A stretch of 64,000 nucleotides of DNA from a bacterium (lineage in GTDB: Bacteria; Zhuqueibacterota; Zhuqueibacteria; Residuimicrobiales; Krinioviventaceae), in the NCBI GenBank assembly GCA_029561455.1, contig JAKQIY010000041.1, positions 186,001-250,000 on the forward strand. The letters run 5' to 3'. Shown piece by piece: positions 1-64,000 of this stretch. The notes under the pieces are model-generated. The model worked only from the letters and a program-made list of their open reading frames with translations, did no database searches and had not been told where the DNA came from. Both the position numbers and the translations under genes were made by a program. How positions within the stretch are numbered: position 1 is the stretch's first letter; the number at the start of each line of letters is the position of its first letter.

Positions 1-1
1 T

Positions 2-3000
2 GATCAAATCCTGGAATTGTTCGGGAACAGTAAGGCATTAGTGCAAATTTCGGAACATCTCAGCCAAAACCGCCAGGTTTCCATTACCGGCGCACCGACA
101 ACCGCCAGAGCCTTTACATTATTGGCTTTGCACAGCAATGTAAAAAAACCGCTCCTGGTTCTGCTGGCCGATGATAAAAGCGCCAAATTATTCTATGACG
201 ACCTGGTCAATATTTCCCAAAATACAATAATAGAGTATTTTCCGGTTATGCATCGCCAGTTCTGGACTGAATTGGGCCCAGAAAGCAACCGGGTGGGGCA
301 AAGGTTATTAACGCTGAAAAATCTTGTTTCAACCCGGCCGGGAATAATTATAACCGGCGCCGGCGCGCTTTTGGAAAAGGTTTATCATCCTGTACAGATG
401 AAAAATAAAACTATACATCTCCAAACCGGCGAAGCCTTTAATTTTAATGCCCTGGTAACGCAACTGGTTGAAAATGGTTATGTCCGCGAAGAGCGGGTTG
501 ACCGACCCGGTGAAATGAGTGTCCGCGGCGGCCTGATCGATCTGTTCATGTTTGAAGAACTCAACCCCATTCGCATTGAATTCTTTGGTGATACGGTTGA
601 ATCTATCCGCAAGTTTGATGTTGAAACCCAGCGCTCGATTGAATCGTGCCGGGAAATACAGGTATATCCCCTGGGCGCCGGTGGTTTATATGGCCCGTTT
701 GACGATCTGCATTCCGGTGAAATGAACTTTGACGGGTGTTTACTCGATTATCTGCCCCGCGAAACAATGGTATGTTTTATTGATTATTCGACGGTACACG
801 CCGAAATAATGGATTTTATGCAGGAAATGACCTTTCGCCTGGAAGGTTTTGCCAAAGAACATAAAATCGAGGAATTACCCTATAATATGTTTTATATGGG
901 GTATAAAACCATCCTTAAATCATTACAGCAAATGCCCGGTTGTGAATTTACCCTGTTAAATAATTCCTTTGCTTATCAAGTAAATATGGGCCTGGAACCG
1001 ACCGGCGGCTTTTATGGCAAGTTTGAGTTATTTAAGGAAGAGATAAACCGGCTTATTGACGCCCATCCAACCGGAAAACCGCATTTCTATTATTGTTGTG
1101 ATTCAAGCGGCCAGGAAAACCGCATCAAAGAGTTACTAGCGCAGGAAAAGTTTCCCGAAATTGTCAAGACTTGTTTGTTAAACATTTCTGAAGGATTTCT
1201 CTGGCCGGAAAAGGCCATTTATTTATATACCAACCGCGAGTTATTTTCCCGGGAAAAATACCCCAAGCCCGGTTTTATTGAAAAACGCCAGGTGGCGCTG
1301 CGTGACCTCGCCGCCATTCAATTTGGCGATTATATCGTTCACCAGGATCACGGGATTGGTATTTATCGCGGCCTGAAAAAGATCAATGCCTATGGCAAAG
1401 AGCGGGAATGCCTGCTCATCGAATATAAAGATAATGATCTTTTATATGTACCCCTGGAAAAAATGGACCTGGTACAAAAGTATTCCGGACGCGACGGGGT
1501 AGTACCGCAGATCAGTAAACTGGGAACCATCGCCTGGGAAAAGCTGAAAGAAAAAACCAGGGAAGACATTAAACAGGTTGCCGAGAAATTGATCAAACTC
1601 TATGCTACCAGAAAAATTCGCAAGGGATATGCTTTTTCCGAAGACTCGATTTGGCAAAAGGAACTGGAAGCATCATTTGAGTATGAAGAAACCGGCGATC
1701 AGCTTCAGGCAATTGACAGCATTAAACAGGATATGGAAAAACCCCGTCCCATGGATCGGCTGGTATGCGGCGATGTCGGATTCGGCAAAACCGAAGTGGC
1801 AATTCGTGCGGCTTTCAAAGCGATCAATGACGGCAAACAGGTGGCTGTTCTGGTTCCAACTACAATCCTTGCCCAGCAGCACTATTTAACTTTTAAAAGT
1901 CGGTTACAACAATTTCCGGTTACAGTCGATATGCTGTCGCGGTTTAAAACCCCGGCGCAGCAAAAAGAAATTGTTAAAAAGCTGGGCGAAGGGAAACTGG
2001 ATCTGATTATCGGCACCCACAGATTGTTGTCTAAAGACATTATTTTCAATGACTTAGGTTTGCTTGTTGTTGATGAAGAACACCGTTTTGGTGTGCTGCA
2101 TAAGGAAAAGATAAAATTGCTCAAAGCCTCAGTGGATACTTTATCATTGTCGGCAACGCCGATTCCACGTACCATGCACATGGCTTTAATGGGCGCCAAA
2201 GATATGTCGATCATTAATACCCCGCCGCATAACCGCATGCCGATTAAAACCGAAGTGGCGCGGTTTGACAATGATTTGATCCGTGAGATCATCATGCGTG
2301 AGGTCAACCGCAATGGCCAGGTATTTTTTGTGCATAATCGTGTGCAATCAATTTACGGGATCGCTCATCATGTCCGCGAACTGGTCCCGGAAATAAAAAT
2401 CGGTGTTGCGCATGGCCAAATGAAAGCGCATGAACTGGAAGATGTAATGCAGGATTTTGCCACAGGGAAAATCCAGTGTCTGGTTTGTACCATGATCATA
2501 GAATCGGGTATCGATATGCCGAATGCCAATACCCTGATCATCAACCGGGCGGACAAATTCGGCCTGGCGCAATTATACCAGTTACGCGGCCGGGTCGGTC
2601 GTTCCGATCACCAGGCTTATGCCTATCTTTTAGTGCCGCCGTTACGAAAATTATCCCGTACTGCCATAAAGCGGCTGCAAACCATACAGGAAATGTCGGC
2701 GCTTGGTTCGGGGTACAAGGTAGCAATGCGCGATCTGGAAATCCGTGGTACGGGCAATGTTTTTGGACCGCAGCAAAGCGGATTTGTGGATGCTCTTGGG
2801 TATGATTTGTATACCAAAATTATCAATGAAGCAATCAGCGAACTAAAAGCGGAATTAAATATTGAAAAGGTGGAAAAGCCGGCAGTTAAGAAATTCGAAC
2901 CGCAGATTGATATCAAAGTTGATGCTTACTTGCCCGATAAATATATTCGTAATGCTTCCGAGCGGGTTGATATTTACCGCCGTCTGATCGAAGCAGGAAC

Positions 3001-3343
3001 AATAGAAAAAATTCAGGATTTGTATAAGGAAATGGTCGATCGGTTCGGCGCATTGCCCGAACAAGCAGAAATTTTATTTGATTATGTGCAGGTAAAGGTG
3101 TTGGCGGAAAAAGCGCTGGTCGCCCGGCTGTCGGTGTCGGATTCTAAAATCGTTGGCCAATTTGCCGGAGATTATATTCCCCGTGGGGAACAATTCAAAG
3201 CCTGGTTCGGTAAAATGGTACATAATGCGAGGGAAAAGTTTGAATTAAAGCAGCAGGACAAACTTTTATTCTTTGAATTAAAAACCAGGCAAACTGAAAA
3301 GCCGATAGTTACAACCAAATATTTCTTGCAAAGTATTGTATAA
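2..3343 (+). CDS. mfd: Transcription-repair coupling factor Mfd (5' end cut by the window)
   Basis: Mfd is the superfamily-2 DNA translocase that pushes stalled RNA polymerase off damaged DNA and recruits UvrA. The frame is open to the left edge, so the true start lies outside; a TTG at 17 is unlikely to be the start. From the first visible codon, a UvrB-like N-terminal part is followed by the RNA-polymerase-interacting domain (GDYIVHQDHGIGIYRG, about residue 441), a Walker A motif (GDVGFGKTE, about 590), a DEEH box (VVDEEHRFG, about 688), helicase motifs including SATPIPRT and QLRGRVGRSD, and a C-terminal TRCF domain. The visible 1113 codons nearly match the usual length of about 1150. The next gene starts 64 bp downstream. 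Identification is very secure. Confidence 0.97.
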   Translation, partial: DQILELFGNSKALVQISEHLSQNRQVSITGAPTTARAFTLLALHSNVKKPLLVLLADDKSAKLFYDDLVNISQNTIIEYFPVMHRQFWTELGPESNRVGQRLLTLKNLVSTRPGIIITGAGALLEKVYHPVQMKNKTIHLQTGEAFNFNALVTQLVENGYVREERVDRPGEMSVRGGLIDLFMFEELNPIRIEFFGDTVESIRKFDVETQRSIESCREIQVYPLGAGGLYGPFDDLHSGEMNFDGCLLDYLPRETMVCFIDYSTVHAEIMDFMQEMTFRLEGFAKEHKIEELPYNMFYMGYKTILKSLQQMPGCEFTLLNNSFAYQVNMGLEPTGGFYGKFELFKEEINRLIDAHPTGKPHFYYCCDSSGQENRIKELLAQEKFPEIVKTCLLNISEGFLWPEKAIYLYTNRELFSREKYPKPGFIEKRQVALRDLAAIQFGDYIVHQDHGIGIYRGLKKINAYGKERECLLIEYKDNDLLYVPLEKMDLVQKYSGRDGVVPQISKLGTIAWEKLKEKTREDIKQVAEKLIKLYATRKIRKGYAFSEDSIWQKELEASFEYEETGDQLQAIDSIKQDMEKPRPMDRLVCGDVGFGKTEVAIRAAFKAINDGKQVAVLVPTTILAQQHYLTFKSRLQQFPVTVDMLSRFKTPAQQKEIVKKLGEGKLDLIIGTHRLLSKDIIFNDLGLLVVDEEHRFGVLHKEKIKLLKASVDTLSLSATPIPRTMHMALMGAKDMSIINTPPHNRMPIKTEVARFDNDLIREIIMREVNRNGQVFFVHNRVQSIYGIAHHVRELVPEIKIGVAHGQMKAHELEDVMQDFATGKIQCLVCTMIIESGIDMPNANTLIINRADKFGLAQLYQLRGRVGRSDHQAYAYLLVPPLRKLSRTAIKRLQTIQEMSALGSGYKVAMRDLEIRGTGNVFGPQQSGFVDALGYDLYTKIINEAISELKAELNIEKVEKPAVKKFEPQIDIKVDAYLPDKYIRNASERVDIYRRLIEAGTIEKIQDLYKEMVDRFGALPEQAEILFDYVQVKVLAEKALVARLSVSDSKIVGQFAGDYIPRGEQFKAWFGKMVHNAREKFELKQQDKLLFFELKTRQTEKPIVTTKYFLQSIV

Positions 3344-3407
3344 ATGGTTATTTTTAAGTTTAATTACTATAAATCAAAAAGATAGGTCATTTTGTTCAGA
3401 GGCAAAA

Positions 3408-5123
3408 ATGAGAATCTGGTCTGGTATTCTGGTCACGTGTTTTTGTTTATCACTAACGAGTTGTGAAAATTATGGGATTGTTGCCCGGGTTGGCAATAAA
3501 CCAATTTATGTTAAAGAATTCAAGCAAGATTTTCTTGCCGAAAATACAATCAATCAGGGTGATAATATAAGCCTGGAACGCAAGCAAGCGTTTCTTGACA
3601 ATATGATAGAAAAACGGCTGCGATTGTTTGACGCCTTTACCAATCGTTGCGATACGCTATCTAAAGTACTGGAAATTGTAGATAAAGGCGAAAAGCGATA
3701 TATTTATGAACAGGTACTTCAGGAAAAGGTTGTTGACAAAGTGATCCTGAAAAAGGATTACCAGGAAAGATATTACCGGGTTTCCAATCAGATCAGGGCC
3801 CGGCAGATTTATATTCCGTTTCCGGTTGGTAACCGGGAAGTAATGAAAACGCAAGTATATGAGAAACTGGATTCGCTGCGACAGTTGATTAACAGAGGAG
3901 AAGATTTTGATATTCTGGCGCGCCAGTTTTCCAGGGATTCTCTATCTGCCGGCAAAGGCGGCGATTTGGGCTTTTTACAATGGGATGATAAAAAAGCTCA
4001 GGATAAATTCCTGAATGCAATTTTCAATATGAAAAACAACCACAGTACACAAATTGTTGAAACCGACCGGGGCTTACATCTTGTACAAATAACCCAGGTT
4101 CGACCTGTGCCAACTGCGTCATTAGAACAATTAAAACCTGAATTTTTAAAAGTGTTTTATACCGAAAAAGCGACAGAATTAACTAAAAATTATGGCATTT
4201 TTGTTGAAGAAGTGGAAAAACAGTCTAATGTGCATTGGTATGAAAAAAATATTGACTCATTGATTACTCTTATACGTGCTGAAATAGATAGCGCCCATGC
4301 CAGAGGTGAAGAATTTGATGCTGTAAAAATTAATAGCAGTATGAACCGCGATATTTTGTTGATGGAAAACATCAAGAGCTCATATAATTCAGGTAATTAT
4401 GTTGATGATGTGAATAAAAGCTATCCTATGTTTTTCCCGGGCATATACTCTCCTGAACGAATCAGGAATGATATTAAACGATTTGTCGACCGCGATTTAA
4501 TTACACAGTATGGATACCTGCATAATTATCAGTATAAACCCATTATTAGAGAAAAAGTGAAAAGATTAAAACAGGAACAAATGATCCAGAATCTGAATAA
4601 AATTAAAATAGATAAAATGTTAACCGATGAAGAATGTTCAAAATATTATGAACAGAATAAAGATAAATATAACAAACCGGCCATGTATAAAATTCAGCAA
4701 ATAGTGGTTCAGGATAGTGTTCTGGCAGAAACAATTTATCAAACAATTAAAAAGGGAAAAGCTCTGGAAACTCTTGTCGCTAAATACAATATGCATACTG
4801 AAACTAAAAAGAAAAACGGCGTTTTGGGTTTTTTCACCGAAAAGCAATATGGAAATATTGGTTTAACTGCTGCGACAATGAAGGTGGGTGATATTTCCAA
4901 ACCGGTAAAAACTGACAACGGCTTTTCGGTTTTTAAATTACTGGAAATTGTGGAAAAGGAAAACAAAGCTTATTCGGAACTGGGACAAAGACAGATCAAA
5001 GCTATTAAAGCATCTCTAACCAAAGAAAAAACCGATGCGTGGATGGAAGAATTAAGAAGCAGATACCCGGTTATAAAAAATGAAACTATTCTAAACAGGT
5101 TATTCAATGAGAAGAATATATAA
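3408..5123 (+). CDS. Lipoprotein peptidyl-prolyl isomerase with two parvulin domains
   Basis: This is a PpiC/parvulin-type prolyl isomerase or chaperone of about 571 aa, probably anchored as a lipoprotein and acting on exported proteins in the periplasm. The ATG at 3408 is preferred because it follows a GAGG ribosome site and begins a lipoprotein signal peptide with lipobox LTSC; the reading frame is open further upstream to 3336, inside mfd, without a signal. An N-terminal SurA-like helical part is followed by parvulin 1 (RARQIYIPFP near residue 130, GGDLGFLQW near 184). A weaker second domain follows (KIQQIVVQD near 427, NGVLGFFTE near 470). It is first in a row of three isomerase genes and overlaps the next by 17 bp, which suggests co-translation. 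Confidence 0.88.
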   Translation: MRIWSGILVTCFCLSLTSCENYGIVARVGNKPIYVKEFKQDFLAENTINQGDNISLERKQAFLDNMIEKRLRLFDAFTNRCDTLSKVLEIVDKGEKRYIYEQVLQEKVVDKVILKKDYQERYYRVSNQIRARQIYIPFPVGNREVMKTQVYEKLDSLRQLINRGEDFDILARQFSRDSLSAGKGGDLGFLQWDDKKAQDKFLNAIFNMKNNHSTQIVETDRGLHLVQITQVRPVPTASLEQLKPEFLKVFYTEKATELTKNYGIFVEEVEKQSNVHWYEKNIDSLITLIRAEIDSAHARGEEFDAVKINSSMNRDILLMENIKSSYNSGNYVDDVNKSYPMFFPGIYSPERIRNDIKRFVDRDLITQYGYLHNYQYKPIIREKVKRLKQEQMIQNLNKIKIDKMLTDEECSKYYEQNKDKYNKPAMYKIQQIVVQDSVLAETIYQTIKKGKALETLVAKYNMHTETKKKNGVLGFFTEKQYGNIGLTAATMKVGDISKPVKTDNGFSVFKLLEIVEKENKAYSELGQRQIKAIKASLTKEKTDAWMEELRSRYPVIKNETILNRLFNEKNI

Positions 5124-5973
5124 CAGATCGCTTTTGATATTGTCTATAGGCATTACCTCTTTGATGATAATATATTGCGGTAAGAATCAACAAAAGGAAT
5201 CACCGGTGGTTGCCAAAGTTGGTACTGAAACATTTACTCTGGATGAATTAAAAGAGGTAATCCCTGAAAATTCCGGGCTGGAAATTTCCAGTGTTCAGGT
5301 TCAAAATTACCTGAAGCGATGGATTGAAACTGAACTTGTTTATCATCAGGCCATTGCGAATGGTTTTGATAAAAAAGCAGAGATCCAAAAAGGAGTTCAA
5401 AAGGTAATTCGTGATTACATTGTCGTGAAATATCTTGAAGAAAATATCGATCAGGATCTTGAAGTAACCGATGCGGAAATTGAAGAGTTTTATAAAAACA
5501 ATTCAACTGAATTTGTTCGCAATGAAGATTATTATAATGTGAACCTTATACTGGTCAATACGTATCGTGAAGCGAATGCTATAATTGATGCTTTGAATCA
5601 AGGCGAACCGTTTGCAAAATTAGCCAGCACCCATTCCATAGATGAAAGCCGGGAAAAAAACGGCAGCCTGGGATGGGTAACCACCAGTCAACTACCACCC
5701 AATATTGCCGAACGTGTACCCTATATGGGTTTGAATTATAAAACACAAATCCGTTCGATCCATGGTTACTATATTGTAGAAGTAACGGCAAAACGGAAAA
5801 AGGGTGAAATTCAAGCTATTGATGAAGTTCGTGATCTGATCGTCTGGCGAATTAAAGCCTGGAAACGCGAAAATAAATACCGCAGGTTGATTACCTATCT
5901 CAGTGAAAATGCCGATGTAGAAACCAACTGGAATATCATTAAAGAAGTGATTGGTGACTCTTTATCTAATTGA
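5107..5973 (+). CDS. Lipoprotein peptidyl-prolyl isomerase, single parvulin domain
   Basis: This 288-aa protein has a signal peptide ending in a lipobox-like IIYCGK. A SurA-N-like helical segment follows (about residues 30-115), then one parvulin domain (YYNVNLILVNT near 141, KNGSLGWVTTS near 184, GYYIVEV near 219). The ATG overlaps the end of the preceding isomerase. By family knowledge it should catalyse cis-trans proline isomerisation or hold outer-membrane clients. Position and size resemble PrsA/SurA-like lipoproteins. Client specificity cannot be read from the sequence. Confidence 0.86.
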   Translation: MRRIYNRSLLILSIGITSLMIIYCGKNQQKESPVVAKVGTETFTLDELKEVIPENSGLEISSVQVQNYLKRWIETELVYHQAIANGFDKKAEIQKGVQKVIRDYIVVKYLEENIDQDLEVTDAEIEEFYKNNSTEFVRNEDYYNVNLILVNTYREANAIIDALNQGEPFAKLASTHSIDESREKNGSLGWVTTSQLPPNIAERVPYMGLNYKTQIRSIHGYYIVEVTAKRKKGEIQAIDEVRDLIVWRIKAWKRENKYRRLITYLSENADVETNWNIIKEVIGDSLSN

Positions 5974-5989
5974 AAAACAGGAATATAGA

Positions 5990-7291
5990 ATGAAACAAAA
6001 ATATTTAAAACTGCTTGGTTTATTGTTGATATGTGTAAATAGCGCTTTTTCCCAACAGGTGTTGGATAAAATAGTAGCAATAGTCGATGATGATATTATC
6101 CTGGAATCGCAAATAACCCAAACGGCCTATTATATGGGGATGCAAATTGGCGTTGATCCGATGAAAAACCCCAAACAATTTCAGGAATTAAAAGACAGCG
6201 CTTTGGAAAATCTGATCAATAAAAGTTTGTTGCTGATCCAGGCGGAAAAGGATACAATTGAAGCCGACCAACGTCAGGTAGATAACTATCTGCAGCAGGA
6301 TATGCAACGTATCATACAGCAGGTTGGCGGCGAGGACAAAATTGAAGCCACGTTGGGGATGCCTATGTCGAAATTCCGTCGTACCCGGCGGGAGGAAATT
6401 GAAAAAGACCTGCGCGTCAATGCCGTGCGCGATCAAAAGCTCGCCAACATTACTGTATCACGACGCGAAGTGGAACAATTTTTTAAAAATCACCAGGATT
6501 CAATTGGCACCGCCAGAGAATCTGTTGATATCAGCCATATCCTTATAACAACCAAACCCGGACAGAAAGCCAAAGAAGATACTTATCAGAAAATGAAAGA
6601 GATTCGCAAGATGATCATGGATGGCCAGGATTTAGGTGAACTGGCCGGTAAATATTCTGAAGATCCGGGTTCGGCAACGAATAAAGGTGATTTGGGTTTT
6701 GTATCGCGCACCAGCCTGGTGAGGGAATATGCGGAGGCGGCATTAAAATTGAATCCCGGCGAAATATCCGATATCGTTGAATCACAATTTGGTTACCATA
6801 TCATCCGCCTTGAAGAAAAGCGCGGAGAAAAAATCCACACCAGCCATATATTGCTTTCCATAAAACCGAACAAGGAAGATGACTTGGCCGCAGCCCAAAA
6901 AATTAAAGAAATCCATGCCCGGCTGATTGAAGGGGCCGATTTTAATGAAATGGTCAAAGAATTTTCTGAAGATGAATCAACTAACCAGCAAAACGGTCAC
7001 CTGGGTAACTTTGAAGTAGATCAGTTACGAAATATGGCCAAAGAGTTTGTCTTTGCACTGCGAGGAGTAGAACCCGGCCACTATTCAGAGCCGATAAAAA
7101 CTCAATATGGGTTCCATATATTAAAGCTGAATGCCAGAAATGAAGCAAGACAATATTCTCTGGAAACGGATTGGGATTTAATAGAAAACATGGCCCTGGA
7201 ATATAAAAAGCAACAGGAACTGCAAAAGTGGATAACCTCGATCAAAGAGGAAGTATTTGTACAAATTAAAGAACCTGTTAAAAATTTGTAA
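5990..7291 (+). CDS. surA: SurA-like periplasmic chaperone / prolyl isomerase
   Basis: SurA escorts outer-membrane beta-barrel proteins through the periplasm. The ATG at 5990 has AGGA upstream and starts a clean signal peptide cleaved around AFSQQ; an in-frame ATG at 5951 lies inside the previous gene and would bury the signal. The 433-aa protein has a SurA_N domain (about 23-170). Two tandem parvulin domains follow: VDISHILITT near 179 with NKGDLGFVS near 231, and IHTSHILLSIK near 282 with NGHLGNFE near 335. Both have the terminal YGFHI/YGYHI-type motif. This order and length match SurA. It is third of three adjacent isomerases and abuts the DUF4159 gene, where the stop and next ATG share a base. 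Confidence 0.9.
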   Translation: MKQKYLKLLGLLLICVNSAFSQQVLDKIVAIVDDDIILESQITQTAYYMGMQIGVDPMKNPKQFQELKDSALENLINKSLLLIQAEKDTIEADQRQVDNYLQQDMQRIIQQVGGEDKIEATLGMPMSKFRRTRREEIEKDLRVNAVRDQKLANITVSRREVEQFFKNHQDSIGTARESVDISHILITTKPGQKAKEDTYQKMKEIRKMIMDGQDLGELAGKYSEDPGSATNKGDLGFVSRTSLVREYAEAALKLNPGEISDIVESQFGYHIIRLEEKRGEKIHTSHILLSIKPNKEDDLAAAQKIKEIHARLIEGADFNEMVKEFSEDESTNQQNGHLGNFEVDQLRNMAKEFVFALRGVEPGHYSEPIKTQYGFHILKLNARNEARQYSLETDWDLIENMALEYKKQQELQKWITSIKEEVFVQIKEPVKNL

Positions 7292-7971
7292 TGATCAAGT
7301 GCTCCATGAAAAAAATATATTGTGTTTTCTTTTTGCTGTTTGTATTTATTACAGTGCTGGCTGCCCAACCAAAAGGCAGCCAGTTTACTATTGCCCGTTT
7401 AAAATATACCGGCGGGGGAGACTGGTATAATGACCCTTCATGTATACCCAACCTGCTGGCATTCATTAAACAACATGCTGTAATCAACACGGCTCAGGAT
7501 GAAGTTCAGGTTAGCATAATGGATGAGGATTTTTTTTCCTACCCGGTGCTGTTCATAACAGGGCATGGACGAATTACGTTTACCGACAAGGAAGCTGAAA
7601 GATTGCGAACCTATCTCACTCATGGTGGTTTTTTATATGCCGATGATGATTACGGCATGGATGAACATTTTCGGCGAGAAATGCGTAAAGTCTTTCCGGA
7701 TAAAGACCTGCTAGCAATCCCGTTTTCGCATGAAATTTTTCACAGTCATTTTGAATTTGCCAATGGTTTGCCAAAAATCCATGAACATGACGGCAAGCCG
7801 CCGGCAGGTTTTGGTTATTTCCATAACGGGCGACTGGTGGTATTTTATACCCAGGAAACCAATATTTCTGACGGCTGGGCCGATGCTGAAGTGCATGGCA
7901 ATCCCCCGGTAAAACGGGAACTGGCTTTGAAAATGGGCATGAATATTATTGTTTATGCTTTGATGAATTGA
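7291..7971 (+). CDS. Secreted DUF4159 protein
   Basis: A 226-aa exported protein with a hydrophobic signal ending near VLAAQP. The start is either ATG 7291, overlapping the surA stop, or ATG 7306; neither has a clear ribosome site. The body matches DUF4159 as I know it: FTIARLKYTGGGDWYND near the N-terminus, then a Rossmann-like GATase fold with FITGHGRITF and GGFLYADDDYG, ending WADAEVHGNPPVKRELAL and a helix. DUF4159 proteins sit in envelope clusters with DUF4175 and BatA-like proteins, and DUF4175 follows directly here. Biochemical function is unknown. Confidence 0.82.
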   Translation: MIKCSMKKIYCVFFLLFVFITVLAAQPKGSQFTIARLKYTGGGDWYNDPSCIPNLLAFIKQHAVINTAQDEVQVSIMDEDFFSYPVLFITGHGRITFTDKEAERLRTYLTHGGFLYADDDYGMDEHFRREMRKVFPDKDLLAIPFSHEIFHSHFEFANGLPKIHEHDGKPPAGFGYFHNGRLVVFYTQETNISDGWADAEVHGNPPVKRELALKMGMNIIVYALMN

Positions 7972-10900
7972 TGAGTAATGTAACAAATACATATAATGAG
8001 TTGATTTCCAGGCTCAAAGAGTATCGCACCCGGCAAAAAGCGCTTTTTTTTTCACATAACCTCTGCCGGGTTCTGGCAATTCTGCTGGCGGTTTTTTTAT
8101 TGTTACTGCTGGCAGAAACTATCCTTGATTTTACTCCCCAACTGTTAATAGTAATTGCAATTTTATTTACTTTTGCCGCCGCATTGGCGCTCCTGTGGCA
8201 GCTAGGCAGTTTTTTTTTACTGTTTGTAATTCATTCCCAAAAGCCCTCGCTTAACGATATTGCCCTGCAGGTCGGTTCCTTTTACAAGAAAACCGATGAC
8301 CGCCTGGCCAATGCCCTGCAATTAATTCAGCGTTATTACGGTGATACCAGGTATTCGCGCTCTTTGATCGAGGAATCTTTAAACATCTCAGCCGGTGCGT
8401 TACAGGATCATGATTTTAAGAATTTTCTGGACCGGAAACCGTTTTTCCGTTCCGTAAAATATGTTCTGGCAGCGCTGATTATTACCGGTATCTTTAGTCT
8501 TTTCCTCGGCACACAATTCAATACGGCTTTATTGCGTTATACCCATCCCTATCTCGATAGCCGGGGCCGCCAGGCGCACTTTATAGTTTTACCCGGCCAT
8601 GTCACCGCGCTGCGCAATACAGATATTCCGGTGAAAATATGGGTTTCCGATTCGGCGGCGCAAAATCTATCCCTGCATTTTTCCGACCGGGAACCGGTGG
8701 TTTTGACCAAAACCGGGGCCGATACCTTTTATTATACAATTCCGGAGGTTAAGGAAACATTCAGTTACCATGCCGAATACCGGCGTTTTAGTTCGCCGGA
8801 CTATAAGGTAACTGTTGAAGAACGCCCCCTGCTGCGAACCTTGAAAATACAGATCACACCGCCCGCCTATTCCAAAATTACTCCCTGGTCCCTGGATGAT
8901 AATGTCGGTGATATCAGCGCCCTAAAGGGAGCGCAAATTACCTTGACCGGCCAAACCAACAAACCCGTACAGTCTGCCATGCTTTTATTTGCCGGCGGCG
9001 CAAAAATAACCGCCAGGGTCGAGGAGCGTTCTTTTAGTGCCAAGTTTACAATTTGGCAAAATGATACTTATATTATAGACCTGGTGGATGAATCAGGCAA
9101 CCATAGCGATAAACCCATTACCTATACGATCAGGGTAATTCCGGATCAGTACCCGTTGGTAGATATTGTGCAGCCGGGCAAAGATATCGACCTGGGCGAC
9201 GATATGACCATCCCGTTATTGATAGAAGCGCGGGATGATTATGGCGTTTCGTTACTGCGTCTGGCATACCAGGTTCTGCCCCAGGGCGATGAGCAGATCG
9301 ATTCCTCGCGGTTTGTTTTGCAAAAATTACAGGGTTTTGATTATGGCAAGGATATTTTACGGGTAGGGCTGGACTGGGATCTGTCCACGTCCGATTTAAT
9401 GCCTACCGATGTTGTGGTGTATTATGTTGAGGGTTATGATAACGATACCATAAGCGGCCCCAAACGCGCGGTGAGCAAAATGTATCGCGCCCGGTTTCCT
9501 TCGCTGTATGAAATTTACCAGGATATCACCGCCAATCAGGATAATGTTATAGAAGGCATGGAAGATGTTTTCCAGCAGGAGCAGGAACTGCAAAAACAAA
9601 TTGCCGACCTGGCCCAGGAAATGAAGCGGGCAACTGAAGTGAACTGGGAAAAGCAGCAGGAAGCGGAAGAGATACTGAAAAACCGCCAGGACATGCAAGA
9701 AAAGCTGCAAGATCTGGCCGCCGACCTGAATGAAATGGTCGATAAAATGCAAAATGAGAACCTGGTTTCGGCGGAGACGATCAAAAAATTCCAGGAAGTG
9801 CAGGAGCTTTATAAAGAGATCATGACCCCGGAAATGGAACAATTAATGCGGGAAATGGCGCAGGCGCTGGAAAATATGGATCGTAACCTGTTACAAAAAG
9901 CCCTGGAAGAATTCAAACTGTCGGAAGAGGAATTTAACAAGAATCTGGATAAAACCATCTCCCTGTTAAAGCGGTTAAAAATTGAACAGCAACTGGATCA
10001 GGCCCAAAAAATGGCAGAAAACCTGGCGGAACGACAGGAAAATGTTGCCGATAAAACTGCGGAAAATGCCGATATGGAGCGTTTACTCAAAGAGCAGCAA
10101 AATATCGATCATGATAAACAAGCGCTGGGCGAAATGCTGCAAGACCTGCAAAAAGAAATGAGCGCTACTCCGGCGATGCCCGAACAGGAAGTTGCTGAGG
10201 CGATGAACACCCTGGAATCCGACAGCTTGAACACCGGACTGCAAAACCTCGAAGAAATGCTGCAATCCGGTAATCTGAGCAAGTTTGACAAAACCTCCAA
10301 ACAGGTGCAAAACCGGATGCAGCAGGTATCGCAGCAATTGTTAAAGGCTAAAAATTCCATGTCCGGCGCGCAGCAGCAAAAGGCTTTTGCGGAATTAAAA
10401 AAGAACAGCCGGCAGATATTAGAACTTTCCAAGCAGCAGGAGGAGGTCATGCAAAAAACCGGCGACCCAATGACCGGCGATGAACAAGTAACCGATATAG
10501 CTGAAAAGCAGCAGGAGATACGCACCGGTTTGGGACGGGTTACGGATAATGTGTTCAGGCTTTCAAAAGAGAATTTTGCCATCGATCCCGGTATTTATAA
10601 AGCGCTGGGTTTGGCGTCCATGCAAATGGATGACGCGGTTTCAGCGCTTGAAGAACGTAACAACACCGCGGCTGCCAATAATCAGGGCAATGCGGTAACC
10701 GCTTTAAACCAGGCGATGCATCGTATTCAGGCAAGTATGCAGAATATGATGCAGGGTGGCGGCATGGGCATGAGTTTTCAACAATTTATGGAGCAAATGC
10801 AGCAAATGGCCAAAGGGCAGCAGGGAATAAATGAACAAACCTTGGGTATGGGACTGGGCAAAGGTCTTTCCATGGCGCAGCAGGCGCAAATGGCCCGCTT

Positions 10901-11327
10901 GAGCGCGGAACAGGGGCAGATGCGTAAATCTATGGAGCAATTGGCCAACGAGGCCAAAGGGCTCTCCGAGGTGCTTGGCGACCTGGGCAATATGGCGCAG
11001 GAAATGCAGCAGGTTGAAAATGACCTTAACCGCAATATTATCACCAGGGAAACGATCACCAGGCAAAACCGTATCCTGTCGCGAATGCTGGATGCGCAGA
11101 AATCGATCCGGGAACGGGAATACAGCCGCAAACGCCAGGCCGAGCGAGGCAAAGACTATTTTGCTACCAGTCCGGATGAACTGGATGAAAATCTGGGCGA
11201 ACGCGAAAACCGTTTGCAGCAAGCGTTGCTGCAGGCCAAAAAAGAAGGGTATACCAGGGATTACCTTGAATTAATTAAACAATATTTTGAAGCATTGACC
11301 AGGCAAAATGAAAAGAACGGGAATTAA
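7971..11327 (+). CDS. DUF4175 family membrane protein with very long coiled coil
   Basis: This protein of about 1118 aa starts at ATG 7971, sharing a TGATG junction with the DUF4159 stop. Two or three membrane helices lie near residues 31-53 and 56-86, and another near 160-182. An extracytoplasmic beta-rich part follows to about 510. The second half (about 515-1110) is almost entirely charged and Gln-rich heptads, clearly coiled coil, with a Met/Gln/Gly-rich patch near 930-965. Layout and context fit DUF4175. It probably forms an elongated envelope scaffold; that role is inferred. It overlaps the next gene by 20 bp. Confidence 0.82.
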   Translation: MSNVTNTYNELISRLKEYRTRQKALFFSHNLCRVLAILLAVFLLLLLAETILDFTPQLLIVIAILFTFAAALALLWQLGSFFLLFVIHSQKPSLNDIALQVGSFYKKTDDRLANALQLIQRYYGDTRYSRSLIEESLNISAGALQDHDFKNFLDRKPFFRSVKYVLAALIITGIFSLFLGTQFNTALLRYTHPYLDSRGRQAHFIVLPGHVTALRNTDIPVKIWVSDSAAQNLSLHFSDREPVVLTKTGADTFYYTIPEVKETFSYHAEYRRFSSPDYKVTVEERPLLRTLKIQITPPAYSKITPWSLDDNVGDISALKGAQITLTGQTNKPVQSAMLLFAGGAKITARVEERSFSAKFTIWQNDTYIIDLVDESGNHSDKPITYTIRVIPDQYPLVDIVQPGKDIDLGDDMTIPLLIEARDDYGVSLLRLAYQVLPQGDEQIDSSRFVLQKLQGFDYGKDILRVGLDWDLSTSDLMPTDVVVYYVEGYDNDTISGPKRAVSKMYRARFPSLYEIYQDITANQDNVIEGMEDVFQQEQELQKQIADLAQEMKRATEVNWEKQQEAEEILKNRQDMQEKLQDLAADLNEMVDKMQNENLVSAETIKKFQEVQELYKEIMTPEMEQLMREMAQALENMDRNLLQKALEEFKLSEEEFNKNLDKTISLLKRLKIEQQLDQAQKMAENLAERQENVADKTAENADMERLLKEQQNIDHDKQALGEMLQDLQKEMSATPAMPEQEVAEAMNTLESDSLNTGLQNLEEMLQSGNLSKFDKTSKQVQNRMQQVSQQLLKAKNSMSGAQQQKAFAELKKNSRQILELSKQQEEVMQKTGDPMTGDEQVTDIAEKQQEIRTGLGRVTDNVFRLSKENFAIDPGIYKALGLASMQMDDAVSALEERNNTAAANNQGNAVTALNQAMHRIQASMQNMMQGGGMGMSFQQFMEQMQQMAKGQQGINEQTLGMGLGKGLSMAQQAQMARLSAEQGQMRKSMEQLANEAKGLSEVLGDLGNMAQEMQQVENDLNRNIITRETITRQNRILSRMLDAQKSIREREYSRKRQAERGKDYFATSPDELDENLGERENRLQQALLQAKKEGYTRDYLELIKQYFEALTRQNEKNGN

Positions 11328-13170
11328 TTTTTTAACACAGCTGGTTTTTTATGTATTTGTTTGCGCCATTCTACCCGGATTATCACAGCAGCTAGACCGG
11401 GAGAAAATTCCGGCCGAACGCCAGGCATCGAGAATGGCGCGGCAATTTGAGCTTAACGGACAATATAAAGAAGCAGCCGATATTTATTTCAACCAGAGTT
11501 TTAATAATCCTCTCGATATTACCAGCTATGCCGGGGCCAAACGCTGCCTGATCAAAAACAATGAAATCAACCGTTTGCAAACCCTGATCCTGGAATTGCA
11601 AAAACACCGTCGCGATATTCGATACGAAATCGACCTGGCAGAAATTGAATTTTTACAGGGCGACAAGAAAAAAGCCCAGGCCCATTGGCAGCAAATTCTG
11701 GAAGAAAACAATGTGCTGATCGATGCTTATATTTTAACCGGTCAGGCCATGATTGATAATCATTTACTGCAGGAAGCCGTGGATTGTTACCTGATGGGCC
11801 GGCGCAAACTCAAAGACCAAAACCAGTTTATTTTTGAATTGGCCGGTCTTTATACCGCTCAATCCAAATATGAGTTAATGACCCTGGAATACCTGCGTTA
11901 TCTGGAACTGAATCCGAACCAGGTAGATTTTGTCGACGGGCGATTTATAGCCTGTGAAAAAGATGAGGGCAGCAGTGAGCAAATTGCCGCCACCCTGGAA
12001 AAGCAGGTCAAAACCAATAAAAAATTGGCGCAGCAGCTTTACCAGTTGCTCGGTAACCTGTATACCCGCGCTAAAAAATATGACCAGGCTTTTGCACATA
12101 TTTTAGCCCTCGAAGAAGAACTGTGGTCAATAAACAGTAAAAGCAGCGGATTATACTTGTTCCGTTTTGCGCAGATAACCATCCAAAACAATCAGGTTCG
12201 GTATGCCCGCAGCGCTTTTGATACCATTATCAACAAATATCCCAAATCCGGCTATGTAGATAAGGCAAGGATTGGCCTGGCGCAAATAATGGTGCAGGAA
12301 GGACAATACCTCCCGGCTGTAGAGGTGTATGAGAATTTTGTATCCTCGTATCCAAAATCTCCGGAATCAGCGACCGCGCTGTTACTGATTGGCGATCTCT
12401 GGTTTATGCAGTTGTTCGATGTTGCCAAAGCGGAAAAAGCTTATCAGCGGCTGGCGGGTAACTATCCCTGGAGCGCCGGGGTGGAAGAGGCAATTTTTAA
12501 ACTGGCGGATTGCGCGATAATAAATAATAATTTTTCCAGCGCCGAAAAATATTATCAACGTATCATTGACCGGTATAATAAAAAGCCGGCGCTGAATGTA
12601 AGCAGGGCCCGGTATTTACTGGCGCGTTTGGAATTTTTTAAAGGTTTTCCCGGTAATAGCAATCGCTATCTTGATGAATGTTTTGCCAGTATAGTGCAAA
12701 AACCGGGAAATGCTGATTTGTATGAAAATGATGCTCTGGAATTGCAAATGCTGCTGCAGGAATTTAAAAATGATTCAACCGGCCTGGCTTTATATGGTCA
12801 TATCCAGGTTTTGACCATGCAGCGAAATTATGTTATAGCGGAATCGCTGCTGGTGAATTATATCAGCAGTAATCCCGGCCAGTTGATTAACAATGAATTA
12901 GCCTGGTTATTGGCGGGAGTAAAACGGGAACAGGGCGATTACCAGGCAGCCATTAAAGAACTCGAGGGATTATATAAAAACGAGCAATATATGTACCGTG
13001 ATAAAGCGTTGAAAAGCATAGCGGAAATATATGAGCAGAATTTACAGTTGCAACAAAAAGCGCTTGAAAATTATGAGAGTTTATTAGCATTATTCCCGGA
13101 AAGTATCTATATTGAATCAGTAAGAAAAACAATCAGAAGTTTGGAAAAAAGCGGTGAAAAGAATAATTAA
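11308..13170 (+). CDS. Secreted tetratricopeptide-repeat protein
   Basis: A 620-aa exported protein with a signal peptide ending around LPGLSQQ. The rest is a superhelix of TPR or TPR-like repeats, for example GQYKEAADIYFNQSFNNP, GQYLPAVEVYENFVSSYP and NNFSSAEKYYQRIID. The C-terminal unit DYQAAIKELEGLYKN resembles outer-membrane TPRs of the BamD/YbgF type. It overlaps DUF4175 upstream and the next gene downstream (16-17 bp), so the four genes from DUF4159 onward look like one translationally coupled unit. A scaffold in the same envelope complex is likely; the partner is not identifiable. Confidence 0.8.
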   Translation: MKRTGINFLTQLVFYVFVCAILPGLSQQLDREKIPAERQASRMARQFELNGQYKEAADIYFNQSFNNPLDITSYAGAKRCLIKNNEINRLQTLILELQKHRRDIRYEIDLAEIEFLQGDKKKAQAHWQQILEENNVLIDAYILTGQAMIDNHLLQEAVDCYLMGRRKLKDQNQFIFELAGLYTAQSKYELMTLEYLRYLELNPNQVDFVDGRFIACEKDEGSSEQIAATLEKQVKTNKKLAQQLYQLLGNLYTRAKKYDQAFAHILALEEELWSINSKSSGLYLFRFAQITIQNNQVRYARSAFDTIINKYPKSGYVDKARIGLAQIMVQEGQYLPAVEVYENFVSSYPKSPESATALLLIGDLWFMQLFDVAKAEKAYQRLAGNYPWSAGVEEAIFKLADCAIINNNFSSAEKYYQRIIDRYNKKPALNVSRARYLLARLEFFKGFPGNSNRYLDECFASIVQKPGNADLYENDALELQMLLQEFKNDSTGLALYGHIQVLTMQRNYVIAESLLVNYISSNPGQLINNELAWLLAGVKREQGDYQAAIKELEGLYKNEQYMYRDKALKSIAEIYEQNLQLQQKALENYESLLALFPESIYIESVRKTIRSLEKSGEKNN

Positions 13171-14416
13171 GATATTTTTATTGTTTTATTTTTTTACAAC
13201 GGGCGTGTATGCTCAAAAAATATTGATCAATATGGATTTAACCCAGGCCGATCATCTCAAGGCTTACGGATTGGCTTTTTGGACCCTGGAACGGGGCGTA
13301 AATGTTGAATGGTTGTTGAACTATCGCGGCGGCTCTTTTTTAATGGATTATAGTACCGTAATAGAAAGAGAGGCCCGTGTACGCGGAGTTTCTTTTAATC
13401 TGCTCGATGCAACCGCTTTGGCGCAGATAACTGCCACAATTGAACAGGAAAACATGGATATCGTCTTGCTGGAAACACCGCCCAAAATTGCCGTATACGC
13501 GCCGCCTAACAAACAGGTGTGGGATGACGCTGTTTTGCTTGCTCTCGATTATGCCGAAATTCCTTATGATGTGGTGTGGGACGACAAAGTACTGCAGGGT
13601 GAATTGATCAAATACGACTGGCTGCACCTGCATCACGAAGACTTTACCGGCCAGTTTGGAAGATTTTATGCCAGTTACAACAGCACCGACTGGTACCGGG
13701 AGCAGGTTGCTAAAAGTGAAGAAATGGCCAAAAAGTTGGGTTATGCTAAAGTATCGGATATGAAAAAAGCTGTGGCGCTGACCATTAGAGATTATATCGC
13801 CGGCGGCGGTTTTTTGTTTGCTATGTGTTCGGCCACCGATTCGTATGATATTGCCCTGGCCGCACAGAATGTGGATATAGCAGCGGAAATTTTTGACGGC
13901 GATCCTGCCGACCCGCAGGCGCAGCAAAAGCTAGATTATTCGCAAACCCTGGCTTTTGAAAATTTTCGGCTTGTTGAAAATCCACTGGTTTACGAGTTTT
14001 CGGATATTGATGTGCCCCCCAGCAATGCCCCGGTTTTACGCGGCGCTGAGGCGGATTATTTTACCCTGTTTGAATTTTCCGCCAAGTATGATCCCGTGCC
14101 CACTATGCTCACTCAAAACCATGTTTCCGCCATTAAAGGATTTATGGGGCAAACGACCGGGTATAAAAAAAGCCTCATCAAAAAGACCATAGTTATTATG
14201 GGCGAAGCGGAAGGAACTGACCAGGTTAAATACCTGCACGGCAACCTGGGCAAAGGCACTTTTACTTTTTATGGCGGCCACGACCCGGAAGATTACCAGC
14301 ATTTTGTCTATGACCCGCAAACGCAGCTGTCGTTGCATAAAAATTCACCAGGCTACCGCTTGATATTAAATAATATCTTATTTCCCGCCGCAAAAAAGAA
14401 AAACCTTAAAACCTGA
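13154..14416 (+). CDS. Exported GATase-like protein (family often labelled 'asparagine synthetase B')
   Basis: A 420-aa protein with a signal peptide ending near GVYAQK. The mature start (KILINMDLTQADHLKAYG) matches a FCB family that databases often call asparagine synthetase B. I see no asparagine-synthetase ATP-binding motif and no N-terminal Cys nucleophile. The fold instead looks like a class I glutamine-amidotransferase-like Rossmann domain: YDWLHLHHEDFTG, then GGGFLFAMCSATDSYD with a Cys at the position of a nucleophile elbow, then FTFYGGHDPED. The enzyme label should therefore be treated as doubtful. It is the last gene of the DUF4159-DUF4175-TPR unit and overlaps the TPR gene. Confidence 0.7.
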   Translation: MKRIIKIFLLFYFFTTGVYAQKILINMDLTQADHLKAYGLAFWTLERGVNVEWLLNYRGGSFLMDYSTVIEREARVRGVSFNLLDATALAQITATIEQENMDIVLLETPPKIAVYAPPNKQVWDDAVLLALDYAEIPYDVVWDDKVLQGELIKYDWLHLHHEDFTGQFGRFYASYNSTDWYREQVAKSEEMAKKLGYAKVSDMKKAVALTIRDYIAGGGFLFAMCSATDSYDIALAAQNVDIAAEIFDGDPADPQAQQKLDYSQTLAFENFRLVENPLVYEFSDIDVPPSNAPVLRGAEADYFTLFEFSAKYDPVPTMLTQNHVSAIKGFMGQTTGYKKSLIKKTIVIMGEAEGTDQVKYLHGNLGKGTFTFYGGHDPEDYQHFVYDPQTQLSLHKNSPGYRLILNNILFPAAKKKNLKT

Positions 14417-14427
14417 AGGAGCAGTAT

Positions 14428-14832
14428 TTGACCGGCGCCAGGCAGTTTCACATACAAACCAATTCAACAGTACAATTCCTTCGTCTTGATAGCCAAATCG
14501 ATCAGGTTATCCGGGAGAGCGGCGTCAAGAATGGAATATGTGTAGTATTTGTACCGCATACCACCGCCGGGGTTACCATCAATGAAAATGCCGATCCGGA
14601 TGTGGTACGCGATATGGTGATGGAACTGAACAAGGTCATTCCTGCCGCCGACGGCTATCGCCACAGCGAAGGCAATTCCGCGGCGCATATCAAATCCACC
14701 CTGGTGGGGCCTTCGCTCAGTTTGATCATTGAAAACGGCCGGGTTATTTTTGGCACCTGGCAATCTGTTTATTTTTGTGAATTTGACGGCCCAAGAAACA
14801 GGAGTGTGTTTATTAAAGTAATTGAAGGATAA
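14428..14832 (+). CDS. yjbQ: YjbQ/UPF0047 family protein
   Basis: A 134-aa protein from a TTG start with AAGGA well spaced upstream (14416-14420). Family motifs are present: FVPHTTAGVTINENADPDV, then GNSAAHIKSTLVGPS and a WQSVYFCEFDGPR-type C-terminus with conserved His, Asp and Glu. Full length for the family. YjbQ proteins can have weak thiamine-phosphate synthase activity in E. coli, but their physiological role is unsettled. It lies 11 bp after the GATase-like gene and 7 bp before a methyltransferase gene. Confidence 0.9.
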   Translation: MTGARQFHIQTNSTVQFLRLDSQIDQVIRESGVKNGICVVFVPHTTAGVTINENADPDVVRDMVMELNKVIPAADGYRHSEGNSAAHIKSTLVGPSLSLIIENGRVIFGTWQSVYFCEFDGPRNRSVFIKVIEG

Positions 14833-14839
14833 ATGATAC

Positions 14840-15601
14840 ATGTTTCATACCCGGGAAAAAATACTGGCTGCCCCTTATACATATTTATCCTATCTATATG
14901 ATTTTGTCATGAACCATGTCAATTACAAAAGCTGGGCTCGTTATGTTGCGCAAATAATTAATACGCACGGTCAGAACATTCACTCAATCGCCGATATTTC
15001 CTGCGGCACCGGTAATTTTTGTAAAGAGCTTTTATCGCTTGGTTATACAGTATGGGGCTGCGATTCCTGCTATAATATGGTAAAAATGGGCAAGCAAAAA
15101 TATGACCAGGAATATAATTTCTATATCTGGTGCGCCGATATGCAACATTTGTCTTTTCACAAAGCGCCCGATATGATCGTTTCCCTGTACGATAGTATGA
15201 ATTATTTTCTCGAGCCGGAGCAATGGAGTCGATGCCTGCAAAATGTGTATAGTACATTGAAAAGCGGGGGTCTGTTTGTTTTCGATGTCAGCACCTTGCA
15301 TAATTCTCTTGACGTATTCCGTAATTATTCGCAACGCGAAAAGTCGGCTGACGGCAGTTATTACCGTAAAAGTCATTTTGATAAAAAAAGCGCTCTGCAA
15401 ATTAATTATTTTGAAATAAAATTAAACAATTATCCCGGCATAACGTTTTGCGAAACCCACCGGCAGCGCATTCATCCGCTGGGCGAGATCATGGAGTTTA
15501 TCCAGCAAACGCAGTTTAAAATATTGGGTTGTTACAATGGTTTTACCTTTACTCCCGGCGACGAATATGCCGAACGGGTTCATTTTGTATTAGCGAAATA
15601 G
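14840..15601 (+). CDS. Class I SAM-dependent methyltransferase
   Basis: A 253-aa cytosolic protein with a Rossmann SAM-binding core. Motif I reads IADISCGTGNF near residue 51. An acidic residue follows at the end of beta 2 (YTVWGCDSC), then MIVSLYDSMNYF as the motif IV region and GGLFVFDVSTLHN after it. The substrate is not evident. It is squeezed between yjbQ and ftsE with gaps of 7 and 6 bp, so it belongs to the same transcription unit. Confidence 0.85.
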   Translation: MFHTREKILAAPYTYLSYLYDFVMNHVNYKSWARYVAQIINTHGQNIHSIADISCGTGNFCKELLSLGYTVWGCDSCYNMVKMGKQKYDQEYNFYIWCADMQHLSFHKAPDMIVSLYDSMNYFLEPEQWSRCLQNVYSTLKSGGLFVFDVSTLHNSLDVFRNYSQREKSADGSYYRKSHFDKKSALQINYFEIKLNNYPGITFCETHRQRIHPLGEIMEFIQQTQFKILGCYNGFTFTPGDEYAERVHFVLAK

Positions 15602-15607
15602 AGAACT

Positions 15608-16255
15608 ATGGTCGAACTTCATAACGTCAAAATCAAATATCCCACCGGCGACGGCATAGAGAATGTAACTTTAAAAATTGGTCCCGGAGAGATTGTTTTT
15701 CTGGTAGGGCCGAGCGGCGCGGGCAAGTCTACTGTTTTAAAAACGATCTATATGGAAGAAAGGCCTGTCGAAGGTCATGTTTCGGTAGGCGAATATAATT
15801 CCTTGTTCATCCGCAAAAAAGACATTCCATACCTGCGCCGTCGGTTAGGTGTGGTTTTTCAGGATTTTAAATTGCTTAATGACCGGGATGTTTTTAAAAA
15901 TGTGTCGTTTGTGCTTGAAGTGATTGGCGCAAAAAGCAAGGATATTAAAAAGCGGGTGTTACGATCCCTGGCGGATGTGGGACTTTCGCACAAGTCCAGA
16001 AAGTACCCTGCGGAATTATCCGGCGGTGAACAGCAGAGAGTAGCTATTGCACGGGCGATTGTGAATGAACCCTATCTTTTACTGGCAGATGAACCCACCG
16101 GCAACCTCGATCCCGATACTACAGCAGGAATTATGGAGATATTCGAACGGATCAATGCCCGCGGCACTGCAATAATGATTGCCACTCATAATTATGAATT
16201 GGTAAAAAAGTACCGGGGACGGATAATTCGAATAGAAAAAGGAAAGATATTATAA
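15608..16255 (+). CDS. ftsE: Cell division ATP-binding protein FtsE
   Basis: FtsE is the ABC ATPase that, with FtsX, controls peptidoglycan hydrolases at the septum. The 215-aa protein has Walker A GPSGAGKST (about residue 36), Q-loop VVFQDFKLL, signature LSGGEQQRVAIARA, Walker B LLADEPTGNLD and the H-loop ATHNYE. Size is typical. ftsX begins 2 bp after its stop, the usual pairing. Confidence 0.95.
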   Translation: MVELHNVKIKYPTGDGIENVTLKIGPGEIVFLVGPSGAGKSTVLKTIYMEERPVEGHVSVGEYNSLFIRKKDIPYLRRRLGVVFQDFKLLNDRDVFKNVSFVLEVIGAKSKDIKKRVLRSLADVGLSHKSRKYPAELSGGEQQRVAIARAIVNEPYLLLADEPTGNLDPDTTAGIMEIFERINARGTAIMIATHNYELVKKYRGRIIRIEKGKIL

Positions 16256-16257
16256 AG

Positions 16258-17106
16258 ATGAAATTGTTATATAGCATAAAAGAAGCATTTGCCGGGTTCA
16301 GCCGCGCCAGGTTTTCATTTTTCATCTCTGTCTTTGCCATCTCTTTTTTATTGTTCCTGATCGGCATTTTCGGCATGATTACCCTTAATGTTGATCATCT
16401 GATCGATGTGTTGCATGCCCGTGTGGATATACAGGTGTTTATTTCCAATATTTATGATGATACGCAAATCGCCAGGCTGGGCAGTACCCTTTCGGCATTG
16501 CCCGAAGTGGAAAGCGTCGAGTTTATATCCAAAGATGCGGCTGCCAGAGAGTTTCAAAAGGAATTTGGCGAAGAATTATTTTCCATCCTGGAAGACAACC
16601 CGCTGCCGTCATCTTTTATTGTAAAACTCCGGGAAAAGTACCGCACCGAAACTGAAGTGGCCAGGGTAGCTCAAACGGTAAAAAATATACCGGGTGTAGA
16701 TGATATTGAATATCAAACCGGGGCATTAAGCCTGTTAACCCGGTTTTCCGGGATAGCCCGGTTTGTAAATGCCATACTTTTAGTGATTGTCATTTCAGGT
16801 TCAGTTTTTGTAATTACCAATACCATCCGGCTCATTATTATAGCTAAACAGGATATTATAAACACCATGCGGTTGGTAGGGGCCACTAACAGTTATATCA
16901 GCCGGCCATACCTTATTGAGGGTATAATTCAGGGACTATTGGGCGGCCTGATCGCTTCTTGTTTATGCTGGATTTTAATCAAAGGTTTCAACTGGCGCTG
17001 GCCGGGAGTGATTTTTATAAATATGGATTATTTATATATATTGATAGGCGGCGGTCTGGTTATCGGCTGGTTAAGCAGTCTTTTTGCTATCCGCCGCTAT
17101 TTATAA
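16258..17106 (+). CDS. ftsX: Cell division permease-like protein FtsX
   Basis: A 282-aa inner-membrane partner of FtsE. An N-terminal cytoplasmic stretch is followed by TM1 (FFISVFAISFLLFLIGIFG). A periplasmic domain with the FtsX pattern follows (LPEVESVEFISKDAAAREF, then FIVKLREKY). Three C-terminal TM helices end the protein: FVNAILLVIVISGSVFVI, a segment after RLVGATNSYI, and one at YILIGGGLVIGWLSSLF. RLVGATNSYI is the conserved FtsX cytoplasmic loop. It ends the yjbQ-ftsX unit; the periplasmic amidase at 56252 could be a target, but that is only an inference. Confidence 0.94.
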   Translation: MKLLYSIKEAFAGFSRARFSFFISVFAISFLLFLIGIFGMITLNVDHLIDVLHARVDIQVFISNIYDDTQIARLGSTLSALPEVESVEFISKDAAAREFQKEFGEELFSILEDNPLPSSFIVKLREKYRTETEVARVAQTVKNIPGVDDIEYQTGALSLLTRFSGIARFVNAILLVIVISGSVFVITNTIRLIIIAKQDIINTMRLVGATNSYISRPYLIEGIIQGLLGGLIASCLCWILIKGFNWRWPGVIFINMDYLYILIGGGLVIGWLSSLFAIRRYL

Positions 17107-17259
17107 GCAGAGTTTGAAATTCTTCTTTTTTAATGTCGCAAAAAGTAAAATAATAAAATATCCTAAAAAATCCAAAAGCGGTGAAAAACCGAGTTTTCAG
17201 AGCAAGATAACGTTTGTTTTTTAAGAACTTAGCAACAGGCACAAACCCGGAAATAGTTC

Positions 17260-17288
17260 TTGACAAGGCTATCAAAATTCGTTATTTT
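17260..17288 (+). promoter_or_regulatory. Sigma-70 promoter for hrcA-grpE-dnaJ
   Basis: TTGACA at 17260-17265, exactly 17 bp, then TATTTT at 17283-17288, about 44 bp before the hrcA ATG. The intergenic stretch after ftsX is AT-rich. I searched it for the CIRCE operator (TTAGCACTC and its inverted partner) and found none. Confidence 0.75.
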
Positions 17289-17331
17289 TATCCTGATATT
17301 TTTATATATATTTTATAGTAGAAATCTATCT

Positions 17332-18366
17332 ATGCAAACAGAGGAATTAACAGAGCGAGAGCGACAAGTTTTTTTATCCATTGTACATGGATTTATTAAA
17401 ACTGCGGAACCTATTGGTTCCCGCTATTTGTCGAAGAATTATGATTTGAATATCAGCCCGGCCACAATCCGAAATGTTATGATGGACCTGGAAGAAAAGG
17501 GCTTGATTATACAACCGCATACATCAGCCGGCAGGATTCCAACTACAACAGGTTACCGGCAATATGTCAATAGCCTGATGGATGTGCCACGGCTCAGCCT
17601 GGCAGAAAAAAAGTCAATAATTGCCCAGTTGGAAGGTTTTTCTCAGGATGTAAGTTTGATCATTCAGGAAGCCACCAAAGTATTGAGCAAAATATCCAGC
17701 CAGTTAGGTTTGGTGTTAACCCCGCGCTTTAACAAGGGGCGCATCAGCAAAATCGAACTGGTACCGCTGGCTAATCATAAATTATTGCTAGTTTTAAATG
17801 TTAAAGGCGGCCTGGTAAAAACGGTAATTGTTGAAGTAGAGAAAGACCTGCCCAGGCACCGGCTGGAATCGACCCAAAGTGTTTTGAATGAACGGTTGTA
17901 TGATCTTTCACTTGAAGAAATGCAAAAAGCAATTACCGAACGGTTTTCGGATGTCGATACCGATATTGTGCTGTTACTAAAGTCAATTAAAGACCGATCC
18001 GATCAGTTTAAATTTGAAAACGATTTGGAATTTCATTTCGCCGGAGCCAAAAATGTCATATCGCAGCCGGAGTTTGAGACCCGTGATAAAATTGAAAAAA
18101 TACTGGAACTGCTGGATCGTAAAGATATAATTGTAAAAATACTGGATGGTCAGGAAGCGCCGGGTGTTTCCATAGTCATTGGTGATGAAAACCAGGAAGA
18201 CTTGATGAAGAATTGCAGCCTGATTACAACATCATATAGTTTTGATAATGCCAAAGGAACTCTTGGCGTAATTGGCCCTACCCGTATGCAATATTCAAAA
18301 ATTGTCGCACTGGTAGAATTTATGGCCGAAACCCTGAGTTACCTGGTCTCGAAAAATAATAATTAA
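17332..18366 (+). CDS. hrcA: Heat-inducible transcription repressor HrcA
   Basis: HrcA represses chaperone operons by binding CIRCE. The ATG at 17332 gives 344 aa, the family norm; the open frame upstream only adds a hydrophobic stretch overlapping the promoter. The N-terminal winged helix is clear (LTERERQVFLSIVHGFI, EPIGSRYLSKNYDL, SPATIRNVMMDLEEKG, HTSAGRIPTTTGYR). A GAF-like central domain and a C-terminal dimerisation region follow. It heads the hrcA-grpE-dnaJ operon, but no CIRCE element is visible upstream. Confidence 0.95.
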   Translation: MQTEELTERERQVFLSIVHGFIKTAEPIGSRYLSKNYDLNISPATIRNVMMDLEEKGLIIQPHTSAGRIPTTTGYRQYVNSLMDVPRLSLAEKKSIIAQLEGFSQDVSLIIQEATKVLSKISSQLGLVLTPRFNKGRISKIELVPLANHKLLLVLNVKGGLVKTVIVEVEKDLPRHRLESTQSVLNERLYDLSLEEMQKAITERFSDVDTDIVLLLKSIKDRSDQFKFENDLEFHFAGAKNVISQPEFETRDKIEKILELLDRKDIIVKILDGQEAPGVSIVIGDENQEDLMKNCSLITTSYSFDNAKGTLGVIGPTRMQYSKIVALVEFMAETLSYLVSKNNN

Positions 18367-18393
18367 CACGGAAGAACCGGGATATTTAGAAAA

Positions 18394-18912
18394 GTGAATA
18401 AAACAAATACGGAAACAAAGCCACAACAGGATAAACAGGTAAAAAATAAAAGACCTAATTATAAAAAAGAGCTGGCAAAAGCGCTGGCGGAGAATATCGA
18501 GTTAAAAGATCAATTATTACGCAGCAAAGCAGAATTTGACAATATTCGCAAAAGGCAGGAACGCGACAAGGAAACCAGTATAGAGTTTGCCAATGCCGCA
18601 ATAATTACAGGTTTGTTGCCGGTTTTGGATGATTTTGGCAGGTCATTGGAGTATAACCAAACCAAAGGCAATAAAGAGACCTTGCTGGAAGGAGTATTAC
18701 TGGTCTATAAAAACCTGCAAAAAGTTTTACAGGACAAAGGTTTAAAGCCCATGGATTGTGCGGGACAAAAATTTGACCCGGAACTGCATGATGCCCTGAT
18801 ACAAATCGAAAAACCCGGCGCTGAACCGGATACCATAATTGAAGAACATGTAAAAGGCTATTATTTTAAAGACCGTGTTATTCGCCATGCTAAAGTTATA
18901 GTAGCCAAATAA
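18394..18912 (+). CDS. grpE: Nucleotide exchange factor GrpE
   Basis: GrpE releases ADP from DnaK. The 172-aa protein begins with GTG at 18394. A Lys-rich disordered start is followed by a long coiled coil (about 25-75, including LRSKAEFDNIRKRQERDKE). The C-terminal beta domain carries LPVLDDFGRSLE, FDPELHDAL and the final KGYYFKDRVIRHAKVIVAK. It lies between hrcA and dnaJ. dnaK itself is not in this window. Confidence 0.95.
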   Translation: MNKTNTETKPQQDKQVKNKRPNYKKELAKALAENIELKDQLLRSKAEFDNIRKRQERDKETSIEFANAAIITGLLPVLDDFGRSLEYNQTKGNKETLLEGVLLVYKNLQKVLQDKGLKPMDCAGQKFDPELHDALIQIEKPGAEPDTIIEEHVKGYYFKDRVIRHAKVIVAK

Positions 18913-18939
18913 AAAGACAAGGATAAATGTTATATATAG

Positions 18940-20061
18940 ATGAGCAATAAAAAATATTATGACATATTAGGCGTAAGCCGCGATGCCGACGTCAATGAAA
19001 TAAAAAAGGCATACCGTAAACTGGCCATGCAATACCACCCGGATAAAAATCCGGGCGACAAGTCTGCTGAAGAGAAATTTAAGGAACTAAGCGAAGCCTA
19101 TGCGGTTTTATCGGATCCGCAAAAGCGCCGCCAATACGATCAATTTGGCCAGACCGGGAATATGCGCAGCGGTGGTGGTTTTGAAGGCGGCTTTGTCGAT
19201 CCTTTTGATATTTTTCGCGAGGTGTTTGGCGGCGGGTTTGGCGATATTTTCGGAATGGGAGGAACCTCCCGGCGACATTCCGGCGCCAAAAAAGGTGCAG
19301 ACCTGCAAATTCGTTTAAAGTTGACCCTGGAAGAAATATTTTCAGGGACTACAAAAAAAATAAAAATAAAAAAACACATCATGTGCGAAGCCTGCAAAGG
19401 CACAGGCGCATCGCCGGGAACCTCGCACATTACCTGCCAAACCTGTCATGGCAGGGGTGAAGTGGCATACCGACAGGGTTTTTTCACCGTAACGCAAACC
19501 TGCCAGGCTTGCGGTGGTGAAGGCAAGATCATTGAAAAGCCGTGTCTTGAATGTAATGGCGAAGGCAGAAAACGCGGTGATGCAACCATTGAAGTGAATA
19601 TTCCCGCCGGTGTGGCTGAAGGCCAGTATTTACCGGTCCGGGGCGCCGGAAATTCCGGCCCCAAGGGCGGCCCCAACGGTGATGTCATTGTCGTTTTTGA
19701 AGAAGAACCGCATGAAGTGTTTGAGCGCCATGGCGATGATATCGTCTATAATTTATATATCGGTTTTACCCAGGCTGTGATAGGCGAAGAACTGGAAGTG
19801 CCAACGCTGAACGGCAAAGCAAAAATAAACCTTGCCGCAGGAACCCAAAGCGGAAAAATTTTGCGCATGCGTGGCAAAGGAATGCCCCATCTGAATTCCT
19901 ATGGGGCGGGTGACCAGTTGATACGGGTGCATGTATGGACTCCCACAAAGCTTAATGCCAAAGAAAAAGAACTAATCAAACAATTAAGCGAACAGGAAAA
20001 CATGTTTCCCAAAAAAGATGATAAAAGCTTTTTTGAACGAATGAAAGAAGCAATTCTCTGA
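18940..20061 (+). CDS. dnaJ: Chaperone protein DnaJ
   Basis: A full-length 373-aa type I J-protein that stimulates DnaK. It has a J domain with HPD at residues 33-35 and a Gly/Phe region to about 115. Four CxxCxGxG zinc motifs follow near 149, 166, 188 and 202 ([32 protein letters not shown]). Two substrate-binding beta domains complete it. It is the third gene of the hrcA operon, and the next gene starts two bases after its stop. Confidence 0.97.
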
Positions 20062-20063
20062 TT

Positions 20064-20495
20064 ATGATGCAATTGACCAGGCAGGAACAATTGGTAATCC
20101 TTGTTTTACTTGGCGCCCTGATTTTCGGCCTGGGCATTGAACAGTATAAAAAAACAAAACAGCAACAAAAATGGCAAACGCAGTATTTTAATAAATACGA
20201 GCAGTTTCAAATAATTTCCGCATCGGTTCTGCCGGATACTAACCTGGCGACTGTTAACAGATTAAATTCGAATGCGGCAATTACCAAGAGCAGTCTGGTA
20301 AATAAAATAAATATCAATACCGCAAATGTGCAGGAGTTGCAATTAATACCGCATATTGGCCCGGTTCTGGCGCAAAATATAATCGATTATCGTACGCAAA
20401 ACGGGCCCTTTAAAACAATCGAAGAATTAGTTAAAGTAAAAAGAATAGGTCAAAAAACTTTAAACAAAATTAAAATGAGCATAACAATAGAATAA
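20064..20495 (+). CDS. ComEA-like membrane-anchored helix-hairpin-helix protein
   Basis: A 143-aa protein with one N-terminal membrane helix (LVILVLLGALIFGLGI), a linker, and a C-terminal (HhH)2 DNA-binding domain. The domain reads ININTANVQELQLIPHIGP, then AQNIIDYRTQNGPFKTIEEL and RIGQKTLNKIK. This is the ComEA architecture, in which a membrane-tethered HhH domain binds incoming DNA during transformation. A competence role is plausible because dprA is in the window and PilM/PilN-like genes follow, but HhH anchors of other function exist. Confidence 0.82.
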   Translation: MMQLTRQEQLVILVLLGALIFGLGIEQYKKTKQQQKWQTQYFNKYEQFQIISASVLPDTNLATVNRLNSNAAITKSSLVNKININTANVQELQLIPHIGPVLAQNIIDYRTQNGPFKTIEELVKVKRIGQKTLNKIKMSITIE

Positions 20496-20531
20496 TAAGA
20501 TATATGCTCATGAATTATTTGAGGAGGTAAA

Positions 20532-21215
20532 ATGGCTAAAGATTTAACACCCAAAGGATCAATTATTTACAAAATTTTAATTCTGCTATTGGCGGCAGGA
20601 TTATTATTCACAATATTATATCCTAAAAACATATGGCAAAAAGAAGAAGATAATACCAAAGCGTGCCGGAAGAATATGGAGCATATCCTGTATGCACAAT
20701 TAACCTATTTAACGGATAATAATGCTTATGAAGATACATTAGCCAAAGTAGTTGATTTTATAAAATCAGACTCGACACAAGCCCGGCTGAGAACCTTTAT
20801 CACTGCCGATTCCGTTTTATCGTTCGACATCTATGAGTTTTTCAAAACCGGTAAAGACAGTATAGCAAAAACCATTGTCGATTCCCTGCTGACATTTGGC
20901 AGAAAATATGATATTGATACAACAGCCGCCCTGGTTATAGATTCTTTAAAAACATTCCCGAAATACGCACAGCAGATCGATTCAATTGCATTTTCAGTAT
21001 TGAATAATTTGCACTTGTGTCCATCAACATTAAAACCATATTTGGTTTCGGTAAATAATGATTCAACAATAAAAAAGATTACTATTGCTTGTCCCCTGGA
21101 TTCGCTGGATGCCGAAGCTGTGAAAAAGGATTTCAAGTTATACTTCCTTGGTGGTTTAAAGTTAAAGAATCATGGTTCAATTGACAATGGCGAAAAAAGC
21201 TGGAAAAAACTATAA
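20532..21215 (+). CDS. Single-pass membrane protein of unknown function in a pilus-like cluster
   Basis: A 227-aa protein with a near-perfect ribosome site (GAGGAGGT at 20521-20528). A single N-terminal hydrophobic helix (IIYKILILLLAAGLLFTILY) is followed by an extracytoplasmic domain. NTKACRKNMEHILYAQLTYL after the helix resembles the start of pseudopilin stalks, and the C-terminal pair LCPSTLKPY ... ACPLDS recalls the paired Cys-Pro motifs of some pilin-like proteins. No prepilin peptidase site is evident. I do not recognise a named family; the pseudopilin idea rests on these patterns and on the PilM-like neighbour. Confidence 0.6.
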   Translation: MAKDLTPKGSIIYKILILLLAAGLLFTILYPKNIWQKEEDNTKACRKNMEHILYAQLTYLTDNNAYEDTLAKVVDFIKSDSTQARLRTFITADSVLSFDIYEFFKTGKDSIAKTIVDSLLTFGRKYDIDTTAALVIDSLKTFPKYAQQIDSIAFSVLNNLHLCPSTLKPYLVSVNNDSTIKKITIACPLDSLDAEAVKKDFKLYFLGGLKLKNHGSIDNGEKSWKKL

Positions 21216-21249
21216 TTCAACGATAATAATTAATTAATCTGAAAAAAAT

Positions 21250-22194
21250 ATGCTGAATAACGGTGTCAAAACCAAAGTGGGTATCTATCTGTATGGCAAC
21301 GTATTGCGCATGATAGAGGCTCAAAAAGAAGATGATGCGATAAAAATAGTCCATATCGCGGAAACGAAACTGAGCACACCTTTGGATCATACGGTGTTAC
21401 ACAACGAAGAGGTCATGGTTGAGTACGTTTCCGCAATAAAGGCGCTTGTTGATACCGAAAATATAACCCCAGGATCCGCACATCTGGCGATTGATCACCG
21501 AATGACAATAGAACATATTGTTGCATTCGATAATGATCTCAGCGATACCAAATTACTGGAGCATGTGGAATGGGAATCTGGTCAATCTTTTATTTCTTCA
21601 CGCGAAGAATATAATATTGATTATGAGAAAATTGTTTCTCTGGGCACTGGAATAGACCGTTATTTGATGATAGCGGTACGGAAAAAGGTGATAAAATTCT
21701 TCCAGCAACTATTTAGCAATACCAAATTCAGGTTAACACAAATAGATCTTGATAAACTGGCGGCGATCAGAACCTATAAATTGTTACAACAACCCGCTGA
21801 GATCGCCGCTCTTGTTAATTGTGAGAGTAAAAGTTATGATATTATCATAATTCAGAATGGCGAGTTTATTGCCTCGGAAACACTCTCTTACCTTGACAAG
21901 GAATATGAAGCGGAAGATTTAAACCGTGTAGCGCGGGAATTGTGTCATAAAATTAACAACCAGTTACAGCAGATCAGCAACGTGGTAAATACCAGTGGTT
22001 TCAGCACGGTTTACTTTTTTGGCGAACGCCTGAACCGCAGGCTCCTTAGTGAAGTAGAGCAATTTCAAAATCAATTCAGGGCCGTACGCTTTGATCCATT
22101 TCAAAATATTCAGCAGGAACTGGATTCAGATGCGAGTAGTTACCTGCAGAATAATTCCGAACGGTTTGTATATTGTTTAGGCATGGTGATATAA
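21250..22194 (+). CDS. PilM-like actin-fold protein (type IV pilus / type II secretion assembly)
   Basis: A 314-aa soluble protein. TKVGIYLYGNVLRMIEA opens an actin-like ATPase fold. SAHLAIDHRMTIEHIV, LLEHVEWESGQSFISSREEYNIDY and VNCESKSYDIIIIQNGEFIASETL follow the order of PilM or GspL cytoplasmic domains, ending with a TVYFFGERLNRRLL-type element. PilM normally binds the N-terminal tail of PilN, and the next gene has the right build for that. Sequence divergence is high, so the assignment is moderate. Confidence 0.68.
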   Translation: MLNNGVKTKVGIYLYGNVLRMIEAQKEDDAIKIVHIAETKLSTPLDHTVLHNEEVMVEYVSAIKALVDTENITPGSAHLAIDHRMTIEHIVAFDNDLSDTKLLEHVEWESGQSFISSREEYNIDYEKIVSLGTGIDRYLMIAVRKKVIKFFQQLFSNTKFRLTQIDLDKLAAIRTYKLLQQPAEIAALVNCESKSYDIIIIQNGEFIASETLSYLDKEYEAEDLNRVARELCHKINNQLQQISNVVNTSGFSTVYFFGERLNRRLLSEVEQFQNQFRAVRFDPFQNIQQELDSDASSYLQNNSERFVYCLGMVI

Positions 22195-22225
22195 TTATTC
22201 ACACTCTAAAAACCAGAGAACAATT

Positions 22226-23230
22226 ATGAACTTGATGATTGATAAAAGAGAGCAGGAAAAACCGGACGACAATAGTCCGACATTTCCCCAGGAACCGCCA
22301 CCGAATACGTCGGAGGGACAACCTTTGCAGCCAAAGGATATTAAAAAAATCAAAAGAGAATTAAAAGGAAAAAAGGCGGTACCTACCGGTTTGTTTTATT
22401 TTATTATTATCCCCTTAATTATCCTGAGCCTGGTGGTTGTTTACCTGTATTATTTCAAACGCGATTTGCTTTTCAAACCCAAATTAAATATACCACCTGT
22501 TGTTCAGGTTCAGCAAACCCCTGTTGCCGATTCTACAGCTATGCTGCTTGGGCAAACTCCGGGACCGGATTCTACTTTATCAACTGCTAACCAGGTTCAA
22601 CCGCAGGTTTCTGAACCAGGGCAAACTACAACCCCGCCGGTAACTCCACCAACCCAGGTCGTCCGCACTGTTCCCGGTACGAATGTCACTGCACAAATCA
22701 TGAATACCCTGGTAAACAGTATTCCGATTGATATGATTATTTCAACACTATACCTTGATGAAAATACTTTTTCAATGGAGGTAAAAGCCAATTCCCAGAC
22801 CGGAATAGATAAAGTTTATACGTCATTAAAAAGCGCTTTACCGGCTAATACCAGCATTACCAGCGAACCAAAAATTGTTGGTGGAAATTGCATAATCGCC
22901 GGCACGTATAGTTTACCGGCAGCGCAGCCGAAACCGGCATCGGCAAAAGCCAACGATGCCGCCACACTTAGTGCAGAAATTTCCGCGCTGATAACGAAAA
23001 ATAATACTAAAAAACTAGAATTATCTATCGAGTCTGCCAGAGCGTGGAACAACAAGATGCGCGCCCCGGTATTTATCAAGGTTGAAGGCTCGGTGAGCAA
23101 TTGCCAGAAACTTGTAAATGAAATATTACAGAGCGATCGGGATTACCAGGTATCAAAGGTCATTCTCATGCCGTCATCGCTACAGTCATCTGTTCTGGTA
23201 ATAAGGGTATTTTTAGTATACCCGGCTTGA
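22226..23230 (+). CDS. PilN-like single-pass membrane protein
   Basis: A 334-aa protein with a Pro-rich cytoplasmic tail, a basic stretch (KDIKKIKRELKGKKAV), one membrane helix (FYFIIIPLIILSLVVVYLYYF, about 53-73), a Pro/Thr/Gln-rich linker and a periplasmic alpha/beta domain. IMNTLVNSIPIDMIISTLYL with a following beta hairpin resembles the PilN pattern, where LL..LP..v.l..i precedes a small ferredoxin-like domain. A second similar domain may follow (about 250-334). Context after the PilM-like gene supports a pilus or secretion inner-membrane platform. Start could also be ATG 22235. Confidence 0.6.
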   Translation: MNLMIDKREQEKPDDNSPTFPQEPPPNTSEGQPLQPKDIKKIKRELKGKKAVPTGLFYFIIIPLIILSLVVVYLYYFKRDLLFKPKLNIPPVVQVQQTPVADSTAMLLGQTPGPDSTLSTANQVQPQVSEPGQTTTPPVTPPTQVVRTVPGTNVTAQIMNTLVNSIPIDMIISTLYLDENTFSMEVKANSQTGIDKVYTSLKSALPANTSITSEPKIVGGNCIIAGTYSLPAAQPKPASAKANDAATLSAEISALITKNNTKKLELSIESARAWNNKMRAPVFIKVEGSVSNCQKLVNEILQSDRDYQVSKVILMPSSLQSSVLVIRVFLVYPA

Positions 23231-23260
23231 AAAAAAATAACTAACAACGTTTTAAACAAT

Positions 23261-23305
23261 GCCCCTTTTCACCGGTAATACTTATCGGCTGGCAAGGGGC
23301 TTTCA
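23261..23305 (+). terminator. Terminator-like hairpin after the PilN-like gene
   Basis: GCCCCTT at 23261 pairs with AAGGGGC ending at 23300, enclosing an inner CCG/CGG pairing, then TTTC. The T run is short, so efficiency is uncertain. It separates the pilus-like cluster from rsmD. Confidence 0.5.
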
Positions 23306-23319
23306 TATAATTATAAACA

Positions 23320-23865
23320 ATGCGTGTAATTGCCGGCAAGTTCAAAGGATTCGGTTTATTCAGCCCCAAAGGGAAAGACATTCGTCCGAGCGCCGACCGC
23401 ACCCGGGAGTTTTTGTTTTCGTGGCTGGGTGACAGAGTAGTAAATTGCAGCTTTCTTGACCTGTTTGCCGGAACCGGCAGCGTTGGTATTGAAGCATTAA
23501 GCAGGAATGCGCGACAAGTCATTTTTGTTGATAATTCGCAAACCGCCTGCGACCTGGTAAAAAGAAATTTACAAAAGATCAATGCCTCTGCAGAGGTTTT
23601 ATTGAAAAATGAAAAAGTATACCTGCGTCAGGCTGCGGTTCGAAACCTGCTATTTGACATAATCTTTGCCGATCCGCCCTATCATTATCAGGATTTTTTC
23701 GAACTGCTTGACCTTATAATACAGGGTAATTTATTGAGTAACACCGGGCTGGTTCTTTTTGAAACAGCTAAACGGGATATGAATACAAATCATCCCGGAT
23801 TTAGTATTATTAAGGAAAAAATAATGGGGGACAACAAAATACTGGTTTATGAACGAAATGAGTGA
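23320..23865 (+). CDS. rsmD: 16S rRNA (guanine(966)-N(2))-methyltransferase RsmD
   Basis: A 181-aa SAM-dependent enzyme that modifies 16S rRNA in the small subunit. Diagnostic blocks are MRVIAGKFKG at the N-terminus, IRPSADRTREFLFSWL, SAM motif FLDLFAGTGSVGIEAL and catalytic motif IIFADPPYHYQ. Length is typical. It overlaps coaD, the usual neighbour in many bacteria. Confidence 0.94.
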   Translation: MRVIAGKFKGFGLFSPKGKDIRPSADRTREFLFSWLGDRVVNCSFLDLFAGTGSVGIEALSRNARQVIFVDNSQTACDLVKRNLQKINASAEVLLKNEKVYLRQAAVRNLLFDIIFADPPYHYQDFFELLDLIIQGNLLSNTGLVLFETAKRDMNTNHPGFSIIKEKIMGDNKILVYERNE

Positions 23866-24355
23866 AAACAAACAAAAAATTGCCATCTACCCGGGATCGT
23901 TTGACCCGATCACCTGGGGACATATCGATATTATCAAACGCGCCAGTTTGTTATTTGATCATGTCATCGTGGCTATTGCCAATAATATGAACAAGCAGCC
24001 CCTGTTTACAGTGGATGAGCGCATGGAAATGATCCGCGCTTCCATTTCAGGAATTGCCAATATTTCAGTAGACAGCTTTCAGGGTCTGCTGGTAAAATAT
24101 GCACGGCGTAACAATGCAGTGGCTGTAATTCGCGGATTGCGTGCTGTTTCAGATTTTGAATTTGAGTTACAAATGGCCCTTGTCAACCGTAAACTGGATG
24201 AGCAATTGATTACGGTGTTTTTGATGCCTCATGAAAAATATAGCTACCTTAATTCCAGCATAGTCAGGGAACTGGCTTCGCTTGACGGCAATATTGATTG
24301 TTTTGTTCCGGAAATTGTTAAACAAAAATTATTAATTAAAATGAGGAAAAAATGA
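23849..24355 (+). CDS. coaD: Phosphopantetheine adenylyltransferase (CoaD)
   Basis: Transfers AMP to 4'-phosphopantetheine in coenzyme A synthesis. The 168-aa protein has IAIYPGSFDPITWGHIDII with the nucleotide-binding T-x-G-H, VIRGLRAVSDFEFELQMA, and the C-terminal YSYLNSSIVRELA, equivalent to the ISSTxVR motif. ATG 23849 overlaps rsmD; ATG 23858 is an alternative three codons on. Its TGA overlaps the pta ATG. Confidence 0.95.
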   Translation: MNEMSENKQKIAIYPGSFDPITWGHIDIIKRASLLFDHVIVAIANNMNKQPLFTVDERMEMIRASISGIANISVDSFQGLLVKYARRNNAVAVIRGLRAVSDFEFELQMALVNRKLDEQLITVFLMPHEKYSYLNSSIVRELASLDGNIDCFVPEIVKQKLLIKMRKK

Positions 24356-25329
24356 AAGTCCTTGAACAAATTCGCGCCAGAGCGCAAAATAATCTCAAAA
24401 CCATAGTTTTCCCGGAAGCGGAAGATCTCCGCATCCTGAAGGCTGTGGAAATTTGTCAAAAAAACAAGTATGTTATTCCGGTGTTGGTGGGCAATCCGGA
24501 AAATATTAACAAAGTGGCAAAGGAAAACGGTGTAAATATAGCCGGGCTGCAAATAGTCGATCCGGCCAACGATGTCAATAAAAACAAATATGTGGAAGAA
24601 TATTTTAACCTGCGTAAAAGCAAGGGCATGGATGAAGCCACGGCGGCTAAAACCATGAGCGATCCATTGTATTACGCGGCAATGATGGTACGCAAAGGTT
24701 TGGCAGGCGCCAGTGTCGCCGGAGCCGTGAATACCACCGGAAACGTCTTACGCGCCGCGATCCAGATCATCGGCGTCGATAAGAATTATTCGATTGTTTC
24801 CAGCACGTTTTTGATGGTATTACCGGACGGCCGCGCCTTTACCTATGGCGATTGCGGCGTCGTGCCCGACCCGGATTCCGCCCAGCTTGCCGATATTGCC
24901 ATAGCTTCTGCGGAAACCCATAAATTGTTAACCGGACAGGATCCGATCATTGCGCTGCTGTCATTTTCCACCAAAGGCAGCGCCCAGCATCCGGATGTTG
25001 ACAAAGTTCGTAAAGCGGTGGAAATTGCCCAGGCCAAACGGCCCGACCTGCTGCTGGATGGTGAATTACAGGGCGATGCCGCGCTGGTTGAAAGTGTTGG
25101 CCAAAAAAAGGCGCCCGGCAGTAAAGTTGCCGGTCACGCCAATGTGCTGATTTTCCCCGATTTGGGCGCGGGAAATATTGCCTATAAATTGACTGAACGG
25201 CTGGCCAATGCCGTGGCTTTGGGCCCGCTATTGCAGGGTCTGGCGCATCCCGCCAACGACCTGTCGCGCGGCTGTAAAGCTGAAGATATTGTTGATGTTG
25301 CCTGTATTTGCAGTTTAAGATCAAGTTAA
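24352..25329 (+). CDS. pta: Phosphate acetyltransferase (Pta, short form)
   Basis: Interconverts acetyl-CoA and acetyl phosphate. At 325 aa it is the short PTA_PTB enzyme without the N-terminal BioD-like domain. Family blocks are IVFPEAEDLRILKAVE, ADDPLYYAAMMV-like SDPLYYAAMMVRKGLA, GAVNTTGNVLRAA and FPDLGAGNIAYKLTERLA. An ATGA overlap couples it to coaD, a sensible CoA-linked pairing. No acetate kinase is visible here. Confidence 0.93.
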   Translation: MKVLEQIRARAQNNLKTIVFPEAEDLRILKAVEICQKNKYVIPVLVGNPENINKVAKENGVNIAGLQIVDPANDVNKNKYVEEYFNLRKSKGMDEATAAKTMSDPLYYAAMMVRKGLAGASVAGAVNTTGNVLRAAIQIIGVDKNYSIVSSTFLMVLPDGRAFTYGDCGVVPDPDSAQLADIAIASAETHKLLTGQDPIIALLSFSTKGSAQHPDVDKVRKAVEIAQAKRPDLLLDGELQGDAALVESVGQKKAPGSKVAGHANVLIFPDLGAGNIAYKLTERLANAVALGPLLQGLAHPANDLSRGCKAEDIVDVACICSLRSS

Positions 25330-25351
25330 CATTTTAATCAAGGAGACAAGT

Positions 25352-26533
25352 ATGCCTCATGTATCACAACGCCTGGCAAATGTGTGCGAATCACAAACGG
25401 TTGCTTTAAACAGTTTAATGGCTAAAATGCGCCGCGAGGGCAAAGATGTCGTTGCCCTGGGCGCCGGAGAACCGGATTTTGACACACCCGATTTTATCAA
25501 AGAAGAAGCTATTGCTGCCATTCGGCAAGGATTTACAAAATATACTCCCGCTGACGGAATTCTGGAATTACGCGAAGCGGTGTGTAACTGGTTGAAAGAA
25601 GAATATGGCGCTGATTACCAGGCAAATGAAGTCATTATCACCAATGGCGCCAAACATGCGGTTTATGAGGGCATACTTGCGGTCGTCGATCCCGGTGAAG
25701 AAGTGTTGCTGCCGGCGCCTTACTGGGTGAGCTACCCGGAACAGATCAAAATGGCCGGCGGCGTGGAAAAGATACTGGATACCAAAAAAGAAGACGGGTA
25801 TAAAATAACCCCGCAGCAGTTGGAAAAGGCTATTACTAAAAAAACCCGGCTGCTGATCCTGAATTCTCCCAGTAATCCTTCAGGAGCGGTATACAGCGAA
25901 GAAGAACTGGCCGGGTTGGTAGCGGTCATTAAAAAAACCGGTATTTATGTTCTTTCCGATGAAATTTATGATACGATTATCTATGACGGGAAAAAGTATA
26001 CCAGTATGATCAAATTTAAGGAAATCCGCGACCAGTTGCTGCTGGTTAACGGCGTTTCCAAAAGTTTTGCCATGACCGGCTGGCGTATCGGCTACCTGGC
26101 GGCGCACAAGGATATTGTCAATGCCGTGAAAAGGTACCAGGGACACAGTACGTCGAATCCAACCTCGGTTTCACAAAAAGCGGCGCTGGCGGGATTGCTG
26201 GGTAAAAAGGATTTTCTCGCTGTTATGAACAAGGCGTTTACCGAACGCCGTAACTATGTACACCAACGCTTAACCGCCATTCCGGGCGTTACCTGTATGC
26301 TGCCGCAAGGCGCCTTTTATGCCTTTCCGGATTTTTCTTTTTATTACGGAAAGAAAGGCATTAAAGGCTCCAATGATCTGTGCAGTTATTTACTGGAACA
26401 GTTCAACGTGGCTTTAGTACCGGGTATGGCGTTTGGCATGGAAAATAATACACGTTTATCATTTGCGACTTCGATGCAGGCGCTGGTTAAAGCCCTGGAT
26501 CGCATAGAAAACGGATTAAAGTCGCTATTATGA
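25352..26533 (+). CDS. aspC: Aspartate aminotransferase-type PLP enzyme (class I, subgroup I-gamma)
   Basis: A 393-aa fold-type I aminotransferase. Visible features are GAGEPDFDTPDFIKEEA, ILNSPSNPSGAVYS (substrate carboxylate pocket), YVLSDEIYDTIIYDG (Asp and Tyr against PLP), VSKSFAMTGWRIGYLA with the Schiff-base Lys at residue 237, and a C-terminal RLSFATS with the substrate-binding Arg. This pattern is that of thermophile-type AspAT, which may also accept other amino acids. A good AAGGAGACA site precedes ATG 25352. Confidence 0.92.
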   Translation: MPHVSQRLANVCESQTVALNSLMAKMRREGKDVVALGAGEPDFDTPDFIKEEAIAAIRQGFTKYTPADGILELREAVCNWLKEEYGADYQANEVIITNGAKHAVYEGILAVVDPGEEVLLPAPYWVSYPEQIKMAGGVEKILDTKKEDGYKITPQQLEKAITKKTRLLILNSPSNPSGAVYSEEELAGLVAVIKKTGIYVLSDEIYDTIIYDGKKYTSMIKFKEIRDQLLLVNGVSKSFAMTGWRIGYLAAHKDIVNAVKRYQGHSTSNPTSVSQKAALAGLLGKKDFLAVMNKAFTERRNYVHQRLTAIPGVTCMLPQGAFYAFPDFSFYYGKKGIKGSNDLCSYLLEQFNVALVPGMAFGMENNTRLSFATSMQALVKALDRIENGLKSLL

Positions 26534-26548
26534 GTCTGGAGTGATGTA

Positions 26549-26824
26549 ATGCCAACGTACGAGTACCAATGCAAGTCCTGTGGTTATCGGTTTGAAAAAA
26601 TGCAAAGTATAACGGCCGAACCGGTTAAAAAATGTCCGGTCTGCGGTCAGAATGAAGTTACACGATTGATCAGCGGGGGAAACGGACTGATATTCAAAGG
26701 TTCCGGATTTTATATAACGGATTACAAGAATAACAATGCTTCTCCGGCTAATGCTAAAAGTAAATCAACACCGGCGTCGACGGAAAGCACTGTAAAGAAA
26801 GATGAAAAGACTGATAAAGCCTGA
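26549..26824 (+). CDS. FmdB-type zinc-ribbon protein
   Basis: A 91-aa protein beginning [19 protein letters not shown] with a second Cys pair CPVCGQ, the FmdB/CxxC_CxxC_SSSS zinc ribbon. [19 protein letters not shown] follows, then a low-complexity Lys/Ser/Ala tail. Family members are thought to be small regulators, but the role here is unknown. It lies 15 bp after the aminotransferase gene. Confidence 0.88.
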
Positions 26825-26856
26825 AAGTTACACGGTTTTATCAGGTCAATATGCAG

Positions 26857-26875
26857 GAGGCGGCCCTGCCGCCTC
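26857..26875 (+). terminator. GC-rich hairpin after the FmdB-type gene
   Basis: GAGGCGGC and GCCGCCTC form an 8-bp perfect stem around CCT. A TTCTTT follows about 6 bases later rather than immediately, so this may be a weak terminator or a processing hairpin. Confidence 0.5.
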
Positions 26876-26950
26876 TGCGGTTCTTTAATAGATGGATAAA
26901 AGACCAGATCTGGTTGAATCCCCCGGTTAATGCTTAAAAAATGGTAAATT

Positions 26951-28084
26951 ATGCAGGATTTTGGTCTCAATAACAACATTCGGGTCGGCGCCAAATTATT
27001 ACATGTGCAGACCAGTTTTTCGTACACTACCGGTTTGATCGCTACGAGCGTTTTTGAAGGGGGAAAGCTTTTACAACTGCGCGAGTATAGCCTGCCGCAG
27101 AACCTGGTGAACGAGCGCTATGAAAATGAAGTCAAGTCATTTCACAATGATGTGATCTCGGACCTGGAATTTACCTGGTTGATCAGTAAAAAGCTGGACC
27201 GGGTCGATAACATTGCCGCGCGAAAAAAGCTGGGCATGTTTTTTTTGAACAAGGGGATGTATGAAGATGCGCGGGCGCAGTTTTTATTTATCCGCAAACA
27301 GAGCGATGATAAACAGCCCTGTAACTATGAACTGGGCATGATATGCTACCATACCCAGGATTATGAGCAGGCCCTGGAATTTTTAAAAAATGCCATTATT
27401 GATTTTCCCCGTTATGCAGATGTTCACCTGCTGCTGGCTAAAACCTATTTCGAACAGAAAGAATACAAGTTTGCAGTCAACCATTTACGGAACGCTATCA
27501 ATATCAATAGCCGTTACCACGAAGCATATTTTACCTATGCCCTGGTATTGCTGCAAAGTGTGATCGATGCACCCAATTATTCACGGCTGAATAAACCGCA
27601 GGAACGCCTGCATGAAGCGCTGGATTATCTGAACCAGGCACTCAGTTTATCGCCGGAATATGACAAGCAGATCGTTGAAGATGTGTTGATAACATTCAAT
27701 CAGCCCGACAAGCTGCCTGACGCGGTGCAACGTCTGCGCCAGGAACTGGATCGGGTACTCAAAAGCCGCAAAAAAAATATTGACGATAACGAGTTTTACC
27801 TCAAATTTATGTTTGCCGGTCTGGATAAAGATCCCGAAGCCATGGATTTGCTGATCATGAAAATTGAAAGAGAGCTGATCGCACATCCGGACTGGGCTGA
27901 CCTGCATTACAACCTGGGTAAGGTATACCTGGCAAAGGCCTGGTATACGCTGGCAAAAACCACCGAAGCCTTCCAGGAGGCATTGAACCGCAATCCCCGT
28001 TTTGAAATCGCCAAAACCACCGCCGACCAATTGACCGTCGCCGGTAAAGACTTGACAGCGCTGCTGAAAAAGATCCTGGAATAA
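26951..28084 (+). CDS. Cytoplasmic tetratricopeptide-repeat protein
   Basis: A 377-aa protein without a signal peptide. The first 80 residues (VQTSFSYTTGLIATSVFEGG, KLLQLREYSLPQ) form a small beta-rich head of unknown type. TPR units follow: GMYEDARAQFLFIRKQS, QDYEQALEFLKNAIIDFP, KEYKFAVNHLRNAININ and a late one near 325-355. FCB genomes often carry such proteins but I cannot assign a partner. It is the last gene before the 1.5-kb non-coding island. Confidence 0.72.
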   Translation: MQDFGLNNNIRVGAKLLHVQTSFSYTTGLIATSVFEGGKLLQLREYSLPQNLVNERYENEVKSFHNDVISDLEFTWLISKKLDRVDNIAARKKLGMFFLNKGMYEDARAQFLFIRKQSDDKQPCNYELGMICYHTQDYEQALEFLKNAIIDFPRYADVHLLLAKTYFEQKEYKFAVNHLRNAININSRYHEAYFTYALVLLQSVIDAPNYSRLNKPQERLHEALDYLNQALSLSPEYDKQIVEDVLITFNQPDKLPDAVQRLRQELDRVLKSRKKNIDDNEFYLKFMFAGLDKDPEAMDLLIMKIERELIAHPDWADLHYNLGKVYLAKAWYTLAKTTEAFQEALNRNPRFEIAKTTADQLTVAGKDLTALLKKILE

Positions 28085-28111
28085 GTTACCTGTTTTGTCA
28101 AGACCTGGAAC

Positions 28112-28132
28112 AAGGGGCCGCATGACCCCTTT
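28112..28132 (+). terminator. Weak hairpin terminator after the TPR gene
   Basis: AAGGGG and CCCCTT enclose an 8-nt loop starting 27 bp after the stop; only one or two extra T follow. Possible terminator at the left edge of the island. Confidence 0.35.
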
Positions 28133-28141
28133 AGATCGTGA

Positions 28142-28322
28142 GGCTGTATCAAAAGCCTTTGTTGTTCGGGTTTTACAGGAAATGTGCACCAGGGAAAGTG
28201 TTGCACACCTTTCCGCAAATTCCATAAAAACAAAGCCATATTCCAATGTATAGATTGAAAGATTTTAGCGAAAAATTTCGCAGGTGTACTACACTTTCCC
28301 GATCATACCTTTTGATACAGCC
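28142..28322. mobile_element. MITE-like element with 14-bp perfect terminal inverted repeats
   Basis: GGCTGTATCAAAAG at 28142-28155 is repeated as its exact reverse complement at 28309-28322. Inside, GGGAAAGTG at 28192 onward (18 bp to 28209) is mirrored at 28283-28300 with two mismatches, and GCGAAA-AA-TTTCGC forms a hairpin at 28268-28281. It has no coding capacity and I see no target-site duplication. Termini of the GGCTGT-TCAAAA type occur on some insertion sequences, so a non-autonomous derivative is plausible; this is inference. Confidence 0.65.
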
Positions 28323-28434
28323 CCACGGAAAAAAGACCGAGGCTGTGCCCCTGTAATAAAAATCAAAGGTAAAGCCCTTCCGGATTCATTTACCTGAGTA
28401 CAACCTCGGCGCCATCTCTGCCAATTAATACAGT

Positions 28435-28540
28435 CGATGGGGGCTTGCCCGGTCTCTGCTTTATGCTGATCTTATGACTGTAACAAATTCTGTTTAATAT
28501 AAAAGATACTTTATTAGCGCCGGGCAAGACCCCATCCTAC
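28435..28540 (+). mobile_element. MITE-like element B, copy 1
   Basis: A 106-bp segment whose ends form an imperfect terminal inverted repeat: GATGGGGGCTTGCCCGG at the left, and GATGGGGTCTTGCCCGG read inward on the other strand at the right, with one mismatch in 17. The reverse complement of 63838-63945 matches along its whole length, nearly perfectly at both ends and roughly three quarters overall by eye. No open frame inside. Confidence 0.7.
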
Positions 28541-28550
28541 CAATAATTTG

Positions 28551-28660
28551 CAAAACAGGGTTTCGTATCCAATTTCCGCTCCAAACCGGAGTTTGGAGCG
28601 GAAAAGCCTGGGCTCCCGGACAGCCTGACATCCCCAGGACGAGCAGGGAGGCCCCGGGGC
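28551..28660. repeat. Island repeat module A, copy 1
   Basis: A 110-bp module repeated 490 bp downstream at 29041-29150 with about 11 mismatches. It contains the perfect hairpin CCGCTCCAAAC-CGGA-GTTTGGAGCGG (28576-28601) and the 15-mer CCCCAGGACGAGCAG, which occurs a third time at 29023-29037. Confidence 0.85.
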
Positions 28661-29055
28661 GAGGGGAGGTCATTGCCATGACATTTATGTCGTGGTTAAA
28701 TAAAATAAAGAATAATGACTTTAGTCAAATCTGTCAATGAGGCTAAAGCCATTTAATAATTATATTTATCCACGATCTAAAGATCGTGGCAATGATCTTT
28801 ATAGATATTATTTGAGAGGCCCGAGCCTGGCCCCGGCGCGATCTGAGTTGTGCCCAACCGGCCTGATCGACGACCGGTGCGTACCAGCTCGGAGCGGGGA
28901 TGCTCCCCGCTTCGCACACTAGTACAGGACATACTGTCCAGCCGGGCCGCAGGCCCGGTTTGTGTGCATGAATTTTTATGCGGGACGGGATGTCCCGCTT
29001 TATTTGGCGTCCTGGGGAACATCCCCAGGACGAGCAGATTCGAAACAGAGTTTCG
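28576..29055. repeat. Array of short, mutually different perfect hairpins
   Basis: Perfect inverted repeats with loops of 2-5 nt lie at 28576-28601 (11-bp stem), 28669-28682, 28680-28691, 28716-28727, 28741-28750, 28770-28789 (9 bp), 28893-28911 (8 bp), 28927-28939, 28942-28958 (7 bp), 28980-28998 (7 bp), 29008-29032 (11 bp) and 29041-29055 (6 bp). Stem sequences differ from one to the next while geometry is shared. This is not a CRISPR: there is no common repeat and no regular spacer. Confidence 0.85.
28831..28882. repeat. Island repeat module B, copy 1
   Basis: 52 bp beginning CCCCGGCGCGATCTGAG, repeated at 29142-29193 with one mismatch. In copy 1 it is separated from module A by about 170 bp of small hairpins; in copy 2 the modules are joined. 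Confidence 0.85.
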
Positions 29056-29193
29056 TATCCAACTACCGCTCCAAACCGGAGTTTTGCGCGGAAAAGCCTA
29101 AGCTCCCGGGCATCCTGACATCCCCAGGACGAGCAGGGAGGCCCCGGCGCGATCTGAGTTGTGCCCGACCGGCCTGATCGACGACCGGTGCGT
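29041..29193. repeat. Island repeat modules A and B, copy 2, fused
   Basis: Module A copy 2 (29041-29150) runs directly into module B copy 2 (29142-29193), sharing the CCCCGGCGC joint. The right arm of the big module-A hairpin is altered in this copy, so the stem at 29066-29091 is imperfect, whereas CGAAAC-AGA-GTTTCG at 29041-29055 is perfect here and degraded in copy 1. Confidence 0.85.
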
Positions 29194-29406
29194 GTTTAGA
29201 TCGTTCCTAGCCAAGCCCCAGGACGGGCGAGTACTGTTTTGATGACAAAACGACCTTCACTACCGAGCTTTCGCGTCAAAATAAGTAATCGGTAAAAACA
29301 TAAATCGTGTTATTATAGAGTCTGAACAAGATAATCAGATGTGCAGTATAATAATTTCGCCGGAATGTGACGGCGGGCATTGTTAATTTGATACAATTGA
29401 ATTACT

Positions 29407-29420
29407 TTTACGCATGTAAA
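29407..29420. promoter_or_regulatory. Dyad upstream of the sigma-54 promoter, possible activator site
   Basis: TTTAC-GCAT-GTAAA, centred about 84 bp before the predicted start site, a usual distance for a bacterial enhancer-binding protein. One short dyad is weak evidence. Confidence 0.25.
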
Positions 29421-29470
29421 GTCAAAATACCAACGCTAATAAAAATAGCAGGTTAGCACGCAAAATATTT

Positions 29471-29485
29471 TGGCACCAAGTTTGC
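29471..29485 (+). promoter_or_regulatory. Sigma-54 (RpoN) type promoter
   Basis: TGGCAC, 5 bp, TTGC, preceded by TT: the -24/-12 pattern with GG and GC exactly 12 bp apart. The start site would be near 29497, about 180 bp before the small secreted protein and the giant surface-protein gene. An ACGCAAA/TTTGCGT inverted repeat (29458-29464 and 29481-29487) overlaps the -12 region. A TATAAT at 29495-29500 also follows TTGGCA (29470-29475) at 19 bp, so sigma-70 use is not excluded. Confidence 0.6.
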
Positions 29486-29532
29486 GTAAAAGAGTATAAT
29501 AAAATGCAAACCCGAACCCGACAGGACGCATA

Positions 29533-29619
29533 ATGACAAAAAAATTAGCCAAAAAAAAAGTTCAAAAAAAGGGGTGCAAAATAAATTTATTGCTGGATTT
29601 TATGTATTGTTTTCATTAA
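29533..29619 (+). CDS. Possible 28-aa leader or small protein
   Basis: ATG at 29533 follows AGGA with 6-bp spacing and lies about 36 nt after the predicted sigma-54 start site. It would encode 28 residues, a very basic first half (MTKKLAKKKVQKKGCK) and a hydrophobic tail. Runs of 7-9 A make slippage possible. It could be a leader peptide of the surface-protein operon or a chance frame; no homology is recognised. Confidence 0.25.
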   Translation: MTKKLAKKKVQKKGCKINLLLDFMYCFH

Positions 29620-29675
29620 CTTTAAACCTTAAAGTAATGGTTTAAGCAACTTTTGTTATGAGGATTAAAATTATC

Positions 29676-30128
29676 ATGAAATTGAATAAAATACTACCGG
29701 TTGTGCTGCTGAGCCTGTTTTTGGTAAAAAGTGTTCTATCACAGCAACTGGTGTCCGTTTCTGCGACACAATTACAACCCGGCCACCAGGCGGGTTACAA
29801 ATTTGTAATCAACACAAGCCAGGTTGTCAGTCCAACTGCATCGTTTGCAATCATTTTTCCACAGCAATTTTTTCTGGAGCGCGCCAGCCTGTGCGGTTCC
29901 AAAACCCTGAACGGCGGCCTGACCATGCAGGTGAACCAGGACACGGTGCGAATTCAACGTTCCGGTTTGGGAACGGAACAACCGGCCGGCGAGATCGATC
30001 TGTTTGTCGGTTCTATCGTCAATCCCGATGATATGGAAGCCGATTATGAATTCCAAATCTATCATTATGAAAACAACCGCCAGGTTTCCGCCATGCGCAA
30101 ACCGGGCCGCGTGGTATTAATTCAATAA
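29676..30128 (+). CDS. Small secreted protein homologous to the first domain of the giant surface protein
   Basis: A protein of about 150 aa with signal peptide MKLNKILPVVLLSLFLVKS... cleaved near VLSQQ. ATG 29676 is preferred because a GAGGA lies 11 bases ahead; ATG 29658 is the alternative. The mature part is one beta-sandwich-like domain (FAIIFPQQFFLERASL, RIQRSGLGTEQPAGEIDLFV, GSIVNPDD). It aligns in order with the first domain of the next protein (IAFTFPSQFNLVYLSQ, KVDRDGSGEDKPVGT, GMITNPLS). It has no cell-wall or sorting tail. It lies 21 bp ahead of the giant gene, so the two are co-transcribed. Function is unknown. Confidence 0.7.
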   Translation: MKLNKILPVVLLSLFLVKSVLSQQLVSVSATQLQPGHQAGYKFVINTSQVVSPTASFAIIFPQQFFLERASLCGSKTLNGGLTMQVNQDTVRIQRSGLGTEQPAGEIDLFVGSIVNPDDMEADYEFQIYHYENNRQVSAMRKPGRVVLIQ

Positions 30129-30149
30129 CCTGCAAGAGTGATAGCGACT

Positions 30150-33100
30150 ATGATAAAGGGTGTTATTTTGCATAAAATGAAAATGATTTATGTGGCGGCT
30201 TTGTTGTTGTTAGCTGCCGTTCCGGCATTTGCCCTGCCCCTCACCAACATTACGATTGTACCGGATGATGAAACCTATGGCGAGCAGGCGGTTTATTCCT
30301 TTACTTTTACATTAGCAACACCACTTCCTAGAGATGGTAAAATAGCTTTTACATTTCCATCACAGTTTAATTTGGTATATCTATCCCAAGTTAGTTCTAC
30401 CACTCCTCTATTTGGTGGATTTACCGATTCTCCCCGTATTGAAAACGACGGATTAGGTAACCAAGAAGTTAAAGTTGACAGGGATGGTAGCGGAGAGGAC
30501 AAGCCGGTAGGAACCATTATTAATATCCGATTAGGTATGATTACTAATCCACTTAGTCCCTCTGCTATTGATAATATTACAATTGAAACCCGTACAACTG
30601 GTGGAGTATCGCTGGATCAGGGTTCCGCCCATGTCGATCTCGATGGCCCCATTGTCAGCTTTACCCTGTCCAATCCGGCCGGTATTGTTGCCGGCACGCC
30701 GTTCAATTTGAGCGTCAGCAATGCGGTGGACGGCAACGGTGATCCGGCCAGCGGCGTGATCCGCGTTGCGGCCACCTCCGGCGGCGGCGAAGCCCCCAAC
30801 GGCCAGGATGCGGTTCTGCAGGATATTACTGTGACCAACGGTTCCGGCACGGCTTCGCAAACCATGTATAAAGCGGAAACCGGCGTGGTCCTCACCGGCA
30901 CGCTTTCCACCAATAGTTCTGTCACCGATGCAACCACGGCGTTTACGGTCAGTCCCGCCGCGTTGAATGAATTTACCTTGAGCAATGTGCCGGCCAGCAT
31001 AACCGCCGGTTCCACGTTTAACGCCGTGCAGGTTACGGCGCTGGATGATTATGAAAATATTGTAACCGGCTATAACGGCTCGGTTTGGTTCAGCACCACG
31101 GCCACCAGTTATACCTTGCCCAATTTGCAAAGCAGTCCCTATACCTTTGTTCCGGCCACCGACCAGGGCCGGCATACTTTTAACGGCTTTATTCTGCGCA
31201 CAGCCGGCAACCAGACGATCACCGTAACCAACGGCTCGCTGCCGACAACCTCCGGCGTCATCCAGGTGAATGCCGGGCCGCTGGCGTCCTATAATTTTAC
31301 CGCCAATCCCACACCCAACGTAACCGCCGGTGTTTCTGTGCGATTGACGGTGAGCAATGCTTTTGACGCCGCCGGTAATGCGCTGAGCGTGCCGATCAAT
31401 GTCTCCTTTGTGGATGGCGGGCTGCACGCTTCGCCAGGCGGACAAACCCCGGCGCTGTCACCGGTTATCAACCTGGTGAACGGCACGGGTTATACTGATG
31501 TCATATTATTTAACCGGGAAAATAACCTGCAAATTCAGGCCACCTACGGCTCGCTGGCCGCGCGGGTAGTTACTTTAAACGTGGCGCCCGGTAATCTCAG
31601 CCGTTTTACTATCAGCGGTTATCCGGCTACTACCGTAAGCGGCGCCGCTTTCACCAATCCGATTGTTGTTACCGCTATCGATGTGTTCGGTAATACCAAA
31701 ACCAATTACAGCGGCACCATGCGGTTCGGCTCCAGCGACGCCAATGCCAGCTATCCAACCACCCCGGCGCTGGTCAGCGGCACCGGCTCTTTTGCCGGCA
31801 GCGGCTTTACCCTGCGAACCATCGGCAACCAGCAATTAACGGTGCGCGACCTCGATACCGACATTATCAGCAGTTCGGATGCGATCCAGGTCACTGCGGG
31901 CGCATTAATAGATTTTATATTTTCCGTGTCACCGACGCCAAACGTAGTGGCCGGCGCTGCACTGCGCTTGACCATAACAAACGCCGTGGATGCCGGCGGC
32001 AACCCGATGAGCATCCCCATCAATCTGTCCTTTGTCGATGGCGGCGCGCACAGTTCTCCCAACGGCCAAACCCCGGTGCTGCCCCCGGTGTTGAACGTCA
32101 GCAACGGCACGGGCTATACGGATATTGTTTTATACAACAGTGAAAGCGTGCAAATCCGCGCTCAGAGCGGCGGTATTACGGAAACGCAAACCATCAATGT
32201 TGTTCCCGGCGTTATAGACCGGTTCGGCATTACCGGCTATCCTGCAACCACCATGAGCGGTTCTGTATTTCCGGCCCCGGTGGTGGTAACCGCCTATGAT
32301 GTGTATGGCAACCAAAAAACCAACTATACCGGCGCGGTGCGGTTTTCCGCCGCCGCCGATCCATTGGCGATTTTACCCGGAGATGCGTTGCTGCCGCTGG
32401 GTACACAAACTTTTAACGGCAACAGTTTTATATTAAATACCATCGGCAATCAGCAAATCACCGTAGCGGATTTGAGCGGCAGCGGTGTTACGACCTCGAC
32501 CAACTATATCCAGGTGCAGAATCCTGCCATTGAAATTACCGGAATCACGGCTTCACAACCGACAGTAACCATCAACCAGAGCACCTCGTGGACTATTCAG
32601 GTAGGTGTACGTAATTCAAGTGCATCGACCGTTACCCTGTCCTCAAACCAGGCAAACACTTACATAAAATTTATGCGCGGCGCCAACGATTACACCTCGC
32701 AATATACCATCAGTGACCCCACCGGCACATTTGTGGTAACCGCCGGAAATACCACTACCCTGACGTACACAATCACTCAAACCGGGTTTACACCCGGCGT
32801 GCTGGATATTTTTGCGCGGGTAGCCACCACTACCGGCGGGTATACCAATTCCATGGTGGATGAAGTGTATGGCGGCATCGAAGTGCAAAACCCTGAAAGT
32901 TTGCAAATAGTTTCCATTACTCCGTCCCAGTCCACAGTAACCTCAGGAGATAATACCCACCCCTGGCAAACAGTCGTGGCCGTAAAAAATAATGGCGGCA
33001 GCGCCGTGCAGCTCAACTTTAACACCAGTTCTCTGAACTCGGCAGCGATAACCAGCTATCAAAAACCTGCCGCTTTCCAGGATGGCTCCACCTCCCTGGC

Positions 33101-36100
33101 GGCAAATGAAACCAAGAATATTATTTATACGATAACCCAGAATGCGCCGACCACAGGGTTGTATAATATTACCGCCACCCTGGCTTATACGCTTACCAAT
33201 ACCGGCGAGAACAAATCCAACCCGGCTTCGGGCAGCGGGTCGGTGACGGTGCAAACCCCCTCGAACCTGGATATAACGAGCATTACCCTTTCGCAGCCCA
33301 GCGTTAACCGCAGCAGCGTTGCGCCATGGACGATTACCGTAGGCGTGCGCAACACCGGCGGCGCCAGCGTGGATCTGGATTTAAGCCAGGCCAATACCTG
33401 GGTGAGAATGTATAACGGCGCTACCTTGATCACCGGATTTACTCTGGTATCGCCGACAGAACTGGAAGATGCAGGGACAACCACTCTGGCCGGCGGTGTG
33501 GCCGATGCGCTGGTATTCCAGGTAACGCAAACAACTTCAAGTACCGGCACATTCAGTGTGCTGGCGCGGGTCAGCGGTACTGAACCCAACCGCGCCCTGG
33601 CGGTCTCCGACCAGACCGCGGCCGGCGACGGCATTTCCACCACCGTACAGGTACAATATGCCTCGGTAATTTCCTATGTACAGGAAAGTGTGCAGCCGAC
33701 CACCGTATTCCCCGGTAAAGCGGTGGAATTTGTGGTTACCGTTACCAATACCGGCGGCGCCACCCTGAACCTGAATACCACGCAAACGACGATCAGCTTT
33801 AATGACGCCTCCCAGGGCGGCACCAATAACTTTTCCGCAGCGCTCGATGCCGCTTATAATACCAGCATACCCACCGGCACAACCGAATTGCACTTTTTAA
33901 GCAAAAATGTCCCCAGCGCCTTTAAAACCGGCAGTTATGCGCCGCAAGTTACCCTTAACGGTTCGGAAAATGGCGAGAGTAAAGTACAGCAGCTCAACCT
34001 CAGCCCGGATGTCGTTAGGGTAGGCGCTCCAGGCGACCTGGCTATTAATGCCATTACTTCCAGCGCCACTACCGTATCCAAAGGCCAAACCAATCCCTGG
34101 TATGTGGATATCGATGTAACCAATCATGACGTCAGCACCATGCGGCTGCAAAGCGTAGCGCTGACCTTTAACTATAATACTCAGAACGTCACCAGTAAAT
34201 TTACGATCACTTATCCGAATATTTTTACCACCAGCGGCAACAATACCCTGGCCAGCGGCGCCAGCGACAGGCTGCGGGTAACAATAACCGGCGTAGCCAA
34301 TGACGCTCCCGGCGGCCTGGTGCTGATCTCGGCGGAAGTGAATACAGTGGATCAGAATGACACCCAGCGGACTTTTAGCGACCAGTTGTTCAACGCCGCC
34401 CAGGTGACCTGCCAAAGCCGTTCCGATGTACAAATTAATAATATTTACGCCAGCCAAACCACCGTCACCAGGGGACAAACGAGCCCTTGGTACGTTTATG
34501 TAAAAATGAAAAACAATGGCGAAAGCCGGGTCCGGCTGCGTTCCGGCAGCTATCTCTCTTTCAGCCGCGACAACTCTTATTTCACCGTAACCAGCCCAAC
34601 GGTATTTTTAGGCAGCAACAATGCGGAACTGGCCGGCGGCGCTACCGATAGTGTTCGTTTTACCATTACCCAGGTTAACCCCGCTATTGCCCTTGGTAAC
34701 TTTACCCTGGTCGGCACGATATTATACGAAGAAATCAATACCCTGGCCCAGCTTTCCAAGCAAAGTTCTTATATATCGGCCCGTATTCAGGAAAATGCCG
34801 CTATCCGGTTGGATGCTTTGCAAACCTCATTAAAATCCGGTTCCGCCGTCAATGTCAACCAGGAATTTTATATCAAAGCCCAGGTGACCAATCCGCGCGT
34901 CAACACCGGCGATATGGTAAAACAAGTGACCCTGAATTTTTCTTCAACTGCCGGGTTTACTTTCCCGAACGGGTCTACGCTGGTAATGAACAATATCGAT
35001 GCCGGGCAATCCCAGGTATCTGCAACCGGGATACTGGTGCGCGCTACCAATCTTGCCAATGTTCAGGATGTAATAACCGCCAATATCAGTGCGGCTGTAG
35101 CCCGCAACACCAACGCTTCCGCCGATGTTCTGTCACCGATTGATAATAATATTGAATTTACCACCCAGAATCCCGCTAACTTTGTGCTGGAGCGGGTAAT
35201 CGCCCAGGAAGACACCATTGTTTCCGGCACCCTGGCGCCGTGGACGATCAAAGTAGCGATTGCCAACACCGGTCAGGGCGCGCTGCTGCTCAAACGCCCG
35301 CAGGATAGCGATGTAACCATCAACCGCGAAGGATATATTATCAAAGCGCCAACGGTGTGGAGCGATTCGCTGCTGACCGGAGGCGAGCGCGACACCCTGG
35401 TGTACACTGTAACCAACACCCCATCGGCCAGCGGTATATTTACAATTACCGCCACCATTCAGGCCTCCGATTATAATGATGCCACCATCGAACCGGAAGC
35501 TAAAATCGGCCAGGCCCAGGTATTCTTTACGCAAACTTCAGCGGTTGGCATAACCATGACCTATATGGATCCGGCCTCGCCAAATGTCGATGCGGAAGGG
35601 ATCGGCCATGTTAATGTCGGTCAGCAGTTCCAGGTGCGGGTTAGAATTGAAAACAAAGCCGCACAGGCCCTCGATTCGGTGCGGGTGAAAATTAACGGCA
35701 CCGGCGCACTGGCTAGTGGTGAAATTGTCATTACCAATGTCGGCCTGGGTGAAGAAAAGGAAGGACTTTTCACTATTACGGCCGGCAATACCCAGAACCT
35801 GCTCGGCGAGACGTTGACCGCGGCTATTGTGCATGCCTGGGGCCAGGACGGCACACAGTCGAAAATAGCGCCGCCGCAGGATAATACCGTTGTTATCAAA
35901 GTCTATAATCCCGCCCGGCTGCAGATCATCAGCACCCGTAATCTGGGCGCTAATCCGGCCAAGCGGGTAAGCCAGGGACAGAATTTCCCAGTAGAAGTGC
36001 AGGTCTTTAATCCCGGCTCCGAAGCCGCCAAAGAATGCCGCGTTACCCTGGCCGCTTCCAATGTGCAGTTGGCTACGGTGCTGGAATCGCCGGTTACCAT

Positions 36101-39100
36101 ACCCGGAACGATTGCCGGCGGAGATACCGGTATTGCGCTGTTTAATGTTAAAGCCGGCAACAGTCCCGCTACCGGCCAGGTGAATTTGTATGCAGCGCTG
36201 CACGACGCCAAGGGAGTTAACAGCAATCAAACCCCGCAATTCCTGGCTGCAGGCGATAGCGACACCACTTTTGCCATACTGGAGCGGGGCGCGCAACTGG
36301 CCATTACCAGCGTGGACGCTGATGTGGAAAACAATGAAATCGTCGCCAATTATAGCCAGAACCCCTGGAACCTGAATATTGAGATCAGAAATAACGGCGA
36401 CGCCAGTGTAGAAATAATCAATCCATCGGCACAGGACATCAAAGTCAAAGTCGATGGTGTGCCGGACAATACCTATGATATTCGTCCCCCGGTCAAATTG
36501 AAACATTCAGGCGATTTGATTTTACGCGCCGGACAAACCGATACCCTGGCATATAGTATAGCCGAAAACGGCGAGATCGCCGGCAATGCGGTTTTTACTG
36601 CTCTTGTTCATGGCCGCGATATTAATATTGGCGCTGCCAGTTCAATTACAGTTACCGATTCAACCGAGGTTTATGTGATCTCGGAAGCGGTGGTACAGAT
36701 CGTGGAAACCACCATTAATAGTAATGCGCATGATGCGGAAGGCAAGGGCCTGGTCAATCGCGGCCAGCAGTTTACAGTTCAGGTTCTGGTACGAACCGGA
36801 CAACTACTGGGCGTGGATTCGGTGTATGTGGAACTGACCTCAAACGGCAATAGCATGACCGGCGCCCGCCAGGCATTCATTAAAAATATTAACCGCGACT
36901 CGGAAGTAACCGCATCCTTTACCATGACGGCCGATAGCAACTGGCCGGAAAGCCTGGGCGAAAAAGAAGAATTATTTTCAGCCAGAGTAGTGTCCGCCTT
37001 GTCGCAAAACAGCCAGTTACCGGCGCGTATCCGTCCTCCGGATAAGGAAGCAAACGCACGGGCGTATTTACGCATTCAAAAACCCGCCAGCATCAGTCTG
37101 GATTTGCAGTTTACCAATCCGCTGGACAGCGTAGTTACTCTGAACCAGGAAATCAATGTAGTTGCCGTGGTTACCAATAACGGCAAAGCCCAGACGGAAT
37201 TCGGCCTGGTCGAGTTAACGCCGCCGGATGGCTTCCAGGTAAAAACAACCGGTGGGTTATTTACTACCCAGCCGTTACAACAGCAATTTAACCTGGGCGA
37301 TGGCGAATTGTCGCGGAGTATCCCCTTTATTTTAAAGGCGCCGGCGGTCAATTCCTCACGAAAAAAGATCCGCGCTGCAATGGTGCAAATTCCGCTCGAT
37401 CGTAATTCGCAAACCCTGGCAGCGGTAACGCAACGGGCCGATTCGATCTATGCGCGCACTTCCAGTTCTTCGCTGACCATTTACAGTTTCGATATTCAGA
37501 AACCGCAGGGCGCCAAAGATTACACATTGTCCACCAATCAGGCGTTGACCCTGCAGGCGATCATAATCTCTACCCCCAACCTGCAAGACCGCAAAGTTAC
37601 CCTGCAGTTCCCGGATAATTTACCCGGCGATGTGGCTTATGTCCTGAATAATAGCCCCGCTGAGGTCGAGGTAACCGACAGTCCGGATACCATTACCTGG
37701 CAAATCAATGCTCCTTCAGAAAAATTTACCGGCGTACACAAGTTTTACCTGGAGGCCGGGGCCCTAGAAGCCGGAAAAGCCATCACTTCTGTGGATAGTG
37801 TGACGATTAACCAGGTTGTGGAACGGGCAAATATCGGAATAGAATTTTTTGAAGCCGTTAACGAAGCCGGGTCGATTAAATATGAACGGGAAGCCCATTT
37901 TTCCAAAGATCAGTCAAATATTACCTTGCGCGCCCGCATTAAAAACCAGGGTGAAGCCCAGATTACCGGAACAGGCAAAGTACGACTCGATCTTGATGAA
38001 AGCGGCCTCACCCTCACCTCGCAATATACAGGTTTACTGGAACAATCATTCAACCAGGAGACCCAGGATATTGTGTGGGTTGTCAATGCCGGTTCGTTGA
38101 GCAAAGATGGTAAAGAGATCACTGTAACCATTACCCAAACCCCGGTCGATGAAAATACCAATGAAGCGGCAAAAACGGTTGAGGACGCCGGCAAAGGCAG
38201 CATGAGAGTTTATATTTCCGACCAGGGCAAAGTTAGAGTATTAAATGATCAGGCGGAAATAACCTATCCCACCGGCGCCATAGATAATATTGTTTCGACC
38301 GAGCAGCAATTCACAGTCAAAGCGGTGATTAATTCGGAAAATGTTGACCCAAACCGCATCACCGCCTGGCTGGAAGCTCCCGATTATTTCCTGGTGACGC
38401 AAAGAATTCAAAGCGTGCCGCTGGGCTTTAACCGTGAAGTTACCTGGAATGTAACAGCGCCGTCGGAACCATCCCTGTTCTCCGATACGTTACTTGTCAA
38501 GGTATCCGGTTATGATATTAACTCCGGCCTAGCCGACACCCATCAATCCAAAATTTTACAGGTAACCACGCGGCAAAAGACCGCATATATTATAGAGCCC
38601 AAAATAACCTATCCGGACAGTTTCCAGGAGAGCGTCTCCACCAGCCAGGCTTTTTCACTCACCGGCACAATTTTACATACCGGCGCGCCCTATTTAAAGT
38701 CCGATAGCTTTATCGTTTCGATAAGCTCGCCGAAAGAGTTCACCCGCCTGGATAATAAACAGCAGGTCTATCGCTGGAGCCAATTCTCGGCAGGGCAGCA
38801 TCCCACCTGGCGGTTTACCGCGCCTTCTACAAAACCTGCCGGTATTGAATTTTCAAACTTTACCGTCAGTTTACTGGAAGTGCCGCGCGATGAAAATTCG
38901 TATCAGAAAGGCCAGGTTCGCGAAGATTCAGTTACCCACAAAATCTCGGTCGTCGACCGGGCGCTGGTAAAATTTGACGCTTATCTGCTGGGACAATTTG
39001 CCGCCGACACCGGCAGCGTACGGTTGGGCAGCGAATTTAACGTGGTGCTGAAACTCACCAATCTTGGTTTTGCCCGGTTTATTGATAATTACCAGATTAA

Positions 39101-40169
39101 AGTTCATTTACCGGCCAATTACACTTCTGCCGATTCGGTAAAACGCGGCACAATTACCGATGGCTTGGTCGATTCCCTGGTGTGGAAGATCAAAGCGCCC
39201 AAAACCTATAATTCCAGCCTGGATATTATCAGTTTTACATTGATCGATCCGCCGAATGATCAGTATGCCCATGCCGATGCGGCGGTGTACAACCAGCAGG
39301 TTACAGTAAAAATTCAACTGGAAACCGGTAAGTTGATCGTTGAAAACTATCCGGTTCGCAATAATAATGTGGTATTAAAAGGCGGCGTCAATGTGCCGGT
39401 CATGGGCCTGGTGTTCCGTAATAAAGATATTTCCAGTATCGCCAACAGCCACGTTACCAAAATGTTCTTTACCTTCAAGAACCGGGAAGGCGAGAGAATC
39501 GACCCGGCAACAGTGGTCGGCCGGATTACCGCGGTTAAACATTCCAATTACGCGACCATTTATGCATCCCGGAGCGCCGCAAATTTCGCTACGACCGATA
39601 AACCCGGGCAGATCATGCTTAATTTCAATGAAGCCGGCTCGCAACTGATAACTGTTCAAAACACGGAACGCGATACGGTTGATATCGTAGTCGATATTCT
39701 CAATATGGAAACTACAGATTTCAAGATAACCCTGTCCGACAGCTTGCCGGTCGTGGCGGTAGACGACAATAACCAATTGCTCGACCTGGCAAATGCCAAT
39801 GGCGACCCCATGAGCTATGTCGATATTGAATCGAGCCTGGCCGTGATTGTTGAAAAAGAAGCTGTCAAGTCATTTTATAATTATCCCAATCCGTTTGGCC
39901 GCAGCGACAAGCCGACCACGAGTTTTATTTATTATCTCGAAGCCGATTCCGACATTAAATTGCAAATCTTTACGCTGACCGGTGACCTGGTAAGGCAATG
40001 GGATTTCACCAAAACCGACCCGGAAGGCGCCGCCGGTTTGCACCAGGGTGAAATATCCTGGGATGGTCGCAACGGCAAGGAGCAGCTGGTGATGAACGGC
40101 GTGTATCTGGCGTATTTGTCAATTTCAGGCGGCAAAACGGCGACAACAAAAATAGCGGTTGTAAAATAA
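30150..40169 (+). CDS. Giant modular surface protein (about 3339 aa) with T9SS-like C-terminus
   Basis: An exported protein with signal peptide ending near VPAFA. ATG 30150 is chosen; GTG 30138 and ATG 30177 are alternatives. After the first domain (to about 165) come three related units of about 200 aa (about 170-795) with Ig/invasin-like motifs such as FSVSPTPNVVAGAALRL and VTAIDVFGNTKTNYSG. At least a dozen CARDB-like units follow, one every 120-130 aa, each opening with a hydrophobic strand and a TVTxGQxxPW-type motif (for example ASQTTVTRGQTSPWYV). Later Ig-like units lead to FYNYPNPFG (about 3242) and a FlgD/T9SS type A-like end (LKLQIFTLTGDLVRQW-like, GVYLAYLSI). No enzyme motif is seen. 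An adhesin or sheath protein is likely. The PorV-like gene follows after 15 bp. Confidence 0.85.
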   Translation: MIKGVILHKMKMIYVAALLLLAAVPAFALPLTNITIVPDDETYGEQAVYSFTFTLATPLPRDGKIAFTFPSQFNLVYLSQVSSTTPLFGGFTDSPRIENDGLGNQEVKVDRDGSGEDKPVGTIINIRLGMITNPLSPSAIDNITIETRTTGGVSLDQGSAHVDLDGPIVSFTLSNPAGIVAGTPFNLSVSNAVDGNGDPASGVIRVAATSGGGEAPNGQDAVLQDITVTNGSGTASQTMYKAETGVVLTGTLSTNSSVTDATTAFTVSPAALNEFTLSNVPASITAGSTFNAVQVTALDDYENIVTGYNGSVWFSTTATSYTLPNLQSSPYTFVPATDQGRHTFNGFILRTAGNQTITVTNGSLPTTSGVIQVNAGPLASYNFTANPTPNVTAGVSVRLTVSNAFDAAGNALSVPINVSFVDGGLHASPGGQTPALSPVINLVNGTGYTDVILFNRENNLQIQATYGSLAARVVTLNVAPGNLSRFTISGYPATTVSGAAFTNPIVVTAIDVFGNTKTNYSGTMRFGSSDANASYPTTPALVSGTGSFAGSGFTLRTIGNQQLTVRDLDTDIISSSDAIQVTAGALIDFIFSVSPTPNVVAGAALRLTITNAVDAGGNPMSIPINLSFVDGGAHSSPNGQTPVLPPVLNVSNGTGYTDIVLYNSESVQIRAQSGGITETQTINVVPGVIDRFGITGYPATTMSGSVFPAPVVVTAYDVYGNQKTNYTGAVRFSAAADPLAILPGDALLPLGTQTFNGNSFILNTIGNQQITVADLSGSGVTTSTNYIQVQNPAIEITGITASQPTVTINQSTSWTIQVGVRNSSASTVTLSSNQANTYIKFMRGANDYTSQYTISDPTGTFVVTAGNTTTLTYTITQTGFTPGVLDIFARVATTTGGYTNSMVDEVYGGIEVQNPESLQIVSITPSQSTVTSGDNTHPWQTVVAVKNNGGSAVQLNFNTSSLNSAAITSYQKPAAFQDGSTSLAANETKNIIYTITQNAPTTGLYNITATLAYTLTNTGENKSNPASGSGSVTVQTPSNLDITSITLSQPSVNRSSVAPWTITVGVRNTGGASVDLDLSQANTWVRMYNGATLITGFTLVSPTELEDAGTTTLAGGVADALVFQVTQTTSSTGTFSVLARVSGTEPNRALAVSDQTAAGDGISTTVQVQYASVISYVQESVQPTTVFPGKAVEFVVTVTNTGGATLNLNTTQTTISFNDASQGGTNNFSAALDAAYNTSIPTGTTELHFLSKNVPSAFKTGSYAPQVTLNGSENGESKVQQLNLSPDVVRVGAPGDLAINAITSSATTVSKGQTNPWYVDIDVTNHDVSTMRLQSVALTFNYNTQNVTSKFTITYPNIFTTSGNNTLASGASDRLRVTITGVANDAPGGLVLISAEVNTVDQNDTQRTFSDQLFNAAQVTCQSRSDVQINNIYASQTTVTRGQTSPWYVYVKMKNNGESRVRLRSGSYLSFSRDNSYFTVTSPTVFLGSNNAELAGGATDSVRFTITQVNPAIALGNFTLVGTILYEEINTLAQLSKQSSYISARIQENAAIRLDALQTSLKSGSAVNVNQEFYIKAQVTNPRVNTGDMVKQVTLNFSSTAGFTFPNGSTLVMNNIDAGQSQVSATGILVRATNLANVQDVITANISAAVARNTNASADVLSPIDNNIEFTTQNPANFVLERVIAQEDTIVSGTLAPWTIKVAIANTGQGALLLKRPQDSDVTINREGYIIKAPTVWSDSLLTGGERDTLVYTVTNTPSASGIFTITATIQASDYNDATIEPEAKIGQAQVFFTQTSAVGITMTYMDPASPNVDAEGIGHVNVGQQFQVRVRIENKAAQALDSVRVKINGTGALASGEIVITNVGLGEEKEGLFTITAGNTQNLLGETLTAAIVHAWGQDGTQSKIAPPQDNTVVIKVYNPARLQIISTRNLGANPAKRVSQGQNFPVEVQVFNPGSEAAKECRVTLAASNVQLATVLESPVTIPGTIAGGDTGIALFNVKAGNSPATGQVNLYAALHDAKGVNSNQTPQFLAAGDSDTTFAILERGAQLAITSVDADVENNEIVANYSQNPWNLNIEIRNNGDASVEIINPSAQDIKVKVDGVPDNTYDIRPPVKLKHSGDLILRAGQTDTLAYSIAENGEIAGNAVFTALVHGRDINIGAASSITVTDSTEVYVISEAVVQIVETTINSNAHDAEGKGLVNRGQQFTVQVLVRTGQLLGVDSVYVELTSNGNSMTGARQAFIKNINRDSEVTASFTMTADSNWPESLGEKEELFSARVVSALSQNSQLPARIRPPDKEANARAYLRIQKPASISLDLQFTNPLDSVVTLNQEINVVAVVTNNGKAQTEFGLVELTPPDGFQVKTTGGLFTTQPLQQQFNLGDGELSRSIPFILKAPAVNSSRKKIRAAMVQIPLDRNSQTLAAVTQRADSIYARTSSSSLTIYSFDIQKPQGAKDYTLSTNQALTLQAIIISTPNLQDRKVTLQFPDNLPGDVAYVLNNSPAEVEVTDSPDTITWQINAPSEKFTGVHKFYLEAGALEAGKAITSVDSVTINQVVERANIGIEFFEAVNEAGSIKYEREAHFSKDQSNITLRARIKNQGEAQITGTGKVRLDLDESGLTLTSQYTGLLEQSFNQETQDIVWVVNAGSLSKDGKEITVTITQTPVDENTNEAAKTVEDAGKGSMRVYISDQGKVRVLNDQAEITYPTGAIDNIVSTEQQFTVKAVINSENVDPNRITAWLEAPDYFLVTQRIQSVPLGFNREVTWNVTAPSEPSLFSDTLLVKVSGYDINSGLADTHQSKILQVTTRQKTAYIIEPKITYPDSFQESVSTSQAFSLTGTILHTGAPYLKSDSFIVSISSPKEFTRLDNKQQVYRWSQFSAGQHPTWRFTAPSTKPAGIEFSNFTVSLLEVPRDENSYQKGQVREDSVTHKISVVDRALVKFDAYLLGQFAADTGSVRLGSEFNVVLKLTNLGFARFIDNYQIKVHLPANYTSADSVKRGTITDGLVDSLVWKIKAPKTYNSSLDIISFTLIDPPNDQYAHADAAVYNQQVTVKIQLETGKLIVENYPVRNNNVVLKGGVNVPVMGLVFRNKDISSIANSHVTKMFFTFKNREGERIDPATVVGRITAVKHSNYATIYASRSAANFATTDKPGQIMLNFNEAGSQLITVQNTERDTVDIVVDILNMETTDFKITLSDSLPVVAVDDNNQLLDLANANGDPMSYVDIESSLAVIVEKEAVKSFYNYPNPFGRSDKPTTSFIYYLEADSDIKLQIFTLTGDLVRQWDFTKTDPEGAAGLHQGEISWDGRNGKEQLVMNGVYLAYLSISGGKTATTKIAVVK
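30658..32530 (+). repeat. Three tandem units of about 200 codons inside the giant gene
   Basis: Units start near 30658, 31296 and 31920. The last two are closest at protein level: NPTPNVTAG/SPTPNVVAG, SFVDGGLHASPGGQTP/SFVDGGAHSSPNGQTP, NGTGYTDV/NGTGYTDI, ISGYPATTVSG/ITGYPATTMSG. The first is more divergent. This is a product of internal duplication. Confidence 0.75.
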
Positions 40170-40184
40170 CAGGTAATATGGATT

Positions 40185-42215
40185 ATGTGCAGAATTAAAA
40201 TAGAGAGTAAGGCTGTGAATAGATCAATTCAAATACCGGTATTAACATTTTTCATACTCGCACTGCTTTGTCTGGCGGGAAATGCCCCGGCCCAGCAAGA
40301 AAACAATGATGGATACGGAGGTATAACGGATATTTTTGATTTTCCGGTCGGAGCGCGGGCTATGGCGCTGGGCGGCGCTTATGTTTCCGTAGTCGATGAT
40401 CCGTATGCCCTGTACTGGAATCCGGCGGCTTTGGAAAATGTCGAACGGATCGGCATTGGCATTTACCATACCAACCTGCCTTCGTTAACGAATTATGATT
40501 ATTTTTCGTTCCTGTATCCCAGTCTCACCTTTGGCACCATATCCGCCGGAATTTTGCGAATAGGCACGAGTGATATACATAATGTAGATGATATCGGATC
40601 GATCACCGGCGAAACCAATTTCAGCAAAACATTATTCATGTTCGGTTACGGATTCCGGCCGCGGCCGTGGTTCTATATGGGAACCAATTTTAAAATTGAA
40701 CGCACCAGCCTGCCTAACTATGAAAACGCCGGCAACCTCACCGAATCGGCGCTGGGCGCCGACCTGGGTATTTTAATTAAACCCTCCAGTCAAAGCGGGT
40801 TTTTTCATGGTTTTGCCATCGGTATGAATATTCAAAACTTTTTACAACGTTCGCAGCGGGCTTTTACAGTTCAGGATAAAACCCCGCGCAATTATTTGTT
40901 TGGCCTGTCGAAAACATTTGGCAACGACCTAGGTAACAATCATTTCCTTTTCGCCTATCAAATGGATATTAACCAGGAAAACGAAACCGTACCCAATTAT
41001 TATCATTTTGGTTTTGAATACGATTTTAAAAAGACATTGTTTTTGAGAACAGGATATGATTATCGCGGTGAGCAGGGCGATGGGGATAACGGAAAAATGA
41101 CCTACGGTATGGGTGTGGGAATGTTTGGCGTGCAGCTCGATTATTCCTACTGGACGCCGCGTTACGACGCCCTCAGCGGCAGCCACCGCATTTCCCTGGT
41201 TTATAATATCGGCAAAACCCGCAAGGAAAGAATGGATCAACTGCAGGCAGCCGAACTGGAACGCATCAATGAACAGGTGAGACAGCAGCAGCTCTATGAA
41301 CGGCGGGAAACCATTATTAAAGGCCAGGAACAGGCGCAACTGTTTTATGATAACGGCGATTACCCCCGCGCTTATACGGCTATCAACCGCGTGCTGGCCC
41401 TGGACGAGACCGGCAGAGATACGGAATTTACCAAAGCCCGAAGTTTGTTAAATGATATAAATACTGCTATTGAAAAACAACGTGAAGCTGAATTAGATAA
41501 AAAGATCAGCCGTACCCAGGAAGAAGCTGAATTAAAACGTAAAGAACAGCTTATCCGCGAGCATTATGATAAAGCCATGGCTTATTTTGAAACCGAGGAT
41601 TATACGGATGCTATGCGTGAATGCGACCAGGCTTTACAAATTGATCCCAACAGCGCTTTGATCCTCGACCTGCGTAAAACAGTAGATGAGGACCTGCGCA
41701 AAAAGATCAGTACGCTGGTAATCCGCGCCAGATCTTTGGAAACCAGCGGCCGGCAATATGAATCCATACAATTATACAACCAGGCGCGCCAGCTGGCCAA
41801 AGGCAATGAACAATTTCAGGGTATGATCTCCGGTCAGCTCAATAAACTGGAACGCAACCTGAACCGGGATGAAACCATACGCAGCGCGGTTATATATGAA
41901 AATGATCAGAACTGGGCCAAAGCCGCCGAATTATACAAAGAAGCGCTGAAATTCGATCCGAAAAATGAATCGTTACAGCAAAAATATAATGATATGTTCG
42001 CCCGCGCCAATGCCACTTCGGGCATGTTAACCGGCAAGGCAAAAGAATTGTATTCTCTTGGTTATAAAGCGTTTAATAACGGTGATTACGACGAGGCATT
42101 GAGATATTACGAACAGGCACGTGAATTGCAACCTTTGAACAAAACCTTGCTCCGCGCTATTGATGTGGCTAAGGAACGAAAACAAGCCAGACAATCGGCG
42201 GGTTCGGGCAAATAG
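40185..42215 (+). CDS. PorV/PorQ-like outer-membrane protein fused to TPR domain
   Basis: A protein of about 676 aa (ATG 40185; GTG 40215 would give a cleaner signal peptide). The mature N-terminal half (about residues 45-340) is a PorV-like beta-barrel: FDFPVGARAMALGGAYVSV, YALYWNPAALENV, and repeated amphipathic strands ending HRISLVYNIG. PorV shuttles type IX cargo across the outer membrane. From about 345 on come charged coiled coil and TPRs (GDYPRAYTAINRVLALD, EDYTDAMRECDQALQIDP, QNWAKAAELYKEALKFDP, GDYDEALRYYEQARELQP). A barrel of this family normally ends without such a tail. It sits between the giant protein and the membrane phosphatase in one operon. Confidence 0.82.
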   Translation: MCRIKIESKAVNRSIQIPVLTFFILALLCLAGNAPAQQENNDGYGGITDIFDFPVGARAMALGGAYVSVVDDPYALYWNPAALENVERIGIGIYHTNLPSLTNYDYFSFLYPSLTFGTISAGILRIGTSDIHNVDDIGSITGETNFSKTLFMFGYGFRPRPWFYMGTNFKIERTSLPNYENAGNLTESALGADLGILIKPSSQSGFFHGFAIGMNIQNFLQRSQRAFTVQDKTPRNYLFGLSKTFGNDLGNNHFLFAYQMDINQENETVPNYYHFGFEYDFKKTLFLRTGYDYRGEQGDGDNGKMTYGMGVGMFGVQLDYSYWTPRYDALSGSHRISLVYNIGKTRKERMDQLQAAELERINEQVRQQQLYERRETIIKGQEQAQLFYDNGDYPRAYTAINRVLALDETGRDTEFTKARSLLNDINTAIEKQREAELDKKISRTQEEAELKRKEQLIREHYDKAMAYFETEDYTDAMRECDQALQIDPNSALILDLRKTVDEDLRKKISTLVIRARSLETSGRQYESIQLYNQARQLAKGNEQFQGMISGQLNKLERNLNRDETIRSAVIYENDQNWAKAAELYKEALKFDPKNESLQQKYNDMFARANATSGMLTGKAKELYSLGYKAFNNGDYDEALRYYEQARELQPLNKTLLRAIDVAKERKQARQSAGSGK

Positions 42216-42228
42216 AAAAGGACGAGCT

Positions 42229-45200
42229 TTGTTTAAAAGCGCTATAAAAGAACAGTTGCAGGTTCCTGCTGATGTCGATCACCTTGGGCATCTGCGGGAC
42301 TTTGTTACCCGGATAGGGAAAAAGCATGGTTTTTCGGAACGCAGCGTTAATGCTTTCAAATTATCCATTGATGAAGCTGCAACCAATATAATCAAACATG
42401 CCTACCGGGATTGGGATGGCGATATTATCATTCGCGCCCTGGTTCGCAAGAACAGCCTGACCTTTATTCTGATCGATAAAGGCAAGTATTTTGATCCCCG
42501 CCAGGTTAAAGACCCGGATTTGAAAAAGTATGTCGATATAGGTAAAAAGGGGGGGTTGGGCATTTTTATGATGCGTCGCCTGCTGGATCGCATCGATTAC
42601 CGTAAAACCGAAGTCGGTAATGAATTATGGCTGACCAAAAACCGCGAAGAAAAGAAACGGGGAAAAATATCCGTAGCCGCAATACCCATCGGCATGAAGG
42701 CCCGTTACTGGCTGATCAGCATGGCCTTTTTTACAGCGCTGATGGTAATGACTTTTATGTACTTTTTTTTAAAACAAGATGATAAAGTTTTATCGGAATA
42801 TATTGAGAACGGCAAAAGGGCTTGTTCCGTTCTGGCCAATGATATTGCTAAAAATTTAACGGATACGAATGATATTAATGATGAAGTATTGAATGAGTTG
42901 ATCACAAACGGCAGCCAGGACCTGGTGGTTTTAAATAAAGCCAACACTTCCGTCAATACGCTATTAAAATCTGAACATAGCGATATTTTATTTAATGCTC
43001 TTGTTATAGATAATATACAGAATATTTTGGCCATTGCGTACGAAGATTCGTTTTACCGGGTGCTGGGAAATTATGAAGTGCCCGGCAAAAAAAAGAAAAT
43101 TCAGGAAAATGTTTACCAGTATCGCCTCAAATCCGGCGCCGGTGTTATCGACGTCGAATGGCCGGTGCAGGATGACAGCGGCAGAACCCTGTGTACCAGC
43201 CATTTTTTAATGGATTATAACAAGATCAGTAAAGATACGACCGCCGCCCGTAGTAATTATTTACGGTTATTGCTACTGATCTGGATACTGGTAGCCGCCA
43301 GTTTGTTCCTGCTTATTTACCTGCTGATGAACCCGTTCCGGCGTTTGCAGGAATGGGTCAAGGACCTGGGCCAGCCGGGGATTGCGGAAGAACTGGATAT
43401 CGACACGTCAACCGAAGTGGGAGAAATAGCCAAGGCATTCAGCGATATTACCATGAAACTGCGCGATTCCCAGGCTAACCAGGTGGAGCAGGAGCGTTTG
43501 CAAAAAGAAATGCAGGTGGCCCAGGAGATTCAACAAACCCTGTTGCCCGCCAATGTCCCCGAAGTGGAAGGCTATGAAATTGCCTCATATTATGCCGCCG
43601 CCAAAGAAGTGGGCGGCGATTATTTTGATTTTGTCGAAGTCGATAGCGATACCCTGGGCATTGTTGTTGCCGATGTATCCGGCAAGGGAGTGCCGGGCTC
43701 CCTGGTAATGACCATGATCCGCACGGCACTGCGCACCGAAGCGCGAGGCATCAAAGACGCCGCCGAAGTGCTGACCCGTGTCAATGACTTTGTTGTTAAC
43801 GATATGAAAAAGGGAATGTTTGTAACCCTCTTTTATGTAATTATCGATTCTAAAAAGCGGCGGATCAATTTTGCCAGCGCCGGTCACAACCCGATGATCT
43901 TGTACCGACCCAGTCAGCAAAAGACCTATTATTTGAATCCGCGCGGGTTTCCTATTGGCATCTCGCTGCCGGAGAAGGATTTATTCAAGCGTTCTCTGCA
44001 ATCGGACACCCTGGCATTAGCAGAAGATGATATATTACTGGTCTATACCGACGGCATTACCGAAGCTATGAATGCCCGGCGGGAAATGTTCGGCGAAGAG
44101 CGGTTTTTAAATGTCATTCGGGATTCCGGCACATTAAAGGCTGAAGAATTTATTGAAAAGCTACAAAAAGAAATCAATTCTTTTACCGAAGGCAGTCCGC
44201 AAAATGATGACATCACCCTGGTCGCGATCAAGGAACAAACCTCGGTTGAAAAAATTGAGTTGAAACGGGCAAAGAATGTTTTTAACCATATCCAGCAGGG
44301 TATGCCGCTTAAAGAGGCCTGTAAACTGGAGAGAATTTCAACTTATTCTTATTATCATAAATATAAAGAAAAGTTTGAAAAAGAAGGCCTGGAGAGCTAT
44401 GTTATCGAACAGCCGTCCGAAGATCTGGAATTCAAACATCTCAGTATTGAGGAGAAAGCCAAAATATTTGATGTAATCCGGCGTTTTCCGGATTATGGTG
44501 CCAAACGCATCAGTGAAGAATTAAACACAGAACATTATAATTTTACGGTCATATCTCCCGCCCGAATTTATGATGAACTGGTCAATTCCCGGTTGAATAC
44601 CAAAAAACTCAGGGATGCTTTTGTATTACGTGGAACCAGGAAAAAACGCTTAAAAACCCCCGGCACTCCGCTGCTGACTATTGACGGTCAGGTCATTGTT
44701 GATAAACAACACTATATAGAATCAACTCCCGAGCCGAAAGCAGAGAAACCTGCGGAGCCGGCGCCAATAAATGAACAAATAGCCGAAACCCAACCTGTCA
44801 AAAAATCTTTACGTTTTCGGGTTAAAAAACAGGAAAAAGAAGCGCCGCCGGAAATTCAGGAACCGGCATTTGCAGCAGAAGAACTTGACGAGCAAGAAAT
44901 TCCTTCAAGTGTCCGTTCGCTGGTTACTCATGAGGAACAGGACAAGGTAGTAGACACCCTGGCGTTAATGGAAGAAACACCAGAAGCCCCGGTTACAAAG
45001 ACTCCGCAAATAGAAACGCCGGGACCGCAATCCAGCGAAGCGGCAGGAATATATGACCTGGAAGCGGTTATAGACGCCGATGCGTTTACCGATTTATTGT
45101 TTAATGAAGATAAGGTACTGCAAACCGGTTTGAGTCCGATTGCAGATACCGTTACGGAAATTGATACCCCGGAATTTAATGTACTAGACCAAATAGCAGA

Positions 45201-46605
45201 ACCACAGGTAGTGGAACCGGACAGTGAATACCCGAAAGCGATGAATGAACAGGAAGAACCGGAACTACAAACACTCAGCGAAAAAGCGGTTAGTGCAGCT
45301 CCGGAAGATACCCTGCAAGATCTTTCTTCCGCTGTGGCAATTGAGGATATCCCTGCCGAAAAGGAAGAAGAATTTATAGATTATTTAGAACTGGATTTCT
45401 CCCATAAAGAACCATTGAAAATGGAACACTATTCTCAGCCCGCCGAAACGATAAGTGACCGGGAAGAACCGATTGTTCCTGCTGCCGAACCGTATATAAA
45501 GGAAGACGACGATCTGTTTGCTTTTGATGAGCTTACTTTTGCCGGAACCGAAGAAAAAATCGAGCTTCCTGATGAACCGGCTCCAATCCAGGCGGTTATA
45601 CAAAAAGATGATATAAAAACAGATTTTTCTGTTTTCGAAGAAATTGAAGAACCTGCTCAAAGTGAAACTCTGGCTGAACAAGAGGCCATTGACGATTCTA
45701 TTGACGACATGGACCTGGTTGGTACAAAAACCAAATTCCGCCTCATCGAAGAGGAAGAAATCGAACTTGCTGATATTATGAATACCAGCGGGGATATGAT
45801 TCAGATATCCGAAGCGGATGCCAAAATGGCTTTTAGCGATGAAGATATTGAAGATATTAATGTAATTTCCGAAACCGGTTTGTACGAGTCTCCTGCCAAT
45901 AACCCGGAACCGTTTACCGAGTTTGTCAGCCTGGATCAGGTCGGCAAAGAACCGGTCAATCGCATTTCCGGTTCCAAGGGGGAAGCAAAACCCTTAGAAC
46001 TGGTCAATGAACAATTTGATTTTTCAATTCCGTTTGATGATATCTGGGAAATCAAGGAAGTACATACCGGACAAACAATAACCGATACGTTAGAATTTCT
46101 GGATCAGGACAAGTTATCGTTTGAAGAATTGATCGATATGGTTGGTGGACAAAAACGGGAATCGGATAACCGGCAGCCGGCGCCCAAAGGACAAAGCGCA
46201 TCACTTCCCAAACCTGACATCAATCAACAAAAAGAAACCTTGTTACGGGACAAGTTAATTACCCGTGCAGTCAAACTCTATAGCAAAGAAAATTATAATG
46301 AAGCAATCAAGATATTCTGTAATTTACTGGCAGCATATCCGAATGATGTTTCTATACATGGCTATTTGGGAAATGCTTATTTCCGTAACAAAAATTATCC
46401 CCAGGCAATCATAGAATACGAAACAGTTTTAAAACTGGACTCTTCCAATCCTCAGGCCTGTGAAAACCTTGGCGTTGTTTACGCAAATCAGGGAAATTTA
46501 AGTAAAGCTATAGAGCAATGGGAAAAATTGCTATCATTAACACCAGATCGCGAAGATATAAATAAAAGTATTAAAAGAGCTAAAAAGTATCTTGTTAAAA
46601 GTTAG
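42229..46605 (+). CDS. Membrane partner-switch protein: RsbW-like kinase, RsbU-like phosphatase, winged helix and TPR
   Basis: 1458 aa from TTG 42229, with AAAGGA upstream and 13 bp after the PorV stop. Order: GHKL/RsbW ATPase (about 1-140: SIDEAATNIIKHAY, LIDKGKYFDP, GKKGGLGIFMMRRL), TM1 (about 158), an extracytoplasmic sensor region, TM2 (about 347), a HAMP-like stretch, coiled coil, then a SpoIIE/PP2C phosphatase (about 415-670: KEVGGDYFDF, VADVSGKGVPGSLVM, SAGHNPMILY, QNDDITLVAI). A winged-helix region like transposase-type HTHs follows (about 675-810: LKEACKLERISTYSYYHKYK, LSIEEKAKIFDVIRRFPDYG). Then come about 500 acidic, Pro/Glu-rich disordered residues and C-terminal TPRs (about 1337-1450). 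Likely it phosphorylates and dephosphorylates a STAS partner in response to an envelope signal. Confidence 0.85.
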   Translation: MFKSAIKEQLQVPADVDHLGHLRDFVTRIGKKHGFSERSVNAFKLSIDEAATNIIKHAYRDWDGDIIIRALVRKNSLTFILIDKGKYFDPRQVKDPDLKKYVDIGKKGGLGIFMMRRLLDRIDYRKTEVGNELWLTKNREEKKRGKISVAAIPIGMKARYWLISMAFFTALMVMTFMYFFLKQDDKVLSEYIENGKRACSVLANDIAKNLTDTNDINDEVLNELITNGSQDLVVLNKANTSVNTLLKSEHSDILFNALVIDNIQNILAIAYEDSFYRVLGNYEVPGKKKKIQENVYQYRLKSGAGVIDVEWPVQDDSGRTLCTSHFLMDYNKISKDTTAARSNYLRLLLLIWILVAASLFLLIYLLMNPFRRLQEWVKDLGQPGIAEELDIDTSTEVGEIAKAFSDITMKLRDSQANQVEQERLQKEMQVAQEIQQTLLPANVPEVEGYEIASYYAAAKEVGGDYFDFVEVDSDTLGIVVADVSGKGVPGSLVMTMIRTALRTEARGIKDAAEVLTRVNDFVVNDMKKGMFVTLFYVIIDSKKRRINFASAGHNPMILYRPSQQKTYYLNPRGFPIGISLPEKDLFKRSLQSDTLALAEDDILLVYTDGITEAMNARREMFGEERFLNVIRDSGTLKAEEFIEKLQKEINSFTEGSPQNDDITLVAIKEQTSVEKIELKRAKNVFNHIQQGMPLKEACKLERISTYSYYHKYKEKFEKEGLESYVIEQPSEDLEFKHLSIEEKAKIFDVIRRFPDYGAKRISEELNTEHYNFTVISPARIYDELVNSRLNTKKLRDAFVLRGTRKKRLKTPGTPLLTIDGQVIVDKQHYIESTPEPKAEKPAEPAPINEQIAETQPVKKSLRFRVKKQEKEAPPEIQEPAFAAEELDEQEIPSSVRSLVTHEEQDKVVDTLALMEETPEAPVTKTPQIETPGPQSSEAAGIYDLEAVIDADAFTDLLFNEDKVLQTGLSPIADTVTEIDTPEFNVLDQIAEPQVVEPDSEYPKAMNEQEEPELQTLSEKAVSAAPEDTLQDLSSAVAIEDIPAEKEEEFIDYLELDFSHKEPLKMEHYSQPAETISDREEPIVPAAEPYIKEDDDLFAFDELTFAGTEEKIELPDEPAPIQAVIQKDDIKTDFSVFEEIEEPAQSETLAEQEAIDDSIDDMDLVGTKTKFRLIEEEEIELADIMNTSGDMIQISEADAKMAFSDEDIEDINVISETGLYESPANNPEPFTEFVSLDQVGKEPVNRISGSKGEAKPLELVNEQFDFSIPFDDIWEIKEVHTGQTITDTLEFLDQDKLSFEELIDMVGGQKRESDNRQPAPKGQSASLPKPDINQQKETLLRDKLITRAVKLYSKENYNEAIKIFCNLLAAYPNDVSIHGYLGNAYFRNKNYPQAIIEYETVLKLDSSNPQACENLGVVYANQGNLSKAIEQWEKLLSLTPDREDINKSIKRAKKYLVKS

Positions 46606-46689
46606 CACAAAACAGTAACTCTGATAAACAGTAACCGGACAGGCATTTTATAAAAATGTCTGGAAAGGGAAAAAAAGGTTAAATTATTA

Positions 46690-46718
46690 TTGACATTTTT
46701 AGGATTAACCGCTATATT
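46690..46718 (+). promoter_or_regulatory. Sigma-70 promoter for the STAS gene
   Basis: TTGACA at 46690-46695, 17 bp, TATATT at 46713-46718, about 145 bp before the ATG. The STAS gene can thus be transcribed apart from the upstream operon. A stem CAGGCATTTT/AAAATGTCTG at 46640-46662, without a T run, lies between the two. Confidence 0.7.
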
Positions 46719-46861
46719 TTGCAATAAAAAATGGGATAAAAGTTGTTGTAATAGTAAAAAATTATTGACCTTAATGATCAAAGAATTGTTGATATAAACA
46801 GGTGTTGGTTTACGGTTCAAACCTGTTATAAAAACAAGATAATACGGAGAAAGTATTAAAA

Positions 46862-47533
46862 ATGGAAGGTATTCACTTGTCAGTAGAAAAAGCAGGTTCC
46901 CAGGACAGTATTTCAATTATCAAGGTAGGCGGTTATATTGATACCACTACATCTTCCGAGTTGGAGCAAGCTTTAAATAATTTGATCAAGGCAGGTTCCT
47001 GTTTATTGATAATAGATCTGGGAAACGTTGATTATGTCAGTAGCGCCGGATGGGGTATTTTTATCAGTGAAATAAAAGGAATCCGTGAAAAAGGCGGCGA
47101 TCTAAAGCTGGTCAACATGGTACCTGAAGTTTATGAGGTTTTTGAATTACTTGAATTCCATCATATTTTAAAAGCATTTGATACGGTCGAGCAGGCAATT
47201 GCCGATTTTGAAAGACCCGGTTCCGGGAAACATCTTGAACCTAAAAAAGAAATCAAAATACAAAAACCCAAAGAAACCCCCAGAGTGGAACCGGTTGTAA
47301 AAGAAGAATCACAAAAAACCGTTCACGCTGCAAATTTATCAATTGATGAAAAAATCAAAAAAATAATTGCTGCCGATCCGGATATATCTTCAATTCAAAT
47401 TGTAAAATTACTCAACACCCCGGAATATGGATATGTAAAAATTGGCTGGTTTGGTCTGCGCCGCTCTTTGAAACGTCTGGATCTGGACAATAAAAAGAAG
47501 CGTAAATGGCATTCAATTACCTATAATGGTTAA
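46862..47533 (+). CDS. STAS anti-anti-sigma-like protein with C-terminal winged-helix module
   Basis: A 223-aa cytosolic protein. Residues 1-115 form a STAS domain: IIKVGGYIDTTTSSELEQAL, then LIIDLGNVDYVSSAGWGIF, with the phosphorylatable Ser expected at 60 or 61. It is the usual substrate of RsbW-type kinases and RsbU-type phosphatases. A charged linker (about 116-155) leads to a C-terminal domain: LSIDEKIKKIIAADPDISSI, then IVKLLNTPEYGYVKIG and LKRLDLDNKKKRKW. This resembles the winged helix in the upstream kinase-phosphatase (LSIEEK ... PDYGAKRISEELNTEHYNF). It is probably the partner of that protein. The output target is not visible; no sigma factor is encoded nearby. Confidence 0.85.
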   Translation: MEGIHLSVEKAGSQDSISIIKVGGYIDTTTSSELEQALNNLIKAGSCLLIIDLGNVDYVSSAGWGIFISEIKGIREKGGDLKLVNMVPEVYEVFELLEFHHILKAFDTVEQAIADFERPGSGKHLEPKKEIKIQKPKETPRVEPVVKEESQKTVHAANLSIDEKIKKIIAADPDISSIQIVKLLNTPEYGYVKIGWFGLRRSLKRLDLDNKKKRKWHSITYNG

Positions 47534-47613
47534 TTAAAAATATCGGGGAATTTGTAATATCAAACAGTAACTGACCAGGTATCCCGCCTGTTAGCGAATA
47601 AAGACTGATTATT

Positions 47614-48597
47614 ATGTTTATAGATTATGCAAAAATATATGTCAAGGCCGGAGATGGAGGAGATGGTTGCATAGCTTTCCGGCGGGAGAAATATGTGCCC
47701 AAGGGCGGGCCTAGCGGCGGCGATGGCGGCTATGGCGGCAATATTGTAATTACCGCCAGCAAACATATTCATACCCTGCTGGATTTCCGCTATAACCATG
47801 AATACAAGGCCGAACGCGGTCAGCATGGGATGGGATCCAACATGACCGGCAAAACCGGTAGTGATTGCATCGTCAAAGTTCCGGTTGGCACATTGATTAT
47901 CGATGCCGATAGCGGCGAACCGCTTGCCGATATGGTGGATGATCAGCAATCCGTTATTATCGCAGCAGGCGGCAAGGGAGGGCGCGGCAATACCCATTTT
48001 AAAAGCGCCACGAATCAGGCGCCCCGGATATGCGAGGAAGGGGTTAAAGGCGAGGAAAAAAATCTGGTCCTTGAATTGAAACTGATTGCGGATGTCGGTT
48101 TGGTGGGTATGCCTAACGCTGGGAAATCTACCCTGCTTTCCCGGATTTCAGCAGCGCGTCCCAAAATTGCCGATTATCCGTTCACTACATTAAAACCGCA
48201 GCTTGGCATTGTCAAGGTACGGGAACAGCAAAGTTTTGTCGCTGCCGATATACCGGGTTTGATCGAGGGCGCACATTTAGGCAAAGGACTAGGTACACAG
48301 TTCTTACGGCATATAGAACGTACCAAACTGTTGCTGATAATGCTGGATGCCTGTTCCGAAAACCTGTTAGCCGATTATCACACCCTTATTAATGAACTCG
48401 ACTCTTATGGCAATGGACTGGAATCAAAACCCCGTATAATTGTTTATACAAAAAGTGATTTGTTGACCAATGGTTTTAAAGGCTTGAGTAAAAGGACAAT
48501 CAAAAATACCAGAACATTATTGATTTCAGCGATCACCGGCGAGAACCTGGCCGAATTAAAGCAGCTTCTCTGGGAAGAATTACACAACACAACATAA
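47614..48597 (+). CDS. obgE: GTPase Obg/CgtA
   Basis: A conserved ribosome-associated GTPase for large-subunit assembly. The 327-aa protein has the Gly-rich Obg fold (GDGGDGCIAFRREKYVPKGG, SGGDGGYGGN, GGKGGRGNTHF). The G domain carries GMPNAGKSTLLS (G1), the G2 FTTLKPQLG, DIPGLIEGAHLGKGLG (G3) and YTKSDLL (G4). It lacks the extra C-terminal OCT domain. dprA starts 17 bp after its stop. Confidence 0.95.
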   Translation: MFIDYAKIYVKAGDGGDGCIAFRREKYVPKGGPSGGDGGYGGNIVITASKHIHTLLDFRYNHEYKAERGQHGMGSNMTGKTGSDCIVKVPVGTLIIDADSGEPLADMVDDQQSVIIAAGGKGGRGNTHFKSATNQAPRICEEGVKGEEKNLVLELKLIADVGLVGMPNAGKSTLLSRISAARPKIADYPFTTLKPQLGIVKVREQQSFVAADIPGLIEGAHLGKGLGTQFLRHIERTKLLLIMLDACSENLLADYHTLINELDSYGNGLESKPRIIVYTKSDLLTNGFKGLSKRTIKNTRTLLISAITGENLAELKQLLWEELHNTT

Positions 48598-48614
48598 CAG
48601 AAGGTTGTCGACCT

Positions 48615-49712
48615 TTGCAACATTTTAACCGCGCCACGCTTTTACAGTTATGTACTGTACCGGGTATTGGTTCAAAAAAAGTGTGCACATTGCTAGCCCG
48701 GTTTAAAACTCCGGAAGCTGTTTTAGCCGCTTCTTTTCGTGAACTGATGGAAATTGAAGGCATAAGCAAAGCGCTGGCAACCGCGGTAAAAAATCACCAT
48801 AATGATGTCTTTGTACAACAGCAGCTTGAACTTGTCGAAAAAACCCAGGCTAAACTAGTGTCATATTGGGATAAACAGTACCCGCCGCTGCTCAAAAAGA
48901 TCGATGACCCGCCGGTAATTCTTTTTGTCCGGGGAGAAGTGTATAAGGAAAATGAAAAATGTCTTGCGTTGGTTGGCACACGCAGCCCCAGCACTTATGG
49001 CAAACTGATCACAGAACAATTCAGCCGGGAATTGACCCGAAATCATATAACCGTGGTGAGCGGTCTGGCCCGCGGAATTGACACTATAGCCCATCAAACG
49101 GTAGTCGTTATGGAGGGCCGTACCATTGCTGTGCTGGGGTCAGGAGTGGATATGATCTACCCCGCTGAAAATGAACGGCTGGCGGAAAAAATAGTTTCAC
49201 AGGGAGCGGTAGTATCGGAATTTCCAATGGGCGCCAAACCGGAAGCGGTCTATTTTCCACGCCGCAACCGCATTATTTCCGGGCTGTGCACGGCAACGCT
49301 GGTCATCGAAGCCGGGCAAAAAAGCGGCGCGTTGATCACTACCGATAAAGCTCTTGAACAAGGCCGCGATGTCTTTGTCGTTCCAGGCAATATAAATAAT
49401 CCCAAAAGCGCCGGGTGTAACCTGCTTATTCAGCAGGGCGCAAAACTGGTTAGTTGTATTGAAGATATTCTGGAAGAATTCAGTGTCGATAGCCGGACTG
49501 CGCAAACAGCGCAAACCGAATTAGCAATGGTTGATTTGTCGCGTCATGAAGAACAAGTATTCAACCTGTTGTCCAATGAACCCATGCATATCGACCAGAT
49601 CTCGGCACAGGGAGGATTACCGGTCTCCCAGACGTTAAGTATACTTTTGTCGCTCGAATTGAAAAATCTGGTCAAACAGATAATTGGTAAACATTTTATC
49701 AGGGCATTATAA
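48615..49712 (+). CDS. dprA: DNA-processing protein DprA
   Basis: DprA loads RecA onto incoming single-stranded DNA during natural transformation. 365 aa from TTG 48615. An N-terminal HhH/SAM-like part (TVPGIGSKKVCTLLARF) is followed by the Rossmann core with LALVGTRSPSTYG, VVSGLARGIDTIAHQ, VLGSGVDMIYPAEN, EFPMGAKPEAVYFPRRNRI and FVVPGNINNPKSAGCN. A C-terminal winged helix (about 305-365) completes it. Along with the ComEA-like gene it suggests transformation capacity. Confidence 0.95.
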   Translation: MQHFNRATLLQLCTVPGIGSKKVCTLLARFKTPEAVLAASFRELMEIEGISKALATAVKNHHNDVFVQQQLELVEKTQAKLVSYWDKQYPPLLKKIDDPPVILFVRGEVYKENEKCLALVGTRSPSTYGKLITEQFSRELTRNHITVVSGLARGIDTIAHQTVVVMEGRTIAVLGSGVDMIYPAENERLAEKIVSQGAVVSEFPMGAKPEAVYFPRRNRIISGLCTATLVIEAGQKSGALITTDKALEQGRDVFVVPGNINNPKSAGCNLLIQQGAKLVSCIEDILEEFSVDSRTAQTAQTELAMVDLSRHEEQVFNLLSNEPMHIDQISAQGGLPVSQTLSILLSLELKNLVKQIIGKHFIRAL

Positions 49713-49760
49713 GTACTATTACTAAAGTTACAGTTAAAGTCGTTATTAACAAAAAATTGA

Positions 49761-49789
49761 TTGACTTACAGCATAAAATTTTGTAAATT
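49761..49789 (+). promoter_or_regulatory. Sigma-70 promoter for the tRNA-Ser pair
   Basis: TTGACT at 49761-49766, 17 bp, TAAATT at 49784-49789, ending 11 bp before the mature tRNA, as expected for a tRNA promoter. Confidence 0.7.
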
Positions 49790-49800
49790 TTAAATCTTAG

Positions 49801-49887
49801 GGAGGGCTAGTCCTAACTGGTAAGGCAGCGGTCTTGAAAACCGCCGCGCTCACGCGCATGGGAGTTCGAGTCTCCCGCCCTCCGCCA
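49801..49887 (+). tRNA. tRNA-Ser (UGA)
   Basis: Acceptor stem GGAGGGC/GCCCTCC, anticodon loop CTTGAAA giving UGA, long class II variable arm (CGCGCTCACGCGC region), T arm GGGAG-TTCGAGT-CTCCC, discriminator G, and an encoded CCA at 49885-49887. Confidence 0.95.
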
Positions 49888-49907
49888 GCATAAAGCAAGA
49901 CTAACCC

Positions 49908-49996
49908 GGAGAGATGCCAGAGTGGCTGAATGGGGCGGCCTGCTAAGCCGTTGTAGAAGGTTACTTCTACCCAGGGTTCGAATCCCTGTCTCTCCG
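49908..49996 (+). tRNA. tRNA-Ser (GCU)
   Basis: Acceptor GGAGAGA/TCTCTCC, anticodon loop CTGCTAA giving GCU, long variable arm (TGTAGAAGGTTACTTCTAC region), T arm CAGGG-TTCGAAT-CCCTG and discriminator G. Unlike its neighbour no CCA is encoded (CT follows), so CCA must be added by nucleotidyltransferase. Confidence 0.95.
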
Positions 49997-50011
49997 CTCA
50001 ATTTATAGTAG

Positions 50012-50392
50012 ATGAAAAGAATGAGACTGGAATTAAAAAGATTTGAAATTTGGTCGGTAGTCAAAATCGTTTTTTTGATTTCTTTAATCATTGGCTTCAT
50101 TATCAGCTTGCTTTATGCCGGTTTTTTTGTGGTCATGGGCACATTCATCGGCGCAATCGGCGGCGAGGATTTGACCCCCATGATGCCATCCAGCGGCCTG
50201 GTTTATATTATGATACTCGTGTTCGGCACTATGGGAATTGCAGTTGCTTATACGATCGGGGCGGTTGTTTTTATATCAATTTATAATCTCTTCTCCCGGT
50301 TTACCGGCGGTATTGTGGTCAATGCTGACAAACTGGAAACCAAAGAAACAAAAAACCCTTCATCTTATATTGTTGAGAAGGAACTCGCGTAA
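50012..50392 (+). CDS. DUF3566-type small membrane protein
   Basis: A 126-aa protein with two membrane helices: VVKIVFLISLIIGFIISLLY (about residues 16-35) and YIMILVFGTMGIAVAYTIGA (about 70-90), continuing into VVFISIYNLFSRFTGGI. The layout (basic N-terminus, two TMs around a short polar loop, NLFSRFTGGI end) resembles DUF3566. ATG 50012 or 50021. gltX starts two bases after its stop. Function unknown. Confidence 0.72.
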   Translation: MKRMRLELKRFEIWSVVKIVFLISLIIGFIISLLYAGFFVVMGTFIGAIGGEDLTPMMPSSGLVYIMILVFGTMGIAVAYTIGAVVFISIYNLFSRFTGGIVVNADKLETKETKNPSSYIVEKELA

Positions 50393-50394
50393 TT

Positions 50395-51906
50395 GTGAAA
50401 GTCAGAACCAGATTTGCTCCCAGTCCCACAGGTTTTGTTCACATTGGTGGACTGCGTACCGCTCTTTATAATTACCTGTTTGCTAAAAAACATGCCGGAA
50501 CATTTATTTTACGTATTGAAGATACCGACCGGACGCGGTTTGTTGAAGGCGCTACTGAGAATTTGCTCAGCGTTATCGAATGGGCGGGTCTCACTCCCGA
50601 TGAAGGCCCGGCCGGCGGGGGTCGGTTTGCGCCCTATTACCAGTCGCAGCGGACTGAAATCTATGTAAGATTTGCGCAGCAATTGTTAGATAAAGGTTTT
50701 GCCTATTATGCTTTCGATACTCCGGAAGACATTGAAGCCTTGCGCAAAAAGGCGCAGGAAAACGGCGGGCAACCCCCAAAATACGATTATCAAACCCGTG
50801 GCCAAATGCGCAACAGTTTAACCATGAGCGCTGCTCAGGTTAAAGACGCCCTGGCCGCCGGGGTTCCGCATGTTATCCGCTTGAAAATACCATCGGAGCG
50901 TGTTTTTGAGGTAAACGATCTCATCCGCGGTGCGGTAACTTTTCACAGTTCCCAGGTTGACGACCAGGTATTGCTAAAATCGGACGGCTACCCCACCTAT
51001 CACCTCGCTAATGTGGTTGACGACCATTTAATGGAAATTACTCATGTGATACGCGGTGAAGAGTGGCTGAGCAGTGTTCCCAAACATTTGTATCTTTATG
51101 AATGTTTCGGCTGGCAAGCCCCCCAAATGGCGCATTTGCCCTTGATCTTTAATCCCGATGGCTCAAAAATGAGCAAGCGGGATATTACATCACTCACAGC
51201 GCTGCCTGCCGGCAAGGTTGACCCGGATGTTGCTTCGTATATCAAAAAAGGTTATGAAAAAGAAGCGATCATCAATTACATAGCCCTTTTAGGCTGGAAT
51301 CCCGGCGAGGGCGATGAGCGCCAGGTTTTTACCCTGGCTGAGTTAGTAAATGAATTTTCGCTGGAGCGGGTCAATAAATCGGCGGCGATCTTTGATTTAA
51401 AAAAGCTGGACTGGCTGAATGCCCAGCATATTATGCGGCGGAATATTGACGAATTAACCGACCAGGTAATTCAGGATTTACAGACGCAGCAACATGAAAT
51501 TCCCGCCCGTAAATATTTAAAGCAAGTTGTGGAATTGATGCAACCGCGGCTACCGTTCCGTACGCAGTTTTATGATCTGTCGGTATATTTTTTCAAAGAC
51601 CCGGAACAATACGATCCTGAGGTCGTAAAAAAAAGATGGAAAGAGGATTCGATAAAATTAATCCTTGAATTTGTCACAGAAAGTGCTAAATTAGAGGTAT
51701 ATGAAAAAACAGCGATAGAACATACCCTCCATACTATCGCTGAAAGAGAACAGGTTGGTTTGGGACGCATTATCCATCCGATCCGATTGGCAGTGTCGGG
51801 TACGGGTGCAGGTCCCGGGCTATATGAAATGCTTGAAGTATTGGGCAAAGAGACGGTGATCAGGCGGCTCCAGACCGCAGTAAAAAAGATACCGGCTTTA
51901 ATATAA
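50395..51906 (+). CDS. gltX: Glutamate-tRNA ligase
   Basis: Class I synthetase charging tRNA-Glu. 503 aa from GTG 50395. The signature RFAPSPTGFVHIGGLRTALY carries the HIGH-like motif, ILRIEDTDRTR follows, and the KMSKS-like loop is GSKMSKRDI. A full anticodon-binding C-terminus ends with the GLYEMLEVLGKE block. Since GlnS is encoded 2.2 kb on, this enzyme is probably of the discriminating type. Confidence 0.96.
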   Translation: MKVRTRFAPSPTGFVHIGGLRTALYNYLFAKKHAGTFILRIEDTDRTRFVEGATENLLSVIEWAGLTPDEGPAGGGRFAPYYQSQRTEIYVRFAQQLLDKGFAYYAFDTPEDIEALRKKAQENGGQPPKYDYQTRGQMRNSLTMSAAQVKDALAAGVPHVIRLKIPSERVFEVNDLIRGAVTFHSSQVDDQVLLKSDGYPTYHLANVVDDHLMEITHVIRGEEWLSSVPKHLYLYECFGWQAPQMAHLPLIFNPDGSKMSKRDITSLTALPAGKVDPDVASYIKKGYEKEAIINYIALLGWNPGEGDERQVFTLAELVNEFSLERVNKSAAIFDLKKLDWLNAQHIMRRNIDELTDQVIQDLQTQQHEIPARKYLKQVVELMQPRLPFRTQFYDLSVYFFKDPEQYDPEVVKKRWKEDSIKLILEFVTESAKLEVYEKTAIEHTLHTIAEREQVGLGRIIHPIRLAVSGTGAGPGLYEMLEVLGKETVIRRLQTAVKKIPALI

Positions 51907-51916
51907 TATGAGACAC

Positions 51917-51987
51917 TGGGGTGTCGTCCAGCGGCAGGACACGTGACTCTGGATCATGGAACCGGGGTTCAAATCCCTGCACCCCAG
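51917..51987 (+). tRNA. tRNA-Gln (CUG)
   Basis: Acceptor TGGGGTG/CACCCCA, D arm GTCCAGCGGCAGGAC, anticodon loop CTCTGGA giving CUG, T arm CGGGG-TTCAAAT-CCCTG (one wobble), discriminator G; CCA is not encoded. It lies 10 bp after gltX, so may be co-transcribed with it. Confidence 0.93.
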
Positions 51988-51997
51988 CTTTTTAAAT

Positions 51998-52029
51998 ACG
52001 CTCTTGCAATCAGACCAGGAGCGTTTTTA
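51998..52029 (+). terminator. Rho-independent terminator after tRNA-Gln
   Basis: ACGCTC at 51998-52003 pairs with GAGCGT at 52019-52024, followed by TTTT. It closes the gltX-tRNA unit. Confidence 0.75.
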
Positions 52030-52148
52030 ATTTATACACATCGGGGAAAATATTTTTTATTGCAAAAGTAGATTTTTATATCTAATTTGCACAGCAGGGA
52101 AACGTTTCATTTAAGAATTATATATAATCAAAATTTACTGGAGGCAAG

Positions 52149-53303
52149 ATGAATTTCTTTACAAAAATGTTTTTATTCCTGATTATATCCGCTTTTATTA
52201 CCGGCAGTATTTACGCAGATGTTCAGACAGTTACCGTACAGGATGATACCATCAAGGCCCCGGATGTTACAGCCCCGGTTGTCGACGCTATCGGTACTGA
52301 CGCCTGCTGGCAGGATGTGCCTTGGCAGAGCATCGACCAGGTATGGATTCAATATGGCGTGCCTGTTGAAGCCGATGATTACAGCGGTCGTTTTAAAGTG
52401 GTGTGGTCTTCGCAAACCAATTTATTGTATTTTTTGGTAGAAGTAACTGATGATGTTTCCGTAGGCGGTTACCGCCGCGGCGGTCAAACGGCGGATAACT
52501 ATCATTACGATCTGCTCGAAGTCTTTATCGATGAAGATTGTTCCGGTGGTCTGCATATCTTTGACGGCACTCCCCAGGGCGGACAGGGCACCAATGCCGA
52601 AAACGCTTTTTCATATCATATCTATGCCGATTTCCCTGAAGAAGGACAAGTGAACAATACCTGCGATGTTGGCGATACGGACGGCACCCGCTGGGGTGAT
52701 AACTGGTCGCCACAATACGCCGACCATTTCCCGGAATTTGCTATTCGCAAGGACGGAACCCTGGTTACCCGCGAATTTTCTCTTATCGTCAATAATGATA
52801 CCTTTGAAGTAGACAATAAAGAAAATGCCCGTGTAAGTTTGGCTGTAGGTAAGGTTATGGGTCTTTCCCTGGCGGTGTGCGATAATGACGGTATCGACGA
52901 AGAACCCAAAACCCGTGATAATTTTTTTGGTTCCGTATGGGTAGAAGCTGCCCATTATAACGATCACTGGATGAATGCCGATGATTATGGCCGCATTAAA
53001 CTGGTTGCCGGTTCAGCTTCGGGTGTTGGCGATGAATCATTGGCCAATCCGTCTTCTTTCCGGGTGCAGGCATTACCCAATTCCGGGGAAATACTACTTA
53101 ATATGACCAACGACTATTTTGGCCGCGTCCCCGTCAACATTTACAATATATTGGGTCAGCAAGTATATCAAAGCAGCCTGTACAAATCGCAGCAAACCCT
53201 GCATGAGGGGCTCTCCATGCCCAACCTGTCACGCGGAGTTTATTTCATTACCGCCGCAATTGCCGATCAACGCTATTCGCAAAAGTTGATGTGGATGTTT
53301 TAA
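52149..53303 (+). CDS. Secreted CBM9-like carbohydrate-binding protein with T9SS sorting domain
   Basis: 384 aa behind a GGAGG ribosome site, with a signal peptide ending near GSIYAD. Residues about 35-290 look like a CBM9-type beta-sandwich: ACWQDVPWQSIDQVWI, FKVVWSSQTNLLYFLVEVTD, YDLLEVFIDEDCSGG, and a conserved DDYGRIKLV end. The last 75 residues (VPVNIYNILGQQVYQ, LSRGVYFITA) are a type A T9SS sorting domain, so the protein is probably secreted across the outer membrane. It stands alone between a terminator upstream and one downstream. A sugar ligand is not predictable. Confidence 0.82.
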   Translation: MNFFTKMFLFLIISAFITGSIYADVQTVTVQDDTIKAPDVTAPVVDAIGTDACWQDVPWQSIDQVWIQYGVPVEADDYSGRFKVVWSSQTNLLYFLVEVTDDVSVGGYRRGGQTADNYHYDLLEVFIDEDCSGGLHIFDGTPQGGQGTNAENAFSYHIYADFPEEGQVNNTCDVGDTDGTRWGDNWSPQYADHFPEFAIRKDGTLVTREFSLIVNNDTFEVDNKENARVSLAVGKVMGLSLAVCDNDGIDEEPKTRDNFFGSVWVEAAHYNDHWMNADDYGRIKLVAGSASGVGDESLANPSSFRVQALPNSGEILLNMTNDYFGRVPVNIYNILGQQVYQSSLYKSQQTLHEGLSMPNLSRGVYFITAAIADQRYSQKLMWMF

Positions 53304-53314
53304 CATTTTCTATC

Positions 53315-53350
53315 AAGCCGGAAGTTATAAAAATAGCTTCCGGCTTTTTT
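53315..53350 (+). terminator. Strong Rho-independent terminator
   Basis: AAGCCGGAAG and CTTCCGGCTT form a 10-bp perfect stem around a 12-nt AT loop, followed by a run of T. Confidence 0.9.
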
Positions 53351-53694
53351 AATCCACGGAGAATTTCATATTATTAATTTCTACAAATTTATCCATTAAC
53401 TGCCTTACCTGAAAAAATTTAATCCCTTGTAATGCTTTTATGTAAAAAAAATTCAACAAAGCAACATTCGTTAATCAAAAGCCAGCTTTTTTATAAGGAT
53501 TAACATAACAAGTCAAGAGTGTTGATATAGTTGAAATAAAACTAAAACAAAATTTCATGAAACTCTGATAGTGAATTGAAATAAGTGCAGAAAATTTCCG
53601 GTTATTTTGCAAAGTATATAATCTTTGTATTGACTTGAATTATATTTATTGTAAATTGTTTTGAAAAAGCACTAGATTAATTTTTGGAGCATTT
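53351..53694. other. AT-rich intergenic region without a gene
   Basis: About 340 bp between the CBM9-like gene's terminator and the small winged-helix gene. Apart from the promoter at its right end I see no gene, repeat or structured RNA. Confidence 0.7.
53630..53657 (+). promoter_or_regulatory. Sigma-70 promoter for the small winged-helix gene
   Basis: TTGACT at 53630-53635, 16 bp, TAAATT at 53652-53657, about 38 bp before the ATG. Both hexamers are the same as in the tRNA-Ser promoter of this window. Confidence 0.6.
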
Positions 53695-53871
53695 ATGGAC
53701 AGCAAAGAAACTGTTTTACAAGCCATGAAAAAAGCCGGCCAGCCGGTGAGCGCCGGTCAAATCGCTGAAATATCCGGGCTGGATCGCAAGGAAGTGGATA
53801 AAGTAATGAAAACCCTGCAAAAAGAAGAAAAGATCGTCTCTCCACGCCGCTGTTTCTGGGAACCCAAATAA
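53695..53871 (+). CDS. Small winged-helix DNA-binding-like protein (58 aa)
   Basis: ATG 53695 with GGAG at 53686-53689. The 58-aa product is one compact winged helix: [55 protein letters not shown]. The SPRRCFWEP ending resembles a family of stand-alone 60-70 aa HTH proteins (SPKRCYYxP) annotated as transcriptional regulators. A promoter and a perfect terminator flank it, so it is an independent gene. Confidence 0.8.
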
Positions 53872-53886
53872 TATCTTCCTTATTTT

Positions 53887-53926
53887 AAGGGATGGATTGT
53901 AAGAAAACTAATTCATCCCTTTTTTA
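53887..53926 (+). terminator. Rho-independent terminator after the winged-helix gene
   Basis: AAGGGATGGATT pairs with AATTCATCCCTT (11 of 12), followed directly by TTTTTT. Confidence 0.88.
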
Positions 53927-54075
53927 TGTCAATATCATATAACACTTTATGAAACTCTTTTTTTTTCATGAAATTTATTGTATATTCTAGTTTTAATATA
54001 TATTTATTTTCATCAGCCGGTTGTTTACTGGCAGGGAAAATTTTTCTAAAATAATCATTTTATATAGAGGCAAAT

Positions 54076-55812
54076 ATGTCGGAACCCGAAATACCAGATA
54101 ACAACGCAGCTACGGAAAACAGCGGCAAAGTAACTACCGCTCCACCCCATTTTATTCGCTATATAATCCAGGACGATATAAAAACCAACAAATGGGAAGG
54201 ACGGGTCATCACCCGGTTTCCACCCGAACCTAATGGCTACCTGCATATCGGTCACGCCAAAGCGATCTGTCTCAGTTTCGGCATGGCGGAAGAGTTTGGC
54301 GGCACCTGTCATTTGCGGTTCGATGATACAAATCCCGTTAAAGAAGAACAGGAATATATCGATTCCATTAAAACAGATGTAAAATGGCTGGGATTCGACT
54401 GGGGCCAACATGAATATTATGCTTCCGACTATTTTGACCAGTTATATGAATATGCCGTCCAGTTGATCAAACTGGGTAAAGCATACGTGTGCGACCTGAC
54501 CGCCGAGCAGATGCGCGAGTACCGCGGCACTCTTACCGAGCCCGGCAAAGCAAGCCCCAATCGTAACCGTTCTGTGGAAGAAAACCTGGAGTTGTTTACC
54601 CGTATGAAAAACGGCGAGTTCCCCGATGGCAGCATGGTGCTGCGGGCTAAAATTGATATGAATTCGCCCAACGTCACTATGCGCGATCCGGTTATTTACC
54701 GGATTTTGCATGCCTCGCATCACCGCACCGGCAACAAGTGGTGTATTTATCCCATGTATGATTTTACCCACTGCCTGTCCGATTCCATCGAGCGCATTAC
54801 CCATTCCCTGTGTACCCTGGAATTTGAAGATCATCGACCCTTATACGATTGGGTGCTTGATGAACTGGGTGTTTATCATCCGCAGCAAATAGAGTTTGCC
54901 CGATTGAATTTGACATTTGCCATTATGAGCAAACGCAAATTGTTGTTGCTGGTAAAAGAGAAACACGTTCGCGGCTGGGATGATCCACGCATGCCTACCA
55001 TCTCCGGGTTCCGGCGTCGTGGCTACACCCCTTCAGCAATCCGCACCTTTGCCGAACGCATCGGCGTGGCCAAACGGGACAGTATGGTCGATTCCGGCCT
55101 GCTTGAGTTTTGTATTCGCGAGGAGCTCAACCTCACTGCCCCGCGGGTAATGGGTGTGCTGCGACCGCTCAAGGTGATTATTGACAATTACCCGGAAGAC
55201 CAGATTGAAGAAATGGAAGCGATCAATAACCCTGAAGATGAGTCTATGGGCACCCGCAAGCTGCCTTTTACCCGCGAGTTATATATTGAACAGACCGATT
55301 TCATGGAAGACCCGCCCAAAAAATATTACCGCCTTGCCCCGGGACAAGAAGTGCGTTTACGCTATGCCTATTATATTACCTGCAAAGAGGTAGTGAAGGA
55401 TAAAGATGGCAATGTTGTGGAATTGCATTGTACCTATGATCCTGACTCGCGCGGCGGCGGCACCCCGGATGGCCGCAAAGTTAAAGGCACCATACACTGG
55501 GTTTCAGCAGCGCACGCTGTAAAGGCAGAAGTAAGGTTATATGAAAACCTCCTCACCGTGCCCGATTATGCTGCAGAGGAGGGCGATAAAGATTTTCTTG
55601 AATTTTTGAACCCGAATTCCCTGGAAATAATTGATAATGCACTGCTTGAACCGACTTTGGAAAAAGTTAGAACCGGCCACCGCTTCCAGTTTGAAAGGCA
55701 TGGTTATTTTTATGTGGACCCGGATACGACCGACGCCAAACCGGTATTCAACCGGATTGTTACCCTGCGCGATTCGTGGGGAAAAATGGTGCAGCAAAAT
55801 AAGCACGACTAA
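54076..55812 (+). CDS. glnS: Glutamine-tRNA ligase
   Basis: Class I synthetase charging tRNA-Gln directly. 578 aa: [30 protein letters not shown] (HIGH), [16 protein letters not shown], the MSK motif [30 protein letters not shown], and the two beta-barrel anticodon domains ending DSWGKMVQQ. GlnRS is patchily distributed in bacteria. It has its own terminator and a tRNA-Gln gene 2.1 kb upstream. Confidence 0.96.
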
Positions 55813-55836
55813 AAATATTATAAAAACTCTATTATC

Positions 55837-55869
55837 AAGCCGGATGGTTATTTTTAATCCGGCTTTTTT
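55837..55869 (+). terminator. Rho-independent terminator after glnS
   Basis: AAGCCGGAT and ATCCGGCTT form a 9-bp perfect stem followed by a T run; it lies between convergent glnS and yhbY. Confidence 0.88.
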
Positions 55870-55915
55870 ATTTTACAAGATATATAGAGTACGTATGTAT
55901 TATAGTCATACCGGC

Positions 55916-56224
55916 TCAGTTTTTTACCGGCAGTTTTATCTTTTGTTTTTGCGCATCGGGGTTTTGCCGGTAAAACAAGGCCGTATGTCCAACTGAGCCG
56001 GCTAGTACACAAGCGCATTTTTCCACTATTTGTTCATTCAAGGTCTTGCGTTCTTCCTTGAATTCCAGGTATTTAATTTTTATCAGTTCATGATCAGCCA
56101 GGGCTTCATCAATTGAATGAAGCACTGCGTCGCTTAACCCGCTTTTACCGATATAAACTACCGGGTTGAGGGTATTAGCCAAAGCCCGGAGATGTCGTTT
56201 TTGAAATCCTGTTAATGCCTGCAT
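55916..56224 (-). CDS. yhbY: YhbY family ribosome assembly RNA-binding protein
   Basis: A 102-aa CRM-domain protein that binds 50S precursors. LTGFQKRHLRALANTLNPVV is followed by the GxxG loop in YIGKSGLSDAVL, then LADHELIKIKYLEF and the final beta strand with GHTALFYR. ATG 56224 has a GAGGAAAG-type site upstream. Full length for the family. Confidence 0.92.
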   Translation of the reverse strand: MQALTGFQKRHLRALANTLNPVVYIGKSGLSDAVLHSIDEALADHELIKIKYLEFKEERKTLNEQIVEKCACVLAGSVGHTALFYRQNPDAQKQKIKLPVKN

Positions 56225-56251
56225 AATTTAAATTCTTTCCTCAAGTTGCAA

Positions 56252-57445
56252 TTAATTAGCCGCTTTTATCAGACCTTCGCACAGCCAGTTGGCTACGGCC
56301 TGGCGGTTGTTTTCTATAACCAGCCGATCCTGATCGAGGGGGTTTTTTATATTTCCCAGTTCGATATATACAGCGGTTGGCAGTGTATTGCGCAGCATAT
56401 ATAAATCCCTGGCAATCACCTTACCGCCATACCCTCGTCCCGGTTGATGTGTGGAATACTTTTCTTTAACTGTTTTATACAAAGTTGTGGCCAGTTTTTT
56501 TCCGGCGACATCGCCGGTTTTATAATAATAAAAAATATCAATCCTTTTAGAAAAGGAACGGGAATCGACATGAATGACCACAAGGTAGTTTTTATTACTA
56601 CCGGTGTTGTTTTGTCCATATAAAGTGTTAACGATTGCGGCGCGTTTTTCCAGCCTGGGGATCAGCTCATAGGGGATTGTCTGATTGCCATAATATTTTT
56701 CGTCGCTGTCTTTTTTTAGATACGCCTGGTCACGTATGCCGTCATTAGAGTCCTGGACGATCATATATACTTTGGCGCCGTGTTCCATTAACCGTTTTGC
56801 CAGCCGCAGGGTAATATCGTATGCATATTCATCTTCGCACATTTTTATCCCGGCGCGGGTGCCGACAGCGCCCGGATCGGGCCCGCCATGCCCGGCATCC
56901 AGATAATAGACACATCCCTGCAAGCGGCTATCTTTTTTTTCCAGTACCTTATGAGCGCTGCCAAAAATCGGGAATGTTGTTGAAGGTTCGGGTTTGTTTT
57001 TTACCTGTACCGGGGTAGTTAAAACCGGCTGCTTTTGGTCCGGCAAATTTTCAGCCATAAAAAAAGGCACCCACAAAACCATATCTCTGGTATACAATTC
57101 TGCTTTCAGTCCGGCCCTGGTAATTGCTTTGTTATAATTTTCTATTTCTTTGGCATGACGATAATTATCATAGTCCAGAGAAGAGCGGATGGTTTTACCA
57201 TCAAAAGCATATTTTAAAATTGGTAATTTGTAAAGCTTGCCGATGATCATGGCTGATTTATCATTGGACGAAAGGTTGTTGATTTCCTTGAATTTGTTAA
57301 TATATTCCGTGGTGGTTGGTAACTGGTAACGGCGTAACAGAGAGTAAATACCATCTCCTTTAACAGGTTTAACCTGAACGAAAGAATTTCCAGCCAGCAG
57401 CGGGGGAAAAAGTAAAAGTATTAAAAAAACACCAATGGATTTCAT
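56252..57445 (-). CDS. N-acetylmuramoyl-L-alanine amidase (Amidase_3)
   Basis: A periplasmic zinc amidase that cleaves the peptide from MurNAc. ATG 57445 starts a signal peptide (MKSIGVFLILLLFPPLLAG); the frame continues to a TTG at 57466. A LysM-like segment (GDGIYSLLRRYQL, then IIGKLYKLPI; about 30-80) precedes a linker. The catalytic domain has DAGHGGPDPGAVG (zinc His near 186), VIHVDSRSFSKRID and the catalytic-Glu region YIELGNIKN near 362. FtsEX-type regulation is possible but no EnvC gene is seen here. Confidence 0.92.
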   Translation of the reverse strand: MKSIGVFLILLLFPPLLAGNSFVQVKPVKGDGIYSLLRRYQLPTTTEYINKFKEINNLSSNDKSAMIIGKLYKLPILKYAFDGKTIRSSLDYDNYRHAKEIENYNKAITRAGLKAELYTRDMVLWVPFFMAENLPDQKQPVLTTPVQVKNKPEPSTTFPIFGSAHKVLEKKDSRLQGCVYYLDAGHGGPDPGAVGTRAGIKMCEDEYAYDITLRLAKRLMEHGAKVYMIVQDSNDGIRDQAYLKKDSDEKYYGNQTIPYELIPRLEKRAAIVNTLYGQNNTGSNKNYLVVIHVDSRSFSKRIDIFYYYKTGDVAGKKLATTLYKTVKEKYSTHQPGRGYGGKVIARDLYMLRNTLPTAVYIELGNIKNPLDQDRLVIENNRQAVANWLCEGLIKAAN

Positions 57446-57570
57446 TCGCAAATGACAAGTTACCAATAATTATTTCCAGTCATTCCTGTGAGGGATTTGT
57501 TATTTCATTATTTTTCAATATCAAATAAGAAAGATAAAAATTATCGTAATGATCAGACCGTCAACTCCGG

Positions 57571-57942
57571 TTATTCCTGTTTTAATATTCTTTTAACCGC
57601 CTGCTCCAGTTCTTCACGGGACGCCGGTTTGAGCAGGTAATAATACAAGGTATCTTTTTGGCTTTCTTCCAGCAGGTCTTTTTCCGAATGAGCGCTCAGG
57701 TATAATATTGGAGTCGGGCATCTTTTACTGATTTCCGCAGCTGCTTCTACACCGTTCATAGCTCCGTCGAGAATAATGTCCATAATAACCAGATCAGGTT
57801 TATTTTTTTCAACGTGGTCTAAAGCCGCTTCACCGCTGCTTACAATACCAGCTACCTCGTACCCACCCAGTTCAAGTTTCAATTTCAAATCAACCGCAAT
57901 AATCGCTTCATCTTCAACAATTAATATTTTTTGCTTGGTCAT
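57571..57942 (-). CDS. Stand-alone response-regulator receiver domain
   Basis: A 123-aa single REC domain: acidic pair E10/D11, phosphoacceptor D55 (LVIMDIIL), Ser83 (LYLSAHS) and Lys105 (YYLLKPAS). A GGAGG site is six bases before ATG 57942 and abuts the ATG at 57948, so 57942 is the real start. No output domain follows and no histidine kinase is adjacent, so it is an orphan or works in a phosphorelay. Confidence 0.92.
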   Translation of the reverse strand: MTKQKILIVEDEAIIAVDLKLKLELGGYEVAGIVSSGEAALDHVEKNKPDLVIMDIILDGAMNGVEAAAEISKRCPTPILYLSAHSEKDLLEESQKDTLYYYLLKPASREELEQAVKRILKQE

Positions 57943-58041
57943 AATCATCCTCCGGCGCGGTTATCAGTTAACCGGCTCTGCAAGAACTATCAATATTAAT
58001 TTTTATTTCCAAATATAATAATATTTATTTATATCAAACAA

Positions 58042-59790
58042 TCAATTATTCTTTTTTCGTAGTAAAATTACCCAATCTTTTTCCGGTTCGGCTGGTGGAG
58101 CGCCTGGTTGTATCAATGTGTTTTGTTGAACGGAAACCGTTGTCATCCCTTGCAAATCACCGCCGGTTCGGGGATTGAACCAGGCCATGTCATATTCTCC
58201 TTTGGCGATAAGCAGGCCGCTGCTTTCATTACCAGGAAGATATACAGTGTATATTTCTCCCGGTTTGGCAAAACACCAGGCATTTTTGTTGGTGAGTAAA
58301 TCATCGCCACATTCCATTTCCCAAAACGGCAGATTATTTATGAAAAAGTCAAGCGCTATCCGTGTCATATCCCACAAATGATCGCGCGAACGCCAGTCTT
58401 CGCAATTCAGATCATTATGCGGCAGAGAATAGCCAAAGTACCATTCACAGCCGCTGCCGCCAGCCATCAGGTTACCCCACAATGTATAGCGACGCACATC
58501 ATCGTGCCAGTAATCATTACTGTCCGGTTGGACCCCGATATTCCAGGGGCCAATTTCATCCAGGCAAACAAACCAGGGACGACCGGCTGCGGAGGATTTC
58601 TCCAGCCATTTTACAGTTTCGGAATGGGTATCCTTCATATCAGCCATTTGCAGGGACGCGCCGTCAAAAGAATCCAGTCCCAGCAGCGCCGGGTAAACTC
58701 TATCATATTGCCCCGGATGAGTATGGATCACTACCGGATGGCGGTAGGGATCGTTGCGCTCGAAATATTCGGCAAAGGCTATACGCTGACTGTCGGTATT
58801 GGTGTTTTCTTCACCGAGATTCCAAACCAGCGCGGAATGATAGCTGAAACGGGCAATCAATTCGCGATAATACAAACTTCGCTGCGGCCCCATTTCGCCT
58901 TCATCCAGCAGAGAATCATTTTCGGTTTCCTGGGTAACAACATGTAACAGCAAGCCCAGTTTATCCATGTGCGAAAAGACAATATCCCATTGCGCCAGTT
59001 TGCTGCAATCGAAACGATAGCGTTCATTTTCATTCGTCCAGGGCCATACATCCTTGCCGTCGCCGGCGACGTTCATAGTCAAAAAATAGACTGAATTCAT
59101 GCCCTTGCCGGCCAGGTAATTGAGAGCGCCGATAATGTTTTTTCCCTGGTTTTTATGCCATACCGGGTCGCCCGGCTTCCAGTCGCCCGCATGAGGCGCA
59201 TACTTGTGACTTGCATTTGGTGTACCATCAAATTCATAATAGGCGAGAAAATTTTCCGGGCTGTCGGCGCCGCCTTTAAGAAAATATTCACCGCTTTCCG
59301 CAAAGCGTAAGTAATGGTTTTCAGAACAGAGCAGCATACCCCTGGCGCGATAATCAGAACCGGTTTTATCGGACTCTAACACGGTAATTGTTCCTGTTTT
59401 ACCATCCAGAGCCACCGGTTCCCCGGCGGCAGGGTCGGGATCAACGGCAACGCCGACCCCGGTGCGGAAAGAAACGCTGTATTCCCATAGTCCGCTGGTA
59501 TCGGCAATAAAATGAACCCGCCATTTATTACCGGCGCTGGCGCCGGTTTCGGCGGCGTTCCCATCGGCGGCAAAATAGCCGGGTACGGTTATCGCCCGGT
59601 TGCCGTTGGTAAAGGTAACATCCAGGCGATAATTCATAAAGGGATTGTCGTCCGCCGTTTCACTTAATGAAGGACCCCTGAAAGTAATGGTTACAGGATG
59701 CCACTTTATCAATTCGCCCTCAATAGTTACAGATTGAAAACGGGAGCAGCCGGCACACACAATCATCAGCAAAAATAAAAGTCTTTTCAT
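58042..59790 (-). CDS. DUF5060-containing glycoside hydrolase-like lipoprotein
   Basis: 582 aa with lipobox IVCAGCSR, so probably an outer-membrane or periplasmic lipoprotein. An N-terminal DUF5060 beta-sandwich (about 25-145: VTITFRGPSL, WRVHFIADTSGLWEYSVSF) is followed by a TIM barrel with likely catalytic acids in ALVWNLGEEN (near 325) and FVCLDEIGPWN (near 411). A C-terminal small beta domain (GEIYTVYLPGNESSGLL, MAWFNPRTGG) resembles the collagen-binding-like domain PF12904. This architecture is seen in putative glycosidases acting on plant or algal polysaccharides. It is downstream of the GH2 gene on the same strand with a gap of about 50 bp. Confidence 0.82.
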   Translation of the reverse strand: MKRLLFLLMIVCAGCSRFQSVTIEGELIKWHPVTITFRGPSLSETADDNPFMNYRLDVTFTNGNRAITVPGYFAADGNAAETGASAGNKWRVHFIADTSGLWEYSVSFRTGVGVAVDPDPAAGEPVALDGKTGTITVLESDKTGSDYRARGMLLCSENHYLRFAESGEYFLKGGADSPENFLAYYEFDGTPNASHKYAPHAGDWKPGDPVWHKNQGKNIIGALNYLAGKGMNSVYFLTMNVAGDGKDVWPWTNENERYRFDCSKLAQWDIVFSHMDKLGLLLHVVTQETENDSLLDEGEMGPQRSLYYRELIARFSYHSALVWNLGEENTNTDSQRIAFAEYFERNDPYRHPVVIHTHPGQYDRVYPALLGLDSFDGASLQMADMKDTHSETVKWLEKSSAAGRPWFVCLDEIGPWNIGVQPDSNDYWHDDVRRYTLWGNLMAGGSGCEWYFGYSLPHNDLNCEDWRSRDHLWDMTRIALDFFINNLPFWEMECGDDLLTNKNAWCFAKPGEIYTVYLPGNESSGLLIAKGEYDMAWFNPRTGGDLQGMTTVSVQQNTLIQPGAPPAEPEKDWVILLRKKNN

Positions 59791-59839
59791 AGGATTCTTT
59801 CAATTTTAAGTTGAAAACATCAAGACAACAGGGTCTTTT

Positions 59840-64000
<4,161 letters not shown>

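Follow-up and report, generated by a model that had tools for sequence, protein, structure and literature searches.

The open reading frame at 42229..46605 of the forward strand, in a genome of the candidate-division-KSB1 type, encodes a bifunctional transmembrane kinase/phosphatase of 1458 aa with a TTG start, and the switch is real and conserved in two bacterial phyla, beside cell-surface genes, rather than an assembly artefact. From the N-terminus, the product comprises an RsbW-like kinase, a transmembrane helix, a periplasmic Cache/PAS-like sensor, a second transmembrane helix, a HAMP-like region, a SpoIIE/PP2C phosphatase, a tandem HTH, an acidic linker and TPRs. A preliminary description had already claimed that kinase and phosphatase are fused in a single transmembrane protein, and the Pfam matches to HATPase_c_2 and SpoIIE, together with two transmembrane segments, bear this out; the remaining parts it listed (sensor, HAMP-like stretch, about 500 acidic residues, TPRs) were likewise recovered, with HAMP below the Pfam cut-off. 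It had also suggested looking for a frameshift or join, for lost ATP- or metal-binding residues and for further homologues, and predicting the structure; the fusion stands after all of these. The frame is uninterrupted, orthologues start at the same residue and are present in 76 of the 82 genomes of the phylum, and the same continuous architecture in 53 orthologues from many assemblies rules out an assembly join or frameshift of separate genes. Nothing in favour of such an artefact turned up, and we consider its probability negligible. An Rfam scan of the 64-kb window (the whole stretch of DNA analysed) returned tRNAs only.

Both enzyme domains look active, judged by their conserved residues. 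The RsbW/SpoIIAB-like GHKL serine kinase domain (42262..42639, + strand; Pfam HATPase_c_2, 6.2e-25) aligns to RsbW (6m36, E 4.6e-13) and carries the N-box E..N, DxG and GxG ATP motifs of this kinase fold. Its ATP-site residues (N-box E49/N53, D83xG85 and GGLG 108-111) are invariant in all 53 aligned orthologues, the set to which all counts of invariant residues refer. The Pfam match to the SpoIIE/PP2C phosphatase lies at 43645..44232 (+ strand; 6.4e-52), with homology starting near 43500. As in SpoIIE/RsbU phosphatases, the PP2C domain has its metal-binding aspartates: D464 (at 43618, just ahead of the Pfam envelope) and, within it, D482, D608 and D660/D661 are all invariant (53/53). The phosphatase could be aligned to SiaA-PP2C and Rv1364c, and its best NCBIfam phosphatase match is SiaA, at 66.8 bits against an equivalog cut-off of 700.

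The kinase domain could also serve mainly as a binding (anti-sigma) domain. In a canonical partner switch, it would sequester a sigma factor, which the STAS protein would set free. The RsbW-like character of the domain is consistent with this, as are three sigma-70 proteins of the genome that match the SigBFG model over its full length, though below cut-off. However, the kinase scores 70.9 bits against the curated cut-off of 145 for the RsbW NCBIfam equivalog, it is tethered to the membrane, and at the loci analysed no sigma-factor family stood out among the genes that recur nearby, although sigma binding may still occur. Altogether, we regard a canonical sigma-factor switch as unlikely.

The two enzymes flank a membrane sensor. 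Two hydrophobic segments (42706..42768 and 43258..43326, + strand), predicted as transmembrane helices and modelled by AF2 as long helices, enclose a fast-evolving periplasmic Cache/PAS-like domain (42769..43257, + strand; pLDDT 84.6). The model of this domain has a Cache/PAS-like fold, matching the WalK ectodomain 5is1 with Z 11.8 and rmsd 2.8 over 129 aligned residues. Its identity across orthologues is only 0.13-0.27, while the tested active-site residues stay invariant. The HAMP-like juxtamembrane region that follows (43312..43461, + strand; PF00672, E 0.005, 17.6 bits with a cut-off of 25) resembles the HAMP regions of sensor kinases, and a conserved helical linker, QERLQKEMQVAQEIQQTLLP (43462..43548, + strand; mean identity 0.90 over residues 421-440), of a class described previously (PMC12143880), leads into the phosphatase. 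The preliminary description placed the opposing activities on opposite sides of the membrane sensor; this is true only along the sequence, as both are predicted on the cytoplasmic side. At the other end of the protein, an acidic, presumably disordered linker (44692..46236, + strand; 515 residues, 25% D+E and 8% K+R; 221-531 residues in orthologues) and conserved C-terminal TPRs (46237..46602, + strand; Pfam TPR_2, 5.8e-16) are probably protein-interaction and tethering parts.

The genes for a giant surface protein, a PorV-like barrel and the enzyme form a fixed operon, with a STAS gene directly downstream. The giant repeat protein (30138..40169, + strand; 3343 aa) ends in a T9SS type A sorting tail, its last 100 aa passing TIGR04183 marginally (23.5 bits, cut-off 23), and homologues were found at the equivalent place in 38 loci. 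Between it and the enzyme lies a PorV/PorQ-family outer-membrane barrel with C-terminal TPRs (40185..42215, + strand; NF033709, 1.2e-38), which precedes the enzyme in all orthologues having upstream sequence. The downstream protein (46862..47533, + strand) consists of a STAS domain (residues 14-112; Pfam 1.7e-20) and a C-terminal winged helix (residues about 158-223) and is the proposed substrate/effector. It passes the TIGR00377 anti-sigma antagonist cut-off (65.5 bits vs 53.45), and the alignment of orthologous neighbours showed conservation of the motif DYxSSAGWG with its phosphorylatable serine. The gene directly follows the enzyme in 48 of the 49 orthologues with enough flanking sequence. 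A second STAS-winged-helix protein sits in an exopolysaccharide operon in 17/18 loci. Searches of the literature (subscription papers mostly outside them) on PorV with SpoIIE/STAS and on KSB1 with T9SS returned no description of the system.

The operon recurs in a second phylum, where the enzyme occurs with or without the HTH. At the 52 enzyme loci of that phylum, PorV was found at 49 and a STAS gene nearby at 41, with none found nearby at 11.

The tandem HTH behind the phosphatase consists of a first HTH (44242..44409, + strand) and a winged helix (44440..44637, + strand), followed by a conserved basic tail with near-invariant columns ending in KTPGTPLLTIDG (44650..44694, + strand). The domain search proposed in the preliminary description recovered HATPase_c_2, SpoIIE and TPR, but HTH_32 and HTH_23, like HAMP, stayed under cut-off; an NCBIfam IS481 transposase model nevertheless matched across both HTHs (2.2e-6). 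This match is confined to the HTH part (profile positions 6-112 of 284), and the catalytic integrase-type domain is absent. The DNA-binding-like domain had been called odd on a membrane protein; it is present, but it is not an isolated oddity, as its second half, the winged helix, shares homology with the domain at the C-terminus of the neighbouring STAS protein (hhalign Prob 98.3, E 1.8e-14, against no more than Prob 2 in 20 column shuffles). This sharing of the winged helix, like the conserved envelope operon, had escaped the preliminary description. Within its own genome, the winged helix was found in three proteins only, namely the enzyme, the adjacent STAS protein and the second STAS protein of the exopolysaccharide operon, and exactly three copies are present in 54/82 genomes of the phylum.

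This restriction to the enzyme and two STAS proteins points to homotypic docking, in which the common winged helix would recruit the STAS substrates to the enzyme and confer specificity. In agreement, wherever a second-phylum enzyme has the winged helix and a STAS gene nearby, the STAS protein has it too (10/10), and likewise in the first-phylum orthologues. However, when gains and losses of both winged helices were placed on the tree, only one or two independent pairs remained behind this co-occurrence, and at 18 second-phylum loci the STAS protein retains the winged helix beside an enzyme without HTH. Docking is therefore not the sole role of the domain, which must have work of its own; obligatory docking is disfavoured, and we consider docking as such rather improbable.

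The same 18 loci, together with the observation that no recurrent sigma-factor neighbour was noticed, argue for a sigma-free switch in which DNA (or RNA) is the direct ligand of the STAS-winged-helix proteins, binding is toggled by phosphorylation, and the tandem HTH of the enzyme binds the same target or keeps it at the membrane. The basic tails and the likeness of the tandem HTH to transposase/PAX-type DNA-binding pairs, seen in sequence with IS481 and weakly in fold, point in this direction as well. On the other hand, the fit to Pax5 1k78 (Z 6.4, rmsd 9.0, 111 residues) lies within the range common by chance, a Foldseek search with the model of the HTH (pLDDT 71.5) had no hit with E below 0.27, and sequence searches of solved structures with the HTH gave nothing significant and credible. 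Furthermore, the STAS protein is without a winged helix at 13 loci, and HTHs of the transposase type can be put to use in contacts with proteins. Nucleic-acid binding, a refinement compatible with the best explanation below, is thus possible but somewhat short of an even chance. The fuller proposal, that the STAS proteins are nucleic-acid-binding regulators through a winged helix common to enzyme and substrates, tying envelope state to the surface-protein and exopolysaccharide operons, is tentative and on balance doubtful.

As best explanation, we propose that a membrane-embedded bifunctional partner-switch enzyme probably sets the phosphorylation of STAS-winged-helix proteins and thereby adjusts cell-surface functions. 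The periplasmic domain would sense an envelope or nutrient cue, and the signal would reach the cytosolic phosphatase via the second transmembrane helix, the HAMP-like region and the helical linker; it may also reach the kinase through the first transmembrane helix. The substrate of both enzymes would be the adjacent STAS protein, whose conserved serine the kinase would phosphorylate and the phosphatase dephosphorylate; the serine of the second STAS protein is probably a substrate, too. The phosphorylation state would govern the binding partners of the STAS proteins and tune the operon of the T9SS-tailed surface protein and PorV as well as exopolysaccharide synthesis, although gene order alone is no proof of either output. 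Because the kinase and the phosphatase both look active and lie on either side of a membrane sensor in the sequence, with a candidate STAS substrate encoded next door, the self-contained bidirectional switch of the preliminary description is the best reading, with both activities predicted on the cytoplasmic side. Cross-talk with other partner-switch proteins is possible, since the genome has additional strong HATPase_c_2 proteins, another nine SpoIIE domains and another seven STAS domains, one of them that of the second winged-helix protein.

Partner switches are mostly known via sigma factors and from few model bacteria. Here, such a switch is near-universal in one little-studied phylum and also common in another, typically beside envelope genes, with its two opposing enzymes attached to a single membrane sensor. 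The winged helix that the enzyme has in common with two putative substrates, retained in some lineages and lost in others, is a natural experiment bearing on how PP2C phosphatases choose their STAS substrates (PMC11418112) and on what STAS proteins target where a sigma factor is not apparent, as in the case of SypA (PMC8256260).

The preliminary description took kinase and phosphatase to be normally separate proteins, but fusions of the two are already known in SypE, HsbR/CrsR and Rv1364c. A precedent for the proposed switch is SypE of Vibrio fischeri (kinase-REC-PP2C), whose target SypA is a STAS protein from the syp polysaccharide locus; SypE shares with our enzyme the N-terminal serine kinase, central sensory part, C-terminal PP2C and polysaccharide-linked STAS partner (PMC3610818). 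The 1458-aa enzyme follows its kinase-first, phosphatase-last order, but the Pfam scan found no REC domain, a transmembrane Cache/PAS-like sensor taking that position; the tandem HTH, acidic linker and TPRs are not part of the SypE domain plan as described, and SypA is STAS-only, whereas the STAS protein here carries a winged helix. HsbR of P. aeruginosa and CrsR of S. oneidensis also combine PP2C and an RsbW-like kinase in one protein with a STAS antagonist as target (PMC6482189); unlike our membrane sensor, they are response regulators of the order REC-PP2C-kinase. Rv1364c fuses PP2C and kinase, too, but as PAS-PP2C-kinase-STAS in one chain (PMC9138534), whereas the STAS domain is here a protein in its own right, encoded separately and joined to a winged helix. 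In SiaA/SiaB/SiaC, a membrane-linked PP2C and a kinase similarly counterbalance each other on a single antagonist-type protein, but that kinase, SiaB, is separate rather than fused, and the output is the diguanylate cyclase SiaD (PMC7647112). Finally, the tandem HTH is similar in sequence to the N-terminal HTH pair of IS481/IS3 transposases, but in place of a catalytic transposase domain it is joined to a signalling enzyme.

The enzyme is encoded on the plus strand (42229-46605) as a protein of 1458 aa with a TTG start (residue 1 in our numbering), which was preferred over a possible longer reading of 1481 aa because orthologues begin at the residue chosen in the preliminary description. Pfam assigned HATPase_c_2 to residues 12-137, SpoIIE to residues 473-668 and TPRs to the C-terminus, with sub-threshold matches for HAMP and HTH_32/HTH_23; the HTH pair matched the N-terminal part of an IS481 transposase model (2e-6). 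Residues 148-380 were modelled by AF2 (pLDDT 84.6) as two TM helices, the first of them long, with a PAS/Cache-like sheet between them. The solved folds closest to this model are those of the WalK ectodomain (5is1; 129 residues aligned with Z 11.8 and rmsd 2.8), CitA and DcuS. C-terminal to the HTHs lies an acidic linker (25% D+E), the length of which varies between orthologues (221-531 residues).

The proposed fusion of kinase and phosphatase proved to be a genuine gene, with no sign of a frameshift, an assembly join or a loss of catalytic residues. Orthologues over the kinase-to-HTH core are present in 76/82 genomes of the phylum (the window's own included), some of them divided across contig ends; the six lacking one (G012, G021, G039, G056, G076 and G079) are all fragmented metagenome assemblies. 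Named related records belong for the most part to candidate division KSB1, with Calditrichaeota/Caldithrix also present. Across 53 aligned orthologues, kinase residues E49, N53, D83, G85, G108, G109 and G111 and phosphatase residues D464, D482, D608, D660 and D661 are invariant; sensor identity to the window protein drops to 13-27%. Such alignments display the pattern expected of selected enzyme activities combined with a host-adapted sensor.

Besides these, long paralogues of about 1840-1990 aa (L080:7203-13175, L084:3759-9269, L085:1058-6778) have neither a PorV nor a STAS neighbour; in some, ATP-lid glycines are replaced (by V or M at position 108, by D at position 109), and G462S occurs in two. 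A contig labelled CSSED10-310 (L041, JAFGJC010000291.1) encodes an orthologue that shares 73% identity with the window protein across residues about 320-827, reflecting mis-binning or transfer.

Next to the enzyme, clustering of neighbours and a profile search for STAS revealed a conserved operon. A PorV/PorQ-like barrel with TPRs lies upstream of every orthologue whose contig extends that way, and 38 loci also have a giant repeat protein there; in the window, the end of this protein matches a T9SS type A sorting tail marginally, and at least 150 such tails are present in the genome. Immediately 3', a STAS protein (46862-47533, plus strand, in the window) follows in 48/49 orthologues with sufficient sequence, the sole exception being a second copy within its genome (L049). 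Further downstream, obg and dprA often come next: in the window an obg-like GTPase (47614-48597) and a dprA-like gene (48615-49712), recurrent in 22 and 24 loci, respectively. Obg is linked to sigma-B activation in Bacillus, and the association seen here may deserve notice or be chance. Rfam placed three tRNA genes at 49801-49884, 49908-49996 and 51917-51987; two of these overlap a minus-strand ORF (49813-50100), which is probably no gene.

In a second phylum, that of G090, a homologue of the kinase-sensor-phosphatase core was found in 55/60 sampled genomes, with PorV in 49/52 enzyme loci and a STAS gene within 3.5 kb in 41/52. Given this occurrence in both phyla, the core operon predates both or was transferred between them. 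In four families (f42, f48, f54 and f55; L175-L183), enzyme and STAS are separated by a near-constant distance of about 750-776 bp, a stretch that probably represents an additional gene or a conserved region.

Beyond a variable linker, the STAS proteins end in a further domain. When profiles were compared with the HTH region of the enzyme, this domain matched the second HTH, a winged helix (Prob 98.3, E 1.8e-14; at most Prob 2 in 20 column-shuffled controls). A combined alignment recovered only three copies from the window's genome, one on the enzyme and one on each of two STAS proteins, the adjacent one and a second; among the 82 phylum genomes, three copies occur in 54, four in 14, five in 3, two in 8, one in 2 and none in 1. 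Enzyme and STAS might be thought to dock through this common domain. In G090's phylum, loci with STAS carry it on both proteins in 10 cases, on STAS only in 18, on neither in 13 and on the enzyme only in none. Retention on STAS alone argues against obligatory homotypic docking and suggests that the STAS domain has a separate target. On the tree, the co-occurrence of the two copies amounts to just one or two independent pairs.

The second STAS gene (L149, G000:C80:78000-94000, 7659-8384, minus strand) retains the SSAGWG motif and sits in a conserved exopolysaccharide (EPS) operon. It is flanked by genes for glycogen synthase and a Wza-like export protein, beyond which come those for a Wzc-like tyrosine autokinase/chain-length protein, an epimerase and a WbaP/WcaJ-type sugar transferase; the glycogen synthase, Wza-like and Wzc-like genes are its neighbours in 17/18 loci. 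The same genome holds a separate partner-switch locus (G000:C51:75000-86000), where five SpoIIE proteins, a small HATPase_c_2 protein and a STAS protein are clustered.

Altogether, the observation in the preliminary description stands and its bidirectional switch holds in outline, while the novelty of the fusion was overstated; the interest rests on the conserved envelope operon and the domain common to the enzyme and its putative substrates. The Cache-like domain would read a ligand or the envelope state, and TM2, the HAMP-like region and the helical linker would set the phosphatase. RsbU has been shown to be controlled in this manner, and the same was proposed for phosphatases linked to HAMP domains (PMC12143880). 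The TM1-tethered kinase is predicted to counteract the phosphatase at the same STAS serine, and the two putative STAS effectors might direct two surface programmes, namely the EPS operon and the operon of PorV and the T9SS-tailed protein. Among working systems, the closest precedent is SypE, whose N-terminal kinase promotes phosphorylation of SypA, a STAS protein encoded in the syp polysaccharide locus, and so inhibits biofilms; this control does not act on syp transcription but at another level (PMC3610818).
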